A DNA stretch of 64,000 bases from a beta proteobacterium CB (GTDB lineage: Bacteria > Pseudomonadota > Gammaproteobacteria > Burkholderiales > Burkholderiaceae): assembly GCA_000342265.1 (NCBI GenBank), contig CP004348.1, positions 744,001 to 808,000 on the forward strand. The letters are read 5' to 3'. The notes beneath the pieces are model-generated. The model saw only the letters and a program-made list of their open reading frames with translations, was not told where the DNA came from and ran no database searches. Numbering within the stretch: the first letter of the stretch is position 1; every line of letters begins with the position of its first letter. The translations under genes were made by a program, and so were the position numbers. This document shows, one piece after another, positions 1-64,000 of the stretch.

Positions 1-888
1 ATGATGTTGTTGGGTAATTTGGCATTGATCGGCACTCCATTCTTCTCCGGCTTTTATTCCAAAGACTCCATCATCGAGGCGGTAGCTGCTAGCCATATTC
101 CCGGTGCTGGCTTTGCTTACTTCGCAGTAATGGCCAGCGTCTTTGTAACGGCTTTGTACTCCTTCCGTTTGTACTTCTACGTATTCCACGGTAAAGCCCG
201 TTGGGGTAATGATGATGCTCATGCGCACGATCACCACCATGATCATGCTGAGCAGGGCGATGATCATGCGCACCACGGTTTGGCTCCTGGTCAAAAACCA
301 CATGAGTCACCATTTGTTGTGACCTTGCCTTTAATCTTGTTGGCGATTCCTTCGGTCATCATCGGCTACTACACAATTACTCCGTTGCTGTTTGGTACTT
401 ACTTCGGCGATTCAATCTTTGTTGATATCGGCAAGCATCCAGCGATGAAGGAACTTGCTGAAGAGTTCCATGGTCCGATTGCTATGGCAATGCATTCATT
501 GACATCCCCAGTATTGCTATTGGTTGTCCTAGGCGTGTTAACTGCCGCGATTGGTTATCTCTGGGCTCCGAAGTTGCCTGGTGTAGTTGCGCAGGCATTC
601 GCGCCTGTTAAGAAGTTAATGGATAACAAATACTATCTCGACGATCTAAACCAAGCAGTATTTGCTAAGGGCTTGTTGTGGATCGGCGGTGTCTTGTGGC
701 ATCGCGGCGATCAGCAAGCTATCGACGGCTTCTTGGTCAACGGTAGTGCTCATGCAGTAGGGCGCTTTTCTGCAGTGATTCGCCATTTGCAATCCGGCTA
801 TCTCTATCACTATGCCTTCGCAATGATTGCGGGCCTAGCGGTAATGCTAGCTTGGGTTTTATACGCTTACCTGCCTTTTGTTCGCTAG
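1..888 (+). CDS. nuoL: NADH-quinone oxidoreductase subunit L, C-terminal part
   Basis: This is the C-terminal 295 residues of the large antiporter-like membrane subunit of respiratory complex I, which carries protons across the inner membrane during NADH oxidation. The reading frame is open at the window edge, so the true start lies upstream; the family is normally over 600 residues. Visible are the GNLALIGTPFFSGFYSKD segment typical of NuoL and several hydrophobic helices. Between helices, near residues 70-98, there is a loop rich in His and Asp (DAHAHDHHHDH). nuoM follows 24 bases downstream on the same strand, and nuoN after it, which is the usual nuo operon tail. Identity is secure; the loop is discussed as a finding. 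Confidence 0.96.
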   Translation: MMLLGNLALIGTPFFSGFYSKDSIIEAVAASHIPGAGFAYFAVMASVFVTALYSFRLYFYVFHGKARWGNDDAHAHDHHHDHAEQGDDHAHHGLAPGQKPHESPFVVTLPLILLAIPSVIIGYYTITPLLFGTYFGDSIFVDIGKHPAMKELAEEFHGPIAMAMHSLTSPVLLLVVLGVLTAAIGYLWAPKLPGVVAQAFAPVKKLMDNKYYLDDLNQAVFAKGLLWIGGVLWHRGDQQAIDGFLVNGSAHAVGRFSAVIRHLQSGYLYHYAFAMIAGLAVMLAWVLYAYLPFVR

Positions 889-912
889 GCCTTTGTTACT
901 TAAGTAGCCATC

Positions 913-2379
913 ATGATTCTTTCTTACGCCATCTGGATTCCGATTTTCTTCGGCATCATTATTTTGTTCTACGGTTCAGAGAGACCGACTGCTGGCGTTC
1001 GCTGGTTAGCTCTTTTTGGCGCCGTACTTGGCTTCATTGCAACCTTGCCCCTGATCATTCACTTTGATATTGCCAATCCTGGCATGCAGTTTGTTGAAAA
1101 GATTAGCTGGATTCCTCGTTACGATATTAACTATTACCTGGGTATCGACGGCATCTCCGTGTGGTTCATTGTTTTAACTGCGTTCATTAATATTTTTGTA
1201 GTGATTGCTGCATGGGAAGTCATTGATAAGAAGGTTTCCCAATACATGGCCTCCTTCTTAATCCTTTCTGGATTGATGATTGGTGTATTCGCAGCTTTAG
1301 ATGCTTTGTTGTTTTACGTATTCTTCGAAGCAACTTTGATCCCGATGTACATCATCATTGGTGTGTGGGGTGGTCATAACCGCATCTATGCTGCTTTTAA
1401 GTTCTTCTTGTATACCTTGCTTGGCTCATTGCTTACTTTGATTGCCATGCTGTATTTGTACAACGTGACGAATACCTTTGATATCTTGGCTTGGCATAAT
1501 GCTCGCCTCGATATCGTGGAGCAAATACTCCTGTTCTTTGCTTTCTTCATGGCCTTTGCTGTGAAGGTGCCAATGTGGCCTTTGCATACTTGGTTGCCAG
1601 ACGTTCACGTTGAGGCGCCAACCGGCGGCTCTGTTGTGTTGGCTGCAATCATGTTGAAGCTAGGTGCCTATGGTTTCTTGCGTTTCTCATTGCCAATTGC
1701 CCCAGATGCAAGCCAATACCTTGGTCCATTTGTCATCTTCCTATCTTTGGTTGCTGTGATTTACGTTGGCGCAGTTGCTTTGGTTCAGAAAGATATGAAG
1801 AAGTTGGTGGCTTACTCATCAGTAGCTCACATGGGTTTCGTGACCTTGGGTTTCTTCCTCTTTAGCCCGCTGGGTATTGAGGGCGGTATTGTGCAGATGA
1901 TTTCTCACGGCTTTGTAGCTGGCGCAATGTTCCTTTCTATTGGTGTGTTGTATGACCGTATGCATACTCGTCAAATCGCTGATTACGGTGGTGTTGTACA
2001 TCGTATGCCTGCCTTTACAGCCTTTGCGGTCTTGATGGCAATGGCGAACTGCGGTTTGCCTGCTACTTCTGGTTTCGTAGGTGAGTTCATGGTCATTCTG
2101 GCTGCTGTCGATTATGACTTTGTGATTGGTATCTTGGCTGCGACTGCTTTGATTCTGGGTGCTGCTTATTCCCTCTGGATGGTCAAGCGTGTGTTCTTTG
2201 GTGCGATTACAAACCAGCATGTTGAGGAATTAAAAGATCTCAATGCGCGTGAGTATTTCATGATGGCAGTGTTGTCCATCTGTGTGATCGGTATGGGTGT
2301 TTATCCAAAACCGTTTACCGACATCATTCATCCGTCCGTGATTAATCTGCTGCAGCATGTTGCTGTCAGCAAACTCTGA
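913..2379 (+). CDS. nuoM: NADH-quinone oxidoreductase subunit M
   Basis: A 488-residue polytopic membrane subunit of complex I, one of the three Mrp-antiporter-like proton-translocating subunits. The family signature is clear: LGIDGISVWFIVLT near residue 75, the FFEATLIPMYIIIG segment near 137 with its conserved Glu, the AVKVPMWPLHTWLPDVHVEA block near residue 215 and KDMKKLVAYSSVAHMG near 295. Length is normal for NuoM. It lies between nuoL (24-base gap) and nuoN (10-base gap) and is surely cotranscribed with them. The ATG at 913 fits the family N-terminus (M-LSYAIWIPI). Confidence 0.97.
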   Translation: MILSYAIWIPIFFGIIILFYGSERPTAGVRWLALFGAVLGFIATLPLIIHFDIANPGMQFVEKISWIPRYDINYYLGIDGISVWFIVLTAFINIFVVIAAWEVIDKKVSQYMASFLILSGLMIGVFAALDALLFYVFFEATLIPMYIIIGVWGGHNRIYAAFKFFLYTLLGSLLTLIAMLYLYNVTNTFDILAWHNARLDIVEQILLFFAFFMAFAVKVPMWPLHTWLPDVHVEAPTGGSVVLAAIMLKLGAYGFLRFSLPIAPDASQYLGPFVIFLSLVAVIYVGAVALVQKDMKKLVAYSSVAHMGFVTLGFFLFSPLGIEGGIVQMISHGFVAGAMFLSIGVLYDRMHTRQIADYGGVVHRMPAFTAFAVLMAMANCGLPATSGFVGEFMVILAAVDYDFVIGILAATALILGAAYSLWMVKRVFFGAITNQHVEELKDLNAREYFMMAVLSICVIGMGVYPKPFTDIIHPSVINLLQHVAVSKL

Positions 2380-2389
2380 GTAAAAGCTA

Positions 2390-3895
2390 ATGCAAGCATT
2401 TGACCTATACGCCGTCCTGCCGGAACTCGTTTTACTTGTAGCCGCCTGCCTCTTGTTAGTGGCTAGCGTTTATGTGCCCGAGCGTCAGCCAGCAACTCCT
2501 GGTGTTGAGCAAGATATTTTCCACACCCCACGTGGCGTTGGTTTTGTTTACTTCTTCTCCATCATTTTGTTGGTGTACTTGATTTTTGCTTTTGTGGGTC
2601 GCATTGGGGATGTATCCGTAGTTGCCATGAATGGCTTATTTCAGTCTGACCCAATCTCAAACTTGCTAAAGGCATGTTCATGTGGTGCCGTCTTGGTGAG
2701 CTTGGTGTACTCAAAGCAATACCTCACAGATCGTGCAATGTTCCGCCCGGACTTTATCGTTCTTGCATTGCTTGCTTTGTTAGGTCAGTGCGTATTGATC
2801 TCTGGCGCTAATCTTCTGACTCTGTATTTAGGTCTTGAGTTGATGGCATTGCCTACCTACGCTCTGGTAGCAATGCGTCATAACAGCGAGAAGAGTGTTG
2901 AGGCGGGTATTAAATACTTCATTCTGGGTGCATTGGCTTCCGGTTTCTTGCTTTACGGCATGTCTATGTTGTACGGTGTTACTGGCTCGCTCGACTTAAT
3001 TGAGATCTTCAGAACCGTTGCCGATCCTCGTGTGAATCACTTGGTAATGGCCTTTGGTTTGGTATTTATTGTTTCTGGCCTGGCTTTCAAGTTAGGCGTT
3101 GTGCCATTTCATATGTGGGTACCTGATGTTTATCAAGGCGCACCAACAGCAGTGACATTGATGATTGCTGCAGCCCCAAAAATTGCAGCCTTTGCCTTGC
3201 TATTCCGTTTACTCGTTAATACCTTATTACCGCTCTTAGGTGACTGGCAGCCGATGTTGGTGTTGCTGGCTGTTTTGTCGCTAGTAGTGGGTAACGTCAC
3301 CGCCATTGCGCAAACAAATATCAAGCGCATGTTGGCTTACTCTGCCATTGCGCAGATGGGCTTTGTACTACTAGGTATGTTGTCTGTATTTGATGACCAT
3401 GCTTTTAGTGCGTCTATGTTCTATGCGGTTACTTATGTTTTGACTACCTTGGGAAGCTTTGGCCTCTTAATGATGCTGTCACGCAAAGGCCATGATTGCG
3501 AAACCATTGATGATCTCAAGGGCTTGAACAAACGTCATCCTTGGTTTGCATTCATCGGTCTCGTGATGATGTTCTCATTGGCTGGTATTCCGCCAACAGT
3601 AGGCTTTGCTGCGAAGCTGGGTGTACTTGAGGCGTTGGTTGATGGCGAACACACGTTCTTGGCTGTAATTGCCGTGATCGCATCCTTGATCGGCGCCTTC
3701 TACTACCTCAGAGTAGTTAAGGTAATGTACTTTGATGAGCCAAAAGAAGAGCATGCTGCGGAGATTTCTGGATCTGGCTTTGCTCGTGGATTGTTGAGTC
3801 TGAATGCGATATTTGTTCTGGCTCTTGGAATTTTCCCAGCTGGGTTGATGGCTGTTTGTTTGGATGCGATGCGCCGCACCTTATTGGGTTCCTAA
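2390..3895 (+). CDS. nuoN: NADH-quinone oxidoreductase subunit N
   Basis: A 501-residue membrane subunit of complex I, the third antiporter-like subunit. It shows the NuoN hallmarks [17 protein letters not shown] near residue 145, [20 protein letters not shown] near residue 230 and [16 protein letters not shown] near residue 310. It is the last gene of the nuo operon here: a good intrinsic terminator follows 26 bases after the stop codon. In many Burkholderiales a small DUF2818 membrane protein sits between nuoN and the next NUDIX gene. Here the gap is only about 105 bases and no such gene is present. Confidence 0.97.
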
Positions 3896-3921
3896 GGAAA
3901 GACTTCAAACAGCTTGCGATG

Positions 3922-3950
3922 AAGGCTCCGAATAGGGGCCTTTCTCTTTT
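3922..3950 (+). terminator. Intrinsic terminator of the nuo operon
   Basis: An 8-bp stem (AAGGCTCC at 3922-3929 pairing with GGGGCCTT at 3935-3942, one G-T pair) with a 5-base loop is followed by the T-rich run TTTCTCTTTT. It lies 26 bases after the nuoN stop codon and separates complex I from the NUDIX gene. Confidence 0.8.
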
Positions 3951-4000
3951 CTGTCATCTCGGTTTTGTATCATGGGCATTCAATTGACGAAAGACACGCT

Positions 4001-4603
4001 ATGACTGAAAAATCATTTAAAGATCTGCCGGTTGGTGATGCCCATTTGAGGGAGGAGCGCCTCTCTGGTGAGGATATCTACGGTGGCATCTTTTTAAATA
4101 TGAAGCGCGATCAAGTGAGTTTGCCTGATGGCAAGCAAGCAGTTCGTGAATACCTGACACATCCTGGGGCAGTCGCTATTTTGGCAATATTGGATGATGG
4201 CAGGGTATTAATGGAACGCCAATATCGCTATCCGATTGCAAAAGCGTGTATCGAGATACCTGCGGGCAAGCTAGAAATCGGTGAAGATCGCTTGCTTTGC
4301 GCCCAGCGAGAGCTCGAGGAAGAAACGGGGTATTCCGCGAGCAAGTGGAGCTTTGTGCGCCGTATTCATCCAGTTATTTCATATTCGACGGAGTTTATTG
4401 ATATCTATCTTGCTGAAGGCTTGATCTCCGGAAAAAGCCATTTAGATGATGAAGAGTTTTTGGATGTATTTGCCGCGCCTTTGGAGCAATTAATTGAGTG
4501 GGTAGAGCAGGGCGAAATTACTGATGTCAAAACGACGATTGCAACTTATTGGCTGGATCGCTATCGCCGTGGCTTAGTGAGTCCAACATCCATCCCCGGC
4601 TAA
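4001..4603 (+). CDS. NUDIX hydrolase, ADP-ribose pyrophosphatase type
   Basis: A 200-residue NUDIX hydrolase, probably cleaving ADP-ribose or a similar nucleoside diphosphate sugar. The complete NUDIX box is visible (G..E.GED....AQRELEEETGY, around nt 4260-4330), with the R-Q-Y-R-Y-P motif upstream that NudF-like enzymes use. The frame could be extended to a TTG at 3965, but the extra 12 residues look non-family. The ATG at 4001 has a weak GAAAG seven bases upstream, so I start there. It follows the nuo operon, as in other Burkholderiales, without any obvious functional link. The substrate is inferred from family likeness only. Confidence 0.88.
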   Translation: MTEKSFKDLPVGDAHLREERLSGEDIYGGIFLNMKRDQVSLPDGKQAVREYLTHPGAVAILAILDDGRVLMERQYRYPIAKACIEIPAGKLEIGEDRLLCAQRELEEETGYSASKWSFVRRIHPVISYSTEFIDIYLAEGLISGKSHLDDEEFLDVFAAPLEQLIEWVEQGEITDVKTTIATYWLDRYRRGLVSPTSIPG

Positions 4604-4630
4604 TTCCATAATCCCATTAAAATAGGGGTA

Positions 4631-4658
4631 TTGAATTTGGTATTTTTGCCCCTATATA
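4631..4658 (+). promoter_or_regulatory. Candidate sigma-70 promoter for the DUF1178 gene
   Basis: TTGAAT (4631-4636) and TATATA (4653-4658) are 16 bases apart. The predicted start of transcription falls at or next to the ATG at 4665, so a message made from here would have almost no leader. ATAGG at 4656-4660 could act as a ribosome site only if transcription starts further upstream. This is judged by eye. Confidence 0.35.
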
Positions 4659-4664
4659 GGTCTT

Positions 4665-5192
4665 ATGAAAGTTTATAACCTCGCTTGCCCACTAGATCAT
4701 CGCTTTGAGGGATGGTTTGCCTCTGAGGAGGATTGCCTTGCCCAGCAAGACAAGGGGATGTTGGCGTGTCCAATTTGCGACAGTACTGAAATTACCCGGA
4801 TGCCATCAGCCCCGCATATTGCTAAATCGAGCACCAGCAAAGAGAGTTCAATATCGACCGAGTTGACGGTAGCTAACTCTGCGGCAACCGATAACGCTGG
4901 TGTGAGCGGTACATTAAGTGGCGATGTTGTTGCCCTAACTGGCAGCGATCACTCCCAGCTAGAGGCGCAAGTACAGGCCGCCTTTTTGAAGGGTATGCGT
5001 GAATTAATGGGGCGCTCTGAAGATGTTGGAACATCTTTTGCCGAAGAGGCTCGAAAAATTCACTATAAAGAATCTCCTGAGCGGAGTATTCGTGGTCAAA
5101 CCACTCTCGACGAAGCCGAGGCTTTGCGCGAAGAGGGTATTGAGGTTATGGCGATGCCTATGCTACCCGCCTTCAAAAACACCCTGCAGTAG
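4665..5192 (+). CDS. DUF1178 family protein
   Basis: A 175-residue protein of the DUF1178 family, function unknown. The N-terminus MKVYNLACPLDHRFEGWF is diagnostic, and there is a zinc-ribbon-like set of cysteines (C9, C24 and a CPIC pair near residues 36-39). The middle is Ser/Thr-rich and low in structure. The C-terminal half has the conserved helical block with AFLKGMRELMGRSEDVG and FAEEARKIHY. In related genomes this gene regularly follows the NUDIX hydrolase, as here. It starts at the ATG at 4665, in line with the family. Confidence 0.9.
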   Translation: MKVYNLACPLDHRFEGWFASEEDCLAQQDKGMLACPICDSTEITRMPSAPHIAKSSTSKESSISTELTVANSAATDNAGVSGTLSGDVVALTGSDHSQLEAQVQAAFLKGMRELMGRSEDVGTSFAEEARKIHYKESPERSIRGQTTLDEAEALREEGIEVMAMPMLPAFKNTLQ

Positions 5193-5207
5193 CCTGTCTT
5201 CTCTTAA

Positions 5208-6026
<819 letters not shown>

Positions 6027-6070
6027 GCGATCACCATTACACCGCTAATCAGTAGTCGAAAGCCTGCCCT

Positions 6071-6724
6071 GTGACCTTTCTGGATATTCTTGCCCAGTTA
6101 GCCCAGGGCATTTCTTATACGGTTGTAGTCACGCTGGTTTGCTCTCTTACTGGCTTAGCGGTTGGCCTAAGTCTTGCGAGTCTTCGTCGCCTAGGTATCG
6201 CTTGGCTAAGTCCTCTCATCGATTGTTACACCTACGTCTTTAGGGGTGTACCAGTTTTAGTTCTCTTGTTTATGGTGTACTTTGGCTTGCCTGGTATTGG
6301 CTTTAAGGTTCCGCCATTGATGGCGATGGCTTTGAGTTTAGGCTTGGTCGCTTCGGCGTATTTGGCTGAGGTATTTCGGGGTGCATACAACTCGGTTGAT
6401 CCTGCTGAAGTGATTGCAGCTCAAGCGATGGGAATGACCCGTATTCAGGTACTGAGATTGATTGAGCTACCCCAGATGTTGCGATTTTCAATTCCCGGGA
6501 TGGTAAATGAGTTCACCTCCGTTTTAAAGTACTCACCATTCGCCTATACCGTCGGAATTCCAGAGATTACTAAACAGGCTATGACCTTAACCTCAACAAC
6601 GCTGCGCGGCATAGAAGTTTATCTAGCTGTGGGAATTCTCTATTTTGTGATTTACCGAATTTGCTTGGTCGGCGTTCAATTGTTAAGTAAGCGTTATCAA
6701 ATTCCGGGAATGAGCCCAGTATGA
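6071..6724 (+). CDS. Amino-acid ABC transporter permease (first)
   Basis: A 217-residue HisM/GlnP-type inner-membrane permease. It shows about five hydrophobic helices, YVFRGVPVLVLLFMVYFGLP near residue 55, and the EAA loop (AEVIAAQAMGMTRIQVLRLI, residues about 116-135) that contacts the ATPase. The start is a GTG at 6071 with no strong ribosome site. It follows the binding protein by 44 bases. Having two different permease genes suggests a heterodimeric membrane channel, as in His/Glu-type uptake systems. Confidence 0.92.
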   Translation: MTFLDILAQLAQGISYTVVVTLVCSLTGLAVGLSLASLRRLGIAWLSPLIDCYTYVFRGVPVLVLLFMVYFGLPGIGFKVPPLMAMALSLGLVASAYLAEVFRGAYNSVDPAEVIAAQAMGMTRIQVLRLIELPQMLRFSIPGMVNEFTSVLKYSPFAYTVGIPEITKQAMTLTSTTLRGIEVYLAVGILYFVIYRICLVGVQLLSKRYQIPGMSPV

Positions 6725-6758
6725 GCATGAATATGACATTATCCAAAGAGGCAAATCT

Positions 6759-7490
6759 GTGGCATTAATTCAAGTAAGAGATTTGGTCAAAGAGTTTGGC
6801 GGGCAAACGGTCCTGTCGAATATCAATCTCGATCTCAATGAGGGTGATGTCCGCGTGCTAATGGGGGCCTCCGGTTCCGGTAAGTCGACTTTATTACGCT
6901 GCCTCAATCGCCTAGTTGAGCCCACTTCAGGATCGATTGTTTTCCGGGGCAGGGAAGTGTTGGGTCCTGATGTTGATGTGCTGGAATTGCGCAAGCAAAT
7001 TGGTTTCGTATTTCAGCAGTTTGCTTTGTATAGCCATTTGACTGTTTTAGATAACGTCTCATTAGGTTTGCGTAAGCTCCATAAGATGGGCAAAGCAGAG
7101 GCTAAAGAAAAAGCCTTGCTTGAACTATCCCATTTTGAGATGACACCCCATCAAGATAAATATCCCTCGCAGCTTTCGGGAGGGCAGAAGCAACGGGTTG
7201 CGATTGCTCGGGCGCTTGCCATGGATCCTGCCGTCTTAGTTCTTGATGAGCCAACCTCTGCACTCGATCCGGTCATGTCTAGAGATGTAGCCGACCTGAT
7301 TAATGCCTTGCATAGCGAGGGCATCACCATGATCTGCGTTACGCATGACCTGAACTTGGCGCGCAATATTGCGGATACCGTGATGTTCTTGGATCGTGGT
7401 GTCATTCGTGCCGATGATCGGATTGATGTCTTGAGTCAACATGCTGATCCAGAAATTAAAGCTTTCTTTGGTTCGGAGGAGAAGCGTTAA
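6759..7490 (+). CDS. Amino-acid ABC transporter ATP-binding protein
   Basis: A 243-residue GlnQ/HisP-type ATPase that powers the transporter. Walker A is GASGSGKST (residues about 36-44), the Q-loop is FVFQQFALYSHL, the signature is LSGGQKQRVAIARALAM, Walker B is [12 protein letters not shown], and the switch His lies in CVTHDLN. The start is a GTG at 6759 preceded by AAAGAGG. The stop codon overlaps the start of the second permease by one base, which suggests translational coupling. Confidence 0.94.
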   Translation: MALIQVRDLVKEFGGQTVLSNINLDLNEGDVRVLMGASGSGKSTLLRCLNRLVEPTSGSIVFRGREVLGPDVDVLELRKQIGFVFQQFALYSHLTVLDNVSLGLRKLHKMGKAEAKEKALLELSHFEMTPHQDKYPSQLSGGQKQRVAIARALAMDPAVLVLDEPTSALDPVMSRDVADLINALHSEGITMICVTHDLNLARNIADTVMFLDRGVIRADDRIDVLSQHADPEIKAFFGSEEKR

Positions 7491-8155
7491 TGGGAGGGTG
7501 GCCGTCCTTCCTTCGTGATCTCACGGAGCAGATGCCCTTGATTTTGACGGGGCTGGTGAAGACCTTGCAATTAGCGGGCTTGATCAGTGTTTCAGGATTG
7601 CTGTTGGGCATCGTGGTGTTTTATCTTACGCTCAACAAAAGTAAGTACGTGCGTAGCGCCGTCAATTCTTACATCTCCTTTTTTATTGGAATGCCCTTAA
7701 TCGTTCTGCTGTTTTTGATGTATTACGGCTTACCGCAGTGGGGCGTCAGACTCTCTCCATTCACGGTGGCTTTCATTGGGTTTACATTCAATGTGGCTGC
7801 ATACAACGCAGCTTACTTAAAGACTGCCTTTAATGGTTTGGATAAGAGCCAGCTTGAGGCTGCAAGTGCGCAGGGCTTTAGTCCTTTGCAGATCTTTCGC
7901 TTGATTACGTTACCGCAGGTAATTCGTCTTTCTATTCCAGCGCTCACGAATCAAGTTATCGCGAATCTTAAAGATAGTTCGGTGGCATTCTTAATTCAAT
8001 ACACCGAATTCTTCGCTCGCGTGCAAGAGTTGGCTGCAACCAACTTCCAATTCTTTAAAGCCTATTTTTTAGCTGCACTGGTCTATCTGGCCTTGGTGTC
8101 AGTGATTGTGTTATTTGCGCGCGCAATTGAGAGGCGTTACTTTATTCCCGCTTAA
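7490..8155 (+). CDS. Amino-acid ABC transporter permease (second)
   Basis: A 221-residue HisQ/GlnP-type permease, the partner of the permease at 6071. It carries the FIGMPLIVLLFLMYYGLP segment near residue 65 and the EAA loop LDKSQLEAASAQGFSPLQIF near residue 117. The ATG overlaps the ATPase stop (TAATG). It ends the transporter cluster and is followed by a strong bidirectional hairpin terminator. Confidence 0.92.
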   Translation: MGGWPSFLRDLTEQMPLILTGLVKTLQLAGLISVSGLLLGIVVFYLTLNKSKYVRSAVNSYISFFIGMPLIVLLFLMYYGLPQWGVRLSPFTVAFIGFTFNVAAYNAAYLKTAFNGLDKSQLEAASAQGFSPLQIFRLITLPQVIRLSIPALTNQVIANLKDSSVAFLIQYTEFFARVQELAATNFQFFKAYFLAALVYLALVSVIVLFARAIERRYFIPA

Positions 8156-8185
8156 TATTTTGGCTTAAACAGGAATTGACGATAA

Positions 8186-8215
8186 AAAAATAGCGACCCG
8201 AGGGCCGCTATTTTT
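8186..8215. terminator. Bidirectional terminator between ABC operon and mmsA
   Basis: A perfect 10-bp stem, AAAAATAGCG (8186-8195) and CGCTATTTTT (8206-8215), has inner C-G pairs and a short loop. A-rich on one side and T-rich on the other, it can end transcription from both convergent genes. Confidence 0.88.
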
Positions 8216-8242
8216 ATTGGCAGATGCCTGCCACCTTAGCAA

Positions 8243-9763
8243 TTACTTGGAGGTTGGCATCACAAACTCTGCGCCCTTAGCAATACTCTCAGGCCAGCGC
8301 TGCATCACACTCTTTTGTTTGGTATAGAAGCGAACGCCTTCTTTGCCGTAGGCGTGCATATCGCCAAAGAGGGACTTCTTCCAGCCACCAAAACCATGCC
8401 AAGCCATTGGCACTGGAATAGGTACGTTAATACCAACCATACCCACCTGAACGCGGCGTGCAAATTCACGGGCAATATTACCGTCGCTCGTAAAGCAAGC
8501 CACACCGTTACCAAATTCACAGGAGTTCACTAAATTTAGCGCTTCAGTAAAGTTCGCCACGCGTAAGCAAGATAAAACTGGCCCGAAGATTTCTTCCAAA
8601 TAGATCTTCATATCTGGGGTAACGTTATCAAAGAGAGTGCCACCAATAAAGAAGCCGTTCTCGTGACCTGCTACTTTTAAGCCGCGACCATCTACCAATA
8701 ATTTGGCACCGGAAGCAACACCGCTCTCAATGTAGCCAGTAATTCTTTCTAGGGCTGCTTTAGTAACGATTGGACCCATTTCTGCATCGAGCTCCATGCC
8801 GTTCTTCACTTTGAGCGTCTTGGTGCGCTCAATCAGTTTTGGCATGATTTTTTCGGCAACATCGCCAACCAAAACAGCTACTGAAATTGACATGCAACGC
8901 TCACCAGCTGAGCCATAGGCAGCACCAATCAGAGCATCAATCGTTTTGTCGATATCTGCATCAGGCATCACTACCATGTGGTTCTTAGCGCCACCTAAAG
9001 CTTGGGAGCGCTTACCAAAGTGGGCGCAACGCTCATAAATGTAATTGGCAATCGGAGTCGAACCCACAAAGCTCACTGCTTTGACATCAGGGTTCTCAAT
9101 CAAGGCATCCACAGCTTCTTTGTCGCCCTGAACCACGTTAAATACACCATCAGGCAGTCCAGCTTCTTTTAAAAGCTTGGCCATCAATAAAGAGGCAGAT
9201 GGATCCGTTGGACTTGGCTTGAGAATGAAGGTGTTTCCACAAGCAATAGCTACTGGGAACATCCACATTGGCACCATGACAGGGAAGTTGAATGGCGTTA
9301 CACCAGCGACCACGCCCAAGGGCTGACGCATCACCCAGTTATCAATATCAGTCGACACCTGCTCGGTGTAATCGCCCTTGAGTAATTCTGGGATACCAGT
9401 GGCAAATTCCACAATATCAATGCCGCGAGTCACTTCACCTTGGGCATCGGTAAACACCTTGCCGTGTTCTGCGGTAATAATGGCGGCTAATTCATCGCGG
9501 TTAGCGTTCAGTAGCTCAAGGTACTTGAACATGATTCTCGCGCGGCGCAGGGGAGATGTTTGGCTCCAGCTCTCGAAGGCCTTCTGGGCAACAGCTACAG
9601 CGCTGTCAATTTCCTTACGACTGGCCAAGGCAACGCGTCTTGCGACAGCCCCTGTGGAGGGGTTAAATACGTCGGCAAAACGACCGTCTTTTGGGTTGAC
9701 GACTGTACCGCCAACAAAATGGCCAATATCTTCTTTTGATTCAAAGGCTTGTGGTGTGCTCAT
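8243..9763 (-). CDS. mmsA: CoA-acylating methylmalonate-semialdehyde dehydrogenase
   Basis: A 506-residue aldehyde dehydrogenase that converts methylmalonate semialdehyde (valine catabolism) or malonate semialdehyde to propionyl-CoA or acetyl-CoA. Family markers are [20 protein letters not shown] near residue 155, [13 protein letters not shown] near residue 235, the catalytic cysteine in [14 protein letters not shown] near residue 288, and the MmsA-type C-terminus with [18 protein letters not shown]. The gene stands alone, diverging from the Old Yellow Enzyme gene. No clear ribosome site precedes its ATG. Together with prpE at 21665 it suggests a propionyl-CoA route in this organism. Confidence 0.93.
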
Positions 9764-9802
9764 AGTATTGTGCTTAATAATTTTTTACTAGTTTTAGGTT
9801 TA

Positions 9803-9838
9803 ATAAACTTGTATTGCGAGGGAATCGCACAAGTTTAT
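9803..9838. promoter_or_regulatory. Long palindrome between mmsA and the OYE gene
   Basis: Perfect 10-bp arms ATAAACTTGT (9803-9812) and ACAAGTTTAT (9829-9838) enclose a further GCGA/TCGC pair (9816-9819 and 9825-9828) around GGGAA. No T-run follows on either strand, so an operator for a dimeric regulator of one or both divergent genes is more likely than a terminator. The cognate regulator is not in the window. Confidence 0.5.
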
Positions 9839-9913
9839 GGTCTCGTTTATCCTACTCTCTCTATTTTATCGCTTTCATCTCCATTACGCACCTCCGAATC
9901 CAAAGGTATTGAA

Positions 9914-11035
9914 ATGAGCCTCTTATTTTCCAGTTTTGCATTGAACTCGCCTAAAGGGCAGCTAACGCTCCCCAATCGCATCGTAGTGGCACCGATGTGC
10001 CAGTATTCGGCCGTAAATGGGGAAGCTCAGGATTGGCATCTAATGCATTGGGGCAATCTCCTCAATAGCGGCGCAGGGCTATTTATCATTGAGGCTACTG
10101 GCGTGACGCCTGAGGGCCGCATTACCCCCGCCTGCCTTGGGCTATGGGATGACCTCACTGAGGCTGCTCTCAAAGATAAGCTCAGTAGAGCTCGTCAGCT
10201 GGCACCAAAAACACCGGTCTTTATTCAATTAGCGCATGCTGGCCGTAAGGCCTCGAGTGCAACTCCTTGGGCTGGCGGTCAGTTGCTATCTAAAGAGCAG
10301 GGTGGCTGGGAAACACTAGCCCCTTCTGCTATTCCACAGCTAAAGGATGAGCGCTTGCCGCATGAGCTCTCTAAAGCGGAGTTGGCAGAACTAATCAGTG
10401 CATTTGTTGTTGCAGCGCAGCGCGCTGAGCGAGTAGGCGTAGACGGCATTGAGTTGCATGGGGCGCATGGTTACCTCCTGCATCAATTTCTATCCCCAAT
10501 TGCCAATCAACGCTCTGATGAATACGGTGGTTCTTATGAAAACCGCATCCGCTTCCTTCTGGAATTGTTTACAGCCGTACGTCAGGCTTATCAAGGTGTG
10601 TTGGGGATTCGGATCTCTGCCAGCGATTGGATTGAGGGTGGTTGGACCCCGCAGGAGACTGCCGATTTTGCAGCTCGCCTAAAACCGCTGGGATGTGATT
10701 TTGTGCACATTTCATCAGGGGGGATTTCGCCATTGCAAAAGATTGCAATCGGACCAAATTACCAAGTGCCATTCGCCAAAATCGTAAAAGACCAATCTGG
10801 TCTACCTACGATGACTGTCGGCCTCATTACAGAGCCGCAACAAGCAGAGGATATTCTGCAACATGGTGATGCCGATCTGATCGCTTTAGCCCGTGCATTT
10901 TTATATAAGCCAAGATGGGCGTGGGAGGCTGCCGCAGCTTTAGGTGGCACTGTGCCCTCAAATGAGCGCTACTGGCGCTGTCTGCCGCGTGAAGCGCAGG
11001 CAATATTTGGTGACGTCAAAGTAGGGCAGCGATAA
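9914..11035 (+). CDS. NADH:flavin oxidoreductase, Old Yellow Enzyme family
   Basis: A 373-residue FMN-dependent TIM-barrel ene-reductase of the YqjM-like (thermophilic-like) OYE class. It shows NRIVVAPMCQYSA at the N-terminus (with the Cys that tunes FMN in this class), IQLAHAGRKAS, the active-site pair in GIELHGAHGYLLHQF with SPIANQRSDEYGG, and the C-terminal DLIALARAFLYKPRW phosphate-binding block. The frame is open 55 codons further upstream, but that part looks non-coding and runs through the intergenic palindrome. The ATG at 9914 starts directly with the family N-terminus, so I chose it. The physiological substrate is unknown. Confidence 0.92.
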   Translation: MSLLFSSFALNSPKGQLTLPNRIVVAPMCQYSAVNGEAQDWHLMHWGNLLNSGAGLFIIEATGVTPEGRITPACLGLWDDLTEAALKDKLSRARQLAPKTPVFIQLAHAGRKASSATPWAGGQLLSKEQGGWETLAPSAIPQLKDERLPHELSKAELAELISAFVVAAQRAERVGVDGIELHGAHGYLLHQFLSPIANQRSDEYGGSYENRIRFLLELFTAVRQAYQGVLGIRISASDWIEGGWTPQETADFAARLKPLGCDFVHISSGGISPLQKIAIGPNYQVPFAKIVKDQSGLPTMTVGLITEPQQAEDILQHGDADLIALARAFLYKPRWAWEAAAALGGTVPSNERYWRCLPREAQAIFGDVKVGQR

Positions 11036-11090
11036 TAGAGCGATAGCCCATAGCTAACATTACCAAACTAAAAATATAAATGAGTTATTA

Positions 11091-11750
11091 ATGAAGCAAC
11101 ACTCCGTAAGAGAATCTTGGCTTGAAGACGCCGTAAGACATTTAGAACCTGTTTTTTCAAAAGCGGGTTATGCAATTCCACCTGTCAGGGTGTCTTGTGG
11201 TTTTCCGGCTTCAAGTAGTCCAAGGACGACCTTGGGCCAGTGCTGGCCTCGGGAGCGCTCTGGTGGTGGGGTAAACGAGATTTTCATCTCCCCCAAGCTA
11301 GATGATCCTGTTCAGCTATTAGATACCTTAGTGCATGAGCTGTGTCACGCGGTAGATGATTGCTTTAGCGGCCACGGTGAAGACTTTAAGGGTATCGCCC
11401 AAACTGTTGGCCTAGAAGGTCCTGCTCGAATGGCGCATGCAACCGAAGAGTTGATGGTGCGCCTGATGATGATTAGCCAAGAGCTTGGCCCATATCCGCA
11501 TCAAGCGATTGTTTTTCCACCACCAAGACCGAGCAATGCGAGTCGTAATAAAGCCAAGTGTGCTCAGTGTGGATATGAGGTGACGCTCTTAAAGAAATGG
11601 GCAACTTATGGTGCACCTATTTGCCCCAAAGACAATATTCGTATGCAGGAAGCAGTTATTGAAACAATTGAAAATACGACTGAGCACGATACAGAATCTG
11701 TAACTGGCTCTAAACGTAAGGCGGATGAGATTCGTCGGGCAATTAGCTAA
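11091..11750 (+). CDS. SprT-like zinc metalloprotease-type protein
   Basis: A 219-residue SprT-like protein. The zinc-binding motif HELCHAVDD (HExxH) is near residue 83, with a third candidate ligand in the following GHGEDFK. A C-terminal zinc ribbon follows (CAQCGYE and, 16 residues on, ICPKDN). This is the architecture of the SprT/Spartan group, although the bacterial members' role is unsettled. The first 60 residues contain PPVRVSCGFPASSS, typical of the group. The last 30 residues are charged and probably disordered. The dehydrogenase gene follows after 34 bases. Confidence 0.85.
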   Translation: MKQHSVRESWLEDAVRHLEPVFSKAGYAIPPVRVSCGFPASSSPRTTLGQCWPRERSGGGVNEIFISPKLDDPVQLLDTLVHELCHAVDDCFSGHGEDFKGIAQTVGLEGPARMAHATEELMVRLMMISQELGPYPHQAIVFPPPRPSNASRNKAKCAQCGYEVTLLKKWATYGAPICPKDNIRMQEAVIETIENTTEHDTESVTGSKRKADEIRRAIS

Positions 11751-11784
11751 ATCGATTCACACCCAAAATCGGATGAGACATTCA

Positions 11785-12870
11785 ATGAAGAAAAATAAAG
11801 TGATCCAAAATCCTAAAATTGCCGTTATTCCTGGCGATGGAATTGGCAAAGAGGTCATGCCAGAAGGCGTACGCGCACTAGAAGCTGCTAGCAAAAAGTT
11901 TGGTATCGGTATGCAGTTCGATCATTTTGATTTTGCTAGCTGCGACTACTATCTTCAGCACGGCAAGATGATGCCCGATGATTGGTTCGATACCCTGATG
12001 CAATACGATGCCATCTTCTTTGGCGCCGTTGGTATGCCAAACATTCTTCCGGATCATGTTTCCTTATGGGGAAGCCTCATTCAGTTCCGTCGCTGCTTTG
12101 ACCAGTACGTCAATTTACGACCAGTTCGACTGCTTTCTGGTGTGCCTTGTCCCCTAGCAAACCGCAAACCGGGAGACATTGATTTTTACGTCGTACGTGA
12201 AAATACTGAGGGTGAATATTCCAGTGTTGGTGGAAAAATGTTCCCTGATACCGATCGAGAGTTTGTAATTCAGGAATCCATCTTTACTAGGCAAGGAGTT
12301 GACCGTATTCTTCAGTATGCTTTTGATCTTGCCCAAAGTCGTCCAAAGAAGCACCTAACCTCTGCTACCAAGTCCAATGGCATCGCAATTACTATGCCAT
12401 ATTGGGATGAACGAGTAGAAGAAATGGCTAAGCAATTTGGCGATGTGAGGATGGATAAATATCATATCGATATCTTGGCTGCGCACTTTGTCATGAACCC
12501 CGACAGATTTGACGTGGTGGTTGCTAGTAATTTATTTGGCGATATCTTGTCTGATTTAGGTCCAGCCTGCACTGGAACGATTGCGGTAGCACCATCAGGA
12601 AGTATTAATCCAGAAGGAAAATTTCCTTCGCTATTTGAGCCAGTTCATGGCTCTGCCCCCGACATTTACGGAAAGATGATTGCCAATCCCATTGGGCAGA
12701 TCTGGTCTGGATCAATGATGTTGGATCACTTGGGTTATCCGGAGGCGGGCAAGGCGATATTCCATGCCATTGAGCGAGTTCTTGCTGCAGACGGCTCTCC
12801 TCTCACACCTGACTTGGGTGGCAAGGCTCGTACAGATGATTTGGGTAAAGCGATCGCAGCTGAAATCTAA
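11785..12870 (+). CDS. Tartrate / D-malate-type decarboxylating dehydrogenase
   Basis: A 361-residue NAD-dependent beta-decarboxylating dehydrogenase of the isocitrate/isopropylmalate family. IAVIPGDGIGKEVMPEG starts the fold, LRPVRLLSGV carries the substrate arginines, FYVVRENTEGEYSS is the active-site loop, and the metal ligands lie in ASNLFGDILSDLG. The pattern DHVSLWGSLIQFRRCFDQYV is that of tartrate dehydrogenase (TtuC/YeaU, also D-malate dehydrogenase) rather than LeuB. The ATG at 11785 has GGATGAG upstream; longer starts at 11725 and 11773 add nothing family-like. The terminator for this gene lies inside the end of dnaQ. Confidence 0.88.
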   Translation: MKKNKVIQNPKIAVIPGDGIGKEVMPEGVRALEAASKKFGIGMQFDHFDFASCDYYLQHGKMMPDDWFDTLMQYDAIFFGAVGMPNILPDHVSLWGSLIQFRRCFDQYVNLRPVRLLSGVPCPLANRKPGDIDFYVVRENTEGEYSSVGGKMFPDTDREFVIQESIFTRQGVDRILQYAFDLAQSRPKKHLTSATKSNGIAITMPYWDERVEEMAKQFGDVRMDKYHIDILAAHFVMNPDRFDVVVASNLFGDILSDLGPACTGTIAVAPSGSINPEGKFPSLFEPVHGSAPDIYGKMIANPIGQIWSGSMMLDHLGYPEAGKAIFHAIERVLAADGSPLTPDLGGKARTDDLGKAIAAEI

Positions 12871-12890
12871 ATTGGTGTTGAGCTAGGCAG

Positions 12891-13601
12891 TTAGTTTGTT
12901 ACAGCAGAAGGACTCCATACGGGGTCCTTTTTACTTGCCTTTGCAATCTCACTTAGGATCTTTTCGTGCAACTGGCAATCCTCTTCGCTCGCTGTCATGA
13001 GTTTTAGATTGCTTGGCAAAGCCTTCATTTGTCCTGAGGCATCAGTTCCAACGGTGTAGTCAATGAGATCTATAGACAAATCTTCTTGACCACGCGTCAT
13101 TGCTACATAGACTTCTGCCAATAGCTGGGCATCCAGTAAAGCGCCGTGCAGGGTTCTATGTTGGTTGCTAATGGCAAAGCGTTCACAAAGTGCATCGAGT
13201 GAGTTACGTTTGCCCGGAAACATTTGCCGCGCATCTAGCAGGGTGTCGGTGATTTTAGAAGCAAGACCTCTGAAAGCAGGCCGCTTGAGTAAAGCAAACT
13301 CGTTATCAAGGAAGCCTAAGTCAAATGCCGCATTATGGATAACCACTTCAGCGCCATCAACAAACTCAATCAGCTCTTCAACAATATTGGCAAATACCGG
13401 CTTGTCCGACAAGAACTCGCGAGAGAGTCCATGAACTGCAAATGCGCCTGCGTCAATATCCCGCTCAGGATTAATGTAGTAATGGAAAGTGCGATCAGTT
13501 AAACGGCGACCTACCATTTCCACGCAACCGATTTCAATAATACGATCGCCTGTAGCAGGATTCAGACCAGTGGTTTCGGTATCGAGAATAACTTGACGCA
13601 T
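12891..13601 (-). CDS. dnaQ: DNA polymerase III epsilon subunit (3'-5' exonuclease)
   Basis: A 236-residue proofreading exonuclease subunit of the replicative polymerase. ExoI is ILDTETTGL at the N-terminus, ExoII is HNAAFDLGFLDNE near residue 98, and ExoIII is the HGALLDAQLLAEVY segment near residue 152. The start codon overlaps the RND gene stop by one base (TAATG), so dnaQ is probably translated from a message that includes the efflux pair. In E. coli dnaQ sits beside rnhA; here the two are parted by the RND genes. Confidence 0.96.
   Translation of the reverse strand: MRQVILDTETTGLNPATGDRIIEIGCVEMVGRRLTDRTFHYYINPERDIDAGAFAVHGLSREFLSDKPVFANIVEELIEFVDGAEVVIHNAAFDLGFLDNEFALLKRPAFRGLASKITDTLLDARQMFPGKRNSLDALCERFAISNQHRTLHGALLDAQLLAEVYVAMTRGQEDLSIDLIDYTVGTDASGQMKALPSNLKLMTASEEDCQLHEKILSEIAKASKKDPVWSPSAVTN
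12908..12932 (+). terminator. Terminator of the dehydrogenase gene, inside dnaQ
   Basis: A 9-bp stem AAGGACTCC (12908-12916) / GGGGTCCTT (12921-12929) with loop ATAC and a run of five T acts on plus-strand transcription. It lies within the last codons of dnaQ, which is read from the other strand. Confidence 0.75.
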
Positions 13602-16600
13602 TAGGTGCCTTCCAAAACAGATGGGGGAATTTCCATGGGTCCATTACCTGCATATTTATCCAAATACAGGTAGATCACAGGAGTAATGATGAGGGTTACA
13701 AATTGGGAGAAGATGAGTCCGCCTGCGACGCTGATGCCAAGCGGTTGTCTCAATTCTGCTCCAGCGCCTAAGCCTAGTGCAATGGGAAGTGCACCCATGA
13801 GGGCTGCGATGGTGGTCATCATGATCGGCCTAAAACGCAAGATACAAGCAGTGCGGATGGCCTTCTCTGGCGACATACCCTGATTTCGCTGCGCATCTAA
13901 AGCAAAGTCAATCATCAAAATAGCATTCTTCTTCACAATACCAATAAGCAACAAGATGCCAATGGAGGCAACGATGGTCAACTCAAATCCAAAAATACGA
14001 AGAGATAAAATTGCGCCAATGGCAGCAGAGGGGAGTCCAGCCAAAATGGTGAGAGGGTGGATGTAGCTTTCATATAGAACGCCAAGCAATATGTAAATAA
14101 CGCCTAAGGCAGCCAGGATTAAGATAATTTGACCGGACTGATTATCTTTAAATACAGCAGCATCACCACCATAGCTGGTAATAATTGAAGGCGGAAGTCC
14201 TATTTCTTTCTCATACCCATCAATTGCCTTAGTTGCATCACCAAGGAAAACATCTGGTGCGAGGTTAAAGGAGATAGTCACCGCCGGAATTTGACCTTGA
14301 TGATTAACGGCGGTTGGGCCAACAGTGCGGACAAAGCTAGCCAAGCTGGAGAGAGGAATTAACTTATCAGTGGCGCGACCTCTAACAAACACTTTACTGA
14401 GATCGGTCTCAAACTGACGATCATTCTCAGCAGTTTCTAGGATGACATAGTAGGTGTTGACCGGCGTGTAGATGGTGGACACCTGGCGCTCGCCAAACGA
14501 GTTATACAGTGCGCTGCGAATATCCGCAATCGTTACGCCAGCGCTAGCAGCTTGCTCTCGATTGATCTCAATCTTGACGTTGAGACCTTTCATTTTCGAG
14601 TCGCTCGTGACATCTCTAAAAATGGGATTGGAGCGAATCTTATCCGTCATCTTGTCTGCCCACTCATTCACGCCTTCAAAGCCTACGCTTTGAAGCGTAA
14701 ATTGGTAGCGACTCTTACTGCTGCGACCACCCAGTTGTAAATTTTGAACTGGACGCATATAAACCTGAAGGCCTGGAATATCTTTGAACTTATTTCGCAA
14801 CCCCTCTATGACCTTAGCCATTTTTTCGCGGTCACCCTTCGGCTTTAAGATGATGAAGAAACGACCAGTGTTTCTTCCGGCGCTTTGACCGCCACCCAGA
14901 ATGGAGATCGAGTTAGCAACGTTAGGATCGTTATTGACAATCTCTGCTGCGCGGTCTTGAAGCTCTAGCATGGTCTTAAAGGAGGTATCTTCTGCAGCTT
15001 CTGTGGTTGCAGTGATTTGACCAATATCCTCTTCAGGAAAAAATCCTTTAGGACTATTTGCAAATAAGTAAATGGTGAGAAAGAGACTAGCCACAGCCCC
15101 CCACAATACTTTTTTACGATTAGCTAATGCCAGATCTAAATAGTGAATGTAGGCCTTCAGAGACCAGTCAAAAATCCGATCAAATTTTTTCGTGATCGCA
15201 TACTCTTTTGGATGGTCGCCAGGTTTAGGTAAGAAGCGGCTGCAGAGCAGGGGGACTATGGTGAGGGAGACCACTGCTGAAACCAGAATCGCAAGTGAAA
15301 CTACCACCGCAAATTCTCTAAATAGTAGGCCGATTGGACCTGTCATAAAGAACAGGGGAATGAAGACCGCTACCAAAGAGATGGAGATAGAGATGATTGT
15401 GAATCCCACCTCTTTACTACCTTTGAGCGAGGCTTTAAGCGGATCCATGCCTTGTTCAATGTAACGCATGATGTTTTCAAGAACAACAATGGCATCGTCC
15501 ACCACTAGACCAACAGCAAGAGTAATTCCCAGCAAGGAAATATTGTCTAAGCTGTAGCCCAAAAGGTAGAGCAAGAAGAATGCGCCGATGAGCGAGATGG
15601 GGAGGCTGATCGAAGGAATCAGAGTTGCTGATATGCGCTTCAAGAATAAGAAGATCACCAAGACCACGAGCAAAATAGTTAAGACTAAAGTGATGTTGAC
15701 ATCATGAATCGCTTCAATGATGGAGAGGGATCGGTCGTTGATGAGCGTCAATTTAATAGACGCTGGCATTTGTTCTTGTAATGAAGGAAGCAATTTTTTG
15801 ATTGCTTTGACAAGATCTACTGTATTTGCATTGGGTTGCCGCAAAATACCAATCGCAATGGAGCGCTCTCCACCCGACGTAGCAAAGGTCTTTACATCCT
15901 CAAAACTTTCTTGCACATCTGCGACATCGCGAAGATACACCGGTAAGCCATTACGCTGCGCAATGATGAGGTTGCCGAATTCTTCTGCTTTGACTAATTG
16001 AGGATTGGCATAAATAGTGATCAGCTGACGCGGACCATCTAAGGTTCCCACTGGGCTATTGGTATTGGCCTTATTGATGGCAGTGGCCAATTCTTCCATA
16101 GTAATGTTGCGATTGCCCAAGGCGTCGGGGCGCACGCTCACACGGACAGCGTAGCGTTTGGCGCCATATACCTGTACTTGAGAGACTCCGCGAATAGTCG
16201 AGATATTTGGAGCTAGAAGATTCTCTGCGTAGTCATTGATCTCAGATAGGCTCATCGATGGTGAGCTAACTCGAATGACAAGAACTGCTGTATCAGCAGG
16301 ATTAATTTTGCGATAAGAGGGTGGTACCGTCATCTCAATCGGTAGACGCCTCTGGGCTCGTAATAGCGCTGCTTGCACATCCACTGCCGCTTTATCAATA
16401 TCCCTGTCGTTATTAAATTCTAGGGTGATACTCGTGCTGCCAAGCGTATTGGTGGAGCTGATGACTTTGATGCCATCAATGGTTGAAAACTCTTTTTCTA
16501 ATGGCAGCGCTACAGAAGACGCCATATTTTCTGGTGCAGCTCCTGGAAGACTCGCGCTTACCGAAATAATCGGTGTATTAAAGCTAGGAAGTGCTGCAAC

Positions 16601-16699
16601 AGGAATATTGAAGTAGGCAACAGCGCCTGCAATCACGATTGAAATCGATAGCAGCACCGTCATGACGGGCCGTCTAATACATAACTCAGAAAGCGTCAT
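13601..16699 (-). CDS. RND efflux pump permease, MdtC/AcrB-like
   Basis: A 1032-residue inner-membrane resistance-nodulation-division transporter that exports drugs or other amphiphiles using the proton gradient. It begins LSELCIRRPVMTVLLS, typical of the family, and the proton-relay block LAVGLVVDDAIVVLENI is near residue 400. It has twelve predicted membrane helices and two large periplasmic loops. The likeness is to the MdtB/MdtC (MuxB/C) branch. The adaptor gene overlaps its start by 4 bases. No outer-membrane TolC-like channel is encoded nearby, so one from elsewhere must be used. Substrates are unknown. Confidence 0.93.
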   Translation of the reverse strand: MTLSELCIRRPVMTVLLSISIVIAGAVAYFNIPVAALPSFNTPIISVSASLPGAAPENMASSVALPLEKEFSTIDGIKVISSTNTLGSTSITLEFNNDRDIDKAAVDVQAALLRAQRRLPIEMTVPPSYRKINPADTAVLVIRVSSPSMSLSEINDYAENLLAPNISTIRGVSQVQVYGAKRYAVRVSVRPDALGNRNITMEELATAINKANTNSPVGTLDGPRQLITIYANPQLVKAEEFGNLIIAQRNGLPVYLRDVADVQESFEDVKTFATSGGERSIAIGILRQPNANTVDLVKAIKKLLPSLQEQMPASIKLTLINDRSLSIIEAIHDVNITLVLTILLVVLVIFLFLKRISATLIPSISLPISLIGAFFLLYLLGYSLDNISLLGITLAVGLVVDDAIVVLENIMRYIEQGMDPLKASLKGSKEVGFTIISISISLVAVFIPLFFMTGPIGLLFREFAVVVSLAILVSAVVSLTIVPLLCSRFLPKPGDHPKEYAITKKFDRIFDWSLKAYIHYLDLALANRKKVLWGAVASLFLTIYLFANSPKGFFPEEDIGQITATTEAAEDTSFKTMLELQDRAAEIVNNDPNVANSISILGGGQSAGRNTGRFFIILKPKGDREKMAKVIEGLRNKFKDIPGLQVYMRPVQNLQLGGRSSKSRYQFTLQSVGFEGVNEWADKMTDKIRSNPIFRDVTSDSKMKGLNVKIEINREQAASAGVTIADIRSALYNSFGERQVSTIYTPVNTYYVILETAENDRQFETDLSKVFVRGRATDKLIPLSSLASFVRTVGPTAVNHQGQIPAVTISFNLAPDVFLGDATKAIDGYEKEIGLPPSIITSYGGDAAVFKDNQSGQIILILAALGVIYILLGVLYESYIHPLTILAGLPSAAIGAILSLRIFGFELTIVASIGILLLIGIVKKNAILMIDFALDAQRNQGMSPEKAIRTACILRFRPIMMTTIAALMGALPIALGLGAGAELRQPLGISVAGGLIFSQFVTLIITPVIYLYLDKYAGNGPMEIPPSVLEGT

Positions 16700-18078
16700 T
16701 TTGTCTCAGGCGCAGGAGTGGGTGTAGCTGCTTTCGCTGGCGCGGCTGCAGGAGTTGGTTGCTTTGCTTCTCTGATCTTGCTGCCAGGGCGCAAGTTTTG
16801 TTTACCCTCTACAACGATTCGATCGCCTGCTTCGATCCCGCTAATGACTGAAGTGCCCTTATATTCATAAACAACCTTGATGGGTTTGGGTTGAACCTTG
16901 TCATCTTTGTTTACAACGTAAACCAGGCGCCCTTTGGGGCTGATCACAATCGCTTCTGATGGCACTGCAATAGCATCTTTTAGCGTATTGGCATTTAATG
17001 AGACGCGAGCAAACTGCCCTGGTAATAAAGTCATCTTCTCATTTGGAATTTGAGCGCGCACTCGGACGGCAGCGATGCTCGGGTCTACTTGATTATCGAT
17101 AACAAGCACCTCACCTTCGTAAACAGATTTAGCGTCATTACCAACGCTTACTTTTACTTTGAGTGGCGCATCAGCTTGTTTACCCTCCATTAATAGCGGG
17201 ATGTCTTTCTCGGGCACAACAAATTGAACGTTGATCGGATTTAGTTGGGTGATGGTCACCATGGATCCAACACTAGAGGTGGCTGTAGAGCTGGTGGCGG
17301 TAGTGACGATATTGCTCGCTTGCACTAAGGAGCCTGGAAATACGTTCACAATACCTGCGCGACCTGCAATAGGGGAGCGAATGGAGTCAAAAGAGAGTTG
17401 AACTTCAGCGGAGCGTGCAGCAGCTTGAGCTGACTTTGCGTTGGCTAGAGAAGTTTCCAAGCCTGCTTTTGAAATGAAGTTCTTGGCGACTAATTCTTTG
17501 GCTCGTAAGTATTGTTTTTGTGCGTCGTCAGCTAATGCTTTTAATTTCTCATAGTTAGCGCGATCATTGCGATCGTCCAGGGTAAAGAGGAGCTCACCTT
17601 CTTTCACCTCCTGCCCATCTTTTACGTGAATGGTTTTCACAGTATTGGTAGTCATTGGACGAATATCCACAATACTGCTGGAGATGATCGTCCCAGTAGC
17701 CTCAATGATTAGAGGAATGTCTTTCTTCTCCACTACCACGCTCGTAATGGTTTGCGGACCCCCTGTTTTGCCAGTAGCAGGGAAGAAATAATCAAATGCC
17801 TTGGAACCTGCATACAAAACAAGCAATATGGCCAAAATCCGCCACTTGTACTTCAGCGTGAATTCTTTCGCTGTCGCGTAATCTAATTTTTTGACCTTAC
17901 CAAGATATGGGGAAGCCTTTTGCCAAAGAGTACATAAGCGCGCCTTTATCGTATTTTTGAGTAAGGGCAACTTGGCAACTGCTTTATCGAGTGCTGATTC
18001 AATTTTTGACACGGTCTCGGAGTTTTTCTTGGTTCTATATGGATTTAGCGGTGCATTCTTTACCAGCTTTGAATGCAT
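16696..18078 (-). CDS. RND efflux periplasmic adaptor (membrane fusion protein)
   Basis: A 460-residue MdtA/AcrA-like adaptor that links the RND permease to an outer-membrane channel. The usual parts are visible: a membrane anchor at about residues 77-95 (WRILAILLVLYAG), the barrel/lipoyl start (VVVEKKDIPLIIEATGTI), the lipoyl half DGQEVKEGELLFTLDDR, a helical hairpin and a Pro/Ala-rich tail (residues about 440-460). Unusually, about 75 charged residues precede the anchor, so the protein would have a cytoplasmic N-terminal segment. The stop overlaps the permease start by 4 bases. Confidence 0.9.
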   Translation of the reverse strand: MHSKLVKNAPLNPYRTKKNSETVSKIESALDKAVAKLPLLKNTIKARLCTLWQKASPYLGKVKKLDYATAKEFTLKYKWRILAILLVLYAGSKAFDYFFPATGKTGGPQTITSVVVEKKDIPLIIEATGTIISSSIVDIRPMTTNTVKTIHVKDGQEVKEGELLFTLDDRNDRANYEKLKALADDAQKQYLRAKELVAKNFISKAGLETSLANAKSAQAAARSAEVQLSFDSIRSPIAGRAGIVNVFPGSLVQASNIVTTATSSTATSSVGSMVTITQLNPINVQFVVPEKDIPLLMEGKQADAPLKVKVSVGNDAKSVYEGEVLVIDNQVDPSIAAVRVRAQIPNEKMTLLPGQFARVSLNANTLKDAIAVPSEAIVISPKGRLVYVVNKDDKVQPKPIKVVYEYKGTSVISGIEAGDRIVVEGKQNLRPGSKIREAKQPTPAAAPAKAATPTPAPETK

Positions 18079-18128
18079 TCATTCTCTCATAAGACCGCTA
18101 AAAACGGGCTTGCCGACACCTATCCAAT

Positions 18129-18584
18129 CTAGGGTAGGAATTCCTCAACACCTTTGTTTGCTAGGAGGTCTGCAAGCTCATTTCCGGGGTGGCCATTGTG
18201 TCCGCGGACCCAATGCCAAGAGATCTTGTGGTCTGGGAGGAGGGCATCCAATTCCTGCCACAAATCGGCATTCTTGACGGGGTCCTTGCTGGCAGTCTTC
18301 CAGCCTCTTTTTTTCCAGCCCTCCAACCACTCAGTAACGCCTTTTTGGACGTACTGTGAGTCAGTCCACAGTTCTACTGAGCTGGTTTGCTTCAGGGCTC
18401 GTAGCGCATGAATCACCGCACTAATTTCCATGCGGTTATTAGTAGTGTGCTCAGCGCCCCCATGTAAATGCTTCTCATGACCGCCCGAGCGCAAAACCGC
18501 ACCCCAGCCACCAGGTCCGGGGTTGCCTTTGCAGGCACCATCGGTGTAAATAACAATATGGGGGAGGGATTTGGTGTGAGGCAT
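18129..18584 (-). CDS. rnhA: Ribonuclease HI
   Basis: A 151-residue enzyme that degrades the RNA strand of RNA-DNA hybrids. It shows [17 protein letters not shown] with catalytic Asp, [15 protein letters not shown] with catalytic Glu, [12 protein letters not shown] with catalytic Asp, and [14 protein letters not shown] with the loop His. Length is normal. The methyltransferase stop lies just upstream (4-base gap), so the two are probably cotranscribed. Confidence 0.96.
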
Positions 18585-18588
18585 ACCG

Positions 18589-19404
18589 TTAATTTACTTT
18601 GTCTTGGCTGTTTGCTAAATTCTGCCGACTTTCAGCAGCCGGACTTAATTGGGCCATTGCTGGAATACGTAAGCCCTGAACCTGCCCAATTAAGCGCATG
18701 CCTTGCTGGCGTTTAATGGCTGAGACCAAGAAAACGGCTCCAAAAATAGGCCACCAGCGGTTGCCCGCAGGTTCCATAAAGTCCATTCTGGACATGCCTG
18801 ACTCACCGCTGAGCGGGAGCTTGTAGCAGCCAAAATGACCTCGGTCCAATGAGAAGTTCAGTAACTGCAGCCAATCTTTAATTCTGAGAAGGCCAATAAA
18901 TTGACCATCTCGCGGTAGATAAGGGCTTCCAATCAATCGGCTGAGATATTGGCGCATACCCCAAAGACTGGCGGGATTAAAGCCTGAAATAATCAAACGA
19001 CCCTCAGGGCGAAGGACGCGCTCGGCCTCTCGCAGGATTTGATGGGGGTCGGCAGCGAATTCCAAAACATGTGGCAGCACTAATAAGTCAATACTTTCTG
19101 AGGCAAAGGGGAGTTCGTTGGCATTGCCCTCAATCTCATGCCAATTGAACTCTCCGACCTGTTTTTGGCGATCATGAGCGTTAATCAGTAGGGCATGCAA
19201 AGGCATGCGGTTTTCTGCCAAGGTATTGATTTGCGGCAGACCGATTTGTACGGCATAAAAACCAAAGACATCGGCCACAATTTGATTGAAGCATTTTTGC
19301 TCCCAGGCTAGTACATAGCGTCCTGGGGGCGATTGCAGCCACTTTTCCCATGAACTCCATGGTGGTGCAGGCATCTGAGATGGGGGAGGTGGGGTTGGTA
19401 TCAT
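18589..19404 (-). CDS. SAM-dependent methyltransferase, YafS-like
   Basis: A 271-residue class I methyltransferase. The SAM fold is recognised from [22 protein letters not shown] (motif around residues 92-113) and the following [21 protein letters not shown], typical of Methyltransf_11 proteins. Its place between gloB and rnhA matches E. coli yafS. The substrate is unknown. The first 15 residues are Pro-rich and may be dispensable; M11 (start at 19374) is an alternative start. Only 6 bases separate its start from the divergent gloB start. Confidence 0.85.
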
Positions 19405-19410
19405 CGGTCT

Positions 19411-20220
19411 ATGGTGAAGAATACTTTATTGGAAGTTTGGCCGATACCGGCTTTTGATGACAATTACATCTGGTGCATCCATGATGGCCAATCTGCCTTA
19501 ATCGTAGATCCGGGTGATGCTGCCCCCGTTTTGCAATACCTCGAACAAAAAAATCTGACACTGACAGGTATTTTAATTACCCATCACCATGCTGACCATA
19601 CTGGTGGCATATTGAACTTATTAGAGTTCTTGGGTGTTCAAGTCCCTGTGTATGGCCCTGCAAGCATTGATATTCCGGGTCGTACAAATGCCATGATGGA
19701 AGGCGACAAAATTGAAGTAGCTGCTCCACGCATTAGCTTTGAGGTATACGAGGTGCCGGGTCATACCTTGAGCCATATTGCTTACTTTGCAAACATGCAG
19801 GCTAACGTAGTCGAGCCTATGCTTTTTTGTGGTGATACCTTATTTGCTTCTGGCTGCGGACGTTTATTTGAGGGCACTCCCACACAGATGAGTCAGTCAC
19901 TCGCCAAGTTTATTGCCCTGCCAAAAAATACCTTGGTGTATTGCACACATGAATACACCTTATCCAATATCCGATTTGCTTTAGCGGTTGAACCCAATAA
20001 TGCGAACCTCATCACTTGGGCAGAAACTGCGAAGGCTCTGCGCGATCAACATGTACCGACCTTGCCAACGACTATTGGACAAGAGTTGCAAGTCAATCCA
20101 TTCATGCGTTGCGATCAGCAAGCTGTCATCGATGCGGCGCTCGAGGTCTCAGGAGAAAAATCTCTGCCGACCCCGGCACATGTCTTGGCAGTGATTCGGG
20201 CCTGGAAGGATCGGTTCTGA
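19411..20220 (+). CDS. gloB: Hydroxyacylglutathione hydrolase (glyoxalase II)
   Basis: A 269-residue metallo-beta-lactamase-fold enzyme that hydrolyses S-D-lactoylglutathione in methylglyoxal detoxification. The metal motif THHHADHTGG is near residue 56, further ligands lie in VPGHTLSHIAYF and FCGDTLFASGCGRLFEG, and YCTHEYTLSN carries the glutathione-site residues. Length is family-typical. The mltD start overlaps its stop by one base (TGATG), so the two are coupled. Confidence 0.95.
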   Translation: MVKNTLLEVWPIPAFDDNYIWCIHDGQSALIVDPGDAAPVLQYLEQKNLTLTGILITHHHADHTGGILNLLEFLGVQVPVYGPASIDIPGRTNAMMEGDKIEVAAPRISFEVYEVPGHTLSHIAYFANMQANVVEPMLFCGDTLFASGCGRLFEGTPTQMSQSLAKFIALPKNTLVYCTHEYTLSNIRFALAVEPNNANLITWAETAKALRDQHVPTLPTTIGQELQVNPFMRCDQQAVIDAALEVSGEKSLPTPAHVLAVIRAWKDRF

Positions 20221-21629
20221 TGTTGTGGCGCTATGCGGCAATATTCCTCATTGCCGCACTCTCAGGTTGTGCGAGTACTGGAGATTGGTCTTCTGATACG
20301 CCGACTCGTCAGGATCCTCGCGCATCCAAAGCAAAGCGGGTTAATCTAAAGAATCAGTCGGTGAGTGATTTATACGCGCCCTCAAGCAATCTCTGGATCC
20401 GTATTCGGGATGGCTTTGAAATGGAGCCTATGAATACACCGCTAGAGATCGAGCAAGTGCGTTGGCTTAGCGCACGTCCTGACTATGTTCATCGCTCGAT
20501 GGCACGTTCATCGCGCTATCTCTTTTACATCGTGCAAGAAGTGAATGCCCGAAATATGCCGACAGAGATTGCATTACTCCCATTTGTTGAAAGCGCATTT
20601 GTAACTAATGCTAAATCTAGCGCTAAGGCGATGGGCTTGTGGCAATTTATGCCTGCAACTGGCAAAGATTTTCGCTTGACTCAAAACGTCTTTCGGGATG
20701 AGCGAAGAGATGTATTGCAATCAACCGATGCCGCATTGGATTACTTGCAGCGCCTACATAAGCAGTTTGGCAGCTGGGACCTTGCATTGGCAGCCTATAA
20801 CTGGGGCGCCGGCAATATTTCGAAAGCGCAAAAGCGCAATTTAGCCGCAGGTCTCCCGACAGATTATCTGAGCCTCAAAATGCCCAATGAGACTCGGAAC
20901 TATGTCCCCAAGTTAATGGCCTACCGACAAATTGTGTTGGATCCAAAGGCTTACGGGATTGTGCTGCCGGAGCTAGAAAACCATCCCTATTTTGTAGCGG
21001 TAGATGTTGGTTCTGATATCGATGTAGATTTGGTAATCAAGCTTGCTGAGATTCCGTCAGATGAATTCCATAGCCTCAATCCATCATTCAATAAGCCAGT
21101 GATTCTGAGTAATGCAAACCAGCAGATTTTGCTGCCGTTCGGGCATGCGGAAATCTTCCAAGAGAATCTCAGGAAGTACACCAAACCACTATCCTCTTGG
21201 ACGGCTGTTCAGGTTTCTAAAACCGAAACTGTAGATAAGGCCGCTAAAACCTTGGGGGTTGATGTGGACTCCTTAAGGGAGGTTAACGCTATCCCCAAGG
21301 GCATGCGAATTCGGGCTGGATCCACCGTGCTCATTCCCAAAACAAGTCAGCGCCCAGGAGATATTTCATTGGCAATGGCGGAAAACGGCAGCCTTAGCTT
21401 GGATAAACCGGCTCCACCGGCTGCTCAAAAATGTGCAAAAGGGGCTAAATGCCCAGTGGTGAAGTCTACAAAGGGCGCCACTAAGGGTAATTCTTCTGCA
21501 AATAATGCTGCATCTCAGCATAAATCCGCATCGACAGGGCTTGCAAAATCTGCGAAAAATAGTACTGCGAAAGCATCTAGCTCAACTGCCAAGGTTTCCA
21601 ATAGCAAAGGGGCTAGCAAGATTCAGTAA
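20220..21629 (+). CDS. mltD: Membrane-bound lytic murein transglycosylase D
   Basis: A 469-residue lipoprotein that cleaves peptidoglycan glycan strands. The N-terminus MLWRYAAIFLIAALSGC is a lipoprotein signal with lipobox LSGC, which fixes the start at the ATG overlapping the gloB stop; the frame is open further upstream inside gloB, but that part is not real. The SLT domain shows the catalytic Glu in LPFVESAFVTNA, then SAKAMGLWQFMPATG and AAYNWGAGNI. One LysM-like domain follows (WTAVQVSKTETVDKAAKTLG to VLIPK). The last 75 residues are Lys/Ser/Ala-rich and low in complexity. Confidence 0.94.
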   Translation: MLWRYAAIFLIAALSGCASTGDWSSDTPTRQDPRASKAKRVNLKNQSVSDLYAPSSNLWIRIRDGFEMEPMNTPLEIEQVRWLSARPDYVHRSMARSSRYLFYIVQEVNARNMPTEIALLPFVESAFVTNAKSSAKAMGLWQFMPATGKDFRLTQNVFRDERRDVLQSTDAALDYLQRLHKQFGSWDLALAAYNWGAGNISKAQKRNLAAGLPTDYLSLKMPNETRNYVPKLMAYRQIVLDPKAYGIVLPELENHPYFVAVDVGSDIDVDLVIKLAEIPSDEFHSLNPSFNKPVILSNANQQILLPFGHAEIFQENLRKYTKPLSSWTAVQVSKTETVDKAAKTLGVDVDSLREVNAIPKGMRIRAGSTVLIPKTSQRPGDISLAMAENGSLSLDKPAPPAAQKCAKGAKCPVVKSTKGATKGNSSANNAASQHKSASTGLAKSAKNSTAKASSSTAKVSNSKGASKIQ

Positions 21630-21664
21630 TTCCTGATCCTTTAATTTACTTATTTAGGTTGACC

Positions 21665-23548
21665 ATGTCCTATAAATCAGAACACGAACGCTCCATTAAA
21701 GACCCGGATGGATTCTGGGGAGAGCAGGCAAAACTTATTCATTGGGAAAAGCCTTTCAATAAAGTTCTGGATTATGCAAACCCTCCGTTTGCAAAATGGT
21801 TTGAGGGCGGCTTAACGAATCTTTGTTACAACGCAGTTGATCGCCACCTCAAAGATCGTCCCGATCAAATTGCTCTGGTTGCCGTTTCAACAGAAACAGA
21901 CCAAGAAAAAGCCTACACATTCAAAGAGCTCTACGAAGAAGTCAATCGTATGGCCGCAATCTACAAAGCTAATGGTGTTCAAAAGGGTGACCGTGTACTG
22001 ATTTACATGCCCATGATTGCTGAAGCGTGTTTTGCAATGCTTGCCTGTGCTCGGATTGGCGCAATTCACTCTGTTGTGTTCGGTGGTTTTGCATCGCATA
22101 GCCTGGCATCTCGTATCGATGATGCAAAACCTAAAATGATTGTGACTGCTGAAGCAGGCGCTCGTGGCGGCAAACCTGTTCCATATAAGCCCTTGCTAGA
22201 CGAGGCCATCACACTGGCTACCTATAAACCAGAAAAAGTATTGATTGTGAATCGTGGTCTGACTGAGTTCACCACAGTAGCTGGTCGTGATTTGGATTAC
22301 GCCACAGAGCGCAAAAAACATCTCAATGATTTAGTTCCAATTGAGTGGGTTGATGCAACTCATACTTCATACATCCTCTATACCTCCGGTACGACTGGTA
22401 AACCAAAGGGCGTACAACGAGATACTGGTGGGTATGCCGTTGCATTAGCTTCAACTATGAAGCACATCTTCTGCGGCAACCCTGGCGAAACCATGTTCTG
22501 TACCTCTGACATTGGTTGGGTGGTAGGGCATAGCTACATCATTTATGCACCATTGCTGAACGGCATGGCAACCATCATGTATGAGGGAACACCATTGCGT
22601 CCTGATGCTGGTATCTGGTGGGAACTGGTCGAGAAGTACAAAGTATCAGTGATGTTCTCCGCACCAACTGCAGTTCGTGTTCTGAAGAAGCAAGATCCTG
22701 CATTCTTAACTAAATACGATCTCTCCAGTTTGCGCGCCTTGTTTTTAGCTGGCGAGCCTTTAGATGAGCCTACGGCGACATGGATTCATGGGGCTATTAA
22801 TAAGCCGATCGTTGATAACTATTGGCAGACAGAAACTGGTTGGCCAATGCTGGCGATCCAGCGTGGCGTAGAAGTGATGCCGCATAAGTTTGGTTCACCG
22901 GGTGTACCTTCATTTGGTTACAACATGAAGTTGTTGGATGACGCTACTTCCGAAGAGTTGGGTCCAGATCAGAAGGGCGTGATTGCCATCGAAGGTCCTT
23001 TGCCTCCGGGTTGCATGCAAACTGTTTGGGGTGATGACAAGCGTTTTGTGAGTACCTATTGGGAAACTATTCCCGGTAAGACCATTTACTCCACCTTTGA
23101 CTGGGGCATCAAAGATGAAGATGGTTATTTCTTCATCTTGGGTCGTACCGATGACGTGATTAACGTTGCTGGCCACCGTTTAGGTACTCGTGAGATTGAG
23201 GAGAGCATCTCTAGTCACCCAAATATCTCTGAAGTAGCTGTGGTGGGTATTGAGGACAAACTCAAGGGCCAGGCTGCGATCGCTTTTGTGATTCCGAAGG
23301 ATTCATCCAATACAGCCACTTTGGAGGCTGAATGCATGAAGACTGTCGACACTACTTTGGGTGCGATTGCTCGTCCAGGTCGTGTGTATGTTGTCACGGC
23401 CTTACCGAAGACCCGTTCAGGCAAGATCGTCCGCCGTGCACTTCAGGCTGTAGCTGAAGGGCGCGATCCTGGTGATATCAGCACCATGGAAGATCAAACC
23501 GTTTTAGCTCAAATCAAGACCATCATCGAGCAAAGCGCGAAGTCTTAA
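21665..23548 (+). CDS. prpE: Propionyl-CoA synthetase
   Basis: A 627-residue acyl-CoA synthetase of the acetyl-/propionyl-CoA ligase family; the N-terminus and GVQRDTGGYAVAL fit PrpE rather than Acs. It activates propionate through an adenylate. The P-loop is YTSGTTGKPKGVQRD, the A5 motif is NYWQTETGWPM, the A8 hinge is GRTDDVINVAGHRL, and the acetylatable lysine lies in PKTRSGKIVRR near the C-terminus. The ATG at 21665 has AGG seven bases upstream; a TTG two codons earlier is less likely. It stands alone and is followed by a long hairpin. Confidence 0.93.
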   Translation: MSYKSEHERSIKDPDGFWGEQAKLIHWEKPFNKVLDYANPPFAKWFEGGLTNLCYNAVDRHLKDRPDQIALVAVSTETDQEKAYTFKELYEEVNRMAAIYKANGVQKGDRVLIYMPMIAEACFAMLACARIGAIHSVVFGGFASHSLASRIDDAKPKMIVTAEAGARGGKPVPYKPLLDEAITLATYKPEKVLIVNRGLTEFTTVAGRDLDYATERKKHLNDLVPIEWVDATHTSYILYTSGTTGKPKGVQRDTGGYAVALASTMKHIFCGNPGETMFCTSDIGWVVGHSYIIYAPLLNGMATIMYEGTPLRPDAGIWWELVEKYKVSVMFSAPTAVRVLKKQDPAFLTKYDLSSLRALFLAGEPLDEPTATWIHGAINKPIVDNYWQTETGWPMLAIQRGVEVMPHKFGSPGVPSFGYNMKLLDDATSEELGPDQKGVIAIEGPLPPGCMQTVWGDDKRFVSTYWETIPGKTIYSTFDWGIKDEDGYFFILGRTDDVINVAGHRLGTREIEESISSHPNISEVAVVGIEDKLKGQAAIAFVIPKDSSNTATLEAECMKTVDTTLGAIARPGRVYVVTALPKTRSGKIVRRALQAVAEGRDPGDISTMEDQTVLAQIKTIIEQSAKS

Positions 23549-23569
23549 AGTCTGTCCAAAATTGGTCAC

Positions 23570-23605
23570 AATAAGCCCCTCAGTCGCGTGACTCAGGGGC
23601 TTATT
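23570..23605 (+). terminator. Terminator hairpin after prpE
   Basis: A 16-bp stem with one mismatch (left arm 23570-23585 starting AATAAGCCCCT, right arm 23590-23605 ending AGGGGCTTATT), loop GCGT. The T-tract after it is poor, so efficiency is uncertain. The next 180 bases to carA hold no gene; TGGTATCAT at 23653-23661 resembles an extended -10 element. Confidence 0.65.
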
Positions 23606-23784
23606 ACCTTCTGAGCCTAATTGGCTGGGAATCCAAGGGTTTATACGCAAAACTGGTATCATTACTAGGTTCAAAACTTAATAAATTACCCTAGCGCTTA
23701 AAGACACTCACCTCCCGCACAAACAGTCCTGGGTTGGTCTTTTTGGGGTGTTGAGCGTCGGATGGAGCAGGGACTGGAGATGGT

Positions 23785-24987
23785 TTGTCACCCTTGCTTC
23801 CTTCTTTTCCTCCCGCCGTGTTGGCTTTAGCCGACGGCACCGTATTTCCCGGTCTTAGTATTGGCGCCCCTGGCGAAACTACCGGCGAAGTCGTTTTCAA
23901 TACCGCACTTACTGGCTATCAAGAGATCATCACTGATCCTAGTTACTCACGCCAAATCGTCACCTTGACCTATCCCCACATCGGAAACGTTGGTGTGAAT
24001 AGTCAAGATGCGGAGTCGGATCAAATTCATGCAGCTGGTCTGGTCGTCAAAGACCTCTCCAAGCGTGTCTCGAACTTCCGCTCTGAAGACAGTCTTGATG
24101 GCTACCTCACGAAAGCAGGCGTAGTTGGCATATCTGGTATCGATACTCGCAAACTCACCCGCATTCTGCGTGACAAAGGCGCTCAGTCTGGCGCAATCGT
24201 CGCTGGCAAGATGGGTGATGACGTGCAAGCCCTTGGCAAAAAAGCCCTTGAGCTGGCTAAAGCCTTCCCAGGTATGGCAGGCCTAGATCTCGCCAAAGTT
24301 GTTACCACCAAGACTCCATATCAATGGCGTGAAGCTGAGTGGGATCTGCATGGCCCTGATGGCAAACCTGCATACAGAACTTTGGATGCAAGTAAGCCAA
24401 TCAAGAAAGTCGTTGCTTATGACTTCGGTGTGAAGCGCAATATCTTGCGCATGCTCACTGAGCGCGGCTGCGAATTAACTATTGTTCCTGCGCAAACTAG
24501 TGCTGCTGAAGTATTGGCAATGAACCCAGATGGCGTGTTCTTCTCAAACGGCCCTGGAGATCCTGGTCCTTGCGATTACGCGATTGCTGCTGCAAAAGAA
24601 ATTATTGAAAAGGGTGTTCCAACATTCGGCATTTGCTTGGGTCACCAAATCATGGGCTTGGCCGCAGGCGCCAAAACTTTGAAGATGAAGTTTGGTCATC
24701 ATGGCGCCAACCATCCTGTTAAGGATTTGGATACTGGGCGCGTGGCCATTACTTCTCAGAACCATGGCTTCGCAGTCGATGCAAATGCGCTGCCTGACAA
24801 TATTCGTGTCACACACGTTTCCTTATTTGACGGATCACTGCAAGGTCTGGCTTGGAAAGATAAGCCTGCTTTGTGTTTCCAAGGTCACCCAGAGGCCTCA
24901 CCAGGCCCGCATGATATTGCTTATTTATTTGATCGTTTTGTGGAGCTCATGAATGCTGCCGCCGTTGGTAATAAGGAGGGTAAATAA
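23785..24987 (+). CDS. carA: Carbamoyl-phosphate synthase small chain
   Basis: A 400-residue glutaminase subunit that supplies ammonia to CarB for carbamoyl phosphate (arginine and pyrimidine synthesis). The N-terminal domain shows [17 protein letters not shown]. The class I amidotransferase domain has the nucleophile in [15 protein letters not shown], with the His and Glu in [13 protein letters not shown]. The start is read as a TTG at 23785 because GGAG lies five bases before it; a GTG at 23818 is the in-frame alternative. The stop overlaps the carB ATG by one base. Confidence 0.95.
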
Positions 24988-27900
24988 TGCCTAAGCGTAG
25001 CGATATTAAGAGCATCCTGATTATTGGTGCTGGCCCAATTGTGATTGGTCAGGCCTGTGAGTTTGACTATTCTGGTGCGCAAGCTTGTAAAGCTTTGCGC
25101 GATGAAGGTTACAAAGTCATTTTGGTAAACAGCAACCCTGCAACCATCATGACCGATCCAGAGATGGCTGATGTGACTTACATCGAGCCAATTACTTGGG
25201 AAGTGGTAGAGCGCATTATCGCCACTGAAAAACCAGATGCGATTTTGCCAACGATGGGCGGTCAAACTGCCTTGAACTGTGCGCTCGACCTGCATCGCCA
25301 TGGCGTTCTTGAGAAATACGGTTGCGAGCTGATTGGTGCATCACCAGAAGCTATTGATAAGGCAGAAGACCGTCAAAAGTTTAAAGACGCCATGACTAAG
25401 ATTGGTCTGGGCTCTGCGAAGTCTGGTATTGCGCACTCCATGGATGAAGCGCATGAAGTCCAGCAACGTATTCAAAAAGAAACTGGCAGCTTAGGTTTCC
25501 CAGTGGTGATTCGTCCTTCATTCACTATGGGTGGATCAGGTGGTGGAATTGCTTATAATCGTGAAGAGTTTGAAGAGATCTGCAAACGCGGCTTAGATTT
25601 ATCGCCGACCCGTGAACTCTTGATTGAAGAGTCTCTCTTGGGTTGGAAAGAGTTTGAGATGGAAGTGGTGCGTGACCGTGCCGATAACTGCATCATCGTT
25701 TGCTCAATCGAAAACTTAGACCCAATGGGCGTGCACACTGGTGACTCAATCACTGTTGCCCCAGCGCAAACATTGACGGATAAAGAGTATCAAATTCTCC
25801 GTAACGCCTCAATTGCGGTATTGCGTGAGATTGGTGTGGATACTGGCGGTTCAAACGTGCAGTTCTCCATTAACCCAGTCGATGGTCGCATGATCGTCAT
25901 CGAGATGAACCCCCGTGTTTCACGTTCATCTGCCTTGGCTTCAAAAGCAACGGGTTTCCCAATTGCGAAGATTGCTGCAAAGCTGGCCGTTGGTTACACC
26001 TTGGATGAGTTGAAGAACGACATCACGGGCGGCTTAACCCCGGCATCTTTTGAGCCATCCATCGACTATGTTGTGACAAAGATTCCACGCTTTGCGTTTG
26101 AGAAGTTCCCGCAAGCGGATTCTCGTTTAACTACGCAGATGAAGTCCGTAGGTGAGGTGATGGCAATTGGCCGAACCTTCCAAGAGTCATTCCAAAAAGC
26201 ATTGCGCGGTTTAGAGGTGGGCGTAGATGGTCTCGATGAAGTTTCTACAGACCTAGATGACATCATTCAAGAAATCGGCGAGCCAGGCCCAGACCGTATT
26301 TGGTATTTGGCAGATGCTTTCCGTATGGGTATGGGTCTTGATGAGATTTATAACGAGACTAAGGTTGATCCTTGGTTCTTGGAGCAAATCGAAGAACTCA
26401 TCACCATGGAAACTGAGCTCAAGCAGCGCAAGATCGATAGCTTGTCAGCGCCTGAATTGCGCTTCATCAAGCAAAAAGGTTTCTCAGATCGCCGCTTAGC
26501 AAAATTGTTAGGGGTGGATGCTTCCTCCGTTCGTGCTGCGCGCCATCGCCTTAAAGTAATTCCGGTATACAAACGGGTGGACACCTGTGCCGCCGAGTTC
26601 TCTACGAATACGGCTTACCTGTATTCCACATATGAAGCAGAGCATGGTGAATGTGAATCCCAGCCAAGCACTAAAGATAAGATCATGGTCTTGGGCGGTG
26701 GCCCAAACCGTATTGGTCAAGGTATTGAGTTTGACTATTGCTGCGTACATGCTGCTTTAGCAATGCGTGAAGATGGTTATGAAACCATCATGGTGAACTG
26801 CAACCCAGAAACGGTTTCTACTGACTACGATACATCTGACCGCTTGTATTTTGAGCCTCTGACCTTAGAGGATGTTCTAGAGATCGTAGCTATTGAAAAG
26901 CCTAAGGGTGTGATCGTTCAATACGGCGGTCAGACTCCATTGAAGTTGGCGTTGGATCTCGAAGCGAACGGTGTTCCGATTATTGGAACCTCACCAGACA
27001 TGATTGATGCTGCAGAGGATCGCGAGCGCTTTCAGAAGTTATTGCATGAGTTGAATTTGCGTCAGCCACCCAACCGCACCGCCCGTGCGGAAGATGAGGC
27101 GCTGAAGCTTGCTGAAGAAATTGGTTATCCATTGGTAGTGCGTCCTTCCTATGTATTGGGTGGTCGTGCCATGGAAATCGTTCATGATGGTCGTGATCTC
27201 GAGCGCTATATGCGTGAAGCAGTGAAGGTTTCTCATGACTCACCAGTTTTGCTCGATCGCTTCTTAAATGATGCGATTGAGTGTGATGTGGACTGTATTA
27301 GCGATGGTCAACGTGTATTCATTGGTGGTGTGATGGAGCATATTGAGCAAGCTGGCGTTCACTCGGGTGACTCTGCCTGCTCATTGCCACCGTATTCCTT
27401 ATCTGATGAGACGATTGCAGAAATCAAGCGTCAAACAGCGGCCATGGCTAAAGGTCTGAACGTAGTTGGCTTGATGAACGTGCAGTTTGCGATTCAGAAT
27501 GTCGACGGCAAGGATGTGATTTATGTTCTCGAAGTGAATCCACGTGCTTCCCGTACCGTGCCATTTGTATCGAAGGCAACTGGTTTGCAGTTGGCCAAGA
27601 TTGCAGCGCGCTGCATGGTAGGTCAGACTTTGGATCAGCAAGGCATTCAATCTGAAGTGAAGCCCGCTTACTATTCAGTTAAAGAGGCGGTATTCCCGTT
27701 TAATAAGTTCCCAGGTATTGATCCAATCCTAGGGCCAGAGATGCGCTCTACTGGTGAGGTGATGGGAGTAGGTAAGACCTTCGGTGAAGCGCTCTTTAAA
27801 TCCCAATTGGGTGCTGGTATCAAGTTGCCTAAGAGCGGTACCGTAGTGTTGACTGTAAAAGATAGTGACAAGCCTAAGGCAGTCGAAGTGGCTAAGCTCT

Positions 27901-28250
27901 TGCATCAATTGGGCTTCCCAATGGTTGCTACTAAAGGTACTGCAGCAGCTATTGAAGCAGCTGGTTTACCAGTGCGCGTAGTTAATAAGGTAAAAGATGG
28001 CCGTCCACATATTGTTGACTTGATCAAGAATGGTGAGATCTCACTTGTCTTTACTACTGTTGATGAAACTCGTACTGCGATTGCGGATTCACGCTCCATT
28101 CGTACAAGCGCCCAAGCTAATAATGTGACTTACTACACCACGATTAGTGCAGCACGTGCAGTGATGGATGGTTTGATGACGTCGCAAAGCGGCAATAAAG
28201 AGTCTCTTGAGGTGTATTCATTGCAGAATCTGCATAAGACACTCAATTAA
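24987..28250 (+). CDS. carB: Carbamoyl-phosphate synthase large chain
   Basis: A 1087-residue synthetase with two homologous halves that phosphorylate bicarbonate and carbamate, plus a C-terminal MGS-like allosteric domain. The first half starts [20 protein letters not shown] and has the ATP-grasp motif [13 protein letters not shown]. The second half starts [19 protein letters not shown] and has [16 protein letters not shown]. The final 130 residues ([18 protein letters not shown] onward) form the regulatory domain. A good GGAGGG ribosome site lies inside the end of carA. Length is normal. greA follows after 19 bases. Confidence 0.97.
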
Positions 28251-28269
28251 TTTACGTTAGGTTAGAAGC

Positions 28270-28746
28270 ATGAACACAATCCCCATTACAAAACATGGTG
28301 CAGAACTGCTAAAAGAAGAGCTGCATCGCTTAAAGCATATTGAGCGACCATCAGTGATTAATGCTATTTCTGAAGCGCGTGCACAAGGCGATCTCTCTGA
28401 GAATGCGGAATACGATGCCGCTAAGGAGAAGCAAGGCTTTATTGAAGGCCGCATTCAAGAGCTTGAAGGCAAGCTATCTGCGGCGCAAATCATTGATCCT
28501 GCAACCTTAGATGTCAACGGTCGCATTGTGTTCGGTGCAACTGTAGATCTTGAAGACTTAGAGGATGGCACTAAGCTCACTTATCAGATCGTTGGCGATG
28601 ATGAGGCTGATATTGCCTTGAATAAGATTTCTATCAGCTCACCGATTGCCCGCGCTTTAATTAGTAAAGAAGAGGGCGACGTGGTTGCAGTTCAGGCCCC
28701 AGGTGGTAATCGCGAAGTAGAAATTCTCGCGGTTCGTTACATCTAA
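28270..28746 (+). CDS. greA: Transcription elongation factor GreA
   Basis: A 158-residue factor that stimulates RNA cleavage by backtracked RNA polymerase. The N-terminal coiled coil contains the acidic tip [14 protein letters not shown], and the C-terminal FKBP-like domain has the [18 protein letters not shown] signature. It follows carB in the same direction, the usual Burkholderiales arrangement. Confidence 0.97.
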
Positions 28747-28764
28747 TTACAAACCAGAATCAAG

Positions 28765-29250
28765 ATGCAGACCACAGAGACTCCAAATCATATGGGAGCT
28801 CAAAGACTCTTCATTTTGATTGCAGGCTTATGGGTTGGTAGCTTACTTGCTGTAGGCTACTTAGTTGCCCCAGCTATTTTTAGTACCATGACTGATCGTC
28901 AAGCTGCTGGCATGGTTGCTGGCAGTATCTTTAAGTTAGAAGCCTATCTGAGCTTGATCGTGTGTATCGGCCTGATGGTCTTGGCTAATCTTTTGGTAAA
29001 TCGTGGCCTCAATCAATTCAGACTCATTCGTTGGTTGTTGTTGGCGATGCTACTGTGTTCTGTCTCTGCAGCCTTTGTTTTTATTCCTTGGATGAATGCC
29101 CTTAGGGATAACGCCTTAGTCCAAGGCATGCCGGTAATGCTCTCTCCTTCAGCGACTTTATTCGGCAGGCTGCATGGCGTCTCAAGCATTCTATTTACGC
29201 TCCAGAGTCTTCTAGGAATCCTCCTGGTTTGGCGACTCACCAAGAGGTGA
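28765..29250 (+). CDS. DUF4149 family membrane protein
   Basis: A 161-residue integral membrane protein with four hydrophobic segments (about residues 15-33, 49-73, 88-106 and 135-155). It begins with a short polar stretch, then RLFILIAGLWVGSLLAVGY and a FSTMTDRQAAGMVAG loop, typical of DUF4149. Function is unknown. It is 18 bases behind greA and faces yhbY across a bidirectional hairpin. Confidence 0.8.
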   Translation: MQTTETPNHMGAQRLFILIAGLWVGSLLAVGYLVAPAIFSTMTDRQAAGMVAGSIFKLEAYLSLIVCIGLMVLANLLVNRGLNQFRLIRWLLLAMLLCSVSAAFVFIPWMNALRDNALVQGMPVMLSPSATLFGRLHGVSSILFTLQSLLGILLVWRLTKR

Positions 29251-29284
29251 GGTAAAAGCTAGCGCAAGAGATAGGCAATAAAAA

Positions 29285-29306
29285 ACGCCGACTAGCGGCG
29301 TCTTTT
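29285..29306. terminator. Bidirectional terminator between DUF4149 gene and yhbY
   Basis: ACGCCG (29285-29290) and CGGCGT (29296-29301) form a GC-rich stem with a 5-base loop, with A-run before and TCTTTT after. Confidence 0.75.
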
Positions 29307-29338
29307 ATTCAGTGCTGGTGCTCTCTAAATTATTTCGC

Positions 29339-29965
29339 TTAAGAGCCCAACGATTTCTTCTTCGTGCTGCTCATGCGTACTTTGCGTTTCTTAATCGGTG
29401 CGGGCGCTGCTACTGCCTTGCGGTAGCCAGGTGATGACCAACCAATTTTGGACTCAGCAGCATCAGCACGCAGAACACGCTTCTTTGGCGCGGCACTTTT
29501 TACAGCGGCAGCTCTTTCAAAAGGCGACTTGCTAGCCGCAGAGCGTCGATCTGATCTCTCGGAGGTGCTGGTGCGGACACCCGCTTTTGCCACCACACGA
29601 TTCGGTTGACGTTTAGTGCGAGGTGCTTGCAATGATTTTTTGGTTTGCTTGCTGGATCTCCCCAGATTGGAGAGGGCCGCATCAACAATATCAATTGGTT
29701 TCCAGAGAACGAGAAGTTTGCCGATGTGCTGAACAGGCGCTGCGCCGAGTTTGTCGCAAAGCTCTTCATAAATAGCAATCCGCGCATCACGATCATCGCC
29801 AAATACGCGAACTTTAATCAAGCCGTGATGAGAAATAGCCAACTTGGCCTCTTTGACGACCGCTGGGGTCAGGCCATCGCCACCAATCATGACAACTGGG
29901 CTAAGTCCATGGGCGTCAGCTTTGAGAGATTTACGTTGTGCGGGGGTAATAGTAAGTGCAGTCAT
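29339..29965 (-). CDS. yhbY: YhbY family RNA-binding protein with basic tail
   Basis: A 208-residue protein. Residues 1-97 are a CRS1-YhbY domain (LTPAQRKSLKADAHGLSPVV, GLTPAVVKEAKLAISHHGLI and the G-x-x-G-like loop), known to associate with pre-50S ribosomal particles. Residues about 98-208 are a very basic, Lys/Arg/Ser/Ala-rich and probably disordered extension, absent from the 97-residue E. coli protein. It is convergent with the DUF4149 gene and divergent from rlmE, which also acts on the 50S subunit. Confidence 0.88.
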   Translation of the reverse strand: MTALTITPAQRKSLKADAHGLSPVVMIGGDGLTPAVVKEAKLAISHHGLIKVRVFGDDRDARIAIYEELCDKLGAAPVQHIGKLLVLWKPIDIVDAALSNLGRSSKQTKKSLQAPRTKRQPNRVVAKAGVRTSTSERSDRRSAASKSPFERAAAVKSAAPKKRVLRADAAESKIGWSSPGYRKAVAAPAPIKKRKVRMSSTKKKSLGS

Positions 29966-30103
29966 GGGCTCGATGATAGAGCATTAGGGCTTGTAAAACA
30001 GGGCTTTCGGCCTCATATAGGCTCATATCAAGGTGTTTTACGTCAATTCCTTTTGCCTTGTAGGCCATAAACAAGGAAAATAGACGCCGAAAGTGGGTAA
30101 GTT

Positions 30104-30778
30104 GTGGCAAAGAATAAATTTAATAAAAGTTGGTTGCAGGATCACTTAAATGATCCGTACGTGAAGATGGCTCAAAAAGAGGGTTATCGCGCACGAGCCG
30201 TTTATAAGCTAAGTGAAATAGACGAGCAGGACCGACTCATCAAAGCGGGTATGACCATTGTGGATCTCGGGAGTGCTCCTGGGAGCTGGTCTCAGTACGC
30301 CCGTAATCGCCTGACTGAACTGGGCAAAAATAATCCAAATATTGAATCTGGTAAGCCAGATGGAACCATCATTGCGATCGATATTCTGCCGATGGAGGAT
30401 ATTGCGGATGTTTCCTTCATTCAAGGGGACTTTCGTGAGGATGAGGGTTTAAAAGCGCTTGAGGCCCTTTTACCAGCTGATGCAGGCGGCAAAGTCGATC
30501 TCGTGATGTCGGATATGGCGCCTAATCTATCTGGGGTGGGTGTGGCAGATGCTGCTCGTATGGCTTTTCTAGCGGAAATCGCTCTAGATTTTTCAGTCCA
30601 GCACCTCAAACCAGAAGGCGCCTTACTTATTAAGTGTTTTAACGGCAGTGGCTATAGCCAAATCGTAGAATCCTTTAAAAAGGTCTTCAAAACTGTAGCC
30701 TCTCGAAAGCCAAAAGCCTCTAGAGCGAAGTCCTCGGAAATCTTTTTACTTGGCCGAGACCTCAAGCCACCTAAATAA
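30104..30778 (+). CDS. rlmE: 23S rRNA (uridine-2552) 2'-O-methyltransferase
   Basis: A 224-residue FtsJ/RrmJ enzyme that methylates U2552 in the ribosomal A loop at a late step of 50S assembly. It shows [15 protein letters not shown] with catalytic Lys, the SAM motif [14 protein letters not shown], the [13 protein letters not shown] block with catalytic Asp, and [10 protein letters not shown] with catalytic Lys. The start is a GTG at 30104. It precedes ftsH, as in most proteobacteria, but a terminator lies between them here. Confidence 0.95.
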
Positions 30779-30803
30779 CCCCCCAAAAGTAGGGGGTTTA
30801 TTA
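30777..30803 (+). terminator. Terminator after rlmE
   Basis: AACCCCC (30777-30783) and GGGGGTT (30792-30798), an 8-base A-rich loop, then TTATT. The stem begins within the rlmE stop codon. Confidence 0.75.
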
Positions 30804-30906
30804 AATAAATTGGCTCTCAGCCCTTGAAAAAGGCTGGTAGTAGAATCAAATACTTAGATATAGCAATCCGCTTTAACTCCCGGATTAATCCGGCAAAGGT
30901 CTCCTT

Positions 30907-32784
30907 TTGAATAGCAATATGTTACAAAAAGTCGGTGTGTGGCTCATTGTGGGTCTGGTGCTCTTTACTGTTTTCAAACAGTTCGATAAGCCAAAGGATC
31001 AGACTCAAGTCACGTATTCTCAATTCATGGACGATGCCAAAGCTGGCAAAGTAAAACGAGTTGATGTCCAAGGTCGCACGCTGCAAGTGACTCCAAACGA
31101 CGGCAATAAATATTCCATCATCTCCCCGGGAGATATTTGGATGGTTGGTGATTTGATGAAGTACGGTGTCCAGGTGACTGGTAAAGCAGATGATGAGCCA
31201 AATATGTTGGTTTCTGCTTTGTACTACCTCGGACCAACTTTGTTGATTATCGGCTTCTGGTTCTTCATGATGCGTCAGATGCAGGGTGGCGGTAAGGGTG
31301 GAGCATTCTCTTTCGGCAAATCCAAAGCGCGCTTGATTGATGAGAACAGCAATACAGTTACTTTTGCCGATGTTGCTGGTTGCGATGAAGCTAAGGAAGA
31401 AGTCTTTGAGATCGTTGACTTCCTAAAGGATCCGCAAAAGTTTCAAAAGCTTGGTGGTCGCATTCCGCATGGTGTATTGCTAGTTGGTCCCCCGGGAACT
31501 GGTAAGACCTTGCTAGCGCGCGCAATCGCAGGCGAAGCAAAAGTTCCCTTCTTCTCCATCTCTGGTTCAGATTTCGTTGAGATGTTTGTGGGTGTTGGTG
31601 CATCACGTGTGCGCGACATGTTTGAGAACGCCAAGAAAAATTCCCCTTGCATTATCTTTATTGATGAGATTGATGCGGTTGGTCGCCATCGTGGCGCTGG
31701 TATGGGTGGCGGTAATGATGAGCGCGAGCAGACTCTTAACCAAATGCTGGTGGAGATGGATGGTTTCGAAAGCAATAGCGGTGTGATCGTTGTTGCTGCA
31801 ACCAACCGCTCCGATGTGTTGGATCGCGCCTTATTGCGTCCGGGTCGTTTCGATCGCCAGGTACACGTTGGCTTGCCAGACATTCGTGGTCGCGAACAGA
31901 TCTTGCAAGTACATATGCGTAAAGTTCCGATTGATCCAGATGTGGATGCGGCCGTATTGGCGCGTGGTACCCCTGGTTTCTCGGGTGCGGATTTGGCAAA
32001 CTTAGTCAATGAGTCGGCACTGTTTGCAGCACGTCGTAATAAGCGTGCCGTAGATATGAAAGACTTTGAAGATGCCAAAGACAAGATCTACATGGGTCCT
32101 GAGCGTAAGTCTGCAGTGATGCGTGAAGAAGAGCGTCGTAATACGGCGTATCACGAGTCCGGTCATGCCGTAGTTGCTAAGGTATTACCCAAAGCAGATC
32201 CAGTACACAAGGTCACCATCATGCCGCGCGGTATGGCTCTAGGTGTGACATGGCAGTTGCCCGAGTTTGATCGTGTGAACTTATACAAAGATCGCATGAT
32301 GGAAGAGTTGGCGATTTTGTTTGGTGGCCGTGCTGCCGAGGAAGTGTTCTTGCACTCCATGAGTACTGGTGCATCCAATGACTTTGAACGTGCCACCAAA
32401 ATGGCGCGCGATATGGTGACGCGTTACGGTATGAGCGATAGCTTAGGTACGATGGTTTATGTCGATACCGAATCTGAAAGCATGTTCGGTCGCACTAGCT
32501 CGAAGACGGTTTCTGAGTTGACCCAACAAAAGGTGGATGCAGAGATCCGTGCATTGGTAGATAGTCAGTACGCCTTGGCAAGATCTATTCTTGAGCAAAA
32601 CCGTGACAAGGTTGAGGCCATGGTTGCTGCTTTACTTGAGTGGGAGACCATTGATGCTGAGCAGATTACCGACATCATGGAAGGTCGTCCGCCACGCGCT
32701 CCTAAGCCACCACCAGCAACTCAGTTTGGTAACTCTGCTGGTACGCCGGGTCCTGCTGCGGGCGCCGCTCCAGCGACTGCTTAA
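30907..32784 (+). CDS. ftsH: ATP-dependent zinc metalloprotease FtsH
   Basis: A 625-residue membrane-anchored AAA+ protease that degrades misfolded membrane proteins and regulators such as LpxC in related bacteria. The N-terminus has two membrane helices (about residues 8-24 and 105-123) around a small periplasmic domain. The AAA module shows Walker [15 protein letters not shown], Walker [12 protein letters not shown] and the [12 protein letters not shown]. The zinc site is HESGHAV. The start is read as a TTG at 30907, because the family begins MNxNM and AAAGG lies eight bases upstream; an ATG at 30919 would trim four residues. A CTTGAAA at 30823-30829 resembles a heat-shock -35 box, but no matching -10 was found. 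Confidence 0.96.
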
Positions 32785-32809
32785 TTAGCCCCAAGCTAAT
32801 AGCAAGGTG

Positions 32810-33679
32810 ATGAAGCAAACTCTGCCCGCAACATGGCGTTGCGGGCGTTTTCTTTTTGACTTCAGTAAACGTCAGCGCCCATTAGTCATGGGCATTCTGA
32901 ATGCTACGCCAGACTCTTTCTCGGATGGTGGCAAGTTCAGAACCCCAAGCGATGCCATTGCTCAAGCAGAGCACATGATTGCTAATGGCGTAGACATGAT
33001 TGATATTGGTGGTGAATCCACCCGACCAGGTGCAGAGCCAGTGTCGTTACAAGAAGAGTTAGATCGCGTCTTGCCAGTGATTGAGGCTTTAAGAGATTGT
33101 GGCGTCGCCTTATCGATTGATACTTATAAAGCTGAGACGATGCGACAAGCTCTCCAGGCTGGAGTCGATTGCGTTAATGATATCTGGGCATTACGACAAG
33201 AGGGTGCTCTAGAGTCCGTGGTTGAGAGCGATCAAGCTGATGCAAACAAGCAGTGCGGCATTGTATTGATGCACATGCAACGTGATCCACAGACTATGCA
33301 ATTTGATCCCGAGTATCAAGATGTAATTGCTGAAGTAAAACTGTTTTTGCAAGAGCGTGCCCACTTGCTTGAGAGTCAAGGTGTGGCAAAAAACAGAATT
33401 GCTATCGACCCCGGCTTTGGGTTTGGTAAAAGCTTGGAGCACAACCTCAAAATGCTGGCTGATTTTGATCAATTCTCCCAATTGGGTTATCCAGTGTTGG
33501 CAGGAATGTCTCGTAAATCGATGCTAGGTAAGTTAACCGGTCGTGATACCAATGACCGTGTAGCGCCGAGTATTGCAGCTGCCATTCTGGCTGCTGATCG
33601 GGGCGCCCGTATCACCCGCGTCCACGACGTCCAAGAGACGGTCGACGCCTTAAAGCTCTGGGAAGCGATTCAGGGATGA
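32810..33679 (+). CDS. folP: Dihydropteroate synthase
   Basis: A 289-residue TIM-barrel enzyme that joins para-aminobenzoate to the pterin pyrophosphate in folate synthesis; the target of sulfonamides. It shows MGILNATPDSFSDGG, DIGGESTRPGA, SIDTYKAE, and the DPGFGFGKSLEHN loop. Possible starts are a GTG at 32807, an ATG at 32810, or only the ATG at 32888. The WRCGRF stretch before MGILN matches the usual family N-terminus, so the early start is preferred even though it places a strong terminator hairpin in the coding region. glmM follows after 40 bases. Confidence 0.93.
   Translation: MKQTLPATWRCGRFLFDFSKRQRPLVMGILNATPDSFSDGGKFRTPSDAIAQAEHMIANGVDMIDIGGESTRPGAEPVSLQEELDRVLPVIEALRDCGVALSIDTYKAETMRQALQAGVDCVNDIWALRQEGALESVVESDQADANKQCGIVLMHMQRDPQTMQFDPEYQDVIAEVKLFLQERAHLLESQGVAKNRIAIDPGFGFGKSLEHNLKMLADFDQFSQLGYPVLAGMSRKSMLGKLTGRDTNDRVAPSIAAAILAADRGARITRVHDVQETVDALKLWEAIQG
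32824..32857 (+). terminator. Terminator of ftsH, inside the folP reading frame
   Basis: A perfect 9-bp GC-rich stem, GCCCGCAAC (32824-32832) and GTTGCGGGC (32838-32846), loop ATGGC, then GTTTTCTTTTT. It begins 40 bases after the ftsH stop but lies within the first 17 codons of folP, where it encodes conserved-looking residues (W-R-C-G-R-F). Confidence 0.8.
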
Positions 33680-33684
33680 CTTGT

Positions 33685-33712
33685 TTGGTTAAATACCCAC
33701 AAGTTTTATAAT
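33685..33712 (+). promoter_or_regulatory. Candidate promoter of glmM
   Basis: A perfect -10 box TATAAT (33707-33712) lies 16 bases after TTGGTT (33685-33690). Transcription would be expected to start at about 33719-33720, i.e. at the ATG chosen for glmM. This would give a leaderless or nearly leaderless message, in keeping with the lack of a ribosome site there. Confidence 0.5.
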
Positions 33713-33719
33713 GAAGCCC

Positions 33720-35066
33720 ATGAAAAAACAATACTTTGGCACCGATGGTATCCGCGGTGAAGTGGGGCAATTTCCAATTGTTCCAGAATTCATTACGCGT
33801 CTGGGCTATGCTGCCGGCAAGGTGCTGAGTAGTCAAGCAAGGCCCGGCGAGCGCTGCAAGATTCTGATTGGAAAAGATACACGTGTATCAGGCTATCTGT
33901 TGGAAGCGGCTTTAGAAGCTGGCTTTGCTGCTGCTGGTGTTGATGTCATGTTGTGCGGACCAATGCCTACTCCAGGCGTTGCTTACCTTACCAAAGCCTT
34001 GCGTTTATCTGCAGGTGTGGTGATTTCAGCATCGCACAATCCGTATCAAGACAACGGTATTAAATTCTTCTCTGCCGAAGGCGGTAAGTTGACCGATGAG
34101 TTTGAATTAGCGATTGAGGCTGAGCTAGAAAAACCGATGGGTTGCGTAAGTTCAAAGGAGCTGGGTAAAGCATTTCGTATTGATGATGCAGCGGGTCGTT
34201 ATATTGAATTTTGTAAATCCACTTTTCCTGGTGAACTCAATCTCAAGGGAATGAAGTTGGTTGTCGATTGCGCACATGGTGCTGCGTATCACATTGCGCC
34301 TCATGTCTTTCATGAGCTTGGGGCGGAAGTCATCTCTATTGGTGTTCAGCCTGACGGCCGCAATATTAATGATGGCTTTGGTGCAACTGCGCCAGCAGCT
34401 TTAATTGCTAAAGTGAAAGAAGCTAAAGCAGATCTTGGCATCGCTTTGGATGGTGATGCGGATCGCTTGCAAATGGTCGATGCCTCTGGCAGATTATTTA
34501 ATGGCGATGAGCTTTTGTATGTGCTTGCAAAAGATCGCATCGAGCGCGGCCAAGCCATTGGTGGAGTGGTGGGCACTCTCATGACGAACCTGGCTGTAGA
34601 AAATGCGATTAAAGGCTTGGGTATTGGGTTTGAGCGTGCCAATGTAGGCGATCGTTATGTTTTAGAGTTACTCAAACAAAAAGGCTGGATTATTGGTGGT
34701 GAAGGTTCCGGGCATTTGCTTTGTTTGGATCAGCACACAACTGGTGATGGCACGATTGCCGCATTACAGGTACTAGCAGCGATGAGTCAGGCTAAGAAGA
34801 GTTTGGCTCAGCTTCTGGATTCCGTAAAACTCTTCCCCCAAGTGCTTCTCAATATCAAATTCAAAGCTGGCTATGACTGGAAGTCAGACAACAGCCTTAA
34901 AGCCAAGATCAGCCAAGTGGAGGGCGATCTCAAGGGTACGGGTAGGGTGCTTATCCGCGCTTCTGGTACGGAACCCGTCCTGCGGGTGATGGTAGAGGCT
35001 CAAGATGGGAATGTGGCTATGAGTTCAGCCAAGAGTATTGCGGATCTAGTGCCAACATCTAAGTAA
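33720..35066 (+). CDS. glmM: Phosphoglucosamine mutase
   Basis: A 448-residue alpha-D-phosphohexomutase that converts glucosamine-6-phosphate to glucosamine-1-phosphate for peptidoglycan and LPS precursors. It shows YFGTDGIRG at the start, the phosphoserine loop [11 protein letters not shown] near residue 102, the metal loop [11 protein letters not shown] near residue 243, the sugar-binding GEGSGH, and the phosphate-binding [14 protein letters not shown] at the end. Two ATGs (33711 and 33720) are possible. The second gives the usual M-K-K-Y/Q-YFGTDG start and avoids overlapping the TATAAT box. Confidence 0.95.
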
Positions 35067-35099
35067 TTGATTTTATTGGATTAATTTGTATTACAAAGG

Positions 35100-35133
35100 C
35101 TGTCACAAAACAGTCACACTCTAGTCGTATCGT
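35100..35133 (+). promoter_or_regulatory. PhoB box and promoter of the pst operon
   Basis: CTGTCAC (35100-35106), AAAA, CAGTCAC (35111-35117) is a near-perfect PhoB box: two 7-bp direct repeats with a 4-bp A-rich spacer. Ten bases further is TATCGT (35128-35133), a plausible -10 box at the spacing known from E. coli Pho promoters. It lies 60 bases before the pstS ATG and implies induction by phosphate starvation. Confidence 0.85.
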
Positions 35134-35177
35134 TCTTATATCGCAATGTTGCGGTATTTATTTGAGGATCGATCCAC

Positions 35178-36200
35178 ATGAAATCTTTCTTGAAAAAAGC
35201 GTTAGTAATTAGCGCGATTTCAATTGCCCCAGTTGCTTTTGCGGCTGATATGACTGGTGCTGGTGCCACCTTCCCATACCCAATTTATGCAAAGTGGGCT
35301 GAAGCTTACAAGGCAAAAACAGGTTCAAATATGAATTACCAATCCATTGGTTCTTCAGGCGGCATTAAACAGATCAAAGCGAAGACAGTGGACTTTGGAG
35401 CCTCAGATAACCCAGTGAAGTTTGATGATCTAGAAAAAGATGGCCTGGTTCAGTTCCCGGCAATTATTGGTGGCGTTGTCCCCGTTATTAACGTTGAAGG
35501 TGTTAAGCCTTACGAGCTCAAGTTGTCGCCAGATACCTTGTCTGATATTTTTCAAGGTGCAATTACCAACTGGAATGATAAGCGTATTGTGTTGAACAAT
35601 CCAGGCATGAAGATGCCCGACTTACCAATCACCGTAGTTCATCGTGCCGATGGTTCGGGTACCACAGCAATTTTTACAAACTATTTGGCCAAAGTTAGTC
35701 AGAACTGGAAAGACGCAGTTGGCGAAGGTGCAGCGGTTAAGTGGCCAGCAGCCTCATCAGTGGGTGGTAAGGGTAATGAAGGTGTTGCCGCCAACGTTTC
35801 TCGTGTTAAAGGTGCCATTGGTTATGTTGAGTATGCCTATGCCAAGAAAAACAAAATGACTAGCGTTTCTTTAAAGAATAAAGACGGTCAATTTGTACAG
35901 CCAGACGATCTCACTTTTGCAGCAGCAGCTGCTGGTACAGATTGGTCTAAGATTCCTGGTATGGGTACATTTATTACCAACGCTTCTGGTGCTAAATCAT
36001 GGCCAATTACAGGCGCATCTTTCATCTTGATCTACAAGAATCCAGAGAACAAAGCTAATGCTGCTGAAGTCATTAAGTTCTTTGATTTTGCTTTCAAGGA
36101 AGGTAAGAAAATGGCCGAAGAGTTGGACTATGTTCCAATGCCTGACGTCACTACAGATTTCATTCGCAAGAATGTATTCTCTAAAGTGGTTACTAAGTAA
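35178..36200 (+). CDS. pstS: Phosphate ABC transporter substrate-binding protein
   Basis: A 340-residue periplasmic phosphate-binding protein with a Sec signal peptide (cleavage likely after VAFA near residue 22). Phosphate-site motifs are GAGATFPYPIYAKW, SIGSSGGIKQI, FGASDNPV and HRADGSGTTAIFT. It heads the pstSCAB-phoU-phoBR cluster behind a PhoB box. A strong hairpin terminator follows, which would make pstS more abundant than the membrane genes. Confidence 0.97.
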   Translation: MKSFLKKALVISAISIAPVAFAADMTGAGATFPYPIYAKWAEAYKAKTGSNMNYQSIGSSGGIKQIKAKTVDFGASDNPVKFDDLEKDGLVQFPAIIGGVVPVINVEGVKPYELKLSPDTLSDIFQGAITNWNDKRIVLNNPGMKMPDLPITVVHRADGSGTTAIFTNYLAKVSQNWKDAVGEGAAVKWPAASSVGGKGNEGVAANVSRVKGAIGYVEYAYAKKNKMTSVSLKNKDGQFVQPDDLTFAAAAAGTDWSKIPGMGTFITNASGAKSWPITGASFILIYKNPENKANAAEVIKFFDFAFKEGKKMAEELDYVPMPDVTTDFIRKNVFSKVVTK

Positions 36201-36234
36201 GGTTTGGGACTGCTGTCTATTGGTCTCTCATATG

Positions 36235-36269
36235 ACAGCTCCACCGAGGGTGGGGCTGTTTCAATTTTT
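36235..36269 (+). terminator. Hairpin terminator between pstS and pstC
   Basis: ACAGCTCCACC (36235-36245) pairs with GGTGGGGCTGT (36249-36259), 11 bp with one G-T pair and a 3-base loop, then TTCAATTTTT. It is probably partial, since pstCAB have no other evident promoter. Confidence 0.75.
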
Positions 36270-36283
36270 AAATAAGCTCAATC

Positions 36284-37273
36284 ATGATTGAATCAACTCA
36301 GTCGCACTCAGCGCCCACGGCTCAAGCCCTTCGGATTGCTAAGTTGCAACGTATTCAAGATTTTTTATTTCACGGTATTACACAATTTTTTGCTCTATCA
36401 GTGCTGATTGCGCTGGTTGGAATCATCATTTCACTGATCATTAATGCTTGGCCTGCACTTGATAAATTTGGAATCGGATTCTTCTTTACTAAAGAGTGGG
36501 ACATTGTTAACGGTGAATTTGGTGGCCTAATCGCGATCTACGGTACATTGGCGACCTCCTTGATTGCGCTGCTCATTGCCGTGCCTTTGAGCTTTGGTAT
36601 TGCGGTATTTTTAACTGAGTTATGTCCCGGTCCATTGCGTAGACCTCTAGGTACCGCTGTTGAATTGCTTGCAGCCGTTCCTTCTATTATTTATGGCATG
36701 TTTGGTTTATTTATATTTGCACCACTTTTTGGTGAGTATATTCAGCCAGCCTTAGCGGCAACACTGGGTCAAATCCCGGGTTTAGGAATTTTGTTCTCCG
36801 GTGCTTTTAACGGTATTGGTATTCTGTGTGCAGGTCTTATTTTGGCTATGATGATTCTTCCTTTCATTGCCTCAGTTATGCGCGATGTATTTGAAATCGT
36901 TCCACCTGTTCTTAAAGAGTCGGCGTATGGTATCGGCTGCACTACTTGGGAAGTGGTAAAAAATATTGTTCTTCCCTATACCAAGGCTGGCGTAATTGGT
37001 GGCGTCATGCTTGGATTGGGTAGAGCTCTTGGTGAAACAATGGCAGTCACCTTTGTGATTGGTAATGCCCACCGTCTTTCTGCATCTCTCTTTGCCCCAG
37101 GTAACTCAATTGCCTCTACATTAGCTAATGAGTTTGGTGAAGCTGAGCTTGGACCACATTACTCCTCTTTATTTGCGCTTGGTCTTGCACTATTCATGAT
37201 TACATTCATCGTTTTAGCGATTGCTAAGTGGATGTTGATGAATATGGAGAAAAAGCAAGGACTTAAAACATGA
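36284..37273 (+). CDS. pstC: Phosphate ABC transporter permease PstC
   Basis: A 329-residue inner-membrane permease of the high-affinity phosphate transporter. Six or more helices are visible. [20 protein letters not shown] and the EAA-like loop ([20 protein letters not shown] near residue 208) are typical of PstC. The stop overlaps the pstA start by 4 bases. Confidence 0.96.
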
Positions 37274-38136
37274 ACGGCCTATCCAATATTAATCCAGCAG
37301 TTTTTGCTAAACGTAAGCGCGCCAACAAGATTGGCCTGGTCCTCTCTACTGGGGCTATGGTGCTTGGTATGGTTTTCCTCCTCTGGATTTTGAGCATCCT
37401 CTTTATTAAGGGATTCTCCTCCATTAATATGGACGTATTCCTGCACAGCACTCCTGCGCCAGGATCTGAGGGTGGTGGTCTTGCTAATGCGATTGTAGGC
37501 AGCTTGATGATTGTGGCTAGCTGTACTTTGATCAGCACCCCAATTGGTGTTTTAGCTGGCTTATACCTGTCTGAATATGGTGATAGAAGCAAGGTTGCGT
37601 CCGTAACGCGCTTTGTTACAGACATCATGCTCTCAGCACCGTCAATTGTTATTGGCTTATTTGTCTATGCAATTGTGGTTGCTCAGGTCCGTCACTTCTC
37701 TGGTTGGGCCGGCACTATCGCCTTAGCCTTAATTGCTATTCCAGTAGTAGTTCGCACAACAGAGAATATGTTGCGTTTAGTTCCGGGTAGTTTACGTGAA
37801 GCTGCTTATGCCTTAGGTACGCCAAAGTGGAAAGTAGCTTTCATGATCACTTTACGTGCTGCCCAAAGTGGTGTGATCACTGGTATTTTATTGGCCTTGG
37901 CTCGAGTCAGCGGTGAAACTGCACCATTGCTTTTTACGGCGCTGAATAATCAATTCTTTACAACCAATATGAACGCACCGATGGCTAACTTGCCTGTGGT
38001 GATCTTCCAGTTTGCGATGAGTCCCTACGATAACTGGGTCGACCTTGCCTGGGCTGCAGCCTTACTAATTACTTTTGCAGTATTAGGGCTCAATATTCTC
38101 GCCCGGGTAGTCTTCCGTGAAAAAGTACAAAGCTAA
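37270..38136 (+). CDS. pstA: Phosphate ABC transporter permease PstA
   Basis: A 288-residue partner permease. It shows [30 protein letters not shown] and the EAA-like loop [19 protein letters not shown] near residue 176. The start overlaps pstC by 4 bases, and the stop overlaps pstB by one base, indicating coupled translation. Confidence 0.96.
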
Positions 38137-38984
38137 TGGCCAATATGAAAACAATGTTTGACTTAAATACAATCGATAGTCAAGGAATCAGAATGAACGA
38201 CAACACTAATATCCAAACCGCTAAAGAAGTAAAAAATGCCATTGAGGTACGTAACCTTAATTTTTTCTACGGAGCCTTTCAGGGCCTTAAGAACATCAAT
38301 TTAGATATTGAAGAGGGCAAGGTGACCGCTTTTATTGGTCCATCTGGATGTGGTAAATCTACTCTTCTGAGAACTCTCAATCGTATGTACGATCTATACC
38401 CTGGTCAGCGCGCAGAGGGTGAGATTAATTTCTACGGTCAAAATATTTTAGAGTCTGGTCAGGATCTGAACTTATTGCGCTCACGAATCGGTATGGTTTT
38501 CCAAAAGCCAACCCCATTCCCAATGTCTATTTATGAAAACATTGCATTTGGCGTACGTTTATACGAAAAACTGTCTCGATCTGAGATGGATGAGCGCGTT
38601 GAATGGGCCCTCAATAAGGCGGCCCTTTGGAATGAAGCAAAAGACAAGCTCAATCAAAGTGGACTATCACTGTCTGGTGGTCAACAGCAGCGCTTGTGTA
38701 TTGCTCGTGGTGTAGCTGTAAAGCCATCCGTTATTTTGCTTGATGAACCAACCTCAGCATTGGATCCAATCTCAACTGGCAAGATTGAGGAGTTAATCAA
38801 CGAACTTAAGCATGAGTACACGATTGCGATCGTTACGCACAACATGCAGCAAGCAGCCCGCGTCTCCGATTACACTGCATATATGTACTTGGGAAGTTTG
38901 ATTGAGTATGGCAAGACGGACGAAATCTTTATCAAGCCCAAGCGTAAAGAAACAGAAGATTACATTACCGGCCGTTTTGGTTAA
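38136..38984 (+). CDS. pstB: Phosphate ABC transporter ATP-binding protein PstB
   Basis: A 282-residue ATPase of the phosphate transporter. Walker A is [17 protein letters not shown], the signature is [16 protein letters not shown], and Walker B is [15 protein letters not shown]. The first 30 residues are an extra polar segment; an internal ATG at 38193 (MNDNTNIQ) is a possible alternative start. The start at 38136 overlaps the pstA stop (TAATG). Confidence 0.95.
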
Positions 38985-38996
38985 TTGGAGAAATAA

Positions 38997-39704
38997 ATGC
39001 CAGATAAACACCTATCATCACAATTTGATGCAGATTTAAATTCCCTCTCTAGTCGTTTGTTAGAAATGGGTGGCTTGGTCGAATCGCAGATTTCAACTGC
39101 TATGCGCGCCTTCACCCAGATGGATATCGATACTTGTAACGTTGTTATCGCTAATGAGAAAACGGTTAATGATCTAGAAATTCAGATTGACTTGGCCTGT
39201 ACCGAATTGATTGCGCGTCGTCAACCAACGGCTCGTGACTTACGTTTGGTGATGGCTGTGTCTAAGGCGATCACCAATTTAGAACGCGCTGGCGATGAGG
39301 CCGAGCGTGTTGCTAAGCGCACTAAGCGTTTAATCGAATCTGGTGCAACCCATAACATCAATGTTGCTGAAATTCGTTTGTCTGGTCAGATGGCTATTTC
39401 ATTATTGCGCCGTAGTTTGGATGCGTTTGCGCGTTTAGATACAAGCGCAGCTGCTGAAGTGGTTCAAGAAGACCGTCAGATTGATGAAGAGTTTAGGGGC
39501 TTTGTGCGTAAGCTGATCTCCTACATGATGGAAGATCCACATACGATTTCAACAGGACTCGATATGCTCACGATTGCTAAAGCGATTGAGCGTATTGGTG
39601 ATCACGCAAAGAATATTGCGGAGTTCGTGATTTATATTGCTAAAGGCTCTGATGTGCGCCATATTCCTCATGAGGATTTGGTTCGCGAGGCTAATAAACC
39701 TTAA
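38997..39704 (+). CDS. phoU: Phosphate signalling protein PhoU
   Basis: A 235-residue all-helical protein with two PhoU repeats, each carrying the metal-binding E/D-xxxD pattern (ITNLERAGDEAERVAKR and AIERIGDHAKNIAEFV). It links the state of the Pst transporter to PhoR and so represses the Pho regulon when phosphate is plentiful. It sits between pstB and phoB. Confidence 0.96.
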   Translation: MPDKHLSSQFDADLNSLSSRLLEMGGLVESQISTAMRAFTQMDIDTCNVVIANEKTVNDLEIQIDLACTELIARRQPTARDLRLVMAVSKAITNLERAGDEAERVAKRTKRLIESGATHNINVAEIRLSGQMAISLLRRSLDAFARLDTSAAAEVVQEDRQIDEEFRGFVRKLISYMMEDPHTISTGLDMLTIAKAIERIGDHAKNIAEFVIYIAKGSDVRHIPHEDLVREANKP

Positions 39705-39725
39705 TCAATCAAGGCAGAATCTCTG

Positions 39726-40439
39726 ATGACTCACCGAATATTGATTGTTGAGGATGAGCCTTCGATTGCTGAGTTAATTGCAATCAATCTGACTCATGCT
39801 GGATATGAGGTTGAAAAAGCATTGCAGACGGATGTAGCCCTCAATATGATGCGCGATCAATTGCCTAGCTTATTAATCTTGGATTGGATGTTGCCAGGTA
39901 AATCAGGCGTTCAATTTGCCAAAGAGTTAAGGGCAAATGAGCGCACCCGATCACTCCCCATTTTGATGTTGACTGCAAAGAGTGAAGAGTCAGATAAGGT
40001 TTTAGGCTTGGATTCTGGGGCTGATGACTATGTGACCAAGCCATTTTCTCCTAAGGAGCTGGTTGCTAGGGTAAAGGCACTTTTGCGCCGCCAAACTCCA
40101 ATCGAGGATACCGGACCGCTTTCGGTTGGACCCCTAAGACTTGACCCTGTCTCCCACCGCATTACAGCCGTTTGGCCAAATCTGGATCCACAGCCTATAT
40201 CTCTGGGCCCAACGGAATACAGATTGCTGCAATTTATGATGGCCAATCCTGAGAGGGTTCATTCAAGGACCAACTTGCTGGATAAAGTTTGGGGCAATGA
40301 GGTTTATATAGAAGAGCGTACCGTGGATGTTCACATCAAGCGCTTGCGGGCTGCTTTAGCGCCTACTGACTGCGACCGCTATATAGAAACAGTCCGTGGA
40401 AGTGGTTATCGCATTACAAAGATGCCAACCCAGACCTAA
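39726..40439 (+). CDS. phoB: Phosphate regulon response regulator PhoB
   Basis: A 237-residue OmpR-class regulator. The receiver domain has the acidic pair (VEDEPS), the phospho-acceptor Asp in LILDWMLPG, Thr in MLTAKSEESD, and Lys in YVTKPFSPKEL. The C-terminal winged helix ends TVDVHIKRLRAAL and VRGSGYRI. It is expected to bind the PhoB boxes seen before pstS, plcP and ppk2. Confidence 0.96.
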   Translation: MTHRILIVEDEPSIAELIAINLTHAGYEVEKALQTDVALNMMRDQLPSLLILDWMLPGKSGVQFAKELRANERTRSLPILMLTAKSEESDKVLGLDSGADDYVTKPFSPKELVARVKALLRRQTPIEDTGPLSVGPLRLDPVSHRITAVWPNLDPQPISLGPTEYRLLQFMMANPERVHSRTNLLDKVWGNEVYIEERTVDVHIKRLRAALAPTDCDRYIETVRGSGYRITKMPTQT

Positions 40440-40499
40440 CTTCACCCTATCTGGCTAAGGTTTTTTAAGTTCTTGGCTCAGATGTTCTAAGATTGCCTA

Positions 40500-41807
40500 A
40501 TGCTCTCCGTAATTACCCGTTTTGCGCTGCTCATTATTTTGGCATTTTTTGCTGGATTAATGGCTTTATCGAATCTTGGTCCATTGTTTGGCATCGCCGC
40601 TGGAATCGCTGTTCTTGCAATTCCACTGATTTATTCATACATCAATCTTGCTCGTCTACGTAAATACACTCTAAAGGACGCCCTAGAAAGCATGTCTTTG
40701 CCAAGTGGCTACTGGGAAGAGATTTTTTTTCGCATTCAAAGATTGGTAAGAGGTTTAAAGCAACAAATTCGATCCATTGAAAAGCAACACAATCGATTTA
40801 TTGAGGCTTTTCAGGCATCGCCTAATGGCATCCTGATGCTGGATGATCAGGATCAGATTGAATGGTGCAACGCAATTGCTGAGCGTTTTTTTGGACTCAA
40901 CTTTAAGCGGGACGTAATGCAGAGGGTGAACTTCCTGATACGTCGACCCGAATTTGTTCAGTACCTATATAAGCGCCAATTTGAAGAGCCTCTCTTGCTG
41001 GAGCGCATGGGCCCCAAAGCAAATTTGAGCTTAATGTTGCAGGCTTTTCCTTTCGGCGATAAGAGACATCTTTTATTGGTGCAGGATGTCACGGATTTGC
41101 AGAAGGCGGATGCAATGCGTCGTGATTTTGTGGCCAATGTCTCCCATGAGATGCGCACACCAATCACGGTATTGATGGGTTTTTTAGAGACGATGCAGTC
41201 ATTGGATTTAGATAAGGCTCAGCAGCATCAGTATTTTGAAATGATGATGTCGCAAGCTCAAAGGATGAAAAGTCTAGTAGAGGACTTATTAACTTTGGCT
41301 AATCTTGAGGCCAATACTTTGCCAGCCCCAATGCAACTCATCCAAATCCCAACCTTAATGGCATTGCTAAAAAATGATGCGGAGGCTTTATCCCAAGGTC
41401 GCCACGCATTTAACTTTGATGTTTCTAGTGCCGATAATTTAATGGGTGAAGAGCGGGAAATTCTCTCCGCATTTGGTAATCTGGTTTCTAATGCTATTCG
41501 TTATACGCCCGACATTGCCTCAATTAGCGCAAACTGGCGCATCAATGCACAGGGTGAAGGGGAGTTCTCTGTAACGGATACGGGTCCAGGAATTGCTTCT
41601 GAGCATTTGTCACGTTTAACTGAGCGTTTTTATCGAGTAGATCGAAGCCGGTCTCGTGACACAGGAGGTACCGGCTTAGGGCTTGCGATTGTTAAGCATA
41701 TTGCCAATCGACATCAAGCCCAATTAATTATTGAAAGCACTCCTGGTAAGGGAAGTACTTTTACACTGCGCTTCCCTAAAGAGAGAATCGCACACCTAGA
41801 TAGTTAA
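40500..41807 (+). CDS. phoR: Phosphate regulon sensor kinase PhoR
   Basis: A 435-residue membrane histidine kinase. Two hydrophobic segments at the N-terminus (about residues 4-24 and 27-46) anchor it. A PAS-like region (residues about 95-190, beginning FIEAFQASPNGILML) follows, then the HisKA motif FVANVSHEMRTPITVL with the phosphorylated His, the N box (FGNLVSNAIRYTP) and the G boxes DTGPGI and GGTGLGLAIVKHI. It is the last gene of the pst-pho run. In several Burkholderiales ppk1 comes next; here it does not. Confidence 0.95.
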   Translation: MLSVITRFALLIILAFFAGLMALSNLGPLFGIAAGIAVLAIPLIYSYINLARLRKYTLKDALESMSLPSGYWEEIFFRIQRLVRGLKQQIRSIEKQHNRFIEAFQASPNGILMLDDQDQIEWCNAIAERFFGLNFKRDVMQRVNFLIRRPEFVQYLYKRQFEEPLLLERMGPKANLSLMLQAFPFGDKRHLLLVQDVTDLQKADAMRRDFVANVSHEMRTPITVLMGFLETMQSLDLDKAQQHQYFEMMMSQAQRMKSLVEDLLTLANLEANTLPAPMQLIQIPTLMALLKNDAEALSQGRHAFNFDVSSADNLMGEEREILSAFGNLVSNAIRYTPDIASISANWRINAQGEGEFSVTDTGPGIASEHLSRLTERFYRVDRSRSRDTGGTGLGLAIVKHIANRHQAQLIIESTPGKGSTFTLRFPKERIAHLDS

Positions 41808-41812
41808 GGGTA

Positions 41813-42028
41813 TTAATCCTTCTTATCTTTTTTCTTGTCTTTACCTTTTTTCTTTTTGGATTCTTTGGGAAGCTTATCTAACTTGCCGTTTGCATAAAGA
41901 CACCAAACCTTGATCTCTTCAAGAAGTTCATGCAGATCTTCATAGGACAAATTTTTAAAGTCTTGTAAGCCAATAGCACCTGACTCCTGAAGCTGTTTAA
42001 CAGCATCTTCATATTTATATGCGCTCAT
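41813..42028 (-). CDS. Small protein with poly-lysine tail, unknown function
   Basis: A 71-residue protein that I do not recognise. Residues 1-52 form an acidic, mostly helical part (EDAVKQLQESGAIGLQDFKN, then YEDLHELLEEIKVW); residues 55-71 are almost only Lys, Asp and Gly. GGAAA lies five bases before the ATG, supporting translation. It is convergent with phoR, five bases apart. A basic tail could contact nucleic acid or polyphosphate; this is inference only. Confidence 0.6.
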   Translation of the reverse strand: MSAYKYEDAVKQLQESGAIGLQDFKNLSYEDLHELLEEIKVWCLYANGKLDKLPKESKKKKGKDKKKDKKD

Positions 42029-42109
42029 GGATTTCCGGATAAGTTAATTAGAACGCACTAATGCTAGCAAAGTAATATGACAAAAATGTCTTTTTAGCGA
42101 ACCGTTTTA

Positions 42110-42586
42110 CTAGTCAGGATCACCCGAAATCTCTGAACTTCGTTTAAGCCCTGTAACCCTACCAAGAAGTCGTTCTAGCGGCCCTCCAATAACGAGGGTG
42201 ATGAGTATGGCGCACAGAGCCATAGCGCCCAGCACCAGTTCGCCTGCGCCAAATGCTGCGGCAATCAGCGCGCAGGACCAAATACTGGCAGAGGTAGTCA
42301 AGCCATGAACCTTTTGAGTGCTGCTTTCCCGGATGATGACGCCAGCCCCAAGAAAACCAAGGCCCGTAATCAGGCCTTGCAGTACATGACTCAATGCCTG
42401 GGTATCGGTTTTTCCTATATATCCAATTGACATCACCGCAGTGGCTGAGCCGATAGCCACCAGGGAGTGGGTTCTAATGCCTGCGGATTTGTGGTGTACC
42501 CAACGGTTTAAGCCTAGGACAATTCCAGCAAATAGAGCTAAGGAGAGGCGTAAAGCCATTTCCCCATAAAGATTTAGATATTCCAT
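42110..42586 (-). CDS. MgtC/SapB family membrane protein (short)
   Basis: A 158-residue membrane protein with four to five hydrophobic helices and the MgtC core motifs LALFAGIVLGLNRWVHHKSA, IRTHSLVAIGSATAV, and GLGFLGAGVIIRES with HGLTTSASIW. It lacks the C-terminal ACT-like domain of full MgtC. I start at the ATG 42586 because TGGAA precedes it; a TTG at 42613 is the longer alternative. In Salmonella MgtC affects Mg2+-limited growth and phosphate uptake. Here it sits 35 bases behind corA, so a Mg/phosphate link is plausible. Confidence 0.85.
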   Translation of the reverse strand: MEYLNLYGEMALRLSLALFAGIVLGLNRWVHHKSAGIRTHSLVAIGSATAVMSIGYIGKTDTQALSHVLQGLITGLGFLGAGVIIRESSTQKVHGLTTSASIWSCALIAAAFGAGELVLGAMALCAILITLVIGGPLERLLGRVTGLKRSSEISGDPD

Positions 42587-42621
42587 ATATTTCCAGTATG
42601 GACGTCTTTTCAATAGAACAG

Positions 42622-43704
42622 TTAGATAATTTTTCTCATTTTGAGGGAAAGATAAACGGCTGCACCAGCCATAGCCATGAGTACCATCACAATGTAAAAC
42701 GATTCTTTAATACCGGGCAAGTCTTCCATATTCATACCCATAATTCCAGTAATGAGTGTCATTGGGAGAAAGATTACGGTCATTACAGAGAGAACCTGCA
42801 GGTTTCTGGCATTAAATTCAGCGACATGAGCAGCTTGTTCATCCTGCAATACTTTGGCTCGATCGTACAGGTTAGAAATTTCCTGAACTAGATAAGATAG
42901 TAAGTCCAGATCATCATTAAGGCGATATTTGTCTTCATCGGAAAACCAGTAGGGCAATCTTTTCTGTAGGCGATTTAACGCGATCAACTCTGGTGAGAAC
43001 TGTCGACGTAGACGGCTACATTGAATGCGAACTCTGCCAAGATATTCGTGCTCTGGTAATTCTTTCCCCTTCAGTAATATTTCCTCGAGATCATCCATCG
43101 TTTCAGACAAGCGCATTAATAATGTTCTGAGATACTCCGCACGCAAATCAATCAACTCATGAAAGAGTTCGATTGCAGAGCAGGGATTTAATAACCCATC
43201 TCTAAGGTCCGAGCGCAATCGATCGGTTGTTCTCAGGGGATTGTTTCTGAGGGAGATCATTAAGCGTGGAGTAAGGATGGCCCATAAAGTGCCAAGATTT
43301 GAATCACCTTCTTTATCGCCGAATTCTTGATGAAAGTCATTCATCACCATCAGTAGGCAGTCATCCAGTTTTTCAATACGCTCCAGTCGACTGCGAGTAA
43401 CGCCTTCATCAATCATTTCCACGACGCGATCTGGTATTAGGGGTGTATTTTTCAACCAGCGCTGCACCTGTGAGTTCGCTAAGTTGAGGTGTAGCCAAAC
43501 GGATAACTCTGGATCATTCAGAGCATCAGCAATATCGAATAGGGGGATCTCATGATTTTTCCCGGAGGATGTCATTGCCCAAGCAAATACAACGCCATTA
43601 ATAGGAAAGGGGTGGGTTGGAGTTTGAGTCATTAATTGAAGGCTTTTATCTGAGTATGCTGATTGTAGGGATGATGTTTGTCTATTTCGTTTTAATGCTG
43701 ACAT
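42622..43704 (-). CDS. corA: CorA family Mg2+ (or divalent metal) transporter
   Basis: A 360-residue CorA-family channel. There is a long cytoplasmic N-terminal domain rich in helices and two C-terminal membrane helices (about residues 297-317 and 330-350). The GMN selectivity motif is present as GIMGMNMEDLPG; ZntB proteins have other residues there, so Mg2+ is the likeliest ion. The first 24 residues (before MTQTPTHPF) may be extra; neither start has a clear ribosome site. It is probably cotranscribed with the MgtC-like gene behind it. Confidence 0.87.
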   Translation of the reverse strand: MSALKRNRQTSSLQSAYSDKSLQLMTQTPTHPFPINGVVFAWAMTSSGKNHEIPLFDIADALNDPELSVWLHLNLANSQVQRWLKNTPLIPDRVVEMIDEGVTRSRLERIEKLDDCLLMVMNDFHQEFGDKEGDSNLGTLWAILTPRLMISLRNNPLRTTDRLRSDLRDGLLNPCSAIELFHELIDLRAEYLRTLLMRLSETMDDLEEILLKGKELPEHEYLGRVRIQCSRLRRQFSPELIALNRLQKRLPYWFSDEDKYRLNDDLDLLSYLVQEISNLYDRAKVLQDEQAAHVAEFNARNLQVLSVMTVIFLPMTLITGIMGMNMEDLPGIKESFYIVMVLMAMAGAAVYLSLKMRKII

Positions 43705-43777
43705 GATGCTGACTTAATAAATCCTTAGAGTTAGTCCAATCGCTAATGAAGCGATAACAATTTGAGGCCCAGTCACC

Positions 43778-43870
43778 ATGAAAAAATTCCTAATTAAAGC
43801 TTTTATTATTTGGCGCGATATTAGAGTGTCATATAGAAATCGTTATATAGGTCACCGTTTGGGCAGTTAA
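43778..43870 (+). CDS. Possible 30-residue basic small protein
   Basis: An open frame from an ATG at 43778 to a TAA at 43868-43870, with GAGG ten bases upstream. The peptide begins MKKFLIKAFIIWRDIR and ends YIGHRLGS: a short amphipathic helix with many Arg residues, recalling DUF1127-like small proteins without a firm match. It diverges from corA, and its stop overlaps the stop of the convergent outer-membrane gene. Too short to be sure. Confidence 0.35.
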   Translation: MKKFLIKAFIIWRDIRVSYRNRYIGHRLGS

Positions 43871-44706
43871 TATCTCCAGGTAAATCCAATTTCAGAGCGG
43901 GAAGCGCTAACTCCCGAGTTGCTAATGACTATCCCCATATTGGCAGCGCTGCGCATATACGACAGGCCGATGTCGACTTCATCCGACACAGAAATAATTG
44001 CTGCCAGCAAAGCATAACTTGTAAGGTATTGCTCCGAGCTGGGTGGGTTGGTGGTGACGCCCGTATCCAGTGCAAGTCGGATATTTTGCGATGCGCGCCA
44101 GACTGGTGCCATAGAAAAAAAGAGAATATTGGTTCTATTGGTTGGTGGGCCTGTACCTACTGCGTAATTGGTGTTGTAGGGGGATTTCATATATGAGGCA
44201 TTGAGATGTATTTCAAGTGCATCCCAGTAGTGAGAGCTAATAAGATTGAGGCCATAGCTTGGTAAAGCCAGATCTAAGCCATGAACTTGCTGTTGAGTTG
44301 ATCCAGGCAGGGTGAAGCTTGGCTTAATTGCAAGCGCCCATAGCCCATCCTCAGCCTCTAAAAACCGCCATTTCACAGCTAAGACTTTATTTGATATTGG
44401 CGAGTAATTTCCTCGAGGAATTGAGAAATAAGTCGCTCCGATAGAAGCCTCAACGTTTTTACTTAAACCCCTTGTGTATGTGAGGGGGAAGGCCTTTGCT
44501 CCTCCTCCGCCAAAGTACTCCTCTCCAGGTGTAATGATGTCGACTGTTGAGGCGGTGCCACCACCATGCGTTGCAGTTTTGAAAAAATACTGCTCAATTT
44601 GATTCAATCCCTCGGCAACAGTTCCCGCATCATCTGTATTGAGAGGCTCAAAGGCATTTCCGGAGAGGGAAATGAAAATCAACAGGAAAGCGGCGAATCG
44701 TATCAA
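43867..44706 (-). CDS. Outer-membrane transporter-like protein (phenol meta-pathway family)
   Basis: A 279-residue protein with a Sec signal peptide (cleavage after GNA, residue 18) and a mature start FEPLNTDDAGTVAEGLNQIE, typical of the family annotated as putative MetA-pathway of phenol degradation, a beta-barrel-like outer-membrane group. Alternating strand patterns run to the terminal GFTWRY, which ends in an aromatic residue as barrel proteins do. The only start in frame is a TTG at 44706, just after a stop. Substrate unknown; nothing aromatic-catabolic is nearby. Confidence 0.7.
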   Translation of the reverse strand: MIRFAAFLLIFISLSGNAFEPLNTDDAGTVAEGLNQIEQYFFKTATHGGGTASTVDIITPGEEYFGGGGAKAFPLTYTRGLSKNVEASIGATYFSIPRGNYSPISNKVLAVKWRFLEAEDGLWALAIKPSFTLPGSTQQQVHGLDLALPSYGLNLISSHYWDALEIHLNASYMKSPYNTNYAVGTGPPTNRTNILFFSMAPVWRASQNIRLALDTGVTTNPPSSEQYLTSYALLAAIISVSDEVDIGLSYMRSAANMGIVISNSGVSASRSEIGFTWRY

Positions 44707-44875
44707 TTGACGGCAGGATTTCTAAAGCTCTCAAAATAATCATTCTTTGTTACATCTTGAAGAAATAATCCTATTTATTGATGGATGGGCGTGATTCTTA
44801 TCCTTATTAATCAAACTGAAATATTCAACTCCTATGATGGGTCATCGTCATTTTTTTACACAAAGGGTGATAGCC

Positions 44876-45058
44876 ATGGATTACAGGACAAATATGAATT
44901 TAGCAACGATATTTCGTTCGCATGAGGCGAAATTGGGCTTAGAAGATAGCAATCCTAAAGAGGGTCTATTAGAGCATAAGGCTTTTAAGGTGGAATCTCG
45001 TGCAAACGTATTTTTAGTAGATAAAAGATACGCATTGCAATTAGATGAGTTGATCTAA
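44876..45058 (+). CDS. Small hypothetical protein upstream of arsC
   Basis: A 60-residue protein from the ATG at 44876 (AAGGGTGA upstream); the frame could also open at 44834. I recognise no family: MDYRTNMNLATIFRSHEAKL is followed by a charged middle and ends RYALQLDELI. No membrane segment, no cysteines. It ends one base before the earliest start of the arsC-like gene, so the two are likely coupled. Confidence 0.5.
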   Translation: MDYRTNMNLATIFRSHEAKLGLEDSNPKEGLLEHKAFKVESRANVFLVDKRYALQLDELI

Positions 45059-45070
45059 TTGCTAGTCGAT

Positions 45071-45577
45071 ATGGGTCACACACAAAACATTCTATTTCTT
45101 TGTTCTGGTAACTCCGCAAGATCAATTATGGCTGAGGCTTTAGCCACGACACTCAGTCACGGCCGCTTTATTGGCTATTCAGCTGGGGCAAAACCAGTTG
45201 GTGTAGTGCATCCCATGGCAATAGAGTTAATTAAGCCGATGGGTTACCCGTTAGAGATTTTGAGAAGTAAAAGTTGGGATGAGTTTGGACGCGAAGGTGC
45301 CCCCAAGATGGACTTTATTATTACTCTCTGTGACTCCGCAGTAGGTGAGGATTGTCCATATTGGCCTGGGCATCCATCAACCGCGCATTGGGGCTTTCCA
45401 GACCCTGCCGCAGTTGAGGATGGTGATGAAGCAATGCTCCATGCTTTTAAGCAGGTAGAAATGGGCTTACGCAATCGAATTGAGTTGCTAATGGACTTGC
45501 CCATAGACAAGCTTGATCGATTTGAGATCAAGGAGCGACTCCAAAGTATTCATCACCGTATTAAGTTTGCAAAATAG
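45071..45577 (+). CDS. arsC: Arsenate reductase ArsC, low-Mr phosphatase type
   Basis: A 168-residue protein of the low-molecular-weight tyrosine phosphatase fold. The P-loop FLCSGNSARS (C-x5-R) is near residue 12, and the acid loop FPDPAAVEDGDE fits the thioredoxin-coupled arsenate reductase/ArsC-like branch. The ATG at 45071 is chosen; a TTG at 45059 adds only MLVD. No arsB or arsR is adjacent. Its place beside phosphate-uptake genes would suit removal of arsenate taken in by Pst, but dephosphorylation of another substrate cannot be excluded. Confidence 0.82.
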   Translation: MGHTQNILFLCSGNSARSIMAEALATTLSHGRFIGYSAGAKPVGVVHPMAIELIKPMGYPLEILRSKSWDEFGREGAPKMDFIITLCDSAVGEDCPYWPGHPSTAHWGFPDPAAVEDGDEAMLHAFKQVEMGLRNRIELLMDLPIDKLDRFEIKERLQSIHHRIKFAK

Positions 45578-45618
45578 CAAAATGACATCAAAGCATCCCT
45601 TAATCCCCTTATCTGCCA

Positions 45619-47373
45619 ATGGACATGTTTAATTTATCTCGCTCGGTCGCCTTATTAATGCTGTCGTTGCAATTAGGTGTAGCGAGTGCAGCAGCGCTTT
45701 ATCCCATTGATAATGCGGCAATTTTGCTAGGGTCCCAATTTGATATCAAAATTGAGTTCGATGGCATATCTACACCGGAAGAGTTAGATATCCAGCTGAA
45801 TGGGGCTCCAATTACTAAGCTTGTTAAACAGCGGCCCACTTTCATTCCCAATGAATCAGGCAAGGGCAGCTCCTTAATTTATCGTGATGTTCAATTAAAT
45901 CAGGCTGGAAAATACGTCCTGACTGCAAAATCTAGCCAACAAGCCTTACAGGTTTCCTGGGATGTATATGCTAGCGGACCGAAGAGGGTTAAGAATGTCA
46001 TCCTATTTATTGGCGATGGTATGACTATTGCCAATCGAACTTCAGCGCGTGTATTTTCAAAAGGAATCTCTGAGGGGAAATATCAAGGCAAGCTGTCATT
46101 CGACGATATGCCCAATACTGCATTGATCGGTACATCCGGCTCTGATTCTTTGATAACGGATTCGGCAAACTCAATGAGTGCATACACAACTGGTCACAAG
46201 ACTGCTGTGAATGCAATGGGCGTCTATGTTTCCAGGGCTTCAGATAACTTGTCTCATCCGAAGGTTGAGACAATCGCAGAATTAATCAAGCGTAAAACAA
46301 AAATGTCAGTTGGCATAGTTTCAGATGCCGAGCTTCAAGACGCCACTCCTGGCGCGATGGTTGCCCACACCCGAAGACGGGCTGATAAATCCTATATTGC
46401 CGATCAACTTCTGGCAAGTGGGGCAGAGGTCATTTTAGGTGGTGGCTCCGCTTATTTTTATCCTCAGTCAAGCAAGGGTTCAAAGCGCAAGGATGAGAAA
46501 AATCTTGTCGAACAATTTAAAACTAATGGCTATGAGATTAGCTTTGATAAAGAGGAATTAATTAAGACTGGAAATGCTGCAAGCACCAAAAAACTATTTG
46601 GCGTTTTTCATCCGGACAATATGGATGGATCGCTAGACCGATTCTTTTTGAAGAAGAATACTGTCGAACAGTATCCAAATCAACCTGACCTAACGGATAT
46701 GACAAGATCTGCCATCAATGTGCTATCCAAAAACCCAAATGGTTTTTTCTTGATGGTTGAGGCTGCCTTGATTGATAAGTTTAATCACCCCTTGGATTGG
46801 GAGCGTGCAGCTTTTGACACCATCATGTTGAGTAATGCTGTGCAAATTGCTAAAGACTTTGCAAAAACCCATCCCGATACATTAATTATCGTAACCCCAG
46901 ATCATACGCACAGTGGATCTATTAGCGGTGTTGTTCATGATGCTAAGCCAGGACCTTTGCGGGAAAAGGTTGGTGTGTACGCAGAGGCGGGTTATCCAAA
47001 CTACCCTAAGGCCAACGTGGAAGGTTATCCAAACCAGATTGATGTCTCAAAGCGTTTGGCATTCTTTTATGGAAATTATCCTGATCACTATGAGACCCTT
47101 CATCCTAAGCTTGACGCTACGTTTAAGCCGGCAGTGAAAGATGAGGCGGGCAAGTATGTCGCCAATCCTAAGTACATTCAGATGCAAGAGGATGCAATCC
47201 ATATGCCAGGCAATTTGCCTTCAAACCAAGCGGTTGGTGTTCATACCGCAGATGACGCTGTACTTAATGCCATGGGTCCGGGATCAGAAAAGTTTCGGGG
47301 CTTTATGGACAACACCGAGGTGTTTAGGGTTATGGTTGATACCCTAGGTCTAGGAAGTAGTAAATCTAAATGA
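45619..47373 (+). CDS. Alkaline phosphatase, PhoA superfamily
   Basis: A 584-residue secreted phosphatase with a signal peptide (VALLMLSLQLGVASAA). Residues about 25-118 form an N-terminal beta-rich domain (TPEELDIQLNGAPITKLV) not found in E. coli PhoA. The catalytic domain has the first metal site VILFIGDGMTIANRT near residue 131, the nucleophile Ser in ITDSANSMSAYTTGHKTA, the EAALIDKFNHP metal motif, and IIVTPDHTHSGSIS. It would release phosphate from organic esters in the periplasm. No PhoB box was found directly before it, although its neighbours imply Pho control. Confidence 0.9.
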   Translation: MDMFNLSRSVALLMLSLQLGVASAAALYPIDNAAILLGSQFDIKIEFDGISTPEELDIQLNGAPITKLVKQRPTFIPNESGKGSSLIYRDVQLNQAGKYVLTAKSSQQALQVSWDVYASGPKRVKNVILFIGDGMTIANRTSARVFSKGISEGKYQGKLSFDDMPNTALIGTSGSDSLITDSANSMSAYTTGHKTAVNAMGVYVSRASDNLSHPKVETIAELIKRKTKMSVGIVSDAELQDATPGAMVAHTRRRADKSYIADQLLASGAEVILGGGSAYFYPQSSKGSKRKDEKNLVEQFKTNGYEISFDKEELIKTGNAASTKKLFGVFHPDNMDGSLDRFFLKKNTVEQYPNQPDLTDMTRSAINVLSKNPNGFFLMVEAALIDKFNHPLDWERAAFDTIMLSNAVQIAKDFAKTHPDTLIIVTPDHTHSGSISGVVHDAKPGPLREKVGVYAEAGYPNYPKANVEGYPNQIDVSKRLAFFYGNYPDHYETLHPKLDATFKPAVKDEAGKYVANPKYIQMQEDAIHMPGNLPSNQAVGVHTADDAVLNAMGPGSEKFRGFMDNTEVFRVMVDTLGLGSSKSK

Positions 47374-47386
47374 GCGTCTTAGCTTG

Positions 47387-48103
47387 ATGGAGTCCTTAAA
47401 TAATATTAACTTGATCTCGTTGGCTGACACGGCTGTCAGTCTTTCGGCTGCCTTTATTTTTGGTGGGTTCATTGGGCTTGAGCGCCAATTTCGTCAACGT
47501 ACCGCAGGCTTAAGGACCAACATTCTGGTCGCCTTAGGGGCCGCAATATTTGTGGATGCAGCAAATAGATTGGTGGGGCATGAGGGCGCCGTACACGTTA
47601 TGGCCTATGTTGTTTCGGGCATTGGTTTCTTGGGCGCTGGCGTCATCATGCGCGAAGAGGGCAATGTCCGCGGAATCAATACCGCGGCCACGCTTTGGGG
47701 TTCTGGAGCGGTGGGTGCGCTGGCTGGTGCAGACCTGATTTTGGAGGCAGCCTTGGCTACATTATTTGTTTTAGCTGCAAATACATTGCTTCGCCCCATG
47801 GTGGGCCTGATTAATAGCCAACCTCTAGACACAGAGTCTGTTGAGGTTACAAATTCCGTTTACATCATTACTCCAAAATATTCCCAAAAAATAGCTCTAA
47901 AGTACTTTATTGAGGCCCTAGAAGCTGCTGGATATCAAACTCGGGATATTGAGGTTCATCAGTTTGGTAATGATGATGTCGAGATTCAGGCGGTATTGAC
48001 CGCTACAGCAGTTGATGGCCTTCAAATGGATGGGTTGATTGCTAAATTAGCTGGTCTAGATTACGTTAGTCAAGCATTCTGGAGTCCAAGCACAACTGAC
48101 TAG
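47387..48103 (+). CDS. MgtC/SapB family protein with C-terminal domain
   Basis: A 238-residue protein, the long form of the family. The membrane part has FGGFIGLERQFRQRTAGLRT, GIGFLGAGVIMREEGNVRG and INTAATLWGSGAVGALAGA. Residues about 150-238 form a soluble ACT-like domain (VYIITPKYSQKIALKYFIEA). It is unlike the shorter copy at 42110, so the two probably do not duplicate each other. It follows the phosphatase by 13 bases and may be cotranscribed. Confidence 0.86.
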   Translation: MESLNNINLISLADTAVSLSAAFIFGGFIGLERQFRQRTAGLRTNILVALGAAIFVDAANRLVGHEGAVHVMAYVVSGIGFLGAGVIMREEGNVRGINTAATLWGSGAVGALAGADLILEAALATLFVLAANTLLRPMVGLINSQPLDTESVEVTNSVYIITPKYSQKIALKYFIEALEAAGYQTRDIEVHQFGNDDVEIQAVLTATAVDGLQMDGLIAKLAGLDYVSQAFWSPSTTD

Positions 48104-48168
48104 TATTCCTCTCCCTTTCATATCGCGTTGTCTTGTTCCTGAAACATTAGGAGTTCAGTATTCAAAAG

Positions 48169-48381
48169 GTGAATACTTTATCTAAAAACCAGCACTCCAT
48201 CATTACCTGTCCTACCTGCCAAGGTCATGAGATTCTTGAAATCCCCAGTGGATATTCTCAGCACCTCTATCGCTGCCCGTCTTGCAGCATCATTCTTAAG
48301 CCAAAGTCTGGTGATTGCTGTATTTTTTGTAGTTTTGGTAGTCTTGATTGCTCAAGCTCGGAGCAAAACTTAGCGGCTTAG
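48169..48381 (+). CDS. GDCCVxC-type small zinc-ribbon protein
   Basis: A 70-residue protein with eight cysteines: CPTC near residue 14, CPSC near 36 and the GDCCIFCSFG block near 48. The last matches the family named for a GDCCVxC motif, some of whose members are selenoproteins; here all codons are Cys and no in-frame TGA occurs. Function unknown. The obvious start is a GTG at 48169 with AAAAGG directly before it. An ATT at 48160, in frame, has a better spaced GGAG six bases upstream. Confidence 0.7.
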   Translation: MNTLSKNQHSIITCPTCQGHEILEIPSGYSQHLYRCPSCSIILKPKSGDCCIFCSFGSLDCSSSEQNLAA

Positions 48382-48417
48382 ATAATTACCAGTAGACTAC
48401 TGCTTGGTTTCATGAAT

Positions 48418-48435
48418 GTGTCACGTTATCTTCAT
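48418..48435 (+). promoter_or_regulatory. Weak candidate PhoB box before ppx
   Basis: GTGTCAC-GTTA-TCTTCAT keeps the 7-4-7 spacing but matches the consensus repeats at only about 9-10 of 14 positions, and no good -10 box follows at the right distance. Given only because the next gene is exopolyphosphatase. Confidence 0.25.
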
Positions 48436-48480
48436 AAAATAGACATATTCAAATAAATTAGCTTAGTTATTGGGAATATT

Positions 48481-50046
48481 TTGACCCTTTTTAAAGACTT
48501 CTCCGGAAAACAATCCTCTGACTTAGTCGCAGCTGTCGATTTAGGTTCCAATAGTTTTCGCATGTTGGTGGCCCAGGTTGTTAAGACACCATCTGGTACT
48601 CAGCTCCGCCCCATTGATACGCTGCGCGAATCTGTCCGCCTTGCGGCTGGATTGACTGATAGCAAGTTATTGGGCAATGACGCCTATCAGCGTGGTATCT
48701 CCGCTATTCATCGCTTTGGGGAGCGTATTCGCGGTTTTGACCCCTCCAGGGTTCGAGCAGTTGCTACCAATACTTTGCGCGTGGCCAAAAATGCCTCGAA
48801 TTTTGTTCGGGATGCTGAGGAGGCTCTCGGCTTTCCTATTGAGGTGATTGCCGGTGTAGAAGAGGCTCGACTAATTTATATTGGGGCAGCCCATGAGGTT
48901 TCGGCGGTCCAGGGAAATCGTTTAGTAGTTGATATTGGCGGTGGCTCGACTGAGTTGATCATTGGCAAGGGATACGAGCCAAAGCTGATGGAAAGTCTTT
49001 ACATTGGCTGTGTCTCCCACAGCTTGCGTTTTTTCCCAAAAGGTAATATCGATGCGCATGCCTTTAAGGAGGCGGAGTTGGCTGCGCGCCGTGAGATTCA
49101 GGTGATTGCGGGTGCTTATTTAAAAAGCGGCTGGAAGCAGGTCATTGGCTCATCTGGCACAGCACGTGCCTTGGCTGATTTGATTGCTGAAAATAATTTT
49201 AATTGCCATGTCGACGAAGGTCTGACTATGGGTCGGGTTAATGGCGCCAGCGGATTAATCACGCGTGATGGCCTCAGAGCCATGAAAAAACATCTCCTCA
49301 AATATGATCACATCAGCCAAGTTGAGTTAGTTGGTCTTAGAGATGATCGTCGTGCCGTTTGGCCTGGCGGTCTGGCGATTATGATTGCCGTCTTTGATGA
49401 GCTTGGCATTGAGAGTATGGAAGTTACTGATGCCGCCTTACGTGTTGGTGTCCTCTATGACTTATTGGGGCGCTCGCAACATGACGACATGCGCTTCGTG
49501 ACAGTAGAGCAATTTATGCAACGCTATGCTGTAGATCGGGATCAGGCAAAGCGAGTAGGGCACTATGCCGCAGAATTTTTAGCTCAACTACCCAAGCCTG
49601 ATTCTGAAAGTAGATCCGATAACATTGCCCTGCTTCAGTGGGCTGCAAACCTTCATGAAATTGGCCTGTCGATTTCTCATAACGGTTATCACAAGCATTC
49701 TGCTTATATTGCTGGAAATGCAGATATGCCAGGATTTTCTAAGAACGATCAAGCCAGACTGGCTGCGCTCTTAATAGGACATACTGGAAAGTTGGGAAAG
49801 TTAGCTAATAACCCTAGCTTTAAAGATTGGCGCATGTTGTTTTGCTTGCGTCTGGCTCAGGCTCTATGCCGAGGCAGAAGTGATGCCAATTTGCCCAAAG
49901 TTAAAGTATCTGAGCATGATGGATCTTACTTGGTTAGTCTCTCGAAGGACTGGGCAAGAGAGCATCCCTTAACTGAATTTAGTCTACTAAAAGAAGCGGC
50001 CGAATGGGATCGTATCGGCCGGCCATACAAAGTAAGTTTGAAGTAA
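48481..50046 (+). CDS. ppx: Exopolyphosphatase / pppGpp phosphohydrolase family
   Basis: A 521-residue Ppx/GppA protein of the ASKHA fold. It shows AAVDLGSNSFRMLVAQV at the start, AGVEEARLIYIGA with the catalytic Glu near residue 132, LVVDIGGGSTELIIG near 153, and a C-terminal HD-like half (LHEIGLSISHNGYHKHS). It removes terminal phosphate from polyphosphate, or acts on pppGpp. The start is a TTG at 48481 with GGGA five bases upstream. In related genomes ppk1 lies just before ppx; here ppx stands without it. Confidence 0.93.
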   Translation: MTLFKDFSGKQSSDLVAAVDLGSNSFRMLVAQVVKTPSGTQLRPIDTLRESVRLAAGLTDSKLLGNDAYQRGISAIHRFGERIRGFDPSRVRAVATNTLRVAKNASNFVRDAEEALGFPIEVIAGVEEARLIYIGAAHEVSAVQGNRLVVDIGGGSTELIIGKGYEPKLMESLYIGCVSHSLRFFPKGNIDAHAFKEAELAARREIQVIAGAYLKSGWKQVIGSSGTARALADLIAENNFNCHVDEGLTMGRVNGASGLITRDGLRAMKKHLLKYDHISQVELVGLRDDRRAVWPGGLAIMIAVFDELGIESMEVTDAALRVGVLYDLLGRSQHDDMRFVTVEQFMQRYAVDRDQAKRVGHYAAEFLAQLPKPDSESRSDNIALLQWAANLHEIGLSISHNGYHKHSAYIAGNADMPGFSKNDQARLAALLIGHTGKLGKLANNPSFKDWRMLFCLRLAQALCRGRSDANLPKVKVSEHDGSYLVSLSKDWAREHPLTEFSLLKEAAEWDRIGRPYKVSLK

Positions 50047-50053
50047 TTCATTA

Positions 50054-50074
50054 GGGGGTTTTCTGAGCCCCCCA
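50054..50074. terminator. Hairpin between convergent ppx and olsB
   Basis: GGGGG (50054-50058) can pair with the C-run at 50068-50073 across a loop of about nine bases; GCTTTCTT follows on the plus strand. Short stem, modest T-tract. Confidence 0.5.
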
Positions 50075-50080
50075 GCTTTC

Positions 50081-51019
50081 TTATAGGCCCAAGAAATGCT
50101 TAGCGTAACGTGGATTAATTTCTGAGAGACGCAGCATTGTTAAAACGTCTGCAGTATTAAAATCTGGATCCCATGCGGGTGCACTACAAATCTTGGCGCC
50201 TAATTTGAGGTAGCCCTTAATCAAAGGTGGTGGCTCCACTTCCAGACCACCGTTTAGTCGGTCAAGGGGCAAGGGTAGGCGAGGGAATGCATGATTCTCT
50301 ACTGGCGCCATTTGCTCATTACTTAGAGAGTTATAGAGACTTGCAGCGAAGTGACCGCCATCAGCCATTGGGATGCTCGCGCAACCCAACATGATTTCAT
50401 AATGATGCTTTTGCATATATTGAGCCAAACCACTCCAAAGAGCCATAATGACTGCCCCAGAGCGGTAATCGGCATGAACACAAGACCTGCCAAGCTCAAC
50501 CATCTTCGGGCGTAAGTGATTTAAGCGTGTTAAATCAAACTCAGAATCAGAGTACAGGCGACCAATCTCCATAGCTTTATGAGGTGGGAGAACTCGATAG
50601 GTTCCCACTACCTTGAGCGATTCTTGATCACGAATTAGGAGGTGATCGCAATAGGCATCAAACTCATCAACATCGAGACCCTCAGAATTGGCTGGTAGGT
50701 TTGCGCCCATCTCGTCTGCAAATACCTTGTAGCGCAAGCGCTGAGCTTCTTTAATTTCACTTGGATTGCTTGCCCAAGTAATTTGAAATGCAGGGCGCTT
50801 AGGTTTTGCAATTGCCTTATCGGTTTGTACTGGCTCTATCGCTGTTAATTCAGTGCGAGTACGCAAGGCAAATTTTTTGCCAAATAGCTTTTTAGCTATC
50901 TTTTTAGAAAATAACTTCTTTAGTGCTTCAGCTTTGTGTTTCTTTAATTTTCTTGGTTTACCTTCAAAACGGGAATTGAAGATATCGAATGCGCCTAATG
51001 GGTTTGGAATGTCAGACAT
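50081..51019 (-). CDS. olsB: Ornithine lipid N-acyltransferase, OlsB-like
   Basis: A 312-residue GNAT-fold acyltransferase of the OlsB/hemolysin-like group, which transfers a 3-hydroxyacyl chain to ornithine to give lyso-ornithine lipid. Family blocks are EAQRLRYKVFADEMGA near residue 90, VVGTYRVLPPHKAM near 137, VELGRSCVHADYRSGAVIMA near 172, GCASIPMADGGHFAASLY near 205 and the C-terminal PPLIKGYLKLGAK with AWDPDFNTADVL. The first 75 residues are an extra, very basic segment. It is the last gene of the plcP-agt-dgkA-olsB run, 45 bases behind dgkA. Some family members act on other amines, so the substrate is inferred. Confidence 0.82.
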   Translation of the reverse strand: MSDIPNPLGAFDIFNSRFEGKPRKLKKHKAEALKKLFSKKIAKKLFGKKFALRTRTELTAIEPVQTDKAIAKPKRPAFQITWASNPSEIKEAQRLRYKVFADEMGANLPANSEGLDVDEFDAYCDHLLIRDQESLKVVGTYRVLPPHKAMEIGRLYSDSEFDLTRLNHLRPKMVELGRSCVHADYRSGAVIMALWSGLAQYMQKHHYEIMLGCASIPMADGGHFAASLYNSLSNEQMAPVENHAFPRLPLPLDRLNGGLEVEPPPLIKGYLKLGAKICSAPAWDPDFNTADVLTMLRLSEINPRYAKHFLGL

Positions 51020-51064
51020 AGTTTTCCTTGATATGTATCTTTAGATCGTAAGTGCACTGCATGA

Positions 51065-51466
51065 CTAATTGATGACAAGCGGTATGCAAATCGTTGCCCA
51101 GAAAGCAGTTGCAATGAGAAGGGATAGCATGACAGCGGCCGACCCAAAATCTTTAGCTCTTTTGGAGAGATCATGGTGATCAAATGAGATCCGATCAATT
51201 GCTGCTTCAACGCTGGAATTGAGGAGCTCAACAACCAAAACCATAATCAATGAAGAAATGAGGACGCATTTTTCAAGAGGGCTAATAGGCAAGAAAAATG
51301 CGATAGGAGAGAGTACGGTTAGTAAAGTCAATTCCTGTCTAAATGCACTCTCTTCTTTGAATGCGTATACAAACCCACACCAAGAATTTTTTGCTGCATA
51401 CCAGGCTCGAGTGAACCCGCGATTTCCTTTGTGCGGATTTTGATTAATGTTGTAAGGTGTAGTCAA
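51065..51466 (-). CDS. dgkA: Diacylglycerol kinase
   Basis: A 133-residue membrane enzyme of the prokaryotic DgkA family that phosphorylates diacylglycerol to phosphatidic acid. The signature VVELLNSSVEAAIDRIS (catalytic Glu and Asn) and KRAKDFGSAAVMLSLL is complete. Three membrane helices are evident. The N-terminal 25 residues are polar, with FTRAWYAAKNSWCGFVYAF leading into the first amphipathic helix. It lies 8 bases behind agt, where it could return diacylglycerol made by PlcP to phospholipid synthesis. Confidence 0.92.
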   Translation of the reverse strand: MTTPYNINQNPHKGNRGFTRAWYAAKNSWCGFVYAFKEESAFRQELTLLTVLSPIAFFLPISPLEKCVLISSLIMVLVVELLNSSVEAAIDRISFDHHDLSKRAKDFGSAAVMLSLLIATAFWATICIPLVIN

Positions 51467-51474
51467 AATAAACT

Positions 51475-52503
51475 CTAGGCTAATGCTGTAATGTGAACTT
51501 CTGTTGACGGTACTGGCTTAAGGTGATTTGCAAACTGCTCAGATGCTGCACGCCATGAGAACTTCTCGGCATGTGCTCTAGCGACCTCGCGAGGAATTTT
51601 CAGGGCCTGTAGGCAGGCCTCCCGGAGATCTTCATGCATTGCACCAGCTGGCGAGCTTCCTAGAACATCAATTGGGCCGGTTACTGGATAGGCAGCTACT
51701 GGCGTGCCGCAGGCCATGGCTTCGAGTAAAACCAAGCCAAAGGTATCTGTCTTGCTTGGAAATACAAATACATCAGCTGCCGCATAAACCTTGGCTAATT
51801 CATGTTGTTGCAAGACGCCAAGATAATTGATGTCAGGATACTTTTCCTTGATGCCGGCCATGGCTGGGCCATCACCAACAACCCATTTAGAGCCTGGAAG
51901 ATCAATCTCTAAAAAGGCGTTGATATTCTTTTCAACCGCAACTCGGCCAACGTAGAGAAAAATGGGGTGAGCAGTATTGAGGGCTTTGGAGTCTTGCATT
52001 TTGAAGATATCCAAATCCACGCCACGTGACCACAGTACAACATTTGATAGGCCATATTTCTCAAGGTCGTCCTTCACCACAATCGTTGGTGCCATTACTG
52101 CCATAGATGGACCGTGGAACCAGCGGATAAAGGCATAGGTGATGCCGAGCGGGATACCTGTGCGGGCCTTGACGTATTCAGGGAAACGAGTGTGATAGGC
52201 GGTTGAGAATGGAAGCCTATTCTTCACCGCATAAGAGCGTGCTGATAAACCTAGAGGCCCTTCCGTTGCAATATGCATTGCATCTGGAGCGAATTCTTTA
52301 ATGCGTCGAGCTACTTCCTTTCCTGGAAATAGGGAGAGGGCAATATCTGGGTAAGTAGGGCAAGGAATTGATTTGAATCCATTTGGGGTGATCATCTCAA
52401 CCTCATGACCCATCGCAATCAATTCAGCACGAGTTTGTTTTAGTGTTCGCACCACTCCATTTACTTGTGGATCCCATGCGTCAGTAATGATCATAATTTT
52501 CAT
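51475..52503 (-). CDS. agt: Glycosyltransferase, likely diacylglycerol glucosyltransferase (Agt)
   Basis: A 342-residue GT4-family glycosyltransferase. The N-terminal domain begins MKIMIITDAWDPQVNGVVRT. HIATEGPLGLSARSYAV and FSTAYHTRFPEYVKARTG are typical of the group annotated near plcP in many proteobacteria. The C-terminal domain has the nucleotide-sugar site FVFPSKTDTFGLVLLEAMAC with its E-x7-E pattern. Its start overlaps the plcP stop by 4 bases. That pairing is known from marine and rhizobial bacteria that replace phospholipids with glycolipids under phosphate limitation. The sugar cannot be read from sequence. Confidence 0.83.
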   Translation of the reverse strand: MKIMIITDAWDPQVNGVVRTLKQTRAELIAMGHEVEMITPNGFKSIPCPTYPDIALSLFPGKEVARRIKEFAPDAMHIATEGPLGLSARSYAVKNRLPFSTAYHTRFPEYVKARTGIPLGITYAFIRWFHGPSMAVMAPTIVVKDDLEKYGLSNVVLWSRGVDLDIFKMQDSKALNTAHPIFLYVGRVAVEKNINAFLEIDLPGSKWVVGDGPAMAGIKEKYPDINYLGVLQQHELAKVYAAADVFVFPSKTDTFGLVLLEAMACGTPVAAYPVTGPIDVLGSSPAGAMHEDLREACLQALKIPREVARAHAEKFSWRAASEQFANHLKPVPSTEVHITALA

Positions 52504-53309
52504 AAGGCAGCCTCTTTAATGAGAGATTCAACAACGGGTTGGAGAGTAATTTCGGGGCTTACAACTGGGTCGCCCTTGATGTGAGTCCAGTAAATGATTT
52601 TGAGTTCGCCGGTTGTCGTTTCAACAAGCGCAGAAAGGCTTTCAACCCAATCGCCATCGTTGCAGTAAAGGAGTCCATCGATCTCACGAATTTCAGCTTT
52701 GTGGATATGACCACACACCACGCCATCACAATCGCGTAAACGCGCTTCTCTAGCCATGATGTGCTCGAAATCGGCTATGTAACTTACTGCGTTTTTAACT
52801 TGATGTTTTAAGTATTGCGAAAGAGACCAATATTGCAGGCCCATCTTGACGCGCAACATATTGAAATAGCGGTTGATGTACAAAATAAAGGAGTACAGAG
52901 AGTCACCAACATAAGCTAGCCACTTTGCATATTGCATCACGCCATCGAATAGATCGCCATGGGTTACCCAAAGTTTTCTACCATCAAGCGTTGTGTGAAT
53001 AACCTCTTCTTGAACTTTAATATCGCCAAAAGACATGCCGAAGTATTGGCGTGCAGCTTCGTCATGATTGCCGGGGATGTAAATGACCTCGGCACCTTTT
53101 CGGGCTTTACGTAATAGCTTTTGGACTACGTCATTGTGGGCTTGAGGCCAATAAAATGATTGCTTAAGGCGCCAGCCGTCGATAATGTCACCGACTAGAT
53201 AAAATTTATCAGCCTCATTGTGTTTTAAGAAATCGAGGAGGTAGTTTGCCTGACACCCTGATGTTCCTAGGTGTACATCTGAAATCCAGATAGCTCTGTA
53301 ATGCATCAT
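52500..53309 (-). CDS. plcP: Metallophosphoesterase, phospholipase C-like PlcP
   Basis: A 269-residue calcineurin-like phosphoesterase. The five metal motifs are in order: ISDVHLGT (D-x-H), LVGDIIDGWRL (GD-xx-D), YIPGNHDE (GNHD), VTHGDLFDGV and VCGHIHKAEI (GH-x-H), ending with NDGDWVESLSALVE. Such proteins are often annotated as LpxH-like, but this set, with SFYWPQAHNDVVQKLLRKAR, fits PlcP, which cleaves phospholipids to diacylglycerol and a phospho-head group during phosphate starvation. It is the first gene of the minus-strand lipid operon and has a PhoB box upstream. Confidence 0.85.
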   Translation of the reverse strand: MMHYRAIWISDVHLGTSGCQANYLLDFLKHNEADKFYLVGDIIDGWRLKQSFYWPQAHNDVVQKLLRKARKGAEVIYIPGNHDEAARQYFGMSFGDIKVQEEVIHTTLDGRKLWVTHGDLFDGVMQYAKWLAYVGDSLYSFILYINRYFNMLRVKMGLQYWSLSQYLKHQVKNAVSYIADFEHIMAREARLRDCDGVVCGHIHKAEIREIDGLLYCNDGDWVESLSALVETTTGELKIIYWTHIKGDPVVSPEITLQPVVESLIKEAAL

Positions 53310-53330
53310 GATTAAGCATTAAGCCTACTC

Positions 53331-53362
53331 ATTATGTATGCATCATGACACTTTTAAGTCAG
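53331..53362 (-). promoter_or_regulatory. PhoB box and promoter of plcP operon
   Basis: Read on the minus strand: CTGACTT (53362-53356), AAAA, GTGTCAT (53351-53345), giving 11 of 14 consensus positions and the same AAAA spacer as the pstS box. CATAAT (53336-53331) follows after 8 bases as a -10 box with one mismatch. The plcP ATG is 22 bases further on. Confidence 0.7.
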
Positions 53363-53373
53363 TTTAATGACTT
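53356..53373. repeat. Inverted repeat between plcP and olsA
   Basis: AAGTCA (53356-53361), GTTTAA, TGACTT (53368-53373): perfect 6-bp arms. One arm overlaps the first repeat of the minus-strand PhoB box, so the site could be a shared element for the two divergent genes. A TATATT at 53378-53383 could be the -10 box of olsA. Confidence 0.45.
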
Positions 53374-53394
53374 GATTTATATTGTTGCTTCTAT

Positions 53395-54171
53395 ATGAAT
53401 AAATTACCGCTAAATATCAAATTGCAACAGGCCTCTAAATTTTTGAAGATTTGGCTTTGGCTTCAAATAGGGGCACACGTTGTTAGTGGGGTTTGCACTC
53501 TCTCTTTTGTCTTCCCATTTCTCAAGAGACCTCAGAAAGATCAAAAAATTCAAGCATGGTCAAAGCGGCTCTTAAAAATATTTAACATCCATCTGTCCGT
53601 TCAGGGGGATCAGCTATTAATGGATTCTCCGTATCTAATGACATCTAACCATATCTCATGGATAGATATTCATGTCATCAATGCATTCAAGCCCATTAGA
53701 TTTGTAGCTAAGTCGGAAGTAGAAGGGTGGCTAGTATTTGGCTGGATGGCTAAACAGCTTGGCACTGTATTTATTCGTCGGGATAGTTCTCGCCATGCAA
53801 GGCTGGTGGTTGGTCAAATGGCGGAGGTTTTGCAAACTGAATCGATTTGTATCTTTCCTGAGGGCACTTCTACCGTTGGAGAGTGTGTTTTACCATTCAG
53901 GCCCAATTTATTTGAGGCGGCAATTGTTTCACGGGCTCCAGTTTTTCCTTTGGCGATCCAATATATTTCCAAGTCCACTGGAGAGCGAAGTGAAGCCCCA
54001 GCCTTCGTTGGTGATATGGGTTTGTTGGAGTCGATGGCGAACATTCTGAGTACGCGTGATTTGCAGGCCACTTTGACAGTTTTGCCACCTTACGAGCATG
54101 ACTTAGAGCCATCCTTGGATAGGAAGCAGCTAGCAGCCCATGCTCAGGAGCTGATTGCAAAGACCATTTAG
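53395..54171 (+). CDS. 1-acylglycerol-3-phosphate-type acyltransferase, OlsA-like
   Basis: A 258-residue membrane-associated PlsC-family acyltransferase. An N-terminal hydrophobic helix (about residues 18-44) is followed by the HX4D-type motif TSNHISWIDIHV, then FVAKSEVEGWLVFGWMAKQL, FIRRDSS, and FPEGTSTVGECVLPF. In several proteobacteria such a gene beside olsB is olsA, which esterifies lyso-ornithine lipid. Its divergent position next to the plcP-agt-dgkA-olsB operon supports that reading. Ordinary phosphatidic acid synthesis (PlsC) is the alternative. Confidence 0.85.
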   Translation: MNKLPLNIKLQQASKFLKIWLWLQIGAHVVSGVCTLSFVFPFLKRPQKDQKIQAWSKRLLKIFNIHLSVQGDQLLMDSPYLMTSNHISWIDIHVINAFKPIRFVAKSEVEGWLVFGWMAKQLGTVFIRRDSSRHARLVVGQMAEVLQTESICIFPEGTSTVGECVLPFRPNLFEAAIVSRAPVFPLAIQYISKSTGERSEAPAFVGDMGLLESMANILSTRDLQATLTVLPPYEHDLEPSLDRKQLAAHAQELIAKTI

Positions 54172-54177
54172 CTGCAT

Positions 54178-54211
54178 TTGTAATAAAAGTGTCATATCCT
54201 TGGGATACAAA
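54178..54211 (+). promoter_or_regulatory. PhoB box and promoter of ppk2
   Basis: TTGTAAT (54178-54184), AAAA, GTGTCAT (54189-54195), then exactly 10 bases and TACAAA (54206-54211) as a -10-like hexamer. It matches the consensus at 11 of 14 repeat positions, with the same spacer as the other two boxes. It starts 7 bases after the olsA stop codon. Confidence 0.7.
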
Positions 54212-54234
54212 GCTAGTATCGGTTTGAGGAAAAA

Positions 54235-55140
54235 ATGACATCAAAACACAAAGAGATGGCTGAGTGGTATCAGCGTGCACAAGAAGAAATCTTGGATAGC
54301 ATGGATGAAGAGCTCGAAATGGAGCTCGATGATGATCGCCTGTCGCAGGACGGTGGCAGTAGCTCTATTATTCCGCGAAACGTTTACTTTAAGGAGTTAT
54401 TTCGTCTTCAAGGTGAATTAGTAAAGCTCCAAGATTGGGTTGTTGAAAATAAACTCAAGGTGGCTGTGTTGTTTGAAGGCCGCGATTCTGCGGGTAAGGG
54501 CGGAGCTATCAAACGTATTACCCAGCGACTCAATCCCCGTGTTTGTAAAGTAGTCGCGCTGACCGCACCTAGCGAACGTGAAAAGACCCAGTGGTATTTT
54601 CAGCGTTATGTATCCAATTTACCCGCAGGCGGTGAAATCGTTCTCTTTGATCGCAGCTGGTATAACCGGGCCGGTGTTGAGAAGGTCATGGGATTTTGTA
54701 CTGATGATGAGTACGAAGAATTTTTACGCACGGTTCCCGAGTTTGAGCGCATGATCATTCGCTCTGGGATTATATTAATTAAATACTGGTTCTCAATTTC
54801 AGATGATGAGCAGTACAACCGCTTCATGATGCGTATCCATGATCCTTTGAAGCAGTGGAAGTTAAGCCCAATGGATCTCGATGCACGTCGTCACTGGGAA
54901 GCCTACACAAAGGCAAAAGAGACCATGTTAGAGCGCACCAATATCCCTGAGGCACCATGGTGGGTTGTTGCTGCAAACGATAAAAAGAAGGCGCGCTTAA
55001 ACTGCATCTCCCATCTACTTGATCAGATTCCTTACAAAGAGATTGATCATCCAGAAATTACTCTGCCAGCCCGTGTCCATAATCCAGACTACTTGAGGGG
55101 TCCGGTTCCCAAGGAAATGTACGTCCCCGAGATCTACTGA
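54235..55140 (+). CDS. ppk2: Polyphosphate kinase 2 (first copy)
   Basis: A 301-residue PPK2 that moves phosphate between polyphosphate and nucleoside di- or monophosphates. Walker A is FEGRDSAGKGGAIKRI near residue 80, the lid-region block is TQWYFQRYVSNLPAGGEIVL, Walker B is LFDRSWYNRAGVEKVMGF, and the C-terminal DPLKQWKLSPMDLDARRHW is present. The first 45 residues are strongly acidic (MDEELEMELDDDRL) and outside the core fold. GAGG precedes the ATG. It lies behind a PhoB box and 48 bases before the CYTH-like gene. Confidence 0.93.
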   Translation: MTSKHKEMAEWYQRAQEEILDSMDEELEMELDDDRLSQDGGSSSIIPRNVYFKELFRLQGELVKLQDWVVENKLKVAVLFEGRDSAGKGGAIKRITQRLNPRVCKVVALTAPSEREKTQWYFQRYVSNLPAGGEIVLFDRSWYNRAGVEKVMGFCTDDEYEEFLRTVPEFERMIIRSGIILIKYWFSISDDEQYNRFMMRIHDPLKQWKLSPMDLDARRHWEAYTKAKETMLERTNIPEAPWWVVAANDKKKARLNCISHLLDQIPYKEIDHPEITLPARVHNPDYLRGPVPKEMYVPEIY

Positions 55141-55155
55141 TCTTGCTTAGATAGT

Positions 55156-55185
55156 GTTAACCTCTCATGAACATGAGGGGTTAAC
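55156..55185 (+). promoter_or_regulatory. 14-bp hairpin hiding the ribosome site of the next gene
   Basis: GTTAACCTCTCATG (55156-55169) and CATGAGGGGTTAAC (55172-55185) pair over 14 bp with one G-T pair and only AA between them. The 3' arm contains GAGGGG, the only ribosome site for the ATG at 55189, so the folded RNA would block translation. There is no T-run, so it is not a standard terminator. The DNA palindrome could equally be an operator. Confidence 0.6.
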
Positions 55186-55188
55186 CGA

Positions 55189-56016
55189 ATGAAATCTAAG
55201 CTGGCAATTACCAATAGAGAATTTAAGCTTCTCATCAAACCACAGGGTCTTGATCGAAGAAGCAGGATTACCGCTTTAAGTGATCAGATCCTTCAGTTTT
55301 GCAAGAAAAGTAAAGTAGAGTTTTTCCATCTGGATAACGCTACTACAGGGCTACGTAATATCTATTTTTACGATACTCCCGGCGAAGATTTTCGGCGCAA
55401 CAATATTATTCTGCGCGTCCGCGAATCACGACAAAACATCTGGGTCGATGATTGGTGTGAAGTAACCCTAAAGTGCCGGACTCAAGACCTTGCCCAATCC
55501 CATCGATTTGATCCGTCGCCAAAGAAAAGCATTCAATCCAGATTGCGCCTCAAGGAAGAGATTCTGAGGGGCGATGCCCTGGGCTCAACAAGATCAATTT
55601 ATTCGAACAACGCAATTCTTGATGCGGTACCTATCGATAGTTTGTTTGATCGGTCTCTTGCTAGCGCCATTAAATTCTTTCCTGGTTTAAGCGCTCTATC
55701 TATTAACAAGCAGGAGCCTCTTCGCATTGTTGGCGGACGCACGAATAAAATTCTAGAAGCATGCTTGCCAATTGGGAATTTAGTTTTTGGTGATGGTGTT
55801 CAGGCGCATTGCGAGATAGCGATTTGGATGAAAAGTGTAGGCGACCCGATTGTTGGTGAGCTTGCTTTTTCATATCGCGTTAACGATGCGAATAGAGGTC
55901 AGGCAAAGGCTCATAAACGAGCAGATAAGTTTTTTAAAAAACTTCAGATTGAACTATCAAGCTGGCTTGAGATTGGAAGCACAAAAACGGCTTTAGTCTA
56001 TGGAAAGCCGGAGTAA
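55189..56016 (+). CDS. CYTH-like protein next to ppk2
   Basis: A 275-residue soluble protein resembling the CYTH (triphosphate tunnel) fold. REFKLLIKP at residues 10-18 is a degenerate form of the ExExK motif. YFYDTPGEDF with IILRVRE (residues 59-79) and CEVTLKCR (90-97) match the CYTH pattern of substrate-binding basic residues. RLRLKEEI near 125, CEIAIWM and GELAFSYR could be later tunnel strands. A Lys-rich helix (RADKFFKKLQIELS) follows near the end. Known relatives hydrolyse or bind triphosphate or polyphosphate, which suits its place after ppk2. The match is by pattern only. Confidence 0.55.
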   Translation: MKSKLAITNREFKLLIKPQGLDRRSRITALSDQILQFCKKSKVEFFHLDNATTGLRNIYFYDTPGEDFRRNNIILRVRESRQNIWVDDWCEVTLKCRTQDLAQSHRFDPSPKKSIQSRLRLKEEILRGDALGSTRSIYSNNAILDAVPIDSLFDRSLASAIKFFPGLSALSINKQEPLRIVGGRTNKILEACLPIGNLVFGDGVQAHCEIAIWMKSVGDPIVGELAFSYRVNDANRGQAKAHKRADKFFKKLQIELSSWLEIGSTKTALVYGKPE

Positions 56017-56018
56017 GC

Positions 56019-56585
56019 ATGAAAGCTGATGTTGGGTTAAGTGTTAAAAAGACCCCACAATTATTGGATCTTTTTATTCAATTTCTCATTGTTGGCGCCG
56101 TTAGTTTTGGCGGTGGAATCATTGCTTATGAACGGATCTTATTGGTCGAGAAGCGTAAGTGGCTCTCAGCCGATGAATTCATGGCCTATCTAGCTATTAG
56201 TCAAACGATGCCAGGACTTAACTCCGTCAATTTAGCTGTGCTTGCAGGTGATCATTTTCGTGGATTTCTAGGTGCGTTGATAGCAAGCTTAGGATTAATT
56301 CTGCCGGGATCCATCTTTGTTTTGCTCATTGGCATCATTTATGTTGGCGCTGCTGATCACCCCCTGATGAATTTTGTCTTAGCCGGCATTGCGGCAGCTG
56401 CAACAGGTCTTTTAGCGGCCATTACCTACAAAATTGGCAGTGATCACTGGCGACGTTTAAAGTCTTTGCTCATCATCATTTCTACTTTTCTGTTAATGAG
56501 TGTTATGAAGCTATCTTTGCCCTATGTGATTTTGATCATGGCGCCGATTTCTCTTTATCTTTATCGGCCGAGTGCAAAAAAGTGA
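56019..56585 (+). CDS. Chromate transporter, N-terminal half type
   Basis: A 188-residue membrane protein of the chromate transporter (CHR) family. VGAVSFGGGIIAYERIL and LAISQTMPGLNSVNLAVLAG are the family motifs, with about five membrane helices. It is a short-chain, single-domain form that works with the next gene, which it overlaps by 4 bases. It begins 2 bases after the CYTH-like stop with GGAG upstream, so it belongs to the ppk2 operon. CHR proteins may carry chromate or sulfate-like anions; the true substrate here is open. Confidence 0.85.
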   Translation: MKADVGLSVKKTPQLLDLFIQFLIVGAVSFGGGIIAYERILLVEKRKWLSADEFMAYLAISQTMPGLNSVNLAVLAGDHFRGFLGALIASLGLILPGSIFVLLIGIIYVGAADHPLMNFVLAGIAAAATGLLAAITYKIGSDHWRRLKSLLIIISTFLLMSVMKLSLPYVILIMAPISLYLYRPSAKK

Positions 56586-57109
56586 GTTCATTGATTCAGT
56601 TGGTACTCAGTTTTTCTTTGCTCTCTATTTTGGCGGTAGGAGGAGGTACTGCGGTATTGCCTGAGATGCAAACACTGCTGGCGCATCAGTTTGGTATTGA
56701 CCATACTCAATTTGTTCACATCTACAGTATTGGCCAATTAGCGCCTGGACCCAATATGTTGATGGTTCTAGTCATTGGCTATCAAGTTGCCGGGCTAGTT
56801 GGGGCGGGAGTGGTACTCCTTTCCTTTTTCTTGCCATCTAGCTTCCTATGTTTTTATGTAGGTCGCCTTTGGAATCATTTTGGTGAAAATCCTTGGAGAC
56901 GATCTATACAAAATGCATTAGAGCCTATTTCAATTGGCCTAATGGGTTCTGGAGTCTATGCCGTTGGTAAGGCATCTCTGGTGGGTGGGATTACTGCAGC
57001 ACTTGCTTTGATGAGTTTTTACCTGATCCTCAGAACCAAAATAAATCCAGTATTGGTTATCTTAGGTTCTGGAGGATTTGGTGCAGTGCTGATGGCTTAT
57101 CTGAAATAG
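56582..57109 (+). CDS. Chromate transporter, C-terminal half type
   Basis: A 175-residue membrane protein, partner of the preceding gene. ILAVGGGTAVLPEMQTLL and YSIGQLAPGPNMLMVLVIGY are the counterpart motifs of the second CHR domain. The start is a GTG at 56582 within the stop of the first half (GTGA). Two-gene CHR pairs are known and this is not a broken long gene: each half has its own start and ends cleanly. Confidence 0.85.
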   Translation: MSSLIQLVLSFSLLSILAVGGGTAVLPEMQTLLAHQFGIDHTQFVHIYSIGQLAPGPNMLMVLVIGYQVAGLVGAGVVLLSFFLPSSFLCFYVGRLWNHFGENPWRRSIQNALEPISIGLMGSGVYAVGKASLVGGITAALALMSFYLILRTKINPVLVILGSGGFGAVLMAYLK

Positions 57110-57117
57110 TCTAAGGC

Positions 57118-59214
57118 CTAGAACGTACCCCGCAACCCAACCATAAGACTTCTACCAGGCTGGGGAGCATAAAGTCTGACTGCCATTGGAGTTGTGGCAT
57201 AGCGGATTTGCTCGTTGAGCAAGTTTTTCAGATTCATATAAATGGTCCAGTTCACATCCTTTACTCGCTCTGTATACGAGATGCCTGCGTTAAGTAGGTT
57301 ATAGCTTGGTGCTGGTCCTTGCTCCCATGCGGCCAATCTATTTTGTTGATAGCTGTAGATATAAGTGGCATTGGTAAGCCAACCATTTCTCTGATGCGCT
57401 ATCTCGGCACCTAAACGCGGAGCAGGTTGGAGTGGCAAATTTCCACCCGCATCAAAAGTGCCCTGAGAGGCATCCCCGAATACGCGTCCACCCACACTAT
57501 GTTGTTGCCAGTTATAGGTCAACTCACCTTCAATGCCTTTAATGGTTGCTGCCGCTTGTTGAGCAGTAACAACGCTAAATCCCGAACCTTCTCCACCCGC
57601 CGGTGTCGTAACAATAGAGCTACCTGTATAGAAGCCATAGATGTAATTATTGAATCGATTGGCATACAGGCTAGCTTTACCGCGCATGAGTCCGCTAATT
57701 TTTTGTACATTGAACTCCAGGTTATGTGAGGCTTCTTTATTCAGATTGGGATTACCAATATCAAAAGTTGCAGTCGACTCATGAGCGCCATAAGAGTAGA
57801 GCTCTTGTGCGCTTGGTGCCCGCTGTGAAACCGTGTAAGCCACACCAGCACCATGACCTTGCATAAAGTTCCATAAGCCACCAGCTGAGTAAGACAGTAG
57901 ATTAAAGTTGCGATTTTGCAAAGTAATGCTCGGAGTATTTCCTGAAGTTGTATTTTGGGTTTCTAGCTCCGTCCCTAGATTTGGCTTTTGAGCTACATTG
58001 TTATAACGCAGACCTAGATTGCCTTGCAGAGAATTCCATTTGCCCTCTTCAATCCAAAAGAGTGCGCCGGAGTTTGTCTTGGTGGGTGGAACAATTGCAT
58101 AACTTCCCGTTCCCACCTCGGTTGCATTGAGTGATGCAGCCGATACTTGAGCCCCAAAAGTTCCTTTCCAGCCAGCAATTGGGTTATGCGCTAACTCAAA
58201 GCGGGCTTCATTGGCGATGTTCTTCCATAGAGATGCTGCTTCACCCGTGTTGGTAAATTCAGTATGGTTGTAATTGGAGTTAGCTGCACTAAATTTGAAG
58301 GAGGAGAATCCGGAAAATGGATCACGCGTTTGATGTTGCAGGTCATATCGATTCTGCGACTGATTAATCGAGCCACCTTCCGGTGTTGGAATGCCGTAAT
58401 TGTTATTAAGGCGCTCAACAGAAACCCCGGTATACCCATTTTGGCCAATATATGAAACACCGACACCTAAATTATTTTGATTGCTAAATGAATTGGGTAA
58501 CTTACCAGAGTACGGAACGCTTTGCGGCTCCCCCGGATTGATTGACCATTCTTGGTTTGGGCCGCCTTGGTTCGCATACCCTGGAATGCGATAGTTATTG
58601 GCGTTATTAATGGCAGTATCAACGTGCACTGCTACTGAACCAAAAGCACCATCTACTTCCACCGCTCCGGCCCTGCCATTATTCACAGTTTCATAGCTGG
58701 TATTGATTGCGCCTGTAGGTCTATCCGGTAAGTTGGTCAGGATGCGATCATTCACAACGTTAACAAGTCCACCACTTGAGCCTGAGCCATAGAGTAGGGC
58801 GGCAGCACCCCGTAAGACTTCAACTTGATGGGCATTTTGCATATTGTTTCCAACGGCGTGATCTTGCGAGATATTGGAAACATCCCCAACTGATAAACCG
58901 TTCTGCAAAATCTGAACGCGCGCACCTTCAAGACCTCGAATGACTGGACGCGAAGATCCCGCCCCATATCCTGTTGCTGATACACCCAATTCATTAGCAA
59001 GCGTAGCGCCAAGCGTGCTACCTAATTTATTTAATAGCTCATCGCCTTGTAAGATCTTTGTCGGCGTTAAGATGCTTTGGGTAGCTTCTTGAGAGCCGGT
59101 AGCCGTAATTTCAAAAGCGGGCTGGGATTGCGCAAAGCTGGTAGCGCTAATGAATCCCAAAACCAGAATGTAGATCAGCTTGTGCTTACCTAATGGCTGA
59201 TTGATTTGATACAT
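57118..59214 (-). CDS. TonB-dependent receptor, ZnuD-like
   Basis: A 698-residue outer-membrane receptor. It has a signal peptide (IYILVLGFISATSFAQ), a TonB-box-like FEITATGS, a plug domain with SRPVIRGLEGARVQILQNGL, QDHAVGNNMQNAHQVEVLRG and LLYGSGSSGGLVNVVNDRI, and a 22-strand barrel ending in a terminal F. The plug matches ZnuD, a zinc (and haem) receptor. The ATG at 59214 is chosen because GAGG lies nine bases upstream; the frame is open ten codons further. A small His/Cys protein is encoded just upstream on the same strand, as is usual for such receptors. Confidence 0.85.
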   Translation of the reverse strand: MYQINQPLGKHKLIYILVLGFISATSFAQSQPAFEITATGSQEATQSILTPTKILQGDELLNKLGSTLGATLANELGVSATGYGAGSSRPVIRGLEGARVQILQNGLSVGDVSNISQDHAVGNNMQNAHQVEVLRGAAALLYGSGSSGGLVNVVNDRILTNLPDRPTGAINTSYETVNNGRAGAVEVDGAFGSVAVHVDTAINNANNYRIPGYANQGGPNQEWSINPGEPQSVPYSGKLPNSFSNQNNLGVGVSYIGQNGYTGVSVERLNNNYGIPTPEGGSINQSQNRYDLQHQTRDPFSGFSSFKFSAANSNYNHTEFTNTGEAASLWKNIANEARFELAHNPIAGWKGTFGAQVSAASLNATEVGTGSYAIVPPTKTNSGALFWIEEGKWNSLQGNLGLRYNNVAQKPNLGTELETQNTTSGNTPSITLQNRNFNLLSYSAGGLWNFMQGHGAGVAYTVSQRAPSAQELYSYGAHESTATFDIGNPNLNKEASHNLEFNVQKISGLMRGKASLYANRFNNYIYGFYTGSSIVTTPAGGEGSGFSVVTAQQAAATIKGIEGELTYNWQQHSVGGRVFGDASQGTFDAGGNLPLQPAPRLGAEIAHQRNGWLTNATYIYSYQQNRLAAWEQGPAPSYNLLNAGISYTERVKDVNWTIYMNLKNLLNEQIRYATTPMAVRLYAPQPGRSLMVGLRGTF

Positions 59215-59272
59215 CTTATTTACCTCAGTCCTGATGTACGCCACTTCTTCAGCGGCGCAATAAATCTAAAGA

Positions 59273-59290
59273 CCAAACAATGTAGTTTGG
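59273..59290. repeat. Inverted repeat before the TonB receptor
   Basis: CCAAAC (59273-59278) and GTTTGG (59285-59290) flank AATGTA, 59 bases before the receptor start. It does not look like a standard Zur or Fur box, but could bind a dimeric repressor. Confidence 0.3.
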
Positions 59291-59303
59291 CGTGTCTGAC
59301 GAT

Positions 59304-59669
59304 TTACAGGGTGAGGCTAGGTGGGGCTCTAGATTGATACAGCCCAACATAGACACGGGCTAGTGAAGAGGTGTTAGATGCCAATTGCACTTCATGCAAG
59401 AAGTGATTCACAAGGAAAAGATTGGGTTCTGAAGCAACAAAGCCGGCAAGCGTCAGTGCATCAAGCAGATGACAGCTTGCTGCGCCATGTCCAAGAGTAG
59501 GGACTTGATCTACAGAGCTCTGTTCAATACTTTGGTGGTGGATTCCGGAGTGGGCAATGCCGTGAGCGAAGCCAATCCAGTGAGTGCCTAATAAGCTCGC
59601 AAGCAAAAAGCTCAGGGCGATCCACCCCCGTAATTGCTTGTTCAATCTGCTTAAAAATAAGGCTTCCAT
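59304..59669 (-). CDS. Small His/Cys periplasmic protein, DUF2946-like
   Basis: A 121-residue protein beginning at the ATG at 59669. A hydrophobic signal or anchor lies at about residues 16-35 (GWIALSFLLASLLGTHWIGF). His-rich parts follow (HGIAHSGIHHQ, LGHGAASCH), and the end is YQSRAPPSLTL, recalling the RAPP ending of DUF2946 proteins found beside metal receptors. The frame remains open across tRNA-Pro to 59807, but that stretch is the antisense of a tRNA and not protein. Probably cotranscribed with the receptor; a metal-related role is inferred. Confidence 0.6.
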   Translation of the reverse strand: MEALFLSRLNKQLRGWIALSFLLASLLGTHWIGFAHGIAHSGIHHQSIEQSSVDQVPTLGHGAASCHLLDALTLAGFVASEPNLFLVNHFLHEVQLASNTSSLARVYVGLYQSRAPPSLTL

Positions 59670-59729
59670 GCACCGAATCTTACAGTATTTGCCCTTGTAG
59701 ACCATCTCGGTGTAGAATATCGATTCCGT

Positions 59730-59806
59730 CGGAGTGTAGCGCAGCCTGGTAGCGCACCTGCTTTGGGAGCAGGGGGTCCAAGGTTCGAATCCTTGTACTC
59801 CGACCA
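59730..59806 (+). tRNA. tRNA-Pro(TGG)
   Basis: A 77-base cloverleaf with CCA encoded. Acceptor arms CGGAGTG (59730-59736) and TACTCCG (59796-59802), anticodon loop TTTGGGA reading TGG, T loop TTCGAAT, discriminator A. Confidence 0.95.
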
Positions 59807-59842
59807 CTTTCTCTTTGTATTAGTTTTCAGTCCCAGTACACA

Positions 59843-59919
<77 letters not shown>

Positions 59920-59953
59920 AATCTTCCTGTTCTACCCAGCTCTACCCCCGCCT

Positions 59954-60331
59954 TTAGATCCCCATCTCAGCAAAGACCTCTTTCGCGCATCTAAAGCTAT
60001 CAATGGCGGCAGGTACTCCACAGTAAATTGCGGCTTGCAAAAATACTTCCTGAATATCTTCTTTACTTAGGCCATTATTAATCGCGCCTTTTACATGAAG
60101 CTTGAGCTCATGCGGGCGATTTAAGGCGGTGATCATGGATAGATTAATGATGCTTCTAGTTCTGCGGTCTAGACCAGGACGGTTCCAAATTTCATTCCAA
60201 CAATACTCTGTGACCAATTCTTGCATGGGCATATTGAATGCATCAGCATTCTTGATGGAGTTATCTACATACTCAGCTCCCAGTACTTCGCGGCGAGTTT
60301 TCAGTCCTTTTTCAAATGCTTCTTTATTCAT
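59954..60331 (-). CDS. Carboxymuconolactone decarboxylase family protein
   Basis: A 125-residue all-helical protein of the CMD/AhpD-like family, close to PcaC in length and pattern: TRREVLGAEYVDNSI at the start, WNRPGLDRRTRSIINLSMIT, HELKLHVKGAINNGLSKEDI, and LQAAIYCGVPAAIDSF. PcaC decarboxylates 4-carboxymuconolactone in protocatechuate breakdown. No other pca gene is nearby, so the actual substrate is uncertain. The CxxC of AhpD peroxidase partners is absent. Confidence 0.85.
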   Translation of the reverse strand: MNKEAFEKGLKTRREVLGAEYVDNSIKNADAFNMPMQELVTEYCWNEIWNRPGLDRRTRSIINLSMITALNRPHELKLHVKGAINNGLSKEDIQEVFLQAAIYCGVPAAIDSFRCAKEVFAEMGI

Positions 60332-60419
60332 AATGGTCTCCTATGGTGGCGTCCTGTTTGATGGATTGCATATATATTGCCACTATTCAGATCTCCCTGT
60401 TTAGCCTAGAATGATTTTC

Positions 60420-60767
60420 ATGAATATCACCATCTCTTTGCGTTTTGCTGCCTTATCTTCCATCCTCGTACTATTAAGTTCCTGTACCGTTGATAAGCTT
60501 GAGGCAAGATTGCAGGCTGACCCTCAATGTAAGTCGGTTGTGAATGCCAAAACAGGTGCTTTGATGCCATGCCCTGGCACCGATAAAGAATTTTATAAAT
60601 CGATACCAGCCTTATCTGTGACTTCACCTAAAGTGAACCAGACGGCAGATTCACAGGCATCCCTAGTTACAGCAACATCATCTCCAAAATCTATTGCTGC
60701 ACCAGTTGAGTGCAAGCCACAACTGCATCAAAAGTCAGGCAGCCTGATGCCTTGTCCTGCACCATAG
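60420..60767 (+). CDS. Small lipoprotein with duplicated CxxxxxxKxGxLMPCP motif
   Basis: A 115-residue lipoprotein: the signal ends with lipobox LLSSC (Cys near residue 20). The mature protein holds two copies of a motif, CKSVVNAKTGALMPCPGT near residue 38 and CKPQLHQKSGSLMPCPAP at the very end, joined by a Ser/Thr/Ala-rich linker of about 45 residues. I do not recognise the family. An ATG three codons earlier (60411) is possible. Confidence 0.6.
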   Translation: MNITISLRFAALSSILVLLSSCTVDKLEARLQADPQCKSVVNAKTGALMPCPGTDKEFYKSIPALSVTSPKVNQTADSQASLVTATSSPKSIAAPVECKPQLHQKSGSLMPCPAP

Positions 60768-60852
60768 GACAGTATCAATTGATGGCTGTAATGAAGCGTA
60801 TGATCTTACAAAGCTAGCTCAAGGGCTAGCATCAATAAACTACCCATTGGAT

Positions 60853-61545
60853 ATGAAAATGAATAAATTAGGCGCTTTAGTCGCGGCAATCTCTGTAAGC
60901 ACTTTGCTGGCGGCTTGTAGCAATACCCCTAAATTGGCGAGTCAGCCAATGCCAAAGTCTGGCTTCTTGCCAAACTATTCAGTGCTAGTGCCAATGGCTA
61001 CATCTGAAGCCGATACCCGCATTTGGAGATATCGCAAAGCGGGTGTAAATCCTGGCACATACACTGCGGTGATCTTGGATCCGATTTATTTAAATCAGAA
61101 CGCCACTAAGGAAATCTCTCCAGAGGCAATTAGCCAGGCGCAGATCGCATTACAGGATTCAATGGTGAGCGCAGTGAATGATCGTGGAAATATTAAGATC
61201 GTAAATCAGCCAGGCCCTGGTGTTGCCCGCATCTCTGTTGGCATTACTGGTGCAGAGAGCTCAACAGATAGTTTGCAGCCATGGAATTTCACGCCAATTG
61301 GTTTGGCAATGAGTGCAGCAGCTTACGCAGGTGGCGTGAACTCTAAAACTCCCGCGATGTTAGTAGAGAGCAAGATTACGGACAGTCAATCCAAAGAGGT
61401 AATTGGTGAAGGTCTAGTAACCATTCAGGGAGAATCTTTCCGCACTGGTGGTGGTTCAGTGGAATCATTTGTAGGTATGGCTAAAAAAGTAGTCAAGGTG
61501 GCACTAGAAACCTCTGCCGACCCAAGAGCCACTGCTGCTAAATAA
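60853..61545 (+). CDS. DUF3313 family lipoprotein
   Basis: A 230-residue lipoprotein with signal and lipobox LLAAC (Cys near 22). SGFLPNYSVLVPM and YTAVILDPIYLN are typical of DUF3313, a family of outer-membrane-anchored proteins of unknown role. The middle is rich in beta-strand patterns (ARISVGITGAESS), and the end is basic and Ala-rich. The ATG at 60853 is preferred over a TTG two codons earlier. The EF-hand gene follows after 8 bases. Confidence 0.75.
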   Translation: MKMNKLGALVAAISVSTLLAACSNTPKLASQPMPKSGFLPNYSVLVPMATSEADTRIWRYRKAGVNPGTYTAVILDPIYLNQNATKEISPEAISQAQIALQDSMVSAVNDRGNIKIVNQPGPGVARISVGITGAESSTDSLQPWNFTPIGLAMSAAAYAGGVNSKTPAMLVESKITDSQSKEVIGEGLVTIQGESFRTGGGSVESFVGMAKKVVKVALETSADPRATAAK

Positions 61546-61553
61546 GAACTCTT

Positions 61554-61817
61554 ATGCGATCCCTTATTGCTAGCTTAAGTCTGATTGGCTTAGCATCATT
61601 TGTACTTGCGGCAACTCCTGCAATTGCTGATGATGCTTCTCGCAATAAAGAAATTCAGGAGCGCTTTGCTAAATGCGACATTAATCGTGACGGTAAGCTG
61701 ACTCTTGACGAGGCGAAGGGTTGCATGCCTCGCATATATGATCACTTCAGTAGGATTGATGAGCAAAACAAAGGCTATGTTACTGTTACTCAAATTGAGG
61801 TCATGGCCGCTAGATAA
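61554..61817 (+). CDS. Small secreted EF-hand protein
   Basis: An 87-residue protein with a signal peptide ending in ATPAIA. The first EF-hand loop is complete (DINRDGKLTLDE, residues about 42-53); the second (RIDEQNKGYVTVTQIE) is degenerate but keeps the pattern. It probably binds Ca2+ in the periplasm. Cotranscribed with the DUF3313 gene and ended by a clear terminator. Confidence 0.8.
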   Translation: MRSLIASLSLIGLASFVLAATPAIADDASRNKEIQERFAKCDINRDGKLTLDEAKGCMPRIYDHFSRIDEQNKGYVTVTQIEVMAAR

Positions 61818-61833
61818 TGCATCGGTCAAATTG

Positions 61834-61861
61834 AAGAGCCTCTCTACTGAGGCTCTTTTTT
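61834..61861 (+). terminator. Terminator after the EF-hand gene
   Basis: AAGAGCCTC (61834-61842) and GAGGCTCTT (61849-61857), a perfect 9-bp stem with 6-base loop, followed by a run of T. Confidence 0.88.
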
Positions 61862-61874
61862 ATTGGGGTAGATT

Positions 61875-62768
61875 ATGGCGTACGTAATTGAAGGCTTTAA
61901 AGATTCCACTATTGCAGTACCCTCGGCAGATGGTCCGATTAATATTGCTTGTCAGACCGCAGGCTCTGGGCCAGCCTTACTTTTACTGCATGGATTTCCT
62001 CAAACTAAAGCCATTTGGCGCCATATCGCTCCTCAATTAGCAAAGCGCTTTTCTGTTGTTGTCACAGATCTGCGCGGCTATGGTGCCTCATCAAAACCAC
62101 TAGGCGCCCCAGATCATTCGACGTATTCAAAAAGATCCTTGGCGGCTGATCAATATGCTGTGATGCAAGCTCTTGGACACAAAAAGTTTTCCGTATTAGG
62201 CCATGACCGTGGAGGGCGGGTATCGCATCGTCTCGCAATGGACTTTCCTGAAAGTGTAGAGCGCTTGATGGTGCTCGATATTTCTCCGACACTGACAATG
62301 TATGAGAACACTACGATGGAATTTGCTAAGGGTTATTGGCATTGGTTTTTCTTAATCCAAGCCCATCCTATTCCCGAGACACTGATCGGTGCTAATCCAG
62401 AATTTTGGCTCAAAAATCATATGGGCAGACATGCCGGTATTGGAATTTTTGACTCACAATCTTGGGCCGAATATCTTGCTGGCGCTAGTAACCCAGAATC
62501 CATGCATGCCATGTGCGAGGACTATCGTGCCGCTGCATCCATCGATTTAGTTCACGATCGAGCGGATCGGGATGCTGGTAAAAAATTGCAAATGCCGTTT
62601 CGTGTTTTATGGGGAGAGCGTGGCTTAGTGGCTAAGTGCTTTTCACCAATCGAAGATTGGAAGAAAGTGGCTGAGGATGTTTCTGGGAAGGCGGTGCCTT
62701 GTGGCCACTATATTCCTGAGGAGTTGCCAAAGGAGTTGCTTACTGAGGCGGAGCTATTCTTCGCTTGA
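61875..62768 (+). CDS. Haloacetate (fluoroacetate) dehalogenase-like alpha/beta hydrolase
   Basis: A 297-residue alpha/beta hydrolase. The nucleophile is Asp111 in GHDRGGR, with carboxylate-binding Arg112 and Arg115; the acid is Asp135 (LDISP); His156 and Trp157 lie in YWHWFF, Tyr217 in CEDYRA, and the base is His278 in CGHYIP. These are the catalytic and halide-pocket residues known for fluoroacetate dehalogenases, at almost the same numbering and spacing as the Rhodopseudomonas enzyme. The family hydrolyses C-F or C-Cl bonds of haloacetates. It stands alone between terminator and ppk2. Activity on fluoride needs testing. Confidence 0.83.
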   Translation: MAYVIEGFKDSTIAVPSADGPINIACQTAGSGPALLLLHGFPQTKAIWRHIAPQLAKRFSVVVTDLRGYGASSKPLGAPDHSTYSKRSLAADQYAVMQALGHKKFSVLGHDRGGRVSHRLAMDFPESVERLMVLDISPTLTMYENTTMEFAKGYWHWFFLIQAHPIPETLIGANPEFWLKNHMGRHAGIGIFDSQSWAEYLAGASNPESMHAMCEDYRAAASIDLVHDRADRDAGKKLQMPFRVLWGERGLVAKCFSPIEDWKKVAEDVSGKAVPCGHYIPEELPKELLTEAELFFA

Positions 62769-62773
62769 GTAAT

Positions 62774-63547
62774 TTATTTGGATAGTTTCGGTAGCTTTTT
62801 AGAATTCGCTGGCCAGCTTAGAACAATCATAGGGTCAATTTTTAAGATCTTCTTATCTTTGTCCGGATAATTGACTCGGGATAATAAATCAGAGATCAAA
62901 TTCAGATGCGCAAGCTTTTTATCATTTGCGCTGATGACGGTCCATGGTGCATCTAATGAGCTAGTTTTCTTGAGCATTTCGTCTCTGGCCGCAGAGTACG
63001 CATTCCACATCTTCTGAGCTTTCTGATCAATAGGGCTGATCTTCCACTGCTTTAGTGGATCTTTTTCTCGGTCTTTAAGTCTTTTTGCTTGCTCTTCTTT
63101 AGAGATATCCAAGTAGTACTTGATTATTTGAATATTGGATCTTACGAGCAGGGATTCAAAATCATTTACTGTTGCCATGAATAATTTGTATTGCTCATCA
63201 GTGCAAAAGCCCATTACTTTTTCTACGCCAGCACGGTTGTACCAACTTCGATTAAAGAGTACGGTTTCACCAGCAGATGGGAGCTGCGCAACGTATCTCT
63301 GAAAGTACCACTCATGTTCCTCAAGAGAGGTGGGGGCGGCCAGGGCAACTACTTTCGTATCTCTAGGGCTTAAATTTTCAGTAAGGCTTTTAATGCTGCC
63401 ATCTTTGCCTGCAGCATCGCGTCCTTCAAAAATAACCAAAAGACGTTTGCCTGTTTGAATAATGTGACGCTGTAGTTTGACTAATTCAATTTGAAGTAGC
63501 CGTAAGTCTGCCTCGTAAGTATCTTCAGAAATCAGTGATTTACCCAC
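62774..63547 (-). CDS. ppk2: Polyphosphate kinase 2 (second copy)
   Basis: A 257-residue PPK2, shorter than the first copy because it lacks the acidic N-terminal part and the C-terminal 30 residues. Walker A reads EGRDAAGKDGSIK (GKDG rather than GKGG), the YFQRYVAQLPSAGETVLF block is present, and the Walker B position reads LFNRSWYNRAGVEKVMGF with Asn99 where the first copy has Asp. DPLKQWKISPIDQKAQ is conserved. It lies 27 bases behind the histone-like gene on the same strand, suggesting an operon. Donor or acceptor preference may differ from the first copy. Confidence 0.9.
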   Translation of the reverse strand: MGKSLISEDTYEADLRLLQIELVKLQRHIIQTGKRLLVIFEGRDAAGKDGSIKSLTENLSPRDTKVVALAAPTSLEEHEWYFQRYVAQLPSAGETVLFNRSWYNRAGVEKVMGFCTDEQYKLFMATVNDFESLLVRSNIQIIKYYLDISKEEQAKRLKDREKDPLKQWKISPIDQKAQKMWNAYSAARDEMLKKTSSLDAPWTVISANDKKLAHLNLISDLLSRVNYPDKDKKILKIDPMIVLSWPANSKKLPKLSK

Positions 63548-63574
63548 GGGCAGCCTTTAGAAATCGCTCAAGGA

Positions 63575-63865
63575 TTATTGAGCGGTTGTTGCTGGAGTAG
63601 CTTTTTTAGCTGGAGCTCTTTTTGCGGCTACCTTTTTTGTAGGAGCCTTTTTAGCTACAACTTTCTTTGCCGGAGCCTTTTTGGCTACCACTTTTTTAGC
63701 TGGAGTCTTTTTCGCAGCTACTTTCTTTGCCGGCGCTTTTTTAGCTGGAGTCTTTTTCTCAAGCTTATCCAATGCTTTTGCTAGCTTGTCGATTAATTTT
63801 TCTCTTTCGGCTTCGAGCTTGTCTAGTTTTTTCAATAACTGCTTAACTAATTTTTTTTGACTCAT
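63575..63865 (-). CDS. Histone H1/AlgP-like lysine-rich protein
   Basis: A 96-residue protein. Residues 1-38 form a charged helix, probably coiled coil (LVKQLLKKLDKLEAEREKLI). Residues 39-90 are repeats of the type K-K-x-P-A-K-K-V/A, as in bacterial H1-like and AlgP tails that bind nucleic acid. In Pseudomonas AlgP affects polyphosphate granule spacing. The ppk2 gene directly behind it makes a role at polyphosphate granules plausible here; a plain nucleoid protein is the alternative. Confidence 0.75.
   Translation of the reverse strand: MSQKKLVKQLLKKLDKLEAEREKLIDKLAKALDKLEKKTPAKKAPAKKVAAKKTPAKKVVAKKAPAKKVVAKKAPTKKVAAKRAPAKKATPATTAQ
63597..63755 (-). repeat. Imperfect tandem repeats coding for the PAKK tail
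   Basis: Repeated units of roughly 27-36 bases (variants of GCTACTTTTTTAGC with GGAGC in plus-strand reading) encode the Lys/Ala/Pro tail. Units differ at synonymous and Val/Thr/Ala positions. Copy number is likely to vary between strains. Confidence 0.6.
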
Positions 63866-64000
63866 GGTCTATTCCTTTAAAGAGAGTGCTTGTTATTTAA
63901 TCCGTGTAACTGGCTGACGCCTAGCTCTTGATCCTACGTTCTATTGGCCTCACTTTCAAGCGATTGTGACAGTCCGAGTCATATTTAATTTGGTGCTACA
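63866..64000. other. Upstream region of the H1-like gene, no gene seen
   Basis: No open frame or RNA gene was recognised in these last 135 bases. AAAGGAAT precedes the H1-like ATG on the minus strand. One perfect PhoB half-site CTGTCAC is present on the minus strand (63972-63966), but without a second repeat. Confidence 0.4.

What the first reader, a model, noticed from the sequence alone, without database searches (positions are those of the whole stretch)
50081..54171. Five-gene locus for replacing phospholipids: plcP-agt-dgkA-olsB with divergent olsA
Seen: a minus-strand run of metallophosphoesterase, GT4 glycosyltransferase (4-base overlap), DgkA-type kinase (8-base gap) and OlsB-like acyltransferase, facing a PlsC/OlsA-like acyltransferase. 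Known: PlcP plus Agt makes glycolipids from phospholipids under phosphate starvation in some bacteria, OlsB plus OlsA makes ornithine lipid, and DgkA recycles diacylglycerol. Inferred: this locus joins both phosphorus-free lipid routes and the recycling step in one Pho-controlled unit. I know the parts from separate systems, but not this combined arrangement.
Basis: partly seen in the sequence, partly recalled or inferred. Interest (0 to 1): 0.85.

Follow-up and report, generated by a model that had tools for sequence, protein, structure and literature searches.

The report
Phosphate-starvation membrane-lipid replacement gene cluster
A lake bacterium keeps together, beside its phosphate-sensing genes, the genes predicted to swap phosphorus-containing membrane fats for phosphorus-free ones; the enzymes and the idea are known, while this compact arrangement, shared by most of its genus, was not found in the papers searched.

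Summary
In detail: olsB-dgkA-agt-plcP on the minus strand face olsA (50081-54171) in a 2.05-Mb Polynucleobacter genome. The metallophosphoesterase falls on the PlcP side of an 88-row tree; the genome has a separate LpxH that passes the LpxH cut-offs. OlsB and OlsA fit their families best but score below NCBIfam cut-offs. The five-gene order is complete in 28 of 37 genus genomes and in 76 of 80 nearest loci, the other 4 cut by contig ends. It occurs in 0 of 70 plcP loci elsewhere in the order, though plcP-agt (30/70) and plcP-agt-dgkA (8/70) recur. Predicted Pho boxes lie between plcP and olsA and before olsB, ppk2, ppx and pstS: 4 of the window's 5 best sites lie in 0.8% of its length; 0 of 300 column-shuffled matrices reach 4. 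DgkA is the genome's only PF01219 protein and MdoG is absent, so PlcP is the only diacylglycerol source I found. Joint induction of PlcP, DagK, OlsA and OlsB is already published for Pseudomonas putida. The physical union, its spread through the genus and its probable transfer to another family look new. Function is inferred, not measured.

The parts
50081..51019 (-). olsB-like ornithine N-acyltransferase (312 aa, with a cationic N-terminal extension of about 75 aa)
   Evidence: NCBIfam OlsB 178.9 bits, below its 350 cut-off; OlsF 65.4, GlsB 27.9; 34% identical over 268 columns to an S. meliloti protein that passes the OlsB cut-off with 511.5 of 320 bits
51065..51466 (-). dgkA, prokaryotic diacylglycerol kinase (133 aa)
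   Evidence: PF01219 111.8 bits; the only PF01219 match in the genome
51475..52503 (-). agt, GT4 glycosyltransferase, presumed diacylglycerol glycosyltransferase (342 aa)
   Evidence: Pfam GT4/GT1 domains; the two best NCBIfam hits are lipid glycosyltransferases, both far below cut-off; beside plcP in 30 of 70 loci outside the genus
52500..53309 (-). plcP, intracellular phospholipase C-type metallophosphoesterase (269 aa)
   Evidence: on the PlcP side of an 88-row tree, 100/100 support, apart from LpxH; metal-site residues invariant in 26 aligned rows
53395..54171 (+). olsA-like lyso-ornithine-lipid O-acyltransferase (258 aa)
   Evidence: NCBIfam OlsA 124.4 bits (cut-off 300) against AGP_acyltrn 83.7 (cut-off 102.95); 104-186 bits to 11 OlsA homologues of other genomes, 53 bits to own PlsC
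53345..53371 (-). predicted Pho box array: three elements spaced 11 bp in the plcP/olsA divergent promoter
   Evidence: best score 13.2, rank 5 of 127,966 in the window; at least 10 in 91 of 99 distinct relatives
51061..51078 (-). predicted Pho box before olsB, overlapping the 3' end of dgkA
   Evidence: top-scoring site in the window, 17.25; at least 10 in 56 of 92 distinct relatives
54178..54195 (+). predicted Pho box before ppk2
   Evidence: score 15.5, rank 3; at least 10 in 67 of 76 distinct relatives
54235..55140 (+). ppk2, polyphosphate kinase 2 (flanking gene with Pho box)
   Evidence: TIGR03707 373.7 bits, over its cut-off
48407..48424 (+). predicted Pho box before ppx
   Evidence: score 11.67, rank 9; at least 10 in 73 of 89 distinct relatives
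48481..50046 (+). ppx/gppA-type exopolyphosphatase (flanking)
   Evidence: PF02541 and PF21447
35100..35117 (+). predicted Pho box before pstS (positive control)
   Evidence: score 17.24, rank 2
35178..41807 (+). pstS-pstC-pstA-pstB-phoU-phoB-phoR block
   Evidence: Pfam: PBP_like_2, two BPD_transp_1, ABC_tran, PhoU, response regulator, histidine kinase (weak PhoR match, below cut-off); the gene names beyond the families are read from order

Best explanation
This is a PhoB-controlled membrane-remodelling locus. When phosphate runs out, PhoB would bind the 11-bp-spaced box array between plcP and olsA and the box before olsB. PlcP then hydrolyses phospholipids to diacylglycerol plus a phosphoalcohol. 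Agt glycosylates the diacylglycerol to a phosphorus-free glycolipid. OlsB acylates ornithine and OlsA adds the second acyl chain, giving ornithine lipid. DgkA, the genome's only one, rephosphorylates spare diacylglycerol to phosphatidate, so it sets the split between glycolipid and remade phospholipid and keeps free diacylglycerol low. The flanking ppk2 and ppx carry predicted Pho boxes, tying membrane phosphorus to polyphosphate. Shown here by sequence: gene content, order, conservation, PlcP/LpxH separation, Pho-box-like sites, single DgkA. Inferred from family knowledge: every catalytic step, the sugar used, PhoB binding and induction.
For: Family assignments; PlcP/LpxH tree, 76 against 12 rows, 100/100, and a separate LpxH over its cut-offs; OlsA nearer to OlsA than to PlsC; order complete in 28 of 37 genus genomes and 76 of 80 nearest loci; Pho boxes against controls: agt upstream 0 of 100, dgkA upstream 1 of 93, olsB 3' end 2 of 97, random pieces 20 of 565, and 0 of 300 shuffled matrices; one DgkA and no MdoG while the E. 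coli control rings; one UDP-sugar dehydrogenase family member, so UDP-glucuronate is possible. In print (passages): PlcP, DagK, OlsA and OlsB rise together at low phosphate in P. putida; plcP-agt1 has a Pho box in P. aeruginosa.
Against: No lipid or expression data. OlsB (178.9 of 350), OlsA (124.4 of 300) and Agt (85.4 of 480 at best) miss the NCBIfam cut-offs. Five genus genomes lack dgkA between agt and olsB; in 3 of those 5 only a distant DgkA (39-48% identity) is found, so this dgkA is not obligatory. The olsB box reaches 10 in only 56 of 92 relatives. The phoA-like gene nearby has no good box (best 3.6). Two genus genomes rated 99% complete (G017, G027) lack a working plcP and any dgkA match. 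The target regions for plcP/olsA and ppx were longer (median 122 and 150 bases) than the 90-base controls.
Confidence: 0.85

Rival explanations
1. The metallophosphoesterase is an LpxH-type lipid A enzyme and the acyltransferases make ordinary phosphatidate, so the locus is housekeeping lipid synthesis.
For: The best NCBIfam and PDB sequence hits of the phosphoesterase are LpxH; OlsA belongs to the PlsC superfamily.
Against: LpxH score 44.5 against a cut-off of 134, like S. meliloti PlcP's 38.1, while another protein of the genome has 268.7; tree split 100/100; separate PlsC-type protein; locus absent or broken in some genus genomes rated 99% complete.
Confidence: 0.03
2. The locus works mainly to replace phosphatidylethanolamine by ornithine lipid; the diacylglycerol from PlcP goes back to phosphatidate through DgkA, and Agt has a minor or different acceptor.
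For: P. putida raises PlcP, DagK, OlsA and OlsB; G170 keeps dgkA, olsB, plcP and olsA but only a 32%-identical glycosyltransferase; Agt's top family is a phosphatidylglycerol glycosyltransferase, far below cut-off.
Against: agt overlaps plcP by 4 bases and is 91-96% identical to the window in L055-L076, where olsA is 55-68%; plcP-agt is the commonest pair outside the genus (30 of 70); plcP-agt is needed for a glycolipid in Methylosinus (PMC9239053, passages).
Confidence: 0.2
3. The genes are neighbours by chance or ancestry in a small genome, without common regulation.
For: Small genome; in 29 of 70 loci outside the genus none of the other four genes was found near plcP.
Against: The same genes gather in other arrangements in other families; conserved Pho boxes.
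Confidence: 0.05

Closest known systems
Pseudomonas putida BIRD-1 low-phosphate lipid set (PlcP, DagK, OlsA, OlsB), PMC5082522 (passages)
   Same: Four of the five functions; enriched at low phosphate and called Pho-dependent in the discussion (the phoBR-mutant list in the passage names PlcP and OlsAB, not DagK)
   Different: Locus tags put olsA and olsB side by side (0974, 0975) but plcP far off (1390); no Agt named in the set
Pseudomonas aeruginosa PA3219-PA3218 (plcP-agt1), agt2 and olsBA, PMC8528852 and PMC9804370 (passages)
   Same: Pho-box plcP-agt operon; both glycolipid and ornithine lipid under low phosphate
   Different: plcP-agt1 and olsBA are described as separate operons; 'diacylglycerol kinase' does not occur in either text
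Methylosinus trichosporium OB3b plcP-agt with OlsA/OlsB, PMC9239053 (passages)
   Same: plcP-agt needed for glucuronic acid diacylglycerol; ornithine lipid also made
   Different: olsA and olsB carry different, non-consecutive locus tags; 'dgk' does not occur in the text
Burkholderia s.l. olsB with Pho boxes, PMC7814305 (passages)
   Same: Same order; predicted Pho boxes before olsB; P. xenovorans swaps phosphatidylethanolamine for ornithine lipids at low phosphate (their data not shown)
   Different: 'PlcP' does not occur in the text
plcP-agt-dgkA runs of other Burkholderiales (L047, L179, L180, L182, L183, L184, L200, L212)
   Same: Same three genes in the same order
   Different: olsB and olsA are not joined to it (L212 has olsB near, facing it)

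Membership tests
PlcP (intracellular phospholipase C) | Calcineurin-type metal site (DxH, GDxxD, GNHD, H, GHxH; motif names recalled) | tested here: met
   D11, H13, D41, D44, N81, H82, D83, H117, H201, H203 invariant in 26 rows, the S. meliloti protein included
PlcP (intracellular phospholipase C) | Groups with a characterised PlcP and apart from LpxH | tested here: met
   same side of a 100/100 branch as the S. meliloti protein, 49.6% identity; that this S. meliloti gene beside the AHL synthase and LuxR genes is the studied PlcP is recalled
PlcP (intracellular phospholipase C) | Hydrolyses phospholipids to diacylglycerol | not testable with these tools
   needs enzyme assay
LpxH | Score over the family cut-off | tested here: not met
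   44.5 of 134 and 37.6 of 190.35; the genome's other candidate has 268.7 and 227
Agt (diacylglycerol glycosyltransferase) | GT4 domains, next to plcP | tested here: met
Agt (diacylglycerol glycosyltransferase) | Glycosylates diacylglycerol | not testable with these tools
   no characterised Agt sequence was compared; sugar donor unknown
OlsB (ornithine N-acyltransferase) | Score over an NCBIfam OlsB cut-off | tested here: not met
   178.9 of 350 and 178 of 320
OlsB (ornithine N-acyltransferase) | OlsB is the best family against OlsF, GlsB and autoinducer synthases | tested here: met
   178.9 against 65.4, 27.9 and 27.3 bits
OlsA (lyso-ornithine-lipid O-acyltransferase) | Score over an NCBIfam OlsA cut-off | tested here: not met
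   124.4 of 300 and 113 of 300
OlsA (lyso-ornithine-lipid O-acyltransferase) | Closer to OlsA homologues near olsB than to PlsC | tested here: met
   104-186 bits to 11 homologues, 53 bits to own PlsC
DgkA (prokaryotic diacylglycerol kinase) | PF01219 over cut-off | tested here: met
   111.8 bits against 22.3
Pho regulon member | Pho-box-like site in the promoter, conserved | tested here: met
Pho regulon member | PhoB-dependent induction | not testable with these tools
   no expression data

The most novel reading that the evidence does not exclude
The five genes are a phosphorus-sparing membrane island that moves between small-genome lineages. Within it DgkA serves only PlcP-made diacylglycerol, acting as a reversible switch between glycolipid and remade phospholipid. 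A 1.28-Mb genome of another family (G170, L210) carries an olsB-plcP/olsA block with dgkA, ppx and ppk1 beside it, whose PlcP and OlsB nest inside the Polynucleobacter clade.
Probability: 0.35. Interest if true: 0.6.

Novelty: new variant of a known kind. Interest (0 to 1): 0.45.

Why it matters
The PlcP-type remodelling papers seen here concern marine, soil, methane-oxidising and clinical bacteria. A locus with Pho boxes shared by most of Polynucleobacter predicts that this common freshwater plankton genus (its abundance is recalled) can cut its phosphorus need by both known phosphorus-free routes, and gives marker genes to test that in lake metatranscriptomes. The kinase beside PlcP and Agt poses a clear question: what decides whether diacylglycerol becomes glycolipid or phospholipid. 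Relatives with the locus whole, without its dgkA, decayed or lost offer ready comparisons.

Tried and rejected
LpxH reading: rejected. PlsC reading of OlsA: rejected. RNA element: no Rfam match at 47000-56000 at gathering threshold. Sigma-70 and terminator scan: 5 promoter-like sites against 8.5 in shuffles and 3 terminator-like against 4.7, so uninformative. Structure of PlcP: not obtained (below). B. cenocepacia phosphorus-stress proteomics (Shropshire 2021, cited in PMC8528852): not held, so what may be the nearest published comparison in the order was not read. PDB sequence searches: LpxH chains best for PlcP and only weak hits, autoinducer synthases first, for OlsB. Caulobacter glycolipid paper PMC6445935 (passages): no 'PlcP' in the text. 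RCA roseobacters PMC7779409 (passages): olsA-olsB pair without PlcP. Single-gene AU tests for the G170 transfer did not reject a genus clade without it (p 0.108 OlsB, 0.384 PlcP); only the joined set did, barely (p 0.0448, group chosen after seeing the trees). The count of three ATGAC-like elements (92 of 101) is loose and had no control.
Full report
Setting. The window lies in a 2,045,720-base single-contig genome. Its PlcP is 100% identical to that of Polynucleobacter sp. 78F-HAINBA, so the genus is Polynucleobacter. Upstream in the window is a pst-phoU-phoB-phoR block (ORFs; Pfam, where the PhoR-specific match is below cut-off), then a phoA-like gene, an mgtC-like gene (name by eye) and ppx; downstream is ppk2.

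Observation. Pfam gives the expected families. None of the five passes an NCBIfam cut-off: OlsB 178.9 of 350, OlsA 124.4 of 300, Agt 85.4 of 480 at best; DgkA has no NCBIfam hit but 111.8 bits in Pfam.

PlcP or LpxH. The genome has four Metallophos matches. One other is a 262-aa protein that scores 268.7 bits for LpxH (cut-off 134), whereas the window protein has 44.5 and the S. meliloti PlcP 38.1. In a tree of 88 rows, 76 PlcP-type sequences including the S. meliloti one and 12 LpxH-type sequences fall on opposite sides of a 100/100 branch; the bootstrap had not fully settled and both stems are long. The window protein is 49.6% identical to the S. meliloti one and 22.6% to its own LpxH. That the S. 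meliloti gene beside the AHL synthase and LuxR genes is the studied PlcP is recalled.

OlsA, OlsB, DgkA. OlsA scores 104-186 bits against 11 OlsA homologues of other genomes, and 53 bits against the genome's own PlsC-type protein. The genome has two PF01553 proteins and one PF01219 protein. OlsB is 34% identical to an S. meliloti protein that passes the OlsB cut-off (511.5 of 320). The genome has no MdoG match; the control rang in E. coli. MdoG belongs to glucan synthesis, the textbook diacylglycerol source for E. coli DgkA (recalled). So PlcP is the only diacylglycerol source I found; I did not search for all others.

Conservation in the genus. Of 37 genus genomes (own plus 36), 35 have the locus or its remains (by tblastn, which does not test reading frames). 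In 28 the order olsA/plcP-agt-dgkA-olsB is complete (one of them, G025, has a stop in its olsB match). L049 (G023) has the order with plcP and olsA each split in two matches. Five (L035, L079-L082) lack dgkA between agt and olsB; L079 also ends before olsA, and G006 (L081) has a stop in its plcP match. In L054 (G017) the start of plcP abuts the end of olsB, with agt and dgkA gone. The other two genomes are G022 (83% complete, 480 contigs) and G027 (99% complete, one contig), which has only an LpxH-type match and no olsB, dgkA or ppx match; the ppx search of G027 had no control. Among the best 80 of 121 matching records, 76 have the full order and 4 end at a contig edge; these partly repeat the G-handle genomes and were found with peptide patterns from this PlcP, so are close kin.

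Outside the genus. Of 150 genomes drawn across the order, 73 have plcP at E 1e-30 or better, 3 of them in the genus. I read 70 loci from 69 of the other 70 genomes (G066 and a second, stop-bearing copy in G050 were left out; G051 has two). With fixed identity and distance limits: plcP-agt 30 of 70, with dgkA too 8 of 70, olsB within 6 kb 12 of 70, all five 0 of 70, none of the other four 29 of 70. Contig ends and stretches of at most 18 kb make these lower bounds. Of 10 loci fetched around olsB elsewhere (L084-L093), 7 have olsA beside it, so in Polynucleobacter that pair is split, with plcP-agt-dgkA between.

Pho control. A matrix from nine recalled E. coli Pho boxes was run over the window. 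The five best of 127,966 scored positions are before olsB (overlapping the dgkA end), before pstS (the positive control), before ppk2, one elsewhere (3940), and between plcP and olsA; the site before ppx ranks 9. The five target regions are 0.8% of the window and hold 4 of the top 5; of 300 column-shuffled matrices none reached 4 and the most was 2. The regions were fixed after the first scan had been seen, which weakens this test. In distinct relatives a score of at least 10 is reached in 91 of 99 (plcP/olsA), 67 of 76 (ppk2), 73 of 89 (ppx) and 56 of 92 (olsB), against 0 of 100 (agt upstream), 1 of 93 (dgkA upstream), 2 of 97 (olsB 3' end) and 20 of 565 (random 90-base pieces, some of which may include the sites); the plcP/olsA and ppx regions are longer than the controls. 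The plcP/olsA site shows three elements 11 bases apart in the aligned sequences printed (output cut in the middle). The consensus CTGTCATNNNNCTGTCAT is printed in PMC8528852 (passage).

Lateral transfer. G170 (1.28 Mb, another family) has dgkA, olsB, plcP facing olsA, then a PAP2 gene and a GT4 of 32% identity to Agt, ppx and ppk1. Its OlsB and PlcP each fall with Polynucleobacter (97/96 for a 14-row set; 98/97 for a 7-row set) and in the joined tree inside it, next to the lineage without dgkA at this place (99/96). A genus clade without G170 is rejected only marginally (p 0.0448) and not by single genes (0.108 and 0.384); G170 is a long branch. Transfer between the two lineages is likely, its direction unsettled.

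Mechanism. PlcP makes diacylglycerol, Agt turns it to glycolipid, DgkA returns it to phosphatidate, OlsB and OlsA make ornithine lipid. These steps rest on family knowledge and on passages of PMC3972451, PMC8528852 and PMC9239053. The genome has one UDP-glucose/GDP-mannose dehydrogenase family member, so glucuronate lipids are possible but not shown.

Literature. Ten paper searches listed no paper that by title or abstract start concerns this locus; none of 5.39 million open-licence papers holds both 'Polynucleobacter' and 'PlcP'. Listed papers other than those cited were not opened, and subscription papers are mostly not held. In print (passages): PlcP, DagK, OlsA and OlsB enriched at low phosphate in P. 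putida, plcP-agt1 and olsBA in P. aeruginosa, Pho boxes before olsB in Burkholderia s.l..

Verdict. A real, conserved, probably Pho-controlled lipid-replacement locus: a new variant, by arrangement and host group, of a known kind of system. Enzyme functions and lipid products remain to be measured.

Noticed in passing
L210 (G170) 6616-15552: Another family's 1.28-Mb genome holds dgkA, olsB, plcP facing olsA, PAP2, GT4, ppx and ppk1; PlcP and OlsB nest in the Polynucleobacter clade, suggesting lateral transfer.
   Followed up: partly
window 50795-51019 (OlsB N-terminus): OlsB has a strongly cationic N-terminal extension in most genus members (KKLFGKKFA-type core, net charge about +11 to +15), weaker (+5 to +7) in the lineage without dgkA at this place and absent in G170; perhaps a membrane anchor.
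   Followed up: partly
L054 (G017), L049 (G023), genome G027: Natural decay of the locus: a deletion bringing plcP and olsB remains together, split plcP/olsA/phoA, and absence with no ppx or dgkA match.
   Followed up: partly
L065-L069, L072, L073, L075: A second PPK2-family gene (52-56% identical to ppk2) stands next to ppk2 on the other strand in these relatives.
   Followed up: no
window 45059-47373: A small phosphatase-like ORF (name by eye) and a phoA-like gene lie in the phosphate region without a good Pho box before phoA (best score 3.6).
   Followed up: no
window 53395-54171: olsA is much less conserved than plcP and agt in the genus: 55-68% against 86-96% identity to the window in L055-L076.
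   Followed up: no
window 55189-57109: A 275-aa ORF of unknown family and two short ORFs that look like chromate-transporter halves follow ppk2 (names by eye).
   Followed up: no
L235 (Mitsuaria sp. 7 plasmid NZ_CP011515.1): plcP sits next to ppk1 and ppx on a 263-kb replicon and is annotated as UDP-2,3-diacylglucosamine diphosphatase, like the other annotated hits among the 25 listed.
   Followed up: no
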